Part shown: one piece after another, positions 1 through 31,210 of the stretch
Layout of the letters: each line of letters begins with the position of its first letter
How positions within the stretch are numbered: position 1 is the first letter of the stretch
DNA from: a virus
Direction: 5' to 3' (one strand)
IMG/VR virus record: IMGVR_UViG_3300034198_025175
Span: 1 to 31,210 of that record
DNA length: 31,210 nucleotides
Position numbers and translations under genes: made by a program
Notes under the pieces: model-generated
Told to the model about the DNA's origin: nothing
The model's database searches: none
Seen by the model: only the letters and a program-made list of their open reading frames with translations

Positions 1-105
1 ACGGATCGTTTGTTTACCTTGCGGTTTCCACAGTGCAGTGGACTTTGTTGTGTTGTTCTTGAGTGTATCAAGACGCGACTTAATTTTAGCTAGATCTAAT
101 GGCAT
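1..105 (-). CDS. gp32: gp32-like single-stranded DNA-binding protein, N-terminal fragment
   Basis: An ATG at 105-103 opens 35 codons that run off the left edge of the window. The reading starts MPLDLAKIKSRLDTLKNN and contains ALWKPQGKQTIR. The 'LWKP..GK..IR' block after a short helical N-terminus is how T4 gp32-type proteins enter their OB-fold core. In T4 this protein coats single-stranded DNA in replication, recombination and repair and represses its own translation. Only the N-terminal arm is visible, so the zinc site and acidic tail cannot be checked. No Shine-Dalgarno sequence precedes the ATG; the leader is A/T-rich and unstructured. Assignment rests on a short but characteristic stretch. 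Confidence 0.7.
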   Translation of the reverse strand, partial: MPLDLAKIKSRLDTLKNNTTKSTALWKPQGKQTIR

Positions 106-135
106 AATTTTTTATTCGTTAATGGTTAATGTTGT
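106..135 (-). promoter_or_regulatory. A/T-rich SD-less leader of the gp32-like gene
   Basis: The 30 bases before the ATG are almost pure A/T/C on the minus strand, with CATTAAC in tandem and then AATAAAAAATT, and no purine-rich Shine-Dalgarno. T4 gene 32 has an unstructured A/U-rich leader to which gp32 binds to shut off its own translation. A similar autogenous operator here is inference. Confidence 0.35.
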
Positions 136-173
136 GACCAATTTGAAAGTACTCATCTCGGTCAGTGATGAAT

Positions 174-202
174 ACTATGCATCAACTAATAGCAATCGTC
201 AA
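174..202 (-). promoter_or_regulatory. Candidate sigma70-like promoter for the gp32-like gene
   Basis: On the minus strand TTGACG (202-197), a 17-base spacer, and CATAGT (179-174). It would give a leader of roughly 60 bases before the ATG at 105. Confidence 0.45.
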
Positions 203-232
203 TCTATAATAAGCGATATACTCATTTTTCAA
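203..232 (-). promoter_or_regulatory. Second candidate promoter upstream of the gp32-like gene
   Basis: Minus strand TTGAAA (232-227), an 18-base spacer, then TATAGA (208-203), directly upstream of the first candidate. Tandem promoters before a gp32 gene would be unsurprising, but the hexamers are imperfect and the region is AT-rich. Confidence 0.3.
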
Positions 233-272
233 TATTTAATTGTTCAATAGTTAAGCAAATATAAGTATAAAT

Positions 273-292
273 CTACGAGGATAATCTCGCAG
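273..292 (-). terminator. Weak hairpin after the 132-aa gene
   Basis: On the minus strand CTGCGAG-ATTATC-CTCGTAG forms a 7-bp stem (one G-U pair) just after the stop codon of the gene ending at 301, followed by a moderately T-rich stretch without a clean T-run. It may be a weak terminator. Confidence 0.3.
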
Positions 293-300
293 TTTCTTAC

Positions 301-699
301 TTAATTTATCTTAAAAATTTTGAGCAATTTTGTTGGCGTGATCTTCACTTTTCCATCACGCGCACTAATGAAACAGTTACGATAATTGTCCCAAGCTATC
401 TGATGTGACTTTGACATCACACCGTTGTTTTCCATTTTGATCAGTTCATTTAGAGCATTGATGCTGTAGATGATGTTGTATTCCTTTTTGCGATGAACTG
501 ATATTGTATTTGGATAAAATTCGCCGTCTGTTTTCTTCACATTGAATGTAAGCAATATATCATCGCTGTTTAATCCGCTTTGCAACACATACACCTTGCT
601 GTCCGAAATTTCATAATATTCGGATAATCTATCCATCACATCCAAGTACGTTTGTTGTTTTGCAAATGTACACAACAATTGTGTATTATATACAGGCAT
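301..699 (-). CDS. Conserved phage protein of unknown function (132 aa)
   Basis: The ATG is at 699-697 and the stop is TAA. The protein contains NTISVHRKKEYNIIYSINAL, followed by a WDNYRNC segment and a short basic C-terminus. I recall this arrangement (PNTI.VHRKKE.NT.Y.INALNEL, then W.NYRN) as a small conserved protein family of marine and freshwater T4-like phages; no function is known to me. It sits between the 289-aa gene and gp32. It has no signal peptide, membrane segment or obvious catalytic motif. The start lies 4 bases past the upstream stop, so translation is probably coupled. That it belongs to a replication/expression rather than a structural group is only inference from its place next to gp32. 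Confidence 0.75.
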   Translation of the reverse strand: MPVYNTQLLCTFAKQQTYLDVMDRLSEYYEISDSKVYVLQSGLNSDDILLTFNVKKTDGEFYPNTISVHRKKEYNIIYSINALNELIKMENNGVMSKSHQIAWDNYRNCFISARDGKVKITPTKLLKIFKIN

Positions 700-702
700 A
701 TA

Positions 703-1572
703 TTACATATTACTCTTTTCAGCGAAGATCTTATATTCTTCGCGGTCGTTATTTCTGATCGGAACAACTTCACCAGATAATCCAACTACTGCAACAGGAT
801 TGCCTTCACCGTCTCTATATTCTCCATATGGCTCTGCTCTCCATTCTTTTTTTGCTGCAAATTTCTTTGAAACATCTGCATATTTAACAGGTGGCTCAGA
901 AACGACTGGAACATCGATTGCAGGTGCTTCCGCTGTTTTTGGTGTTTCTGGTGATGGTTCGGCTGTTGTATCAGACTTGGTTGATGGTTCCGATGAAGTC
1001 GTTGGCTCTTTAGTCGGTGCTTGTGCATCCACTGGTTTCTCAGATGGTTCTGATTTTTTCATCAACGATGCCAAGCGAGATGATCTTGCCGCTGCGTCTG
1101 GTTTTTCTGTTGCGGCTGTCTTTGTCAAAGAAGGTGCTGTTGTTGGCTTTTTTTCAACAGATGGTTTTGCAACCATTGGTTCTGTTTGCTGCGTTGCAGT
1201 TGCAACTTGTTGAGTTTGTCTCTTTTGCTTGCCGCGCTTCTTGTAATACAAATTCATTCCACCTTTTCCATGTGTTGGATCAGATGCATAATGAGTTCCT
1301 TTTTTTATCGCTCTTTTCTTATATTCGGCAGATGGGAATGTTACCAACCATCCGTCCTTGTTGTATGCTTGACGATCTGGGTATTTTCCCTCATCCATGA
1401 ACGACTCAACAAATTCATTCACAATACCTTCATCTCCGCAAGCATCATACATTGCTTCGGCAACAACTTGAAGGTGATCTGTATTCTTCAAATTTACCAT
1501 TCCATCTGGTATTCTTGCATCCAATGACGCTTCTGTTATGACTGTGGATATAAATTCGTTTATTGTTTTCAT
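703..1572 (-). CDS. Protein with T4 capsid-targeting-like N-terminus and P/T/S-rich linker
   Basis: The protein (289 aa) starts MKTINEFISTVITEA, close to the T4 internal-protein targeting sequence (MKTYQEFIAEA) as I remember it. It contains ITE|A, which fits the (I/L)xE|(A/G/S) site of the T4 prohead protease gp21. Residues ~15-115 form a compact domain with EGKYPDRQAYN, WLVTFPSAEYKKRAIKKG and GKGGMNLYYKKRGKQKR, a block I recall from other phage genomes without a known function. Residues ~120-230 are a low-complexity Pro/Thr/Ser/Glu linker and the last ~60 form a second small domain. It overlaps the upstream gene by ATGA (1569-1572), so the two are probably translated together. A capsid-internal or virion-associated role is inference. 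Confidence 0.7.
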   Translation of the reverse strand: MKTINEFISTVITEASLDARIPDGMVNLKNTDHLQVVAEAMYDACGDEGIVNEFVESFMDEGKYPDRQAYNKDGWLVTFPSAEYKKRAIKKGTHYASDPTHGKGGMNLYYKKRGKQKRQTQQVATATQQTEPMVAKPSVEKKPTTAPSLTKTAATEKPDAAARSSRLASLMKKSEPSEKPVDAQAPTKEPTTSSEPSTKSDTTAEPSPETPKTAEAPAIDVPVVSEPPVKYADVSKKFAAKKEWRAEPYGEYRDGEGNPVAVVGLSGEVVPIRNNDREEYKIFAEKSNM

Positions 1573-3083
1573 GCGGTTGAAGTTTCTGCCGATGCTGCTC
1601 CTGCGGCTGCTTGAGCTTTACTCTTACCCATTCCCAGAACATACATGTATATTTTTCCGAAACCAAGCGCAACAAATTCCAAGGTTTTGATCCTATTTTC
1701 ATCATACAACTGCGCGTCATTGGTTCCCTTCTTTTTGCTGATGATGATCATTCTCTTGTATTTCTTGAGTATAAGATCCATGATTTCTGCCTGCACTCTG
1801 CCTTCGTCCCAATTCTCTCTAAAGAACGATAGCTTCATACATTTTTCGGCAATACTTGCATCATCTTTTTCTATCTTAGGTTCTACGGGAACATCTAGTG
1901 TTGCTTTTTCTCCAGTAACACTGTCTATCTTCGCATTCAACGCGGCGACTTGGTCATCAGGAACTTTGAATTCACGATGTTTTTTTCCTATATCGATTTC
2001 AACAGATCCCAATTCTTTCTTTTCTCCTGATATTGGGTTCTTTATTTTTTCAGATACAATGAAAATTGCATCCAACAAGAATTGAGAAACTTCTCCTACT
2101 TTTGGATCTTGAAAGAATGCGTCGATGGCAGATTTATATTTAACCATTTTTTCAAATGGTCCCATCTCTTTGAAAAGCGTTCCGTCGTCTTCTAATACTT
2201 TTTTAATAAAGTCCTTCATTCCCTCGGTCTTGTTTGCAGCAAGAGCAAGTTCGTGGATGGCAACATTGAACTTTGAATTTGAAAATCCGGTTAGAGTTGG
2301 TGCACTTATTGCGATTGTTGCGCCGGTCACTTCCTTGACTTCAACTCCACCTTTCTTATCGGCAAGCTCGGCAAACAAGATATCCATTTCCGTTCCACCG
2401 CCAGATCTTGCGCCTTTCAGAATAAATACAATTGGAATTTCTCCACGACCACCGCCTGCAAATTTAACATCATCTATTGCATTAATCAGTGGTTGAAATT
2501 CTGGATACAACTCTCCCTTATATATTTCGATTGCTTCTTCAATAGTTGGTATTGTATCAAACATGTCCTTATACCGTTTCACCAATGCCTGATTTGAAAA
2601 ATTTTCAAATACATTTTTCAACTTTTGCACATTTGCTATAGATACTGATTTTTGGTTTCTTAACGCTTTCAGCGTTGTATCTTTTTCTGCTTTTACCAAC
2701 GCATTACTCAAATTTGATACATTTGCACGTTTATACTTTTTGTCATCTGAGTATTGACGTGGACCATTGTATATTGCTTTGTCTGGGTATTTTTCCTGAT
2801 CTGGATGGCCAACTGATATAAAATGACTTACTTTTCCTTTTTCCTTTGGGTCCATCACTTTGAACAAATAATCGCGATCATCGCCATATATTTCTGGTTC
2901 TATTGCCTCATTGAATAATGGCACCATTACTTCTTCTATCTCGGTTTCAGATAGCCCATACTCAAGCAGAATGTCCTCAAATGCTTCTATATTTTCAAAT
3001 GTGTTATGGCCACTTGCCAATCCATCATGTGAACGAAGTGCCCATTCGCTTAGGATATACTCTATAATCTTGTCTTTTTCCAT
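1569..3083 (-). CDS. 504-aa phage protein with possible PD-(D/E)XK nuclease motif
   Basis: ATG at 3083, TGA at 1569. Residues ~205-255 read GGGRGEIPIVF, then TEMDILFAEL, then GGVEVKEV. E215, D234 and E248-x-K250 have the order and spacing of PD-(D/E)XK nuclease motifs (helix Glu, D, ExK). Around them are a Lys-rich N-terminal half with a DQEKYPDKAIYNGPRQYSDD block and a C-terminal helical domain ending in an Ala/Ser-rich tail. I remember similar GKGE...EVK proteins in other large phages, annotated only as hypothetical or structural. It has no signal or membrane segment. It follows the DNA polymerase after 60 bases of motif-rich spacer and overlaps the next gene by ATGA. The nuclease reading is inference from motifs. 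Confidence 0.65.
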   Translation of the reverse strand: MEKDKIIEYILSEWALRSHDGLASGHNTFENIEAFEDILLEYGLSETEIEEVMVPLFNEAIEPEIYGDDRDYLFKVMDPKEKGKVSHFISVGHPDQEKYPDKAIYNGPRQYSDDKKYKRANVSNLSNALVKAEKDTTLKALRNQKSVSIANVQKLKNVFENFSNQALVKRYKDMFDTIPTIEEAIEIYKGELYPEFQPLINAIDDVKFAGGGRGEIPIVFILKGARSGGGTEMDILFAELADKKGGVEVKEVTGATIAISAPTLTGFSNSKFNVAIHELALAANKTEGMKDFIKKVLEDDGTLFKEMGPFEKMVKYKSAIDAFFQDPKVGEVSQFLLDAIFIVSEKIKNPISGEKKELGSVEIDIGKKHREFKVPDDQVAALNAKIDSVTGEKATLDVPVEPKIEKDDASIAEKCMKLSFFRENWDEGRVQAEIMDLILKKYKRMIIISKKKGTNDAQLYDENRIKTLEFVALGFGKIYMYVLGMGKSKAQAAAGAASAETSTA

Positions 3084-3143
3084 AATATATAAATATTAGC
3101 ATATATCACAAACCAGCAGTGATATATACTCTTATTATAAATA
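3084..3143 (-). promoter_or_regulatory. Intergenic hairpin flanked by two copies of TATAAATATTAG
   Basis: The spacer holds a perfect 9-bp inverted repeat (3101-3109 and 3119-3127, 9-base loop) between two identical 12-mers TATAAATATTAG on the plus strand (3088-3099 and 3136-3147). The second copy overlaps the polymerase stop codon. There is no T-run, so this is not a classic terminator. It may be a promoter or RNA-processing element for the 504-aa gene. Confidence 0.45.
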
Positions 3144-4538
3144 TTAGGACAGATCGATCTGCTTCATATCTTTGTAGTTTTTCCCAATATAAACTTTGAC
3201 TGGGAACTTGCCTCGTTCCATGATAAACTTGAGTCTTTTTATAGTATCAATCTTATCTTCTTTATGCGCATCAAATAGTATGCTGTCATAGGTATATAGG
3301 ATAGGCACGGTCTTTTTGCCCTTTAACTCACCTAATAGGTCACCTAACACATCTACGGCCATTTCTGTCTCAAACGCTTGTAAGATATAATTAAACAGCT
3401 TGCTGGGGTTAGCCTCTGGGATATGACACTCCTTGATCTTTCTTTTATACTTCGGCGTCTCGATATAGCCATTCTCATTAAAGAACTTCCATCTGTGATC
3501 GATATACTCTTGTATCTTTGCAAAGTAAGGGATATGCAGCCATTTCTTATCAAAGCCGCCATATATTTGTGTAAATGTAAATACCTTGGCTACAGCGATA
3601 TCTTCTTCGTTGATATCAATCTTATTAAAGTAATACTTGGATAGATATGCATATGGATTTTCATTGGCTTCCATATTAAAGTTAGCCAAATGTGCAATAA
3701 GACGAGGATGAAAAGCATTATAATCCATCATAACAAGCATGCCATCATTACCATGCCTGCTTACAAAGCAGGTTCTGCTTTCATCTGTTTTGTTTAGCGC
3801 GGCATAGTTTACACCTGCAAATCTGTTGCTTGGTCGTCCAGTTGAAGTAAGAAGGTTGTATTGTGTATATACAAGATTATTGTTTATATGCTTGGTCTGC
3901 TCGTCGCCAAACTCATCAGTAAAATCATCGTTCACACACAATCCAATGCTTTCCAATTCAGCAAACCGATTGGTCATAATATCGTTCACAAACTTATAGC
4001 CATCTTCATTCACAATCTCTGTGTTAAGACCAGAGATGCTTTCCACTTTGTTCATAAACATCCTAGCATGCTTATACAACGGAGTGCATGTGTTTATGTT
4101 TGGTACATTCCTAAAGTTTATATGCACAAACTTGTGTGCATTTGTTTCATAGTCCAAAGTGTCAATCGTTCCATCGCTCAGATATTTGATTATGCGCAGA
4201 TCCAACAAATCATAATCATGTCCAAATAACTGAACCATAGTCTTTTTATCAAAGACAAATTTTTTATGAATGCTAAGTTTGAGCACTTCTTTAATCTTGT
4301 TCAACGCATCTGGTATTACAATACCCTCATTGTGCTGAATAGGTAGGCACCAATATTCTTTGGAAAGCATGAAATAGAACATCAATAAACTGATCTTGTT
4401 GTTCTTGGCATGCTTATCCGCATCAATGCACACCGCGTCCATCACAAGCCTATCCCCTCGGATATAGCTCGACAGCATCTCAAAGTCATTTGTTGTTTCG
4501 GCAATATGCACACAAGTATGTTGTGTGATATGCCGCAA
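3144..4538 (-). CDS. Divergent family A (PolA-like) DNA polymerase
   Basis: 464 aa, compact for the family. Family A signatures in order: TSTGRPSNRFAGVNYAAL (231-248, equivalent to the TGRLSS..PNLQN block), motif A MDYNAFHPRL with D272, motif B KVFTFTQIYGG (K318, Y326-G327), a QAFETEMA helix (387-394), and motif C YTYDS with D418. The usual HDE of motif C is YDS, so the first and last residues differ while the catalytic Asp remains. The N-terminal ~130 residues align in shape with a 3'-5' exonuclease, but the first motif reads MDAVCID with no DxE pair and the later Asp motifs are not clear, so proofreading is probably lost. The start is TTG (4538), four codons after the TGA of the upstream gene and in the same frame; a later ATG at 4478 is possible. 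It presumably replicates or repairs phage DNA. Confidence 0.85.
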   Translation of the reverse strand: MRHITQHTCVHIAETTNDFEMLSSYIRGDRLVMDAVCIDADKHAKNNKISLLMFYFMLSKEYWCLPIQHNEGIVIPDALNKIKEVLKLSIHKKFVFDKKTMVQLFGHDYDLLDLRIIKYLSDGTIDTLDYETNAHKFVHINFRNVPNINTCTPLYKHARMFMNKVESISGLNTEIVNEDGYKFVNDIMTNRFAELESIGLCVNDDFTDEFGDEQTKHINNNLVYTQYNLLTSTGRPSNRFAGVNYAALNKTDESRTCFVSRHGNDGMLVMMDYNAFHPRLIAHLANFNMEANENPYAYLSKYYFNKIDINEEDIAVAKVFTFTQIYGGFDKKWLHIPYFAKIQEYIDHRWKFFNENGYIETPKYKRKIKECHIPEANPSKLFNYILQAFETEMAVDVLGDLLGELKGKKTVPILYTYDSILFDAHKEDKIDTIKRLKFIMERGKFPVKVYIGKNYKDMKQIDLS

Positions 4539-4550
4539 TTTGTCAAGAAC

Positions 4551-4937
4551 TCAATATCCTCGCCAGTATTCCAAAGGATTTGGAAGGACGTTTTTCAAGT
4601 CCACTCCATACTCTTTATATACTCTTTCAATTTCATGCAAGTTTTGCTGAATTACTCCAGTACCATCTATGAAATTATTTGTATATTTATTTTCACGAGG
4701 TCCAGTTATTTTCCAATTTACAGTCGCGATAGTATACAAACTTGCATTGATCTTTTGAATATCTTCCGATTTTATTTCAACCAATACGTTTTCATTTATT
4801 TTTTTTGCAAAATATCTATAAAAAATTCCAACCGTATAGTCGTACTTTGTTGGCAGTGGTTTGGTAGAAATCGGAGCAGATGTCCGAACATCCATGTTGT
4901 CACCATATTGTTTCACTATATCTGGATTATTCTTCAT
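4551..4937 (-). CDS. Conserved phage protein, probably baseplate-associated (128 aa)
   Basis: ATG at 4937, overlapping the end of the 811-aa baseplate gene by 11 bases; stop TGA at 4551. Visible blocks are DYTVGIFYRYFAKKINE, VNWKITGP and a C-terminal NPLEYWRGY. I recall small proteins with this 'Y.vG.FyRYF..K.N....W.itGP....NPLEyW' pattern beside baseplate genes in large T4-like phages, with no assigned role. There are no membrane segments and no Cys clusters. Translational coupling to the baseplate gene suggests a small assembly or structural partner. The polymerase reading frame continues in the same frame beyond the stop. Confidence 0.65.
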   Translation of the reverse strand: MKNNPDIVKQYGDNMDVRTSAPISTKPLPTKYDYTVGIFYRYFAKKINENVLVEIKSEDIQKINASLYTIATVNWKITGPRENKYTNNFIDGTGVIQQNLHEIERVYKEYGVDLKNVLPNPLEYWRGY

Positions 4938-7362
4938 TCGTTTGCCTATTTGCTGTCACTTTGAGCAACGGGCGAGCCGCTGCCGAAATCGAAGTGGTCC
5001 ACATTTTATTTTCCACTTTTTGAGTAACTGTTAATACTTCCCACACAGAATTTTTGTAATTATATATTTCTGGTACATGTGTCATTGTGAACTGAGACAG
5101 ATATGTAATACCACCAATTCCAAGGAAATCAATTTTCATACTTATGCCCGGTAATGGAGTATTGTTTGTATATATCGCATTTTTGTTAGTTTTATCATAC
5201 AACAAACTCTTTAGAAATGATCCGTTTTCTTCCGATAAAATATAATATTTACTATCCGCTGCAATTGGTTGTACAACCGCAAAGGCGGCATTGGTATTTA
5301 TAAATCTACCGGGCACTTCAAATATATAAAATTGAGAATTGTCCTTATCAAACAGTCTTTTATTTTTAGTTATACTATCGTCATTTGATGATTTTTTTGA
5401 TTTACCATTCTGGGCTCCTTGATAGAAAAGCCGATCCCCCAAATAATTTTCACTATATGACACAGTGTTTGCATCATATGTCGCTGTCGATTTGTCGGGA
5501 GGAAGTGGAGTGTTTGTCGCATTCGTGTGGATCAATTTACCAAACATTTCTGGTGCTAATTTCTGAGAAAAATCCACACTTCTTACATAAGACGATCCTA
5601 CTGAATTTAAATTTATTTTGAATAATTCCCCAGCGGCTTCTGGTGTTGATATAGGCGTAAAATTTGTATCTCTTACGGAATAATATTGGTTTTGATAATC
5701 CGGTAAGGTTATTCTTAATCTTGATATATCACAAGTAGCTGAAGAAATACGCTGAAGAAGATCGTCTATTAATCTTTTAATGGTGTCATTGTTTTTTATA
5801 AGTTCTTTAAACAATTTGACTGATACGAACACGTCTGACAAATATCCCCAATATCCTGGGAGAGGTTTGTCATCATTATATTTTTCATACATTGGAAACG
5901 AGTTTCCAAACCGATTTACAACACTTTGTAGATCATCATATTCTTCGGACAACTCATTAACCTGCAGCGTACTTTGTATATAAGTTTGAAATAAAGTTTT
6001 ATATTCAGGCGCGTCGATGCTGCTTAATGTATTACCTCCTTGCCCTCCTACAGATACCAATCTTGGTGCATATTTATTTGGAAAAATAATGTTTCTATTC
6101 ACCGATTTTAGTAAAGGATTTGCACACATTGCCACTCCGTTTATTACAAAACTTGCACATTGTACACCACTGGAGGTTCCATCGTCGTCCAAAACTTTAA
6201 TCGACTCTCCGTCACCGTTTACAAATTGAATAGCAAAAAATTTATTTATTATGTCTGCAACCAAATCCATTCTCATGAATACCGCATCGTCTTGATTTGC
6301 ATTGGCATGTCCGCCATTGCCTCCAGTACGAAATATTCTATCTACCGTACTTATATCATAAGAATTTTTTATATTTTCATCTCGAGCATCGATGATGCGT
6401 TTAACACCTTCAAACGTGTTTTGATTTTGCGGAGCAAAGTTTGATCCGCCCAATGGGCGATAACCAGCAGCGTCCGGCCCAGTAGAGTTTTGTCTTTTAA
6501 CACGAACTATACCGTCAAGGTCTTCAAACGTAAACTCAACCAAATCTTTCAATTGAACACTTTCTTTTCTTGATGTAGGGTCGGCTGCAGTTACAGTAGT
6601 AGTTTGTATTGCTTGTCCTTGTATTACATTACTTGGATTTTGAATAACGGTATAACAATCATAACCACCAACTTCATTCATTGAATATCCATAATCAGAA
6701 ACCATTCCTATGCAATAATCATAATTTCCATTGGATTTTTGTATCCTATCCATTGCCGCCGATCTTTGCGCAGTGAATATTCTTTTTAATTCATTTATAT
6801 CTGTCAAATCTATCAAAGAGTCTTTATTGTAATTATTCCAACCCCATTCAACTAAAACAGATACTCTTCCCGTCAAAAAATATGGGATCAAATAATTCAA
6901 TTGGTTTAGAGAATAACATTTCCAATTTATTTTGACCTTTCTTCCAGATGGGGCAACATTACCTGCGCCCTCAAATTCACATTCTATTGAAGTGACACTT
7001 GGCGGCGGCCTGTGTGGGAAATCGTACTGTGTACCTTGAATGTCGGTTGCTATAGCATCTATTTCGTGCAGATTTCCATATGCGTCAACTCCGATAGTAA
7101 TTTTGCTATCTTTAAATCCATAACTTTCATCAAATCCTTCCGTGCCACCCATTATAAATCCTTCTCTGTTTCGGGCCAGTTTTGAAATTCCATTTGAAAA
7201 GACTCTTGTCCACGCCGTTCTTGGACCACTATATTGGTTTGTATATTCAGTAACGCCACCGACATTGGTTATGTCATACTCTTTTGCGCGCCTTTCCAAT
7301 TCTGCCCCTATCCAAGGGTCCAAGGGATGTAGCATCCAAGGTACTGGGGATTGAGTTGCCAT
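4927..7362 (-). CDS. Large baseplate / hub-like virion protein (811 aa)
   Basis: The start is ATG at 7362, preceded by the 12-mer AACTGTTACAAA instead of a Shine-Dalgarno. The N-terminus (PVPWMLHPLDPWIGAELERR, then GPRTAWTRVFSNG) and the block RPPPSVTSIECEF...LTGRVSVLVEWGWNN (residues ~119-177) are of a type I know from virion structural proteins encoded with baseplate genes in large myophages. The rest is a long beta-rich, Asn/Asp/Ser-rich protein without catalytic motifs. The C-terminal ~150 residues (SMKIDFLGIGGITYLSQF, VTQKVENKMWTTSI) resemble a tube- or hub-binding beta domain. Placed after tape measure, tube-cap-like and LysM wedge genes, it most likely builds the baseplate hub or inner ring. 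Exact T4 equivalence is not established. Confidence 0.7.
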   Translation of the reverse strand: MATQSPVPWMLHPLDPWIGAELERRAKEYDITNVGGVTEYTNQYSGPRTAWTRVFSNGISKLARNREGFIMGGTEGFDESYGFKDSKITIGVDAYGNLHEIDAIATDIQGTQYDFPHRPPPSVTSIECEFEGAGNVAPSGRKVKINWKCYSLNQLNYLIPYFLTGRVSVLVEWGWNNYNKDSLIDLTDINELKRIFTAQRSAAMDRIQKSNGNYDYCIGMVSDYGYSMNEVGGYDCYTVIQNPSNVIQGQAIQTTTVTAADPTSRKESVQLKDLVEFTFEDLDGIVRVKRQNSTGPDAAGYRPLGGSNFAPQNQNTFEGVKRIIDARDENIKNSYDISTVDRIFRTGGNGGHANANQDDAVFMRMDLVADIINKFFAIQFVNGDGESIKVLDDDGTSSGVQCASFVINGVAMCANPLLKSVNRNIIFPNKYAPRLVSVGGQGGNTLSSIDAPEYKTLFQTYIQSTLQVNELSEEYDDLQSVVNRFGNSFPMYEKYNDDKPLPGYWGYLSDVFVSVKLFKELIKNNDTIKRLIDDLLQRISSATCDISRLRITLPDYQNQYYSVRDTNFTPISTPEAAGELFKINLNSVGSSYVRSVDFSQKLAPEMFGKLIHTNATNTPLPPDKSTATYDANTVSYSENYLGDRLFYQGAQNGKSKKSSNDDSITKNKRLFDKDNSQFYIFEVPGRFINTNAAFAVVQPIAADSKYYILSEENGSFLKSLLYDKTNKNAIYTNNTPLPGISMKIDFLGIGGITYLSQFTMTHVPEIYNYKNSVWEVLTVTQKVENKMWTTSISAAARPLLKVTANRQTNEE

Positions 7363-7376
7363 AAGTTTTGTAACAG

Positions 7377-7679
7377 TTATATATTATTTTCTTTTCTGAA
7401 GTTTGAGACTATTGTATCAACGTTCGTTGGTATTCTCAATTGCTGTCCAGTAGGCGCCTTTAACGTTGCTTTTATTCCATTTGCTTGTGCGATAATCCAC
7501 CATAATGTACTGTCCTTATAAAATTTATATGCCAAACTGTCAAGATAATCCGTTTCACTTGCCACAATATATAAATCATTAATATTCTTTGGTATCTTTG
7601 GATATCTTGTTGTTTTGAATACTCGTTTTCCATCAAAACGAGTGAATGTTGTATTTGTATTTTCAATATATCTGTTCAT
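7377..7679 (-). CDS. gp53: LysM-domain baseplate wedge protein, gp53-like
   Basis: A 100-aa protein with one LysM-type fold at residues ~37-85: YIVASETDYLDSLAYKFY, then DSTLWWIIAQANGI and GQQLRIPTN. The 'D.L..iAykfY.d..lWWiIa.aN' pattern is typical of T4 gp53 and of tail protein X, which use a LysM-like domain as a structural adapter in the baseplate wedge and not for peptidoglycan binding in lysis. T4 gp53 is longer (about 196 aa), so this is a minimal version. It lies 5 bases after the 662-aa gene and 14 bases before the 811-aa gene, between baseplate genes, as expected. Confidence 0.75.
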   Translation of the reverse strand: MNRYIENTNTTFTRFDGKRVFKTTRYPKIPKNINDLYIVASETDYLDSLAYKFYKDSTLWWIIAQANGIKATLKAPTGQQLRIPTNVDTIVSNFRKENNI

Positions 7680-7684
7680 GAGAT

Positions 7685-9673
7685 TTAAGCTGTCGTAGAT
7701 GTCCCTTCAGGAGCTAATGGCGAGGTGTAACCGAAATGATCATCACTGACTATAGACAATTTCTTTTCCAACATCTTTAGTGTTACATTAACATCAACTT
7801 TTCTAGGAAGCTGTCTCAGTCCGTTTTCGTTGCTGCGATTAAGCTCCCAAGTAGCATCGTCGGGTATGGTAATTCCCACACCATTTAAAACACATGGTTG
7901 GTCGTAATACATATCTCCTAATCTGAGCGTCAACATTGGTGGGTATATAAAATTAGACTCTCTGAGATTTTCTCCTTCGGTATATTTACTTGGACGAGTC
8001 ATGCCGACAAGATAATTAATTCTTTCCCACATAGGCTTCAATTCGGTTGCAGAGTCGGCATATACGGTAAATCCAAAACTCACATCTCTTGAAAATCCTC
8101 TGTATACAAACAACTTGTCCGCTCTTCCCATGTATTGTACATCTTCCCATTCTGTACTATGCTGGTCACTGAGTGACGTTATTGTTGCTCTGAATGGAAT
8201 ATATTTTTGATTAACCAAATCAAAAAAATAGAAAAAGATCAAGTCTCTGGATTCGACTGAAGAATTTAATGTTAAATCATTTGGTATATTGTCACGGGTT
8301 CCTCCGATCACCGAAAGTTCATTATAAGATGAAACGGAAGAGCCAGAAACTTTATAAAATCCTCTTACATCTAATAGAAAGCGTTTTTCCGTTCCGTTAC
8401 TTTTTGTTTGATAGTAATCTCCATACAAATCGTTGTTTTGTCCCGGGATTTTTCCATAGTTTGGATATTCTTTTTCTTGACCCGTTGGATTTTTGTATTT
8501 TACGGAAGCATATCTTTCTACAGACTGCCTTTCTTGAATTGGAAAATTAGTAAATACGGCTTCCAAATTTTCAAAATAACGTTGATATACACTTTTTAGA
8601 TTTGTATTTTCTCCATTTATAAGCTTTGTTCCGATACCATCCAACCCATCTATATTATTTTCCGCCACAATTTTATTGTGAGTCGTATATGAATATTGCT
8701 CATTTTCTGCATTTCCACTTGGCTTATATCGATGATAATATCCCGGACTGAAATATTCAGAAGTTGGATCTATTCCATCTCGCTCCGAGACTCCATTATA
8801 AAATTCTATTGTCGTCTTTCCCTTGGTTGCCAAAACTGCACTTGTAAGAAATCTGTCATACGCCCCAATTTTTCCTTTTGGATATTCTGGTCTATATGTC
8901 CATTGATTTTCAGGACTTCCTCCAAAAATTCCCAAAGGATTTGTGCTTGGAATTGCACTGCGAACTGTGTTTATTATTGCTCTGCCAATGCCCGCTAGAA
9001 TTCCTCCTCCAGAAGTACCATTGCTTTGATTAGAAATTGGGAATATGTTTGAAAATCTAGCGATTGCCTTATCAGCAGTATTGTATCTTATTACCCCCGC
9101 TCTTGCACCGCCAGAAAGTGCCGCATACATCGAAAATGGTCCAAGATTACTTCCATTAACGTTGCCGCCGGGTCCAGTCGCGGTGCCTTCGATTGGAGTT
9201 CTTGGCAATGATTGTATACCTACCGTACTTAATAATGCACTTGCAAAGAAATTCAATAATCCTCCGCCAGAGTCAATATGTCGTAGCGGACGTGATATTC
9301 CAGCAGCTGCACTCAAAATGCTCAGTGGATTGTATATTCTGGTCTCGTTGAATGCATTTTGATTTTGTATGATGAATTGTTTTGCAACAAACAATCCACC
9401 TTTACCACTGGTACTAAATTTGGTTACTCTTTTTAGATCATATATTGTGCTATATACTGGCAAAGCCTGCGTATCATACCTTATGTCATTTCTACTGGGA
9501 TCTGATATTTTTGTATAGAGATAAGGCTCTCTCGATGCTCCCGATTGATTATAAACAGAGAATTTGTTATATATGGAATTTGATTGCGCGTTGAATTCAG
9601 CAACCCGCGTTGAGGCTGTGCTTCTTATTATTGGAGCAGATTTATTTGGTGAGACTGGATTTGGAATTGCCAT
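7685..9673 (-). CDS. Baseplate / tail-tube-cap-like protein (662 aa)
   Basis: ATG at 9673, 5 bases after the tape measure stop. The N-terminal ~450 residues are Gly/Ser/Asn-rich and variable, including a hydrophobic Gly-rich segment near residues 205-245. The C-terminal ~170 residues hold the recognisable part: IPFRATITSLSDQHSTEW, VQYMGRADKLFVYRGFSRDV, then MWERINYLVGMTRP and YPPMLTLRLGDMYYDQPCVL. This 'FRAtitslsD....W....y.GRad..y.Y.gfsR...f.f' block is found in tube-initiator or baseplate proteins of large myophages. By position, directly after the tape measure gene, it matches T4 gp48/gp54, which cap the baseplate and start tube polymerisation. The role is inferred from synteny plus this domain. 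Confidence 0.7.
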   Translation of the reverse strand: MAIPNPVSPNKSAPIIRSTASTRVAEFNAQSNSIYNKFSVYNQSGASREPYLYTKISDPSRNDIRYDTQALPVYSTIYDLKRVTKFSTSGKGGLFVAKQFIIQNQNAFNETRIYNPLSILSAAAGISRPLRHIDSGGGLLNFFASALLSTVGIQSLPRTPIEGTATGPGGNVNGSNLGPFSMYAALSGGARAGVIRYNTADKAIARFSNIFPISNQSNGTSGGGILAGIGRAIINTVRSAIPSTNPLGIFGGSPENQWTYRPEYPKGKIGAYDRFLTSAVLATKGKTTIEFYNGVSERDGIDPTSEYFSPGYYHRYKPSGNAENEQYSYTTHNKIVAENNIDGLDGIGTKLINGENTNLKSVYQRYFENLEAVFTNFPIQERQSVERYASVKYKNPTGQEKEYPNYGKIPGQNNDLYGDYYQTKSNGTEKRFLLDVRGFYKVSGSSVSSYNELSVIGGTRDNIPNDLTLNSSVESRDLIFFYFFDLVNQKYIPFRATITSLSDQHSTEWEDVQYMGRADKLFVYRGFSRDVSFGFTVYADSATELKPMWERINYLVGMTRPSKYTEGENLRESNFIYPPMLTLRLGDMYYDQPCVLNGVGITIPDDATWELNRSNENGLRQLPRKVDVNVTLKMLEKKLSIVSDDHFGYTSPLAPEGTSTTA

Positions 9674-9678
9674 AGTTA

Positions 9679-12600
9679 TTACGGAGAACTTTCGTCTGTT
9701 ATATCGGCCATAATCTTATGTACCTTCTTTCCATCCAAGTACACTGCTATACCTCCACTCTTAAACAGATCGATGAGGGTGTCTAGTTTTTGTTCCATTG
9801 AAGTTGTGTTTGTATTGGTAGTTACTTCGGTCTTTGTTTCTGCTGCACTCTTTCCTTGTCCACTTGTACCAACCAAGTTCTGAAGATTGGTCAAATTCAT
9901 CTTGTTCAATTCTACATTCAGTTTGCCAAGTGCGCCTGCCAACTTATCAACTGCCGTAGAAAATCCGTCTATGTTCTCTAAGTTAAATTTAATTCCGTTC
10001 AATGATTGCAACGCAGAAACACTTGTGGCCAATCCACTGCCGATATTTGCAAATCTTTCTAATTGAGATATCGCGCTTTTCCCAAACCAATCTGAGAAAA
10101 TAGATCCGCTGCTCATGCTTAATGCAGAACCAAGACTCTTGATGTTTTCTGTTATATTTTTTATTTCTATATTACCAAGTTTGTTTATGTTGGTTAAGAT
10201 GCCACGCAACTTCTTCCCAAAAGAATCTGATGAAGATGACAGAAATGACAGAGAGTTTGAGATTAGGATAATTCCTATCGCGGCGTCTTTTATATCATTT
10301 GCATTTTTTCCAAATGTTTCTAATGCGACAGCAATATCACGGATCTTACCCACAGATAATACTGAAAACCCTTCCAAAAGAAGACCTTTAGCACTAGCAA
10401 ATTCATCTACCGCAGATTTAATTCCAACAGTTCCATCAACAAATTTTTTAGCGCCTTCTCCCAATTGTTCAAGCGCTCCTCCCAATGATTTCATACTCAG
10501 TGTTATCAACACCATTGATGCTGCTCCAAGTACGAAAAATTCAAGACCAAGTCCAAATATAGCAATTGAAGAACCAAACAATACCAACGCACTGAATGCG
10601 TCTTCAATTTGTTTTGCATCAATATTTTTAAATTCTTGTAATGCTTTGGCAAAAAGATATAAAGCGCCGGCAATTAAGCCAACCGCAGCAGCCCCCGCCG
10701 CAGCGTTTTTTACAAGTTTGGACATTCCAGACGATACTGTTTCTGCAGTTCTTCCTACTGCACCACCCGCCCCTCCCGATATTGGTGTAGATGGTTTTCT
10801 AGAAAACCGTTCCATCAACTTGTTCAAACCAAAAATCTCTAACATTTTTGTTTTTGTAAAATTAAATACAGTTCCTAGCATTCTAATTATTCCTACTATA
10901 CCTTTAGATTTTCCAAATAAAAAATAAAGAAGTAAGCCTGACCCTAAGCTAAGAAATACCTTTCCAATTGCACTAACGCCATCTTTCGCCTCGTTCAACT
11001 TTGAAATAACATCATCAAGACTTTTTGCCCAGTTATTAATCGGCTCTATTACGTATGTTGATAATAAATCCGCCAGCATCTTGATTGGTTCCACCGTCAT
11101 CTTTAGCAATGGAATAATTGTCAGTTTTAGTATGGAACCTATCAACTTAAATATAGGAACTACAATTGAAACCAATGGGGTCAATATTGGCTCAAGTATA
11201 CTACCGACTGCCACAGCCAAATCTTCCATTGTATTTGTGAGATTGGTCATCAATCCTTGCATTTGTCTTTGACGAAGTATCTTTTCATTCTCAGCCAAGA
11301 CACCTTCTTTGCTCAAAGTTGTTGTTTCTTCCATTTGTTTCAATACTTCTTTCTGTGTCTTCAGTCTTTCCTTCGCCGCTTCGTCACTTCCCTCCATTAT
11401 TTCTTTTTCTAACTTTCTTTTTGCAAGTGCCTTGGTCAAATCTCCCAATTCAAGTCCAGTCATCTTGGCAATTGCATCTCTAGTGTATGGATCTCTAACC
11501 TCTCCTATTGACTCAACAACATCAAGGGTTTCTTCCAATGCGGCTGTGAATTTTCCTTGATATGCAAGTGAACGAGCTTGTTGCATTGATACACTTCTTC
11601 CAAGTAAATTGCTTACCAACAGTTCGTCATTTATACTGGTGTTATAATCAAGAAGTTTCTTTTGAGCAGATGCAGCCTTGTTTATATCCAAGCCATATGC
11701 TCTTGCTGCAATAGCTGCTTTTAGCAATACTTGAGGAGTAGCTCCCAACAATGATACGGTATCACTTGACATCTGCGCAATGTCTTTCATTGCCATTTGG
11801 AATGGGACATATGCCTTCTTTGCCAATTCAGACCCAACTGCGATCATGTTTATCGCAACTTTTTGAGAAGTGTTACCAAGTCCTTGAAACAGTGCCAATG
11901 CTGCTGCCGAGTCTTCTACAGCAACATTTAGATTTTCAGAAAGCAATGCAACAGATTTCATGGCGTCTTCTGTTACAACTGCAGCACTTCCAAATGTATT
12001 TACCAAAGCCTTTGCGGCATTATATGCCTTTTCAATGTTAATTCCCATGTCCGCAAACTGTGCGCTAATTTCTTCTGCGTATTTTCTTATTCCACCCATC
12101 TGAGCTATGGTTAGGCCAGTTTCTCTTCTGAATTTTTCTGCACCACTATCCAACTCTTTAAACCGTTTTAATGTTGATGTAATCACCGCATCCATTATCA
12201 AGAATTGAGGCGGTATTGTTTCCATGTCTTTTGCAAACTTTGCAATTCCACTTCCAACAGGTCCGAGTATATTCAAAAATCCTCCAGCCGTGTCTTTTAG
12301 ATGCGCCATATAACCAGACTGAAGTTTTACTTCTCTTGTTGCCGCTTTAATTTTTTCTAACTTTTTTTGTTCCTCTCCTATTAATTTTGCAATTGCATTG
12401 ATTTCTGTGTTTTCTAGTAATTTTCGGACTTCTTGTTCTCTCGAAATAGATTTATCGAGCTGTTCCTGTTTTTGTTTTTCAGCTGTTATACCAACTTCTA
12501 TGTTACTGGCCGCTTGTTTATTTACCAGCGCTTGTTCGGATAATCTGCCTGCATCGCGTTCTAAACGTTCTATACTGTGTACCAATTTAAGTCTTTGTGA

Positions 12601-13176
12601 AAGAGTAAGTTGACCCTGCTTTAGTTGAAGCCGATCTCTAAGACTTTGTGCCACATCCATTCTTAATTTTGCCTTTGCGACAGACTCATCGCTTTTTTTG
12701 GACCGTTCACTTGCATCTACTTGCAGTCTGTTCATTCTCTCCACACTTTCTAGTCTTAATTGATCAAACATCCAAGCTCGACTGCCACTTTGTTCTAATC
12801 TTTTTCTCCTCTCTTCATCAGAAAGTTTTATAACCATTGCATGTTTTTTCTCAAGTTCTATTCTTTTTGAAGTAAGTGAAATTATTTTTCTTTCTATATC
12901 TTCAGTTTGAGTTTCTAACTGGTTAAATATAATTTTTCTGGCTTTATCATTTTTCAATATTTCACTTGAAAAACTTGCCATCAACTTCATTCTGATTGAT
13001 TGGTCTTTTGTTTTTTCTGAAATATCTCTAAAGCTGGCGACAAGGCTTTTTGCCAAATCGGCACTCTCTTGCAGTCGTTCTTTGTATATAAGAGCACGTG
13101 CGGCTGTTTCGGCATCTAAACCGGGTACCCCACGCGGTGGGGTTGATGGACCAGTAGATGTAGGTTTATCTGCCAT
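9679..13176 (-). CDS. Tail tape measure protein
   Basis: 1165 aa, the longest gene in the block. Residues ~60-290 are a charged, heptad-rich coiled coil (many K/E/R/Q runs, for example SLTSKRIELEKKHAM). Residues ~300-640 are Ala/Lys-rich helices. Hydrophobic segments occur near 655-690 (ILTPLVSIVVPIFKLIGSIL), 748 (SLGSGLLLYFLFGK) and 833 (VGLIAGALYLFAKAL). This layout is typical of tape measure proteins, which set tail length inside the tube and enter the host membrane at infection. At the usual ~1.5 angstrom per residue the tail could be up to roughly 170 nm, well above T4; that is an estimate. The gene sits between the gp26-like pair and the tube-cap-like gene, matching the T4 26..29-48-54 order. 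Confidence 0.88.
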   Translation of the reverse strand: MADKPTSTGPSTPPRGVPGLDAETAARALIYKERLQESADLAKSLVASFRDISEKTKDQSIRMKLMASFSSEILKNDKARKIIFNQLETQTEDIERKIISLTSKRIELEKKHAMVIKLSDEERRKRLEQSGSRAWMFDQLRLESVERMNRLQVDASERSKKSDESVAKAKLRMDVAQSLRDRLQLKQGQLTLSQRLKLVHSIERLERDAGRLSEQALVNKQAASNIEVGITAEKQKQEQLDKSISREQEVRKLLENTEINAIAKLIGEEQKKLEKIKAATREVKLQSGYMAHLKDTAGGFLNILGPVGSGIAKFAKDMETIPPQFLIMDAVITSTLKRFKELDSGAEKFRRETGLTIAQMGGIRKYAEEISAQFADMGINIEKAYNAAKALVNTFGSAAVVTEDAMKSVALLSENLNVAVEDSAAALALFQGLGNTSQKVAINMIAVGSELAKKAYVPFQMAMKDIAQMSSDTVSLLGATPQVLLKAAIAARAYGLDINKAASAQKKLLDYNTSINDELLVSNLLGRSVSMQQARSLAYQGKFTAALEETLDVVESIGEVRDPYTRDAIAKMTGLELGDLTKALAKRKLEKEIMEGSDEAAKERLKTQKEVLKQMEETTTLSKEGVLAENEKILRQRQMQGLMTNLTNTMEDLAVAVGSILEPILTPLVSIVVPIFKLIGSILKLTIIPLLKMTVEPIKMLADLLSTYVIEPINNWAKSLDDVISKLNEAKDGVSAIGKVFLSLGSGLLLYFLFGKSKGIVGIIRMLGTVFNFTKTKMLEIFGLNKLMERFSRKPSTPISGGAGGAVGRTAETVSSGMSKLVKNAAAGAAAVGLIAGALYLFAKALQEFKNIDAKQIEDAFSALVLFGSSIAIFGLGLEFFVLGAASMVLITLSMKSLGGALEQLGEGAKKFVDGTVGIKSAVDEFASAKGLLLEGFSVLSVGKIRDIAVALETFGKNANDIKDAAIGIILISNSLSFLSSSSDSFGKKLRGILTNINKLGNIEIKNITENIKSLGSALSMSSGSIFSDWFGKSAISQLERFANIGSGLATSVSALQSLNGIKFNLENIDGFSTAVDKLAGALGKLNVELNKMNLTNLQNLVGTSGQGKSAAETKTEVTTNTNTTSMEQKLDTLIDLFKSGGIAVYLDGKKVHKIMADITDESSP

Positions 13177-13214
13177 TTTTGCTTAATTTGTTATATTATA
13201 AATATCAGTTTTGG

Positions 13215-14132
13215 CTACTTTTTGAATGATGGCGGTTTAGCTATTTTACCTCCCGTAGCTTTACCTTCACTTGCTGCTTTATTTGCTTCTGCCTCTTGTT
13301 TTTTGACATCTACCAGCTTTTTTATATAAAAAGACCTTAATAACGTTGGCATTTTGTATACATTCTCTTGTGTAAATGCTCCATTGCTATAATAACAAAG
13401 GTCAAAGATTTCAGAGTGAATGTTCATCTTCGACTCTGGTTGTATTCCAAATATGCTTGAGTCAACTTCGACTTTTGACTTTTTGACACTTTTGCATGTA
13501 GGGCATTCAACTGCTATTTCATTATGATAGCCCGGCGTATTGATCTCATAATACTTTCTGAACATCGCGCTATCTGTTGCGGATAGTTCATAATCATAAA
13601 AGTTGTTTATGTCATCCACACCATCAATGCTAATGGTTATCGCCTTGGCAAAAGTCAGCCAACCATGCTTTTCATATATATCATGTTCATCGCAAGTTGG
13701 CAGTTTGAAGTATACAGTCTTTTTGCACTTTGAAAAAGTGTATGAAAGCTTGTTTACGCCTTTCTCAATTGTAGAAAAATTAAATTTTTTGGACTTAAAT
13801 CCAAATGATATATTGCATTCAAAGTCCTTATCACACTCTTCACACCTTACTTTAGCGGTCGATGTTGATCCATAGTTTGCAATTTTAAGGTTCAACAAGA
13901 TTGATAACTTATCGCAATGCAACAGTTCATCTGTGTTCACACCGCCATCAACAACTGTGTTGAGAAATCTTTTCTCCAACAAACCTCGCTTGGCCAAATT
14001 TGCATTGGCCAATAACTCTTCAACTTCCGCCGTGATGGGCAGTATGCTTACCTTGCCAACTGATAATGATGAACTACTTGGATAAAAGTATCCCTCTGAA
14101 GCCAGATCTATGATTTCAGAATGTGAATTCAC
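13215..14132 (-). CDS. gp26: gp26-family baseplate protein with zinc-ribbon cysteines, copy 2
   Basis: 305 aa with a GTG start (14132), 8 bases after the stop of its paralogue. It has the T4 gp26-family opening (LASEGYFYPSSSSLSVGKVSI, with EELLANANL following). Cysteines C97/C100 (CEEC) and C210/C213 (CPTC) could form one zinc ribbon, with further Cys at 106, 136 and 147. It ends with a Lys/Ala-rich tail. T4 gp26 takes part in baseplate hub assembly. Compared with its neighbour, this copy is more diverged, has a longer C-terminus, and contains a duplicated-looking 'MNIHSEIFDL' echo of its own N-terminus near residue 235. Specialised subunit versus chaperone cannot be decided from sequence. 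Confidence 0.72.
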   Translation of the reverse strand: MNSHSEIIDLASEGYFYPSSSSLSVGKVSILPITAEVEELLANANLAKRGLLEKRFLNTVVDGGVNTDELLHCDKLSILLNLKIANYGSTSTAKVRCEECDKDFECNISFGFKSKKFNFSTIEKGVNKLSYTFSKCKKTVYFKLPTCDEHDIYEKHGWLTFAKAITISIDGVDDINNFYDYELSATDSAMFRKYYEINTPGYHNEIAVECPTCKSVKKSKVEVDSSIFGIQPESKMNIHSEIFDLCYYSNGAFTQENVYKMPTLLRSFYIKKLVDVKKQEAEANKAASEGKATGGKIAKPPSFKK

Positions 14133-14140
14133 ATCTCATG

Positions 14141-14974
14141 TTAATTGTCATTTATGTTTGGCCAAAAGAAGCTGGCTCCCAATGGTACTGTCATCATATC
14201 CGAGTGACCGCACGAAGGGCATGTGAAATAGAAATTCATGTCCATATCTGGGGTGATTTCTCTGATATATCTTCTTAGCGCCAAGCTATCCTTTGCGGTT
14301 AATTGATTATCCACAAAGTTCTTGATCTTGAGTCTATCAGTGTCGCCATCAACAGACTTTATGCTATACTTCAATCTTGTTGTTATTTCTGGCGATGTCG
14401 CTGCCATATTCAGTTTTGCCAATGCCTTCAACTCTTGTTCAATGTCGGTTTCATCCTTGTGAGTCAAAAATGCAATCGCGATCTTTCTATTTGAATTTGG
14501 CAAAACATAATCAAACTTGTTTTCTCCCTTGGTTAGGTTGGTCACATCAAGTTCTTTGTTTTTCAGCTTACTCAAGTCAATCGGAATATTGGACTCTACT
14601 CCACACTCTGGGCACTTGATCTTTGTGACATATTCATCGCCATATGCACTGCGGCGAGCAGCAATAAACAATGCATTCTTATCGCCAATCAATAGATCAT
14701 TGATGCTTACATTTGGCGTAGCGATAAGCGCCTTGAGGAATTCATCCAACACAGTTCCCTTCTTAAGCAAGTTGGTGTTGCTAAGAATATCTTCGTGGCG
14801 AGCAGTTACTTGATATATATCAATTGTACCAGAAGACAGAGGATGACTTGTGGGATAAAAATAGCCCTTCGATGGCAACGCAACCGTTTCAGTTGCAGCA
14901 TTTACTTTTGATGTCTCTGTTTGAGCAGGCTTCTGTGCAGCGGCTTTTGTTATGGGAATGATTGTATCTGACAT
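14141..14974 (-). CDS. gp26: gp26-family baseplate protein with zinc-ribbon cysteines, copy 1
   Basis: 277 aa, ATG at 14974. After a ~30-residue disordered start, the family block reads VALPSKGYFYPTSHPLSSGT, then VTARHEDILSNTNLLKKGT and LIGDKNALFIAARRSAYG. This is the pattern of the T4 base plate protein gp26 family as I know it from large phages. CPEC (121-124) and CPSC (252-255) are well placed for a zinc ribbon closing across the protein. It ends in an aromatic stretch (GASFFWPNINDN). It lies immediately upstream of its paralogue and the tape measure gene. The start is preceded by AACTGTTACAAA four bases before the ATG, the same element as at the 811-aa baseplate gene. Confidence 0.78.
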   Translation of the reverse strand: MSDTIIPITKAAAQKPAQTETSKVNAATETVALPSKGYFYPTSHPLSSGTIDIYQVTARHEDILSNTNLLKKGTVLDEFLKALIATPNVSINDLLIGDKNALFIAARRSAYGDEYVTKIKCPECGVESNIPIDLSKLKNKELDVTNLTKGENKFDYVLPNSNRKIAIAFLTHKDETDIEQELKALAKLNMAATSPEITTRLKYSIKSVDGDTDRLKIKNFVDNQLTAKDSLALRRYIREITPDMDMNFYFTCPSCGHSDMMTVPLGASFFWPNINDN

Positions 14975-14997
14975 AATATTTGTAACAGTTGTTTATC

Positions 14998-15032
14998 ATA
15001 TATATGGAAGACATATAGTTTTCCATATATAT
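14998..15032 (-). other. 12-bp perfect inverted repeat in the leader of gp26-like copy 1
   Basis: ATATATATGGAA (14998-15009) and TTCCATATATAT (15021-15032) form a perfect 12-bp stem with an 11-base loop, between the lipoprotein stop and the gp26-like start. No T-run follows on the minus strand. The arm TTCCATATATAT recurs upstream of the gene starting at 28755, so it may carry a promoter element. Confidence 0.6.
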
Positions 15033-15051
15033 AAAAACTTAATTACTAATT

Positions 15052-16032
15052 TTATTCAGACTTATTTTCTTTATCTTCTTTGGCTTTCTTGTTCTTTTTA
15101 ACAAAGAATTGTATCACACCCATCAATAATATAGAACCGCCTGCTATTGCACCTATAATCCACATAGGAATGCTTGTGGCCATATATGCAAGACCAAGGA
15201 AGGTAATGCCAGAGAATATCATGTTGAAGCTCTTGAAGAGTACTCCAAGTATTATAAATATTATACCGATACCACCGAGTAGTCTAACGAGCCAAACCAT
15301 AAGTTCTTGTTGTTGTGCTTCCTTGAGCAAGCGAACTTGATCTGCTGCTTCTGCACGCACGCGCTCAACTTCTGCCTTCTTTTCAGCTTCTAGCTTTTCA
15401 ATGGCCAAACGATTGGCTTCCTTGAGTTGAGCCTTTTCCTTTTCCTTCTGAACAATCAATGCTTCGGCATCATCTAATTGAGCCTTTTGATTTACAGCAA
15501 GATCAATGGTTTGCTTGTATTTGATATACAGTTGATCAACTGTCTTTTGACGTTCATCTTCAACTTCCTTCTGAAGCTCTGCTTTTTCTGCATCAGTCAA
15601 TTTGTCTGTGCGCATCATGATTTCCTTGGAACGTAGATGTGCTATGGTTGTATTGATGTCTGTCTTTTTGTTCTTTTGAGTAACAAAGTATACACCATAA
15701 TTCAACTCCGCGATCTTGTCGAAGTTATCTTGGTCTTTCTTCTTGAGATCTTCATATGCCTTTCTTGCTTCTTCTTTCAGTTTGGCATATTCTTCTTCCA
15801 TTTTCTTTTTGTCTTCCGCAGCCTTTTGTTCGGCTGCAGCCGCTTTTTCCATTGCTTCCTTAGCGGCTTGAGCGGCAACCACTGCTGCCACATTTACTTC
15901 CGGTTCTTTAGGCTGTTCTTGCTTAGTTGGTTCCGCTTTCTTTGAACCAAAGCTTGGTAGCTTTGGCATACTTGGAACCATACTGCATCCGGCCATAAGT
16001 GTAACCATTAGTAGTGTGGCGAGTTTTTTCAT
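15052..16032 (-). CDS. Lipoprotein with long coiled coil and C-terminal membrane segments (unimolecular-spanin-like layout)
   Basis: 326 aa. The N-terminus MKKLATLLMVTLMAGCSMVP is a lipoprotein signal with lipobox LMAGC (Cys16) and Ser at +2, which in enterobacteria favours the outer membrane. Pro/Lys-rich residues 20-45 follow, then charged Ala/Glu/Lys helix with strong coiled-coil character (~50-105 and ~140-243). Three hydrophobic segments come next (~245-266, 269-288, 289-311) and a Lys/Glu tail. A lipobox at one end and membrane segments at the other is the layout of unimolecular spanins, which bridge outer and inner membranes in lysis. Those usually have one C-terminal segment and less coiled coil, so a superinfection-exclusion or envelope protein is possible. 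The gene starts 3 bases after the tag-operon gene before it. Confidence 0.7.
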   Translation of the reverse strand: MKKLATLLMVTLMAGCSMVPSMPKLPSFGSKKAEPTKQEQPKEPEVNVAAVVAAQAAKEAMEKAAAAEQKAAEDKKKMEEEYAKLKEEARKAYEDLKKKDQDNFDKIAELNYGVYFVTQKNKKTDINTTIAHLRSKEIMMRTDKLTDAEKAELQKEVEDERQKTVDQLYIKYKQTIDLAVNQKAQLDDAEALIVQKEKEKAQLKEANRLAIEKLEAEKKAEVERVRAEAADQVRLLKEAQQQELMVWLVRLLGGIGIIFIILGVLFKSFNMIFSGITFLGLAYMATSIPMWIIGAIAGGSILLMGVIQFFVKKNKKAKEDKENKSE

Positions 16033-16035
16033 ATG

Positions 16036-16830
16036 TTATAGTTTTGGTTGTTGTTTCTTTGCCTGCAGCTTCTTGATCCAAAGTGCTCTTTGCGATGCTT
16101 TTTTACGTTCTTCTGCTGACGCCATTGCTGCTAGATCGCTTTCTGGCGCATCTTCTGCGCCAGATGACTTGTCTGCGCCAAGTTCTGTTCTCAATTCGTC
16201 GGCTGTCTTCTTGATGAAAGTTGGGTCTGTATTAAATCCAGCTTCTTCGTTTGATGACAATTGGTTGATGATTTCTTCGTCAGATGTCTCTGGTGCGGCT
16301 GTTAGAATGTTTTCAATTTCTTCTTTTGTAGCTGCGTCGGAAGTCTTGCCACCGACAGGTGCGGCGTCAACTTTCTTTGGACGACCCATGTTTGGGTTTG
16401 TTCCTTTTGGAACATATGGACCCTTTGGTGCTTCTGTTGGTGTGCCGTCTGGAATGGTCTTATGTCCTTTGACAACCCAACCAGTTGGTGAAGATGGATC
16501 TTGGACCTTGAACTTGCTGCCAACTGCACCCGCTGTGCGTGCCATTTCTTCGATAGACTCACGGATCATGTCCATGATTTCTTCCTTAAGATCTCCAACC
16601 TTTTGTGGATTGGCTGGTTTCTTCACGACAGGAAGCTTCTTAGCTTCTTCCTTTTCCTTTGGTCCTGCACCAGTTAGATCCTTTGACCCAGCAATCTTTT
16701 CAGTATGCTCAGTCGAGTCCTTGGTCTGTTTGAAACCAGACAGTCCTTTAGACTCTGATAGCTTTTGTTTTGCTGCCATCACTTCTTCTGTGATGACTTT
16801 GAGCAGTGCTTTTAGTTCTGTTTTTTTCAT
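16036..16830 (-). CDS. Tagged charged phage protein (264 aa), unknown function
   Basis: The start MKKTELKALLKVITEEV is the shared N-terminal amphipathic helix of this operon, and KLSE|S (residues ~24-28) fits a T4-type prohead protease site. A second similar helix, LKEEIMDMIRESIEEM, lies near residues 81-96. Between ~100 and 150 is a small SKFKVQDPSSPTGWVVKG / PNMGRPKK segment. The rest is Glu/Asp/Ala-rich and probably disordered, ending in a Lys/Gln-rich tail. It has no membrane or catalytic motifs. It lies between the 98-aa tagged protein and the lipoprotein, with short spacers on both sides. A role as a capsid-internal or scaffold-core type protein is inference from composition and tag. 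Confidence 0.65.
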   Translation of the reverse strand: MKKTELKALLKVITEEVMAAKQKLSESKGLSGFKQTKDSTEHTEKIAGSKDLTGAGPKEKEEAKKLPVVKKPANPQKVGDLKEEIMDMIRESIEEMARTAGAVGSKFKVQDPSSPTGWVVKGHKTIPDGTPTEAPKGPYVPKGTNPNMGRPKKVDAAPVGGKTSDAATKEEIENILTAAPETSDEEIINQLSSNEEAGFNTDPTFIKKTADELRTELGADKSSGAEDAPESDLAAMASAEERKKASQRALWIKKLQAKKQQPKL

Positions 16831-16849
16831 AATGATATATTGTTAAAGT

Positions 16850-17146
16850 TTATTTTTTCTTTGGCATCCCACTTTCGATCCAGTTCTTGATATCTTCTAT
16901 ATTCTGCTTTGTTAGATCTTTGTATGGACTTAGTTCCAATCCAACATTTATCCAATGAGATTTGCCGTCTGGTCCTTTGGCGAAGTAATTTGTTTTTATG
17001 TTATCTTGCTCACGATCTTCTTCAGAATATATTTCATATGGACCGTTGGAAGTTTGGATGGTGGCAATAACATTATCGGCTTCGTGTAGACCATACACTT
17101 CCTCAATAACTTCCTTGATTAATGCTTTTAGTTCTGATTTTTTCAT
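16850..17146 (-). CDS. Small tagged phage protein (98 aa), internal start inside the GIY-YIG reading frame
   Basis: A complete small gene can start at ATG 17146 (MKKSELKALIKEVIEEVYG) and ends at TAA 16850. GGGAA (17159-17155) lies 8 bases before the ATG. The tag is followed by GLHE|A, a fit to (I/L)xE|(A/G/S). The body has a small alpha/beta pattern (VIATIQTSNGPYEIYSEEDR, GKSHWINVGLEL) and ends in a Lys-rich tail; I do not recognise the family. No stop codon separates it from the upstream endonuclease frame, but its start, ribosome site and tag match neighbouring independent genes. I therefore regard it as its own gene, with the fused product as an alternative. Confidence 0.6.
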   Translation of the reverse strand: MKKSELKALIKEVIEEVYGLHEADNVIATIQTSNGPYEIYSEEDREQDNIKTNYFAKGPDGKSHWINVGLELSPYKDLTKQNIEDIKNWIESGMPKKK

Positions 17147-17776
17147 GATAATAATTCCCATTCTCTTTTTTGCCCATTTTTTTACTATATCTAAAGTTTC
17201 TCCAATTTCGGATGCTATATCTTTATACTTTACACCTTCACTTTTACGCAAGTGAATCAAATCATATTTTTCTTTGGTGAGAGACCTGCGGGTCATTGCA
17301 CGTTTTTCAATCTGCTGCTTGTTCCATTTTACCCACGGCTTTTTCATACCAAGATGCGCTTCTGATATTTTTGACTTTGTTTCGTCGGAATGGTTTTTAC
17401 CATGCATTCTATCATAATTTTTTGGAATACCCTTCAAAGCTATACTTCGTTTCAGATTTGATTCTTCGCTCATTACTAATCCGTTGTTGCCGTCTCCACC
17501 GAGAGTAGAATTATATCCATTCATATATGAATTATACTTTTGAATATATTCTATTTCTTTTTGCTTTGCTTCGTCGTTAGAGACATTTTCAATAAGAATT
17601 TCTGCTCTCCAAACACCGTCGCCGTGTTTTTTTATGGCATTGTAGAACTTCCTGTTTCCAACGTGCTTCTTTGCGTCTTTGATGTGCTGCTCAAATCTTT
17701 CAGACAATGTTTTACTGGTCCATCCTATGTATGGTTTGTTGTTTACAGTGTTTGTAATTTTATATACTATTGCCAT
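16850..17776 (-). CDS. GIY-YIG homing endonuclease, open in frame into the downstream tagged gene
   Basis: The start is ATG 17776, two bases after the TAA of the upstream gene (TAATATG); the frame is open back to 17905, but that part overlaps the conserved end of the upstream gene. Residues 1-90 are a GIY-YIG nuclease: VYKITN (4-9), YIG (16-18), R27, and a Glu in KQKEIEYIQKYN (~74). Next come NUMOD3-like DNA-binding segments (HSDETKSKISEAHLGMKKPW) and a helix-turn-helix (YKDIASEIGETLDIVKKWAK). At residue 211 the frame continues straight into MKKSELKALIK of the 98-aa gene. The endonuclease proper is therefore ~210 aa (17776-17147). Such enzymes are mobile and usually insert between genes. Loss of its own stop codon, or a real fusion, are both possible. 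Confidence 0.82.
   Translation of the reverse strand: MAIVYKITNTVNNKPYIGWTSKTLSERFEQHIKDAKKHVGNRKFYNAIKKHGDGVWRAEILIENVSNDEAKQKEIEYIQKYNSYMNGYNSTLGGDGNNGLVMSEESNLKRSIALKGIPKNYDRMHGKNHSDETKSKISEAHLGMKKPWVKWNKQQIEKRAMTRRSLTKEKYDLIHLRKSEGVKYKDIASEIGETLDIVKKWAKKRMGIIIMKKSELKALIKEVIEEVYGLHEADNVIATIQTSNGPYEIYSEEDREQDNIKTNYFAKGPDGKSHWINVGLELSPYKDLTKQNIEDIKNWIESGMPKKK
17155..17159 (-). promoter_or_regulatory. Ribosome binding site for the internal start at 17146
   Basis: GGGAA on the minus strand, 8 bases before ATG 17146, inside the GIY-YIG reading frame. It supports independent translation of the 98-aa protein. Confidence 0.45.
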
Positions 17777-17777
17777 A

Positions 17778-18338
17778 TTACCAAGCTCTGCACGACCAAT
17801 AACGGGCTTTCCACCGGGGCCCAGGATTTGCACAATTGTGTCTTGCTCTAAAACTCTTTCTGCGTTTTGGATTGCTCTTTTTGATACGCATTTTCTTGTC
17901 GCCATAATTTACTTTTACAATTTTACCATTGGGTTTACGGACATAAGTTTTAAATTTTTTTACATCGCCCCTCATTTTTTTACCCAACGGAACATTTTTT
18001 CCATGATACTTTGCTTCGTCCAAATACGATTCGTTGTTGTAAGGTACATTCAATTTTACTTTTTTACCTTGATACTCGGCCTCTTCTAGATTTTCCTTAG
18101 CGTCTGCGTTGATGTCTCCATAGATTTCATAGAATTCATCACCTTCGCATGTGTGTTCTTCGCCTTCTGGTACCATATCCCAATTGGTCTTGCGATAGCA
18201 CTCTTCCCAAGCTTCATTGGTGCCCTCTTCCATTGCCATTTGATAACATTCCCAACATTCATCCTGCATTTGGGATTGTTCGTTCCACATTTCTTCCACC
18301 ATTTCTCTTATTATGTTTTTCAGTTGATCTTCTTTCAT
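17778..18338 (-). CDS. Tagged protein with Arg-rich/Cys C-terminal phage domain (186 aa), internal start
   Basis: ATG 18338 begins MKEDQLKNIIREMVEEMW, the shared tag, and is preceded by GAGGA at 7 bases, the best ribosome site of the operon. The product has an acidic Cys/Trp-rich part (DECWECYQ, EAWEECYRKTNWD), then two related segments EEAEYQGKKVKLN and DEAKYHGKNVPLG (tandem degenerate copies). It ends with the basic block KTYVRKPNGKIVKVNYGDKK, MRIKKSNPKRRKSFRARHNC and RWKARYWSCRAW. I recall this RRKSFRARHNC..YWSCR.W ending in many phage proteins that look structural; its function is unknown. The same frame is open upstream to 18932, so it could also be the C-terminal third of a longer protein. 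Confidence 0.65.
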   Translation of the reverse strand: MKEDQLKNIIREMVEEMWNEQSQMQDECWECYQMAMEEGTNEAWEECYRKTNWDMVPEGEEHTCEGDEFYEIYGDINADAKENLEEAEYQGKKVKLNVPYNNESYLDEAKYHGKNVPLGKKMRGDVKKFKTYVRKPNGKIVKVNYGDKKMRIKKSNPKRRKSFRARHNCANPGPRWKARYWSCRAW

Positions 18339-18932
18339 AATTGTTTCCTCGTGTTTTTTGCGACCTTGGCAATGTGCTTTTTGACTAAATCCTTTTGGAT
18401 GGCTGCAATCTATGCTACGTTTGTATTTTTCACTCCACTTTTCATCCAGTTCTTCAACGCCTTCTGATTTTGTTCCCCAGTTCTTTGCGCCCTTCTTACG
18501 ACATTTCACAAGTGCACCAGAAGCATATGCGCTTGGCCATACCTTATAACGGGACTTGACCTTGTAGTAACAAGCATCCTTCTTCTCATTCATAAGTGCT
18601 TCGGATACAAGTTCGCCTCCACAGATTGGACATTTGTGATTTTCTGTGACGTTGTGCATAGTGGTTTCTTCCGTTTTCACATTCTTTGATTTTCCGCTTC
18701 GATCTGGATTTGGATCTTCACGGCGCTTTCTGCGTGCGGCAGTTGCTCTTGCCTTCTTTCCCATAGCTTGGGCAGACTTTAATGGGCGACACTTTGGCTT
18801 TCCTTCACTTTCTTTTTCTCTAGCACACTTACCACGAATTTTGCCATCTGGACCAAATCTTACCCATTTCTCCTTGAACCATTTATGGAGATTTTCTTCC
18901 AATTCATTGATCTGTTTTTCAACTTCGTCCAT
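17778..18932 (-). CDS. Long open frame joining three phage domains (384 aa)
   Basis: From ATG 18932 (MDEVEKQINELEENLHKW), 4 bases after the upstream stop, the frame is uninterrupted to 17778. Unit 1 (to 18660): WVRFGPDGKIRGKCARE, a basic KKARATAARRKRREDPNPDR segment. Unit 2 (18659-18339): CPICGG zinc-type pair, ACYYKVKSRYKVWPSAYASG, then CSHPKGFSQKAHCQGRKK. Unit 3 is the tagged 186-aa protein. I recall each unit as a separate small domain widespread in phages, sometimes strung together. ATG 18659 has GGAAG at 8 bases and ATG 18338 has GAGGA at 7. The frame is open farther back to 19016, but that part overlaps the upstream gene and is rejected. Whether one polyprotein, three proteins or both are made is unknown. 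Confidence 0.6.
   Translation of the reverse strand: MDEVEKQINELEENLHKWFKEKWVRFGPDGKIRGKCAREKESEGKPKCRPLKSAQAMGKKARATAARRKRREDPNPDRSGKSKNVKTEETTMHNVTENHKCPICGGELVSEALMNEKKDACYYKVKSRYKVWPSAYASGALVKCRKKGAKNWGTKSEGVEELDEKWSEKYKRSIDCSHPKGFSQKAHCQGRKKHEETIMKEDQLKNIIREMVEEMWNEQSQMQDECWECYQMAMEEGTNEAWEECYRKTNWDMVPEGEEHTCEGDEFYEIYGDINADAKENLEEAEYQGKKVKLNVPYNNESYLDEAKYHGKNVPLGKKMRGDVKKFKTYVRKPNGKIVKVNYGDKKMRIKKSNPKRRKSFRARHNCANPGPRWKARYWSCRAW
18346..18350 (-). promoter_or_regulatory. Strong ribosome binding site for the internal start at 18338
   Basis: GAGGA on the minus strand, 7 bases before ATG 18338, inside the open frame of the 384-aa protein. It is a textbook site in a region where many starts have none. 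Confidence 0.6.
18668..18672 (-). promoter_or_regulatory. Ribosome binding site for the internal start at 18659
   Basis: GGAAG on the minus strand, 8 bases before ATG 18659 (MHNVTENHKCPICGG), at the boundary between the first and second domain. Confidence 0.45.
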
Positions 18933-18936
18933 TTGA

Positions 18937-19530
18937 TTATTTACCAATCTTCTTGGCAATATCTGCCACGTTTTCTTCTTCCTCTGCTGCAGCCGTGCTT
19001 GCTTTGCCAACCGCAATATTTGCTTTTGTGATTGCTCTCTCTGTTCTATTGACTACTGGGTAATTTCTACGATCAAAATCCGCTTTTGATTTGTCTATTT
19101 TTCTTTTATCTTCCAATGCTTTTCTTTCCTTTTCTTGAGCGGCTGCGAGTTTCTTCTGAGCATCTTCCAACTTCTTTGCAGCTGCTGTATCGGCTGCTGT
19201 TTGTGTCTGATCAATCTCATTGAGATCTTCGGCAAATATTTCAGCCATCATGTTGATTGAACTGTGCAATACACCGTTTGGTTCCAAAGCATGTTTGGCA
19301 TTTCTCCAATCGTCTGCTTCTACCTTAGAAAGAAGATCTTTCAATTCATTGATAATTTTATTTTTCCAAGCACTTGCAGGCATATTACCATAACCAACCA
19401 TTTGCAATGTTGGATTATCGGTGTCTTTGTTTGCGATGACATAACCATACTTGCCACCTTTGGCATTTATCTCGCTCAACTTGTGAGCTACGATATTTTT
19501 AATTACTTCTTGGAGAAACTCGCGTTTCAT
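18937..19530 (-). CDS. Helical charged phage protein with tag-like N-terminus (197 aa)
   Basis: The start is ATG 19530, directly after the upstream TAA (TAATATG); a longer frame to 19575 exists but overlaps the conserved C-terminus of the previous gene. The start MKREFLQEVIKNIVAHKLSE is a looser version of the operon's N-terminal helix. Residues ~25-105 look globular (GGKYGYVIANKDTDNPTLQM, WKNKIINELKDLL, WRNAKHALEPNGVLHSSINM). Residues ~105-165 are an Ala/Lys/Glu coiled coil and the end is Ala/Glu-rich. I do not recognise the family. It has no membrane segments or catalytic motifs. Tight packing with the genes on both sides implies one transcript. Confidence 0.65.
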   Translation of the reverse strand: MKREFLQEVIKNIVAHKLSEINAKGGKYGYVIANKDTDNPTLQMVGYGNMPASAWKNKIINELKDLLSKVEADDWRNAKHALEPNGVLHSSINMMAEIFAEDLNEIDQTQTAADTAAAKKLEDAQKKLAAAQEKERKALEDKRKIDKSKADFDRRNYPVVNRTERAITKANIAVGKASTAAAEEEENVADIAKKIGK

Positions 19531-19531
19531 A

Positions 19532-20230
19532 TTATTTCTTGCCTTTTGGCCAACCGCTCTTGGCACGAATGGCAAAGTTTAGTTCCTTCATCTTGATATC
19601 TTCTTTGCTTCCGCGCTTATGTGGACCCTTCTTCTTAAGATTGCTCAATTGTGTTTCCAATTCAGCTTTGGTCTTTCCTTTGAACATCCCTTTCTTCTTT
19701 GGATTAACAACACCCTTCTTGTTCCATTTTTCATCAAGCTGTTCGGCTTCTTCAGAACCTTCTTCACCTTTCTCTTCGGCTTCTTCCCCACCTTCTTCTT
19801 TTTCACCTTCTTCACCTTCTGCGCCATGCATGTTCAACAATTCATCCGCAAGAGCTTTGATCTTATTGGCTAATTCAACTTCTTTGGCTTCTTCTGGATT
19901 ACTCAGATCAGTTTCATCATGTTCTTCGTTCTGATCAACTTCACCGCCTTCTTCAGCTTCGTTCAATGACTTATTTTCCCAAGCTGTCCACATTTCGTTT
20001 TTTGACTCACTCCATGCCTCGCAAACATTAAGAACTCTTTTATCACCTTCTGCCAATTTTCGTTCCATTTCATGTACTGCTTTTTCTCCATGTTTCTTGA
20101 ACATGTGTGCTCTTAGAGCAGGAGGCAGCGTTTTTCTTTGTTCATTAGCAACACCCATTGGAGCAAATTGATCATTCATTACTTCTTCAACTGCTTCGCG
20201 GATAATCCGTTTTAGTTCTGTGCGTTTCAT
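19532..20230 (-). CDS. First gene of the tagged-protein operon (232 aa)
   Basis: ATG 20230 has AAGGA at 6 bases. The protein opens with the clearest tag, MKRTELKRIIREAVEEVMND, containing IRE|A, a fit to a T4-type prohead protease site. Residues ~30-90 are a helical domain (PPALRAHMFKKHGEKAVHEM, EAWSESKNEMWTAWENK). Residues ~92-165 are very acidic Glu/Gly repeats, encoded as GAA-rich DNA. LDEKW is followed by the C-terminal domain KKGMFKGKTKAELETQLSNL, KKGPHKRGSKEDIKMKELNF and AIRAK, a short basic domain that I recall from many phage proteins. It follows a terminator and a candidate promoter and so probably leads the operon 20230-15052. Confidence 0.7.
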   Translation of the reverse strand: MKRTELKRIIREAVEEVMNDQFAPMGVANEQRKTLPPALRAHMFKKHGEKAVHEMERKLAEGDKRVLNVCEAWSESKNEMWTAWENKSLNEAEEGGEVDQNEEHDETDLSNPEEAKEVELANKIKALADELLNMHGAEGEEGEKEEGGEEAEEKGEEGSEEAEQLDEKWNKKGVVNPKKKGMFKGKTKAELETQLSNLKKKGPHKRGSKEDIKMKELNFAIRAKSGWPKGKK

Positions 20231-20236
20231 AGTTAT

Positions 20237-20241
20237 TCCTT
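20237..20241 (-). promoter_or_regulatory. Ribosome binding site of the 232-aa gene
   Basis: AAGGA on the minus strand, 6 bases before ATG 20230. Confidence 0.6.
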
Positions 20242-20259
20242 ATTTTAGTTTTAAGTATA

Positions 20260-20268
20260 TATAAATAT
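20260..20268 (-). promoter_or_regulatory. TATAAATAT intergenic motif
   Basis: One of six copies of this 9-mer (plus-strand reading; ATATTTATA on the minus strand) found in spacers of this window. It is 29 bases before ATG 20230 and downstream of a terminator, so a phage-specific promoter element is plausible. Confidence 0.35.
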
Positions 20269-20342
20269 AGTTAACTCTATAAAAAACAACTTATATACTG
20301 TTAGTTATTTGTTTTGTATTATTATTTTCTTTCTGTTGTTTG

Positions 20343-20372
20343 ATTGTACACATCGATATGAACAAGCGTCAA
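20343..20372 (-). promoter_or_regulatory. Candidate sigma70-like promoter of the tagged-protein operon
   Basis: Minus strand TTGACG (20372-20367), an 18-base spacer, and TACAAT (20348-20343) preceded by TGTG. It lies between the tail tube terminator and the first gene of the operon, leaving a leader of about 105 bases. The rest of the 220-base spacer 20231-20452 holds the terminator, a small AACAC/GTGTT hairpin and AT-rich leader, and no gene that I can support. Confidence 0.5.
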
Positions 20373-20403
20373 GATGAAATAAACACGGATGTGTTGTTAT
20401 AAC

Positions 20404-20429
20404 AAAAAACCCAGCATTTCTGCTGGGTT
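20404..20429 (-). terminator. Rho-independent terminator after the tail tube gene
   Basis: On the minus strand AACCCAGCA-GAAA-TGCTGGGTT is a perfect 9-bp stem (20429-20421 with 20416-20408), running into TTTTTTG. It sits 24 bases after the tail tube stop codon. Confidence 0.9.
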
Positions 20430-20452
20430 GATGTGTATAATTTGATAATATA

Positions 20453-20947
20453 TCAAAATTGTAAAATTGCGTAGTCGTATGACAGCGTGACGTTGATGAG
20501 CAACGCTTCTTGGGATCCCCAATCCAATCCAGAGCCGTTAAAGTCAACGCTGCTTGGAAACGCACCCTTCAACTGCCATTCTTCGACCTTATCACCAACA
20601 GGTCCAAGAACATTGATGGTAACGTCCTTCTTGTAGAAGTCAGCATATCCGTTACGACCAGTGACAGACTCGTGAGCAAGACGAACCCATTCCATGCATG
20701 CTTGTGCAGCAGATGGCACTACTGGATCATACAATGTGATTTGTACATCTTGCCACTCGCTCTTACCCTTTAGCTTGCGCTTTAGGTTGATATGATCGAG
20801 TGTGATTGTTCCATTGTTAATGGTTGGGCGTGCGGCTGCTTTGATAAGATAGGCAGGAATGCCGTCTATGCTAATGATGAAACGGTTTTGAACTTTTGGT
20901 TCATATGCCGTGAAGAATATTTGATCTGCTTCTAGTAGGTCTGCCAT
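20453..20947 (-). CDS. gp19: Major tail tube protein, gp19-like
   Basis: 164 aa, essentially the length of T4 gp19 (163 aa). Family blocks: FFTAYEPKVQNRFIISIDGI, PAYLIKAAARPTIN, KGKSEWQDVQITLYDPVVPS, VLGPVGDKVEEWQLKGAF, then a C-terminal LDWGSQEALLINVTLSYDYA. Hexamers of this protein stack to form the inner tube of the contractile tail, around which the sheath polymerises. It is separated from the sheath gene by about 4.4 kb of accessory genes; in T4 genes 18 and 19 are adjacent. It has no Shine-Dalgarno; the ATG follows CACTTAATATT. It is transcribed alone, with a terminator directly after it and a plus-strand endonuclease before it. Confidence 0.93.
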   Translation of the reverse strand: MADLLEADQIFFTAYEPKVQNRFIISIDGIPAYLIKAAARPTINNGTITLDHINLKRKLKGKSEWQDVQITLYDPVVPSAAQACMEWVRLAHESVTGRNGYADFYKKDVTINVLGPVGDKVEEWQLKGAFPSSVDFNGSGLDWGSQEALLINVTLSYDYAILQF

Positions 20948-21023
20948 AATATTAAGTGTTTGATTGTTGTTTTAGTGTATTTTGCCACTATTAATAAATA
21001 AATAGCTGTCAACAAAATTTTAA

Positions 21024-21052
21024 TTGACATATAAGATATATAATCTTAAACT
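21024..21052 (+). promoter_or_regulatory. Candidate promoter of the plus-strand homing endonuclease
   Basis: TTGACA (21024-21029), a 17-base spacer, TAAACT (21047-21052), 21 bases before the ATG at 21074. The -35 is perfect and also forms an inverted repeat with TGTCAA at 21007-21012. Confidence 0.5.
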
Positions 21053-21073
21053 GCTTACAAACTAAAAGTATTT

Positions 21074-22579
21074 ATGGCTAGACCAAAAAGCTCAAACTCA
21101 TATATAACATCCACATGCCCAACATGTAAAAACGAGTTTACTTTTAAAAAGTATAAGCCGAAGACATATTGCAGTAAAACTTGCGCAGCCAATTCACCAG
21201 AAGTAAAAGAAAAGAATAGGGTTGGTGTATCCAACACTTTCAATATCAAATATGGCGGTCATGCCATGAAGACAGATGAAACCAAGGAAAAGTTCAAAAG
21301 TTCTATGGTTTCAAAGTATGGCAAAGAGTATGCCATGCAAGTCAAATCCATTCAAGACAAAGCAAAGAGAACAGCGGTTGGAAACTATGGTGTTGAAAAT
21401 GTACTGTCATCAAACAGTCCAATAAGAGAACAGATAATACAAACTTGGACAGACAAGTATGGAGTAGATAATCCTGGGAAATCGGCTGAAGTCATCAATC
21501 GTCGCAGCAAAAGAAAGCAGGAAAATCATTATGCCGATTTGAGTAAGCTGTTTGCAGCGAACAATCTTACATGGCTTATAAAGCCAGAAGAGTACGAGGG
21601 ATATCATTTTTCCAAGTCATATAACTTTAGATGCAACAAATGCAGCAATACATTCGACTCTACTGTATATGTTCCCAATAATGTATTTTGCGAAATATGC
21701 TATCCTGACAAGAAGAACAGCGGAGAGAAATCATTGCTTGATTTTCTAAACAGCGAGCTTAATGGAAAAGTCATATCAAGACACAACCGAACAATACTTG
21801 GTGGTAAAGAATTGGATTTTTATATACCAGATCTGAACATCGCTGTTGAATATAATGGTTTATATTGGCACAAGGAGAGTGTAAGAGTGTCAAAGAATTA
21901 TCATTTGGACAAAACAAAGAGTTGCGAGGAAAAAGGTATAAAGCTCATTCACATCTTTGAAAACGAATGGCTGCAAAAACAGAATATTGTCAAATCCATA
22001 GTAAGACAGATGATTGGAGGACAAGTGACAAAAATTCATGGTAGAGAATGTGATATCAAGAAAGTAGACACAAATACAAAGAGAGATTTTCTTAATAACT
22101 GTCATATTCAAGGAGATGACAAGTGCACAGTTGCATATGGATTGTTTTATAAAGATCATTTGGTCAGTCTCATGACATTCTGCAAAAGCAGATTTGACAA
22201 AAAGCATGAATGGGAAATATCAAGATTTTGCAATGCCCTTAACACAAAGATACATGGTGGTGCGAGCAAACTGTTCAATATATTCCTACAGGATTATACA
22301 CCAAAAAGCATAGTGAGCTATTCTGACCGCCGTTACTTTTCTGGAGAAGTATACAAAAAACTTGGTATGACATTTGAAGGATATACGGCGCAAGGATATC
22401 ACTATATCTCTCCAGACTGCAGAGCGCTGTTCAATCGCCAAATGTTTCAAAAGAAAAAATTGGCTGAAAAATTACAAATATTTGATCCCAATATATCAGA
22501 ATGGGAAAATATGAAAAATAATGGGTATGATAGAATATGGGACTGTGGACATTCCAAATGGGTTTGGAAATCCAAATAG
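21074..22579 (+). CDS. Vsr-like (EDxHD-type) homing endonuclease with zinc fingers
   Basis: 501 aa, coded against nearly all neighbours. An N-terminal zinc finger (C15, C18, C33, C37) is followed by repeats of the 'KYG...' type (residues ~55-140: IKYGGHAMKTDETKEKF, NYGVENVLSS, KYGVDNPGKSAEV), probably DNA-binding. A second zinc ribbon (C187, C190, C206, C209) precedes the nuclease: E218, GGKELDFYIP (D248), IAVEYNGLYWHKES, YHLDK and GIKLIHIFENEW. This is the Vsr-fold family that includes phage homing endonucleases such as I-Bth0305I. The C-terminal ~180 residues (YGLFYKDHLVSLMTF, EISRFCN, GGASKLFNIFLQ, IVSYSDRRYF) resemble the acetyltransferase-like domain often fused to these enzymes. It is probably mobile and non-essential. 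Confidence 0.85.
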   Translation: MARPKSSNSYITSTCPTCKNEFTFKKYKPKTYCSKTCAANSPEVKEKNRVGVSNTFNIKYGGHAMKTDETKEKFKSSMVSKYGKEYAMQVKSIQDKAKRTAVGNYGVENVLSSNSPIREQIIQTWTDKYGVDNPGKSAEVINRRSKRKQENHYADLSKLFAANNLTWLIKPEEYEGYHFSKSYNFRCNKCSNTFDSTVYVPNNVFCEICYPDKKNSGEKSLLDFLNSELNGKVISRHNRTILGGKELDFYIPDLNIAVEYNGLYWHKESVRVSKNYHLDKTKSCEEKGIKLIHIFENEWLQKQNIVKSIVRQMIGGQVTKIHGRECDIKKVDTNTKRDFLNNCHIQGDDKCTVAYGLFYKDHLVSLMTFCKSRFDKKHEWEISRFCNALNTKIHGGASKLFNIFLQDYTPKSIVSYSDRRYFSGEVYKKLGMTFEGYTAQGYHYISPDCRALFNRQMFQKKKLAEKLQIFDPNISEWENMKNNGYDRIWDCGHSKWVWKSK

Positions 22580-22580
22580 C

Positions 22581-23345
22581 CTACAACTTTACATCAAAAT
22601 CTTTTTCAAACTCTTTTGGTGCTGCCTTGTAACTTGCTTGAGTTTCATCCTTTGGATCACTCAAGTATTGCCAATTGAAACTCAGTGCATCTGGAACTTT
22701 GAAGCCAAAGAATTTAAATACCTGCTTCTGAACATCAATCACATTTTCTCCGTTCCAATTTTGTCCGATGAACACCACACCAGCCTCTTTGTCTTTGATG
22801 ACGTTTTCTTCATTCAATGTGGTGTGTCTATTTTCCAACCAAGTCAAACGTTCGATCAATCTTTGATATACTCCATTTGTTTGGCCCCATCTTACACTGC
22901 CAAAGAATACAATGGCATCGGACTCGAATAATACTTTGCTGATCTTCCAAAGCTCATCGTCCTTGTTGTTGTAGCTGCACCAACAACGATGATCGCCTGT
23001 TGGGTTCTTCTCCTTATCTTTCAACGCCGCTTCTTTCACTCCACAATTGTTTTTCTCGTGCTTGCTTACATTACCTTCGCAGTCATATATCTTCAATTTT
23101 GTAACACCAATGATTTCAGCATTTCCAATTTCATTTGCAACATATTCAGCGAGCACGGTACTCTTTGGCTTTTGCTTGTCGCCAATCCAACGATTGCTTG
23201 TGGTAAGAATGAGTACCTTCTTCTTTTCCTTTAAATGATTGATAAGTTTGTCCAACTTTGGAACCATATCAACAGCCTCATTTAGCATCAGATGTTCTGA
23301 CAGCAATTTTCGATGTTTCAAGAAGGTGTTTTCAAACGTGCTCAT
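22581..23345 (-). CDS. Flavodoxin-fold NAD(P)H-dependent FMN reductase-like protein
   Basis: 254 aa from ATG 23345 (MSTFENTFLKHRKLLSEH); an upstream ATG at 23387 would add a hydrophobic stretch coded in the spacer and is less likely. KKVLILTTSNRWIGDK begins the Rossmann-like sheet with the phosphate-binding loop, and KVLFESDAIVFFGSVRWGQTNGVYQRLIERLTW is the 'ADaivf.sPvywg' segment of FMN reductases (written here in two parts: KVLFESDAIVFFGSVRWG and QTNGVYQRLIERLTW). An insertion holds four cysteines (DCEG, NNCG, HRCWCSY), which could bind a metal or Fe-S cluster. The first ~25 residues precede the fold and include MLNE|A, resembling the operon tags. It could supply reduced flavin or detoxify; the substrate is unknown. 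It converges on the endonuclease gene with a 1-base gap. Confidence 0.7.
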   Translation of the reverse strand: MSTFENTFLKHRKLLSEHLMLNEAVDMVPKLDKLINHLKEKKKVLILTTSNRWIGDKQKPKSTVLAEYVANEIGNAEIIGVTKLKIYDCEGNVSKHEKNNCGVKEAALKDKEKNPTGDHRCWCSYNNKDDELWKISKVLFESDAIVFFGSVRWGQTNGVYQRLIERLTWLENRHTTLNEENVIKDKEAGVVFIGQNWNGENVIDVQKQVFKFFGFKVPDALSFNWQYLSDPKDETQASYKAAPKEFEKDFDVKL

Positions 23346-23350
23346 GTTTA

Positions 23351-23359
23351 TATAAATAT
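23351..23359 (-). promoter_or_regulatory. TATAAATAT intergenic motif before the reductase gene
   Basis: A copy of the recurrent 9-mer, 5 bases before ATG 23345. The rest of the spacer to 23537 holds the plus-strand EF-hand promoter and an AGCATA/TATGCT inverted repeat near 23396. Confidence 0.35.
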
Positions 23360-23461
23360 AACTCACGACTAGAAATATGCACGCCAACTTTATACAGCAT
23401 AAACTATGCTATGCTCATTATAATATCTAAAATAGAATTTGTTAATGTGATGTAAATCTAA

Positions 23462-23489
23462 TTGACCGCAACAAACAATCTGATATGTA
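23462..23489 (+). promoter_or_regulatory. Candidate promoter of the EF-hand gene
   Basis: TTGACC (23462-23467), a 16-base spacer, and an extended -10 TGATATGTA (23481-23489), about 48 bases before the ATG at 23538. Confidence 0.45.
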
Positions 23490-23537
23490 TAGTATGATCA
23501 ATCAATTATGGTTGATGTAAACAAAAGGAAAGTAGAT

Positions 23538-23762
23538 ATGAAGAAGTATATTGCACTAGCATTGTTGACAGCAGCTTCTATGATCGCTGCAGATGGCGGA
23601 GAAAAGAAGCATGGTCCAGTACTGACCGACGAACAAAAGGCAATCATTGCCAAGTACGACACCAACAAGGACGGAAAGTTGGACAAGGAAGAAAGAGCAA
23701 AGATTACCCCAGAGGATGCTGCAAAGTTGCCACCTCCTCCCGGCGGCAAGAAGAAGAAATAA
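23538..23762 (+). CDS. Small secreted EF-hand calcium-binding protein
   Basis: The start is ATG 23538 with AGGAAAG just upstream; an in-frame ATG at 23508 would hide the signal peptide behind ten charged residues. MKKYIALALLTAASMIAA is a signal peptide, followed by LTDEQKAIIAKYDTNKDGKL. The loop D41-T-N43-K-D45-G-K47-L-D49-K-E-E52 is a complete 12-residue EF-hand with Gly at position 6 and Glu at 12. A Pro/Gly/Lys tail ends the 74-aa protein. One EF-hand in so small a secreted protein suggests dimer formation or calcium buffering in the periplasm. It has its own promoter and terminator, opposite to its neighbours, so it looks like a moron cassette taken from a host. Similar proteins are common in Verrucomicrobia and Planctomycetes, a weak host hint. 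Confidence 0.8.
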   Translation: MKKYIALALLTAASMIAADGGEKKHGPVLTDEQKAIIAKYDTNKDGKLDKEERAKITPEDAAKLPPPPGGKKKK

Positions 23763-23776
23763 TAATTCAATATAAC

Positions 23777-23802
23777 AAAACCCCGCTTTATGCGGGGTTT
23801 TT
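23777..23802. terminator. Bidirectional rho-independent terminator
   Basis: AAAACCCCGC (23777-23786), loop TTTAT, GCGGGGTTTT (23792-23801) plus one more T. The 10-bp stem ends in T-runs in both directions and lies between the convergent EF-hand and nucleotidyltransferase genes. Confidence 0.92.
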
Positions 23803-23809
23803 AATTTAG

Positions 23810-24703
23810 TCACTTCTTTGTTTGTGAAACTATTCGTGCTATATCCGTATACACATCATTGTCATTTTTCTTATACTTCTTGGATATATCTTCAATATAT
23901 GGATTGATGTCTGGATACTCACCAAACTCGATTGCATACGATACTATTTGTTTCGCTACATTTTCAATCTCATTTTCGTAATCGCTTGTTACTCTTGCGA
24001 TTTCTTTCACACTCATTTTCTTGTCGTATATCTTTGATATGCTGTTTTTCAATTTGTCCAAATGACCGTGTGCACGAAGTATCTTGAACACAATATTTTC
24101 TTCACTGAGTTCGCCGCCCCTGTCCAAACCAGCTTGACGATAATTGTATAACTTTTCTAATAACTTCTTCAAGCCGTTCTCGTCATGATCTTTGATTAGC
24201 GAGTTTATCTTTTTCTTATACTCTTTATATTTCTTCTTGATAAGCTCTTTGTTAAACTTTGGATCTTCCTTCGTTGGTTCTTTGATCCACTTGTTATTTA
24301 ATACGCTGTATTCTGCTGTGGATACTGGCTTGTGAGTTTTGTCTTGAATATATATCTCAACATCATGACCTTTAATCTTGATGTCATGCTTGTTGTTCCA
24401 ATTCACCTTGATAGCATCAAACAGTGTTTGAGCATCGTCTGGAGTCATATCGAGATCGCTGTAGTCAGTAATGATATGTAGATCCACATCCGAATAATCA
24501 GTCCAATTGTAGTTGGCGATGCTGCCAATAATAACCACGTCATGAATTTTGATATCAAGTTCATAATCTTTCTTTAAGTTTGTAACAAAGTCTGTTGCTA
24601 TCTTTAATAGCATGCCGCGTGCCTCATTGTCAAGACGATGTCCGTCCTCATCCATATGCCATAGCTTTGGGCAAAGATTATCTCTATATAACGGGTACTT
24701 CAT
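23810..24703 (-). CDS. Pol-beta-type nucleotidyltransferase
   Basis: 297 aa. VVIIGSIANYNWTDYSDVDL holds the signature of the nucleotidyltransferase fold: G60-S61 on the first strand and the metal-binding D72-x-D74. A third acidic residue is in GHDVEIYIQD (D114 or E116). The C-terminal ~160 residues are Lys/Glu-rich helices. I recall similar proteins in large T4-like phages called only 'nucleotidyltransferase'. The ATG overlaps the stop of the HAD phosphatase gene (ATGA, 24700-24703), so the two are co-translated and may act together, for example in nucleotide salvage or RNA end repair, or by modifying a host target. No HEPN partner typical of MntA antitoxins is adjacent. Confidence 0.75.
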   Translation of the reverse strand: MKYPLYRDNLCPKLWHMDEDGHRLDNEARGMLLKIATDFVTNLKKDYELDIKIHDVVIIGSIANYNWTDYSDVDLHIITDYSDLDMTPDDAQTLFDAIKVNWNNKHDIKIKGHDVEIYIQDKTHKPVSTAEYSVLNNKWIKEPTKEDPKFNKELIKKKYKEYKKKINSLIKDHDENGLKKLLEKLYNYRQAGLDRGGELSEENIVFKILRAHGHLDKLKNSISKIYDKKMSVKEIARVTSDYENEIENVAKQIVSYAIEFGEYPDINPYIEDISKKYKKNDNDVYTDIARIVSQTKK

Positions 24704-25266
24704 TTATTTATAAAAGGCTTTAGCTTATTGATACTACTCGCCGCGTCTGTGTGATGTATTGCGATACGATGTAATGCGACATTATCCCACACATCAATAT
24801 TTTTCTGGGTATCGTCTAGCAATAAATTCGACACTGTACCAGTTGAAGGTAGAATATAATTCGGTTTGTCCGTTCCTTTTGATGCTATGATGACTTTGAC
24901 ACTTGGATCAATATGTGTATGAGCCCATTGAGTCTTTTGCTCTTTCAATCCCGTACCTTGACCTGCAGTCAATATAACAGGGACTGGATCTGTGAAGTTT
25001 TCCTTGATGAAATTCCACAGTATCTTGGCGTCTGGCATAGGCTCTAACTCTAGCCAAAAATTTGGTTTCTTTGCAATGAGTTTCCAAAATGAGTTCTTTC
25101 CATTCTTTGCTTCATATTCACTTGGACTCAATCCATTCGAAAGTTCCTTAAATCCCTTGTCCATGTCAGCCAAGACTCCGTCCATATCCACGTAGCACTG
25201 TATTTTCAATACAGATTCGGCTTCTTCGTCAATTTCTTTCAATAAGTCTTTTAGTAATATATGCAT
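24700..25266 (-). CDS. HAD-family phosphatase, 5'(3')-deoxyribonucleotidase-like
   Basis: 188 aa. All four HAD motifs are present: VDMDGVLADMD (D27 nucleophile, D29), VILTAG (Thr), the Lys in ASKGTDKPNY, and LLLDDTQKN (Asp pair). The small cap between motifs I and II and the overall length match the 5'-nucleotidase C type, which removes phosphate from (deoxy)nucleotides. Before the fold stands MHILLKDLLKEIDEEAESVL, an N-terminal amphipathic helix like those of the tagged proteins at 16036-20230, which the enzyme fold does not need. It leads a two-gene unit with the nucleotidyltransferase, after the sheath terminator. It has no Shine-Dalgarno; TATAAATAT lies 4 bases before the ATG. Confidence 0.78.
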   Translation of the reverse strand: MHILLKDLLKEIDEEAESVLKIQCYVDMDGVLADMDKGFKELSNGLSPSEYEAKNGKNSFWKLIAKKPNFWLELEPMPDAKILWNFIKENFTDPVPVILTAGQGTGLKEQKTQWAHTHIDPSVKVIIASKGTDKPNYILPSTGTVSNLLLDDTQKNIDVWDNVALHRIAIHHTDAASSINKLKPFINK

Positions 25267-25270
25267 ATGT

Positions 25271-25279
25271 TATAAATAT
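25271..25279 (-). promoter_or_regulatory. TATAAATAT intergenic motif before the HAD gene
   Basis: A copy of the recurrent 9-mer between the sheath terminator and ATG 25266, ending 4 bases before the start codon. Confidence 0.35.
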
Positions 25280-25294
25280 AGATTAAGACAATAA

Positions 25295-25320
25295 AAAAGC
25301 CCACCTTTCGGTGGGCTTTT
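25295..25320 (-). terminator. Rho-independent terminator after the tail sheath gene
   Basis: AAAAGCCCACC and GGTGGGCTTTT form an 11-bp stem with a 4-base loop (25295-25305 with 25310-25320), T-rich on the 3' side in the minus-strand reading, 22 bases after the sheath stop. Confidence 0.92.
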
Positions 25321-25342
25321 GAGTTTAACTTTTTATAGCTTA

Positions 25343-28333
25343 TTAGGCTCCTGGGAAAGTGGCCCCAGTTGGCAACACATTGAAGTCCAGAACAATGAAT
25401 TCTGCTGTACGTGTTGGTTGGATATAGATTTGACCATACAATATACCACGGTCAATCATATCAGGTGTGTTATTGCTGTCGTCCATTACTACCTTGAAGG
25501 CATAGATGCCAGAGCGTTGTTGCACACCTTCCAAGTATGGGTTGACGATGTTCAAGAAACGTTGACGAGTTGTAGAAACGTTTTGTTCGAACACTAGGTA
25601 ACGACTCGAAGAAGCGATGAACTTCTTCAACGCGATCAACAGACGACGTACATTGACGCGATCCAATGCGGAAGGCTGGCGTTGCAGTGTCTTTTGACCC
25701 CATGCTACCACACCTTGTCCTGGGAATGCTGCGATTGGATTGACCTTACCTTCGTATAGAGTATCACGTTCGGTGTGTGTCAATCTGTCAGCAACTGAGA
25801 CTGCGGTTGGAATACCACCACGGTTCAGACCAGCTGGAGCAAACCATTCTGCTGCAACCTTGTCATTAGCAGCGTAAACGCTCATCATGACAACGGATGG
25901 AGGAACAGTCATCATCTTGTTGCTGTTTGTTTCATTGATCTTGACCCAAGGATAGTATGTTGCTGCATAGTTGGTATCAAAGTTGGATGCCAAATCTACA
26001 ACATTTTGTATTGAAGTTTCGCCAGCCATTTGATTGTGCGAAACATCCATGATGTAGAATGCATCACCGCGACGTTCACATGTATCAACGATCAACGATG
26101 CAACATATGGATGGTCTTGGTAATTGATGCCCGGAGCAGTGATCAGATTAAAATCATACTCATCAGCATTTCCTAGTGCAGCCAAGCATTGCTTGTATGC
26201 ATAAGAACCATTCGATACGTTGGTTGAGCAATCCAATCCTTGTTGATTTGTTGGGATGATTTCATCACCAACCAAAACAGGAATTGATGGGCTTTGTCCG
26301 TCAAATCCGTATTGGAAGCCAAGAACAAAACGACGTTTCTTTACGTTTGTTGGTTCATTGTCTTGGTCATAAAGCGGTGTTACTCCGCAATCAACTTCCA
26401 AATCAAATGGATCATTTACAATTGCACTTGCTCCTGTAGGAACTGGAGCAAAGTATTGCTTGTTGTCTTGTTCTGGTCCGATTGAAGAACCGTTTGGATA
26501 TAGAGCTAACAGTGCTGCGTCTGCGTTTGTTGGAGCAGGGTTGAACAACACGCCAGAGCAATAACGGCCCGGCTGAACAGCATATACTGAAGCTTTGGTG
26601 TATTTCATCTTTGGCAGCTTTCCAAGACGAGCATAGTCTCCACCGATTGGGGAGGCATATGGACCAAATCCAAATGGAATTGAGTCAACTGGCCAAGGAG
26701 ATGTTGCCATTTCTACTCTGATGCGCTTGCTCTTTTGCGGGAAGTCACCAAACTCAATGATCTTGCCATTGAAATCGACGTAGTTCCAAACATCACCGAT
26801 ACGACGAGCGATATAGTTGCTGCTGTTGACATCCAAACTTAGATTATCAAAGCGTTCAATTACCAATGGGCGAGCATCGGTATCGGTATAATCGCGCAGA
26901 ACAAGTGAGAACGAACCATACTTGCTACCCGGTACTGAACCAGCGCTGCGGACATTGCTGATTTCAACCTTGTATTGAGTGTTTGAATTTGTACCGTCAC
27001 TGATTGTATGAACCTTGAATAGGTCATAAGCGGCGGAAGACGTTCCAAACGAACTGCTGAATGGAGCAACCATTTGCGAGCGAATGAATGGAGTTTCTGC
27101 TTCACGCAAGTCGTAGATTGAAGTTCCTACGTCAGGAGTTACACCGTCAGTGAATGCCATAGCATCTCTGAAGCTGATTTCAACCTTCCAACTACCGGAA
27201 GCCAACATTTCGGCTATAACTTGCTTTGTCTTGTACTTGAAGTTCTTGTATGTATAAGCAGCTTCGATCTTTTGGCCAGAAGCGACTGGGAAATAACCAG
27301 CCTTTGGATCTGTACCAAATACGTTAGTTAGGTATGCAGTTGACTCTTCGTCTAATGAGAATTCATATGTACCATAAGAGCCGCTGACATACTTGTTCTT
27401 TTCTGTATCAAAATAATTCTTGTTTAGTTCCAACAAGAATTCTGTGCCAACTACTGTGCCATCCTTTGGCAACAGCAACGATCCGCTGAAACCATAAAGG
27501 TCTTGTCCACGATCATATGCCGTGTTAGCCAATACAGCCAAGACAACTTCGTCGCGACCAGACACAAATGATGCAGAACCGCAGGCATCTTCGGAAGATA
27601 CTCCGTCAGCAGTCCAATCATCTGGATTTAGTGCGCCATAATCGCCAACCAATTTACCAACAACGCTGATTTCGCTGTTGCAATCATTGACTGAAACTAA
27701 TGCGAATGATGCGTTTTGTAGAGTTGCAGATGCTGGTAGTGTGTACGACGCAAGACTCAACGAAGAAGTTGTTGTCGAAACAAATGTGCTACCAGTTGAA
27801 TTTGTTGTTGCTGCGGTTGTTACAAATGCAACATCACCAACAACCAATGTTGAACCAGAGTATACACCCTCGGTAAAACTCAACATGAGCGAACCAGAAA
27901 TTATGAACTCGCCCGGAGTTCCAGTGTATTCTGGAACGGATGCGTTCAACAGAGAACCAGTAAATGAACCAGACTCTGAGAAGCGTCCGTAGATACCGGG
28001 AACAGCACTGATTACCAATGCGTCTTTTTGTTCATATCCGCCAAGACCGCCAACGCGGCAAACAGTTACCTGTCCTTGCTGACGAATATATTGTTGAGCA
28101 GTTATTGGTCCGTACAAAGTACCATCGGGATCTCCGAAGATGCTGACCAAATCAGCCTCACTTGTTATGATTGTCGGAGAAAATCCCGGCCCCTTGTTAA
28201 AGGGAGCTACGACTACTCCTCCAATTGCTGCTACGCCTTGTGCCAAGAACGACTGATCAATTTCACGAGTGAATACACCCGGTGAAACGATGCGTTCGGA
28301 AGGGCTATAATTTCCATTTTGTTCTGTTGCCAT
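25343..28333 (-). CDS. gp18: Tail sheath protein, gp18-like, enlarged
   Basis: 996 aa against about 659 in T4. The N-terminus RIVSPGVFTREIDQSFLAQG, then GGVVVAPFNKGPGFSPTII and LYGPITAQQYIRQQGQVTVC, is the classic sheath start. The C-terminal ~330 residues hold the conserved core: GDAFYIMDVSH, YAATYYPWVKINE, VPPSVVMMSVYAANDKVAAE, WFAPAGLNRGG, NPIAAFPGQGVVAWGQKTLQ, LDRVNVRRLLIALKKFI and the terminal IYIQPTRTAEFIVLDFNVLP. Between them lie ~300 extra residues, Ser/Gly/Thr-rich near 120-260, probably domains on the outer face of the sheath. The sheath contracts to drive the tube through the envelope. A strong ribosome site and a dedicated terminator fit high expression. Confidence 0.95.
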   Translation of the reverse strand: MATEQNGNYSPSERIVSPGVFTREIDQSFLAQGVAAIGGVVVAPFNKGPGFSPTIITSEADLVSIFGDPDGTLYGPITAQQYIRQQGQVTVCRVGGLGGYEQKDALVISAVPGIYGRFSESGSFTGSLLNASVPEYTGTPGEFIISGSLMLSFTEGVYSGSTLVVGDVAFVTTAATTNSTGSTFVSTTTSSLSLASYTLPASATLQNASFALVSVNDCNSEISVVGKLVGDYGALNPDDWTADGVSSEDACGSASFVSGRDEVVLAVLANTAYDRGQDLYGFSGSLLLPKDGTVVGTEFLLELNKNYFDTEKNKYVSGSYGTYEFSLDEESTAYLTNVFGTDPKAGYFPVASGQKIEAAYTYKNFKYKTKQVIAEMLASGSWKVEISFRDAMAFTDGVTPDVGTSIYDLREAETPFIRSQMVAPFSSSFGTSSAAYDLFKVHTISDGTNSNTQYKVEISNVRSAGSVPGSKYGSFSLVLRDYTDTDARPLVIERFDNLSLDVNSSNYIARRIGDVWNYVDFNGKIIEFGDFPQKSKRIRVEMATSPWPVDSIPFGFGPYASPIGGDYARLGKLPKMKYTKASVYAVQPGRYCSGVLFNPAPTNADAALLALYPNGSSIGPEQDNKQYFAPVPTGASAIVNDPFDLEVDCGVTPLYDQDNEPTNVKKRRFVLGFQYGFDGQSPSIPVLVGDEIIPTNQQGLDCSTNVSNGSYAYKQCLAALGNADEYDFNLITAPGINYQDHPYVASLIVDTCERRGDAFYIMDVSHNQMAGETSIQNVVDLASNFDTNYAATYYPWVKINETNSNKMMTVPPSVVMMSVYAANDKVAAEWFAPAGLNRGGIPTAVSVADRLTHTERDTLYEGKVNPIAAFPGQGVVAWGQKTLQRQPSALDRVNVRRLLIALKKFIASSSRYLVFEQNVSTTRQRFLNIVNPYLEGVQQRSGIYAFKVVMDDSNNTPDMIDRGILYGQIYIQPTRTAEFIVLDFNVLPTGATFPGA

Positions 28334-28342
28334 ATTTTATTT

Positions 28343-28348
28343 TCTCCT
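28343..28348 (-). promoter_or_regulatory. Strong ribosome binding site of the sheath gene
   Basis: AGGAGA on the minus strand, 9 bases before ATG 28333, in a window where most structural genes lack such a site. Confidence 0.75.
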
Positions 28349-28369
28349 ATTGAAGTTCGACAAAAAGTC

Positions 28370-28397
28370 TATATATAAGTATGTTAGAAAAACTCAA
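28370..28397 (-). promoter_or_regulatory. Candidate promoter of the sheath gene
   Basis: Minus strand TTGAGT (28397-28392), a 16-base spacer, TATATA (28375-28370). It follows the hairpin after the 103-aa gene and would give a leader of about 30 bases. Confidence 0.4.
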
Positions 28398-28404
28398 AAC
28401 ATAG

Positions 28405-28439
28405 AAAATATAAGAAAAATCAAACCCTTCTTATATTTT
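28405..28439 (-). terminator. A/T-rich 12-bp hairpin after the 103-aa gene
   Basis: AAAATATAAGAA (28405-28416) and TTCTTATATTTT (28428-28439) form a perfect 12-bp stem with an 11-base loop, 4 bases after the stop at 28444. The stem is A/T-only except for one pair, so it is a weak terminator or an mRNA 3'-end stabiliser. Confidence 0.5.
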
Positions 28440-28443
28440 TTCG

Positions 28444-28755
28444 TCACACTTTCTTAGGAGTGAAAACGCCGGTAGCAACATCAAATGTACCTTCACCGTA
28501 TTTAGCGACAATCTTATCCAAGAATACTTTCTCTTGATTTTCAGTAGCAATTAGACGCTCGTTCAATTTTGCTTCATTCTTTTTAACTTCGCGCTTCTGC
28601 AATTCCAATTGACCTAGTGCAACAGTGATCTGTTCATACGACTCGCGTATAGTAGACAGTTCTTGCAATTCTTCCAAGTCAAAGACTTTAGGAATAGATG
28701 TACCAGCGGCTTCAGCGGCAGCAGCTGCAATTTGATTGATTTGATTAATATCCAT
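28444..28755 (-). CDS. Small coiled-coil phage protein (103 aa)
   Basis: ATG 28755. An Ala-rich start (QIAAAAAEAAG) and a FDLEELQELSTIRESY segment precede a heptad-rich helix (residues ~40-78: QITVALGQLELQKREVKK, NEAKLNERLIATENQE), ending KYGEGTFDVATGVFTPKK. I recall this form ('..ELQ.L..I...Y..i..alGqLel.k......KYGeG..d..tG.ftp') as a small conserved protein in many large phages, often near tail or head genes; its function is unknown to me. The length and coiled coil suit a small assembly factor. It sits just upstream of the sheath. Confidence 0.75.
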   Translation of the reverse strand: MDINQINQIAAAAAEAAGTSIPKVFDLEELQELSTIRESYEQITVALGQLELQKREVKKNEAKLNERLIATENQEKVFLDKIVAKYGEGTFDVATGVFTPKKV

Positions 28756-28782
28756 AATTTATATAACTTTTAGAGTTCATCT

Positions 28783-28818
28783 ATATATATGGAAACAAAA
28801 ATCTAAACATTATTTATA
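28783..28818 (-). promoter_or_regulatory. Candidate late-type promoter region upstream of the 103-aa gene
   Basis: The minus strand has TATAAATA (28818-28811), identical to the T4 late promoter core, and then TTCCATATATAT (28794-28783), the 12-mer also present before the gp26-like gene at 14974. The remaining spacer to 28851 is A/T-rich with no gene. Confidence 0.4.
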
Positions 28819-28851
28819 ATAAATCCACTTTATTATAAAAATTATATATTG

Positions 28852-29358
28852 TTAGCTACCTATTATTCTTGCTGAAGTAGGACTTTCCAAATATGATCCC
28901 GTGGATCCGCAAACAAAGCTTGGAGAAAATGCCATGTTATGATACATTTGAAAATCCACTCTTATTCTGTCGTTTGCGGCAAATGATGATAAACTTCCTG
29001 TTGGACCGAAGAAATATCTATATGCACCAATTGCTGTAAGCATCTGTGACAAAGAAGATGTTGTACTTTGTTGTATGACTCCATATTGATTTACTCTGTG
29101 CAATCTTACACTCATGCTTGTATTTGCATTTGCTGTGGAAATATACAATGATGCGGTGTAACTGCCAGAATATCCGTGAATGTTTGGATTGTTTGGTGGG
29201 CTAAAGAATGAAATTGTATATGGAGCGTTGTTGCCAGCAACGGCTTGTATGCTTGATGACAACGGCAAATTATTGGATCCAAATATGTTGTAGAAAGATC
29301 CTGTGTTTTTGATGTTAGAAACGAAAGAACCAGATGGATAAAGATAATATCTACGCAT
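28852..29358 (-). CDS. Ser/Asn/Tyr-rich virion-type protein (168 aa)
   Basis: ATG 29358, overlapping the upstream gene by 8 bases. The sequence is Ser/Thr/Asn/Gly/Tyr-rich and beta-prone (MRRYYLYPSGSFVSNIKNTG, IHGYSGSYTASLYISTANAN, MTAIGAYRYFFGPTGSLSSF, ending SPTSARIIGS). It contains one Cys and few charged residues. This composition is typical of phage tail fibre, neck or head-decoration proteins. It has no signal peptide or membrane segment. With the 122-aa gene and the fibre gene it forms a tightly overlapping set and is probably a fibre-associated or host-contact protein. I do not recognise a family. Confidence 0.6.
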   Translation of the reverse strand: MRRYYLYPSGSFVSNIKNTGSFYNIFGSNNLPLSSSIQAVAGNNAPYTISFFSPPNNPNIHGYSGSYTASLYISTANANTSMSVRLHRVNQYGVIQQSTTSSLSQMLTAIGAYRYFFGPTGSLSSFAANDRIRVDFQMYHNMAFSPSFVCGSTGSYLESPTSARIIGS

Positions 29359-29719
29359 AACCGTTTTTTGTCATTAAGTTTTGAAGTTCCAAGGTGGGCT
29401 GTACCAATTCTTCGTCTGGTACCCATTTTCCTTTTTTGACAACTGCATCAGTCGGTGCATTGCATGGTACATATTCTCCAATGACATCCGAGGATGAGTT
29501 TGATTGTCCCAATGTACCATCTGGCGTCATCCAATACCAATCACTTCCGCACATGACTTCTCCCAATGGTATTCCACTGCCGTCGTATTGAAAAAATATG
29601 TATATGAACAATACACCATCGCTCGGAGCATTGTTCCAATCTTGAAAGGTTGATCCTTGAACAGAGTTGCCTTCGACAAATCCATTCGCATACCATATCT
29701 TAAAATATTGATAGTTCAT
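29351..29719 (-). CDS. Small virion-type protein with a 'WYWMTPDG' block (122 aa)
   Basis: ATG 29719 overlaps the fibre gene stop (ATGA); stop TAG at 29351. The N-terminus MNYQYFKIWYANGFVEGNS, the central GVLFIYIFFQYDGSGIPLGE, GSDWYWMTPDGTLGQ and the C-terminal KKGKWVPDEELVQ recall small phage proteins with 'GsD.YWMtpdG.fG....WVPDEE', found next to structural genes, function unknown. It is acidic and aromatic-rich, with no membrane segment despite the hydrophobic centre. Coupling to the fibre gene suggests a fibre-assembly or structural partner. Confidence 0.65.
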   Translation of the reverse strand: MNYQYFKIWYANGFVEGNSVQGSTFQDWNNAPSDGVLFIYIFFQYDGSGIPLGEVMCGSDWYWMTPDGTLGQSNSSSDVIGEYVPCNAPTDAVVKKGKWVPDEELVQPTLELQNLMTKNGYA

Positions 29720-31210
29720 AGCACAGAGAATTCCATTGTTATGGCAAGCTCGTCAACCAATCCGGATACTGCGGTGGTTTGCATCCATACAAATGTAGAT
29801 CCTGTGATGATTGGTGTAGCAAATGTTGTGCTTATTGTTCCTGTGGTGGTGCTGCTGGCAGTTATACCACCTGTGATCATTTTTGTGCCAGTTGCTCTGC
29901 TTGCTCCAACATACAAGTCATATGCAACGTTGGTACCGTTACGAATGACAGATATTACTCTTGAAGCTGTCATTGGATATGCTGTATAGAAGAATGTGAT
30001 GTTTTCTGTTGGCGAAGGATCTTGAATGCTGAATGACTTAGGTGTTACTTGAGCATATCTTGCAACCGAGCTTGTTGCAGACAAACCTGCTGCACTTAGT
30101 GCATATGAAGCTGTACCAAGTATGCTACCTGTTCCATAAAAGCTGCTACCTGTTACAACAAGTGCATTACTGTTGTATTTGCCCATTACAACTTTGTCGT
30201 TGCTGAATACTTCAAGTATAGGAAGACCAGAAATATCCGAGACGTTCATCAAGCTGCCGCTCAAGCTGTCTGATATACCAAACAATTGACCGCTTGCACC
30301 AATGAATGATACACCACCATCTTGTAGCACTTCCATTCTTACGCTCGAAGAAACGCTGCCAGAGAACGACATATATGGATTTGAGCCAGTGCTTTGACTC
30401 TTCAATACCATAAACGAAGCAGTGCTTGTATTTGAACTTATGCTGCCAGTGACAGCCAATGAACCAGTTATCACAACGCTGCCGCTGATATCAAGAGTTG
30501 CATTTGCATTGCTGCCAGATCTATTGATCGTCATTCTCTTGTCTGGTGTCATCTTGACAAAGTGACCAGCAGAAGATGTTGCTCCGAGATTGAATATGAT
30601 ACCTTTCGTTGTATTAGTATCCAATGTACCGATTATCAATGAGGATGTTTGTGCATACAGATATGAGTCATTTGGACCGCCCCAAGAATTATTAGGATCA
30701 TTATATGTTGAACTATTGATACCAAGGTCAACATAGTATACAACGTCAGTTCCTTTGTCGTTTGATACAATGAAATCTGAAGAAGCTAATGAGCCAGAAT
30801 TATCATTTTGAATTTCTGCTTGCAGATACGAGTTTACATTTCCGTCAACGTGTAATGGAGAATTTGGAAGTGCCGGAGTGTTTATACCAATGTTGGCAGC
30901 AGAAGCAGTGATCGTTGCAAATGTTACATTGTTTGAACTACTGAATGCAACTCCACCATTATTGCTTAATTGGAAGCTGCTTGATACCAGATTTTGTGGT
31001 AGTGTAGCCGAACCCGGCGCACTTAGTGCATATGAAGCAGTAAGTGCATATGAAGCAGTAAGATTATTCAATGCACCGCTGGCAGTAACAACATACGCAT
31101 TTAGATTTGGAGTTGTTCCGCTCGTACCAGACGAACCGTTGGTACCGCTCGTGCCGTTCGTGCCACTGGTTCCATTGGTACCGCTGGTACCAGACGAACC
31201 GTTTGTGCCA
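29716..31210 (-). CDS. Tail fibre-like protein with collagen-like repeats (5' end outside the window)
   Basis: The frame is open to the right edge, giving 497 codons including the stop; the true start lies beyond the window. The first visible ~30 residues are collagen-like triplets (GTNGSSGTSGTNGTSG), followed by repeats of TASYAL (NNLTASYALTASYALSAPG, and GTASYALSAAG again near the middle). The rest is Ser/Thr/Ala/Asn/Gly-rich beta structure with ISGSVVITGSLAVTGS-like turns, common in trimeric phage fibres, and a C-terminal ~110-residue domain (QVTPKSFSIQDPSPTENI...LAITMEFSVL) that may be a receptor-facing tip. A TTG at 31071 could be read as a start but lies mid-protein. A role in host attachment is inferred from composition. 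Confidence 0.78.
   Translation of the reverse strand, partial: GTNGSSGTSGTNGTSGTNGTSGTNGSSGTSGTTPNLNAYVVTASGALNNLTASYALTASYALSAPGSATLPQNLVSSSFQLSNNGGVAFSSSNNVTFATITASAANIGINTPALPNSPLHVDGNVNSYLQAEIQNDNSGSLASSDFIVSNDKGTDVVYYVDLGINSSTYNDPNNSWGGPNDSYLYAQTSSLIIGTLDTNTTKGIIFNLGATSSAGHFVKMTPDKRMTINRSGSNANATLDISGSVVITGSLAVTGSISSNTSTASFMVLKSQSTGSNPYMSFSGSVSSSVRMEVLQDGGVSFIGASGQLFGISDSLSGSLMNVSDISGLPILEVFSNDKVVMGKYNSNALVVTGSSFYGTGSILGTASYALSAAGLSATSSVARYAQVTPKSFSIQDPSPTENITFFYTAYPMTASRVISVIRNGTNVAYDLYVGASRATGTKMITGGITASSTTTGTISTTFATPIITGSTFVWMQTTAVSGLVDELAITMEFSVL
31117..31210 (-). repeat. Collagen-like Gly-x-y coding repeat
   Basis: Nine-base units on the plus strand such as GGTACCGCTCGT and GTTCGTGCC encode GTN/GTS/GSS triplets in the fibre gene. 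The repeat continues past the window edge. Such tracts change length readily. Confidence 0.85.

Follow-up and report, generated by a model that had tools for sequence, protein, structure and literature searches.

The closest described counterparts of the locus analyzed here are the T4 proteins IPI, IPII, IPIII, and Alt, in which a capsid-targeting sequence (CTS) is carried as a short N-terminal leader. The CTS has been proposed by review authors as a means by which T4-like phages package various proteins (PMC9026906, PMC3012670). For T4 gp21, the published cleavage motif reads L/I-x-E, with no requirement given in the review for the residue that follows Glu (PMC9026906). In phiKZ-like phages, the SPN3US head/ejection proteins gp45 and gp225 bear N-terminal propeptides, which a distant protease of the gp21 type cleaves after Glu; two of the phiKZ-like propeptides are 20 and 24 residues long (PMC10052503). 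The paper on far-T4 phages by Roux et al. in 2015 makes no mention of prohead, scaffold, or protease and describes no leaders (PMC4360716).

The DNA analyzed here, hereafter called the window, is a whole virus record of 31,210 bases, which is AT-rich and whose minus strand encodes a T4-like tail cluster. Its tail tube is related to those of Rhodothermus RM378, Flavobacterium immuto, and Microcystis Mel-JY01. S77 and gp23 were both sought on the 31-kb record and gave no match, the record being a fragment without any head genes; its closest relatives are also fragments without S77 and without gp23. The window phage is probably a member of the far-T4 group, a placement made through the sequences of its tail-tube relatives, with no gp23 on the record. 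The features of the window are as follows, where ↓ marks a putative cut.

25343-28333, minus strand: sheath, T4-like tail cluster
24700-25266, minus strand: HAD / 5'-deoxynucleotidase-like enzyme, with the leader MHILLKDLLKE preceding the catalytic domain
22581-23345, minus strand: FMN-reductase-like protein, with the N-terminal extension MSTFENTFLKHRKLLSEHLMLNE↓A (homologues, ...FEHFNLNE↓S), a candidate leader
20453-20947, minus strand: tail tube, T4-like tail cluster
19532-20230, minus strand: 232-aa tagged protein, leader MKRTELKRIIREAVEEV at nt 20180-20230
18937-19530, minus strand: 197-aa protein, divergent leader MKREFLQEVIKNIVAHKLSE↓I
18330-18929, minus strand: 200-aa DUF5872/phrog_727-like protein, without tag
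17778-18338, minus strand: 186-aa tagged protein, leader MKEDQLKNIIREMVEEM at nt 18288-18338
17147-17779, minus strand: GIY-YIG and NUMOD3 homing endonuclease between the 186-aa and 98-aa tagged genes, not cargo
16850-17146, minus strand: 98-aa tagged protein, leader MKKSELKALIKEVIEEV at nt 17096-17146, with LHE↓A in a linker before the folded body
16036-16830, minus strand: 264-aa tagged protein, leader MKKTELKALLKVITEEV at nt 16780-16830, with LSE↓S directly before KGLSG
13215-14974, minus strand: gp26/51-like hub genes, T4-like tail cluster
9679-13176, minus strand: tape-measure-like gene, T4-like tail cluster
7377-7679, minus strand: gp53-like gene, T4-like tail cluster
703-1572, minus strand: 289-aa protein, N-terminus MKTINEFISTVITE↓A, a candidate

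Four of these genes, encoding proteins of 232, 186, 98, and 264 aa, begin with MKxxxLKxx[IL]xxxxEE, and their bodies are unrelated. When residues 2-21 of the 32 window N-termini were shuffled, 0.00028 matches to the pattern MK...LK..[IL]....EE were expected compared with the 4 observed, and more than one match was never reached in 200,000 shuffles. Between the window genes, 30-39 of the 51 nt of tag DNA are identical. Since the upstream and downstream DNA is unrelated while the tag codons are related, the leader alone is common to the tagged genes. The 264-aa protein contains a second, internal copy, LKEEIMDMIRESIEEM, at about aa 81-96. Homologues of the 197-aa protein start with MKKSQLK, MKKSELK, or MKKAELK, indicating that this protein is a true member of the tag family, and the leader of the HAD protein, ILLKxLLKE, is a looser relative of the tag that is retained in most orthologues. 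These results bear out the preliminary description, which had reported one N-terminal pattern on four proteins with unrelated bodies and looser versions on the 197-aa and HAD proteins. Its operon contained the four tagged ORFs as described, but the DUF5872-like ORF, the GIY-YIG gene, and the internal tag of the 264-aa protein had been overlooked. In the structure model of the 98-aa protein, the leader helix is predicted to be set apart from the body by a low-confidence linker containing LHE↓A, and a fold search of this model against the PDB gave no significant match. The 186-aa protein has a conserved basic C-terminus (phrog_7595); its model was of low quality (pLDDT 47) and unusable.

The same leaders were found in tail-tube and DUF5872 relatives, on both orthologous and unrelated bodies. 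IMG/VR viral contigs were then searched with a degenerate DNA pattern encoding MKK[ST]ELKx[IL][IV]KE, which defines class A. This pattern was found in at least 120 stretches, compared with 0 stretches in the same contigs for a control pattern in which the codons were kept but their order was scrambled. Among cellular genome contigs totalling 257 Gb, 8 stretches were found, all of them in MAGs or uncultured-bin records. The class A leader is nearly restricted to phages. Alignment of the leaders by position gave the consensus MKKSELKQIIKEEIxKVLxE, in which conservation ends at Glu20. BLAST clustering of the bodies yielded 135 clusters among the matches listed, and about 126 body clusters are counted for class A. 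Most tagged bodies had no Pfam match, and those with one included serine hydrolase, GP88, DUF5661, DUF5452, and an ADP-ribosyltransferase-like domain. Tagged genes also occurred in tandem arrays (L193, L178, L491, L493). A tblastn search of cultured phages with the 21-residue consensus leader gave no match, which probably reflects the shortness and repetitiveness of the query, and cultured relatives sought for two large tagged families were not found.

Two cultured relatives, Microcystis phage Mel-JY01 and Flavobacterium phage immuto, revealed further leader classes. The class B leader is M..EEFKRMQKLAG[IL]xE (the FKRMQKLAG- set), and the class C leader is MENFDLKKFLVENKLTxNSKLLxE (the NFDLKKFLVENKLT- set). 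Class D, which was sought by analogy with class A and is near-identical to it, is MKITKxQLKQIIKEELxxVLxE, with 145 body clusters. As shown by pattern scans and clustering, classes B, C, and D each occur on dozens of unrelated bodies, and they end in an [LI]-x-E motif as class A does.

Contigs carrying leaders were searched for the S77 prohead protease with PF03420. Among the matches listed, 36/37 leader contigs of at least 100 kb were positive (class A 11/12, B 7/7, C 6/6, and D 12/12), as were 19/30 class A contigs of at least 40 kb, with some contigs in these counts being related to one another. Random control contigs, drawn with an unrelated 15-mer, were positive in 1/24 cases at ≥40 kb and in 0/4 at ≥100 kb. 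Whenever a class A contig carried a full gp23, S77 was present too, and the protease-negative class A contigs were mostly without gp23 as well, as expected for fragments. Tags lay within 3 kb of the S77 gene in 22/64 cases compared with 3.7 expected (circular-shift P < 0.0002), all of them on the S77 strand. Orthologues of the window cargo were found together with an S77 gene in two relatives, G036 (L088/L505) and G023 (L089/L504). The isolate Flavobacterium phage vB_FspM_immuto likewise encodes an S77 protease along with several genes that bear leaders, among them immuto26A_176, _177, _188, _191, _194, _195, and _199. The preliminary description had suggested testing whether the leader co-occurs with a gp21-like protease, and such co-occurrence was observed, although the association may be partly explained by both marking T4-like phages.

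The leaders also resemble proteins of the head core. In the far-T4 loci read, a scaffold gene lies upstream of the capsid gene, and its product usually has KLAG[IL] or a near match at the C-terminus; this motif also opens class B leaders. A conserved protein encoded between portal and protease, in the gp67/68 position, starts with a class A-like helix and carries the motif STTGxVxGYxTPxAF. We also considered whether class A was copied from the N-terminus of the scaffold; this was ruled out by the low scores that scaffold N-termini gave with the class A profile. The capsid and protease N-termini in leader-bearing genomes contain [ILV]xE, mostly before S or A, and the capsid site matches in position, by comparison with the T4 sequence, the gp23 cut, FLTE↓A. 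These resemblances suggest that leaders dock cargo by copying segments of core proteins. Alternatively, the helix might serve to dock proteins on the tail, at the tube lumen, tape measure, or baseplate, in which case the proteins would be tail-associated and not head cargo. The tagged window genes do sit between the tail tube and hub/tape-measure genes, within the tail cluster and away from head genes. However, the protease-bearing relatives have their tags beside the prohead protease and not beside tail genes, the class A-like helix starts a conserved protein in a prohead-core gene slot, and the [LI]xE ending suits a head protease, so that we regard a tail tag as unlikely.

The end of the leader was then analyzed for the cleavage motif. 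Among the matches listed, [ILVM]xE occurred at aa 17-22 in 79/126 class A leaders, whereas decoys in place of E at these positions gave lower counts (K 21, N 16, S 13, Q 10, D 4, and R 2 of 126). When E was allowed at 16-24, [ILV]xE was found in 102/126 class A leaders compared with 48.9 ± 5.1 in shuffles. Within the window alone, [IL]xE was not enriched in N-termini (7/27 compared with 5.2 expected); the 98-, 197-, and 264-aa proteins have a canonical L/I-x-E at the leader end, but the 186- and 232-aa proteins do not. In the 264-aa family, [LI]xE stands directly before KGLSG in 7/7 homologues examined (IDE, LSE, LDE, LEE), and in the 197-aa family, [LM]xE is found at the leader end in 5/5 (LSE, LAE, MGE, LNE). 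In both sets of orthologues the site is retained despite varying P2. The 232-aa family has the leader and [LM]xE ahead of a PP motif in 13/14 members, and this site is lost in the window copy. The residue after Glu (P1') is weakly restricted in class A, with N, G, A, and E enriched and K depleted.

It had been proposed earlier that three tags contain the gp21 site (I/L)xE↓(A/G/S), namely LSE↓S, LHE↓A, and IRE↓A. The L/I-x-E part agrees with the published motif, but the demand for A, G, or S is too strict, since the review names none at that position (PMC9026906). A strict P1' rule of A/G/S is likewise unsupported as a rule by the class A leaders, in which P1' is merely biased. As for the individual sites, LSE↓S stands where the seven homologues examined also have [LI]xE, and LHE↓A lies in the 98-aa linker. 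IRE↓A in the 232-aa helix was ruled out as a conserved cut site, since orthologues have IRE↓V, IRE↓T, or VRQ; the [LM]xE conserved in this family is located downstream of it, at the end of the leader.

Instead of a processing site, [LI]xE could be mere helix chemistry, the helix being an uncleaved assembly or localization element used in coiled-coil docking, membrane association, or regulation. Alignment and models indicate that the tagged segment is an amphipathic, K/E-rich helix, as such an element would be, and internal copies occur (126 compared with 2 in reversed proteins, at score 14), some at domain starts, with no enrichment of [ILVM]xE just before them (17/70 compared with 12.8 expected). 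Such copies arise in fused proteins: the 98- and 264-aa proteins are fused in relatives L014, L010, and L008, an in-frame fusion joins the DUF5872 protein with the tagged 186-aa unit in L095, L016, L019, L096, L089, and L082, and each fused unit retains its own tag in most cases. However, Glu20 is conserved in class A although the amphipathic pattern does not require Glu there, and decoy residues are not conserved. Furthermore, class B and C leaders, wholly unlike class A in sequence, have the same [ILVM]xE ending (class C, 48/48 clusters; class B, 45/59 clusters, the remainder being mostly scaffold C-termini). No other single argument for a processing site is as strong as this convergence of B, C, and A on one ending, and an uncleaved element therefore seems quite improbable. 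That the genes form an ordinary diverged paralogue family, whose N-terminus reflects common descent and has no function of its own, is suggested by tag DNA conserved at up to 39 of 51 nt but is highly improbable, given unrelated upstream and body DNA, >100 separate body clusters by BLAST among the matches listed, and the distinct folds of tagged bodies (serine hydrolase, GP88, DUF5661, ART-like).

We consider it likely that the shared helix is the capsid-targeting propeptide of a far-T4 phage, functionally T4-like, which brings varied cargo into the prohead. The core idea of the preliminary description, that the leader targets proteins to the capsid and is then cut off by a protease like gp21, is thus well supported through S77 co-occurrence, clustering beside S77, [LI]xE at the end of conservation, distinct leader sets with the same motif, and leader copies on core head proteins, whereas details of its sites required correction. 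In function, the tagged proteins most probably correspond to the T4 internal proteins. We infer the following steps, as well as their extension to the window phage. Late in infection, the leader would dock the tagged protein on the prohead core or inner shell by copying a core-protein segment. The S77 (gp21-type) protease would then cut after the Glu of [LI]-x-E at the leader end, which would free the body inside the head for packaging and later ejection along with the DNA. A literature search for virion proteomics of a tagged isolate or tagged protein found none.

A broader reading, which we hold to be evenly balanced between right and wrong, is that far-T4 phages use an exchangeable leader code for head loading. 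Several classes borrowed from the core (the scaffold C-terminus and the core-protein N-terminal helix), each ending at the protease motif, would have been repeatedly attached to hundreds of unrelated proteins, forming a large uncharacterized set of injected effectors recognizable from sequence alone. Proteins co-injected with phage DNA are a main route past host defences, and they are usually unrecognizable, having bodies without known relatives. If the leaders do label proteins bound for the head, the first 20 residues would suffice to pick out hundreds of environmental phage families as candidate injected effectors. The borrowed core-protein segments would also point to the assembly partner of each leader, and the leaders would offer new encapsidation tags for phage engineering.

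Compared with known systems, the phiKZ-like phages have N-terminal propeptides cut at Glu by a gp21-type protease, as is proposed for the leaders described here. They differ in the motif, which is S/A-x-E for phiKZ (PMC9026906), and in that the excerpts of the phiKZ-like paper describe no leader common to unrelated proteins (PMC10052503). The T4 internal proteins and Alt are similar to the tagged proteins in having a short N-terminal leader on diverse proteins that ends at L/I-x-E, the motif of an S77 protease. However, we do not assign the tagged proteins to the T4 internal-protein family: class A appears by eye to be unlike the T4 leader, and only the N-terminus of the 289-aa protein (703-1572) seems to resemble it. 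In contrast to the T4 CTS of 10 aa, the leader here is about 20 aa and of other sequence, and it comes in several classes on hundreds of bodies, often in tandem arrays. Furthermore, leaders here are also internal, in fused proteins, and class B copies the scaffold C-terminus, whereas class A resembles a core protein.

In most cases the scaffold proteins had a conserved C-terminal motif, [MF]x[KR]LAG[IL] or a sequence very like it, as observed for the scaffold genes of L282, L283, L487-L504 and other loci of far-T4 phages, and this ending was also found in 330-350 kb phages (L501, L502). Within the head cluster of several far-T4 phages, a gene for a bS21-like ribosomal protein lay near that for the prohead protease:

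L282:22183-22410, annotated as bS21-like
L487:8911-9150, called by eye
L490:12115-12396, called by eye
L493:7507-7722, called by eye
L494:9005-9244, called by eye

Four further ORFs were observed in the window:

3144-4538, minus strand, DNA polymerase-like, 464 aa, TTG start (phrog_17)
15052-16032, minus strand, lipoprotein-like signal (MAGCS) and C-terminal hydrophobic segments
21074-22579, plus strand, 501-aa homing endonuclease (phrog_3339, DUF7487)
29716-31209, minus strand, tail-fibre-like, GTNGSSGTSG repeats, continuing past the record end

The first, which adjoins tail genes, is possibly a split or partial polymerase, and the second is flanked by putative cargo genes and hub genes. The 501-aa gene lies within the tail cluster on the opposite strand; this gene and the GIY-YIG homing endonuclease gene are two mobile endonucleases near the putative cargo genes.

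Proteins with a putative capsid-targeting leader at the N-terminus look like ADP-ribosyltransferases at three loci:

L194:12872-13501
L224:8171-8842
L329:2361-3248

One tagged body matched Tox-ART-HYD1, and the likeness of the remaining ones was judged by eye. T4 packages an ADP-ribosyltransferase, Alt.
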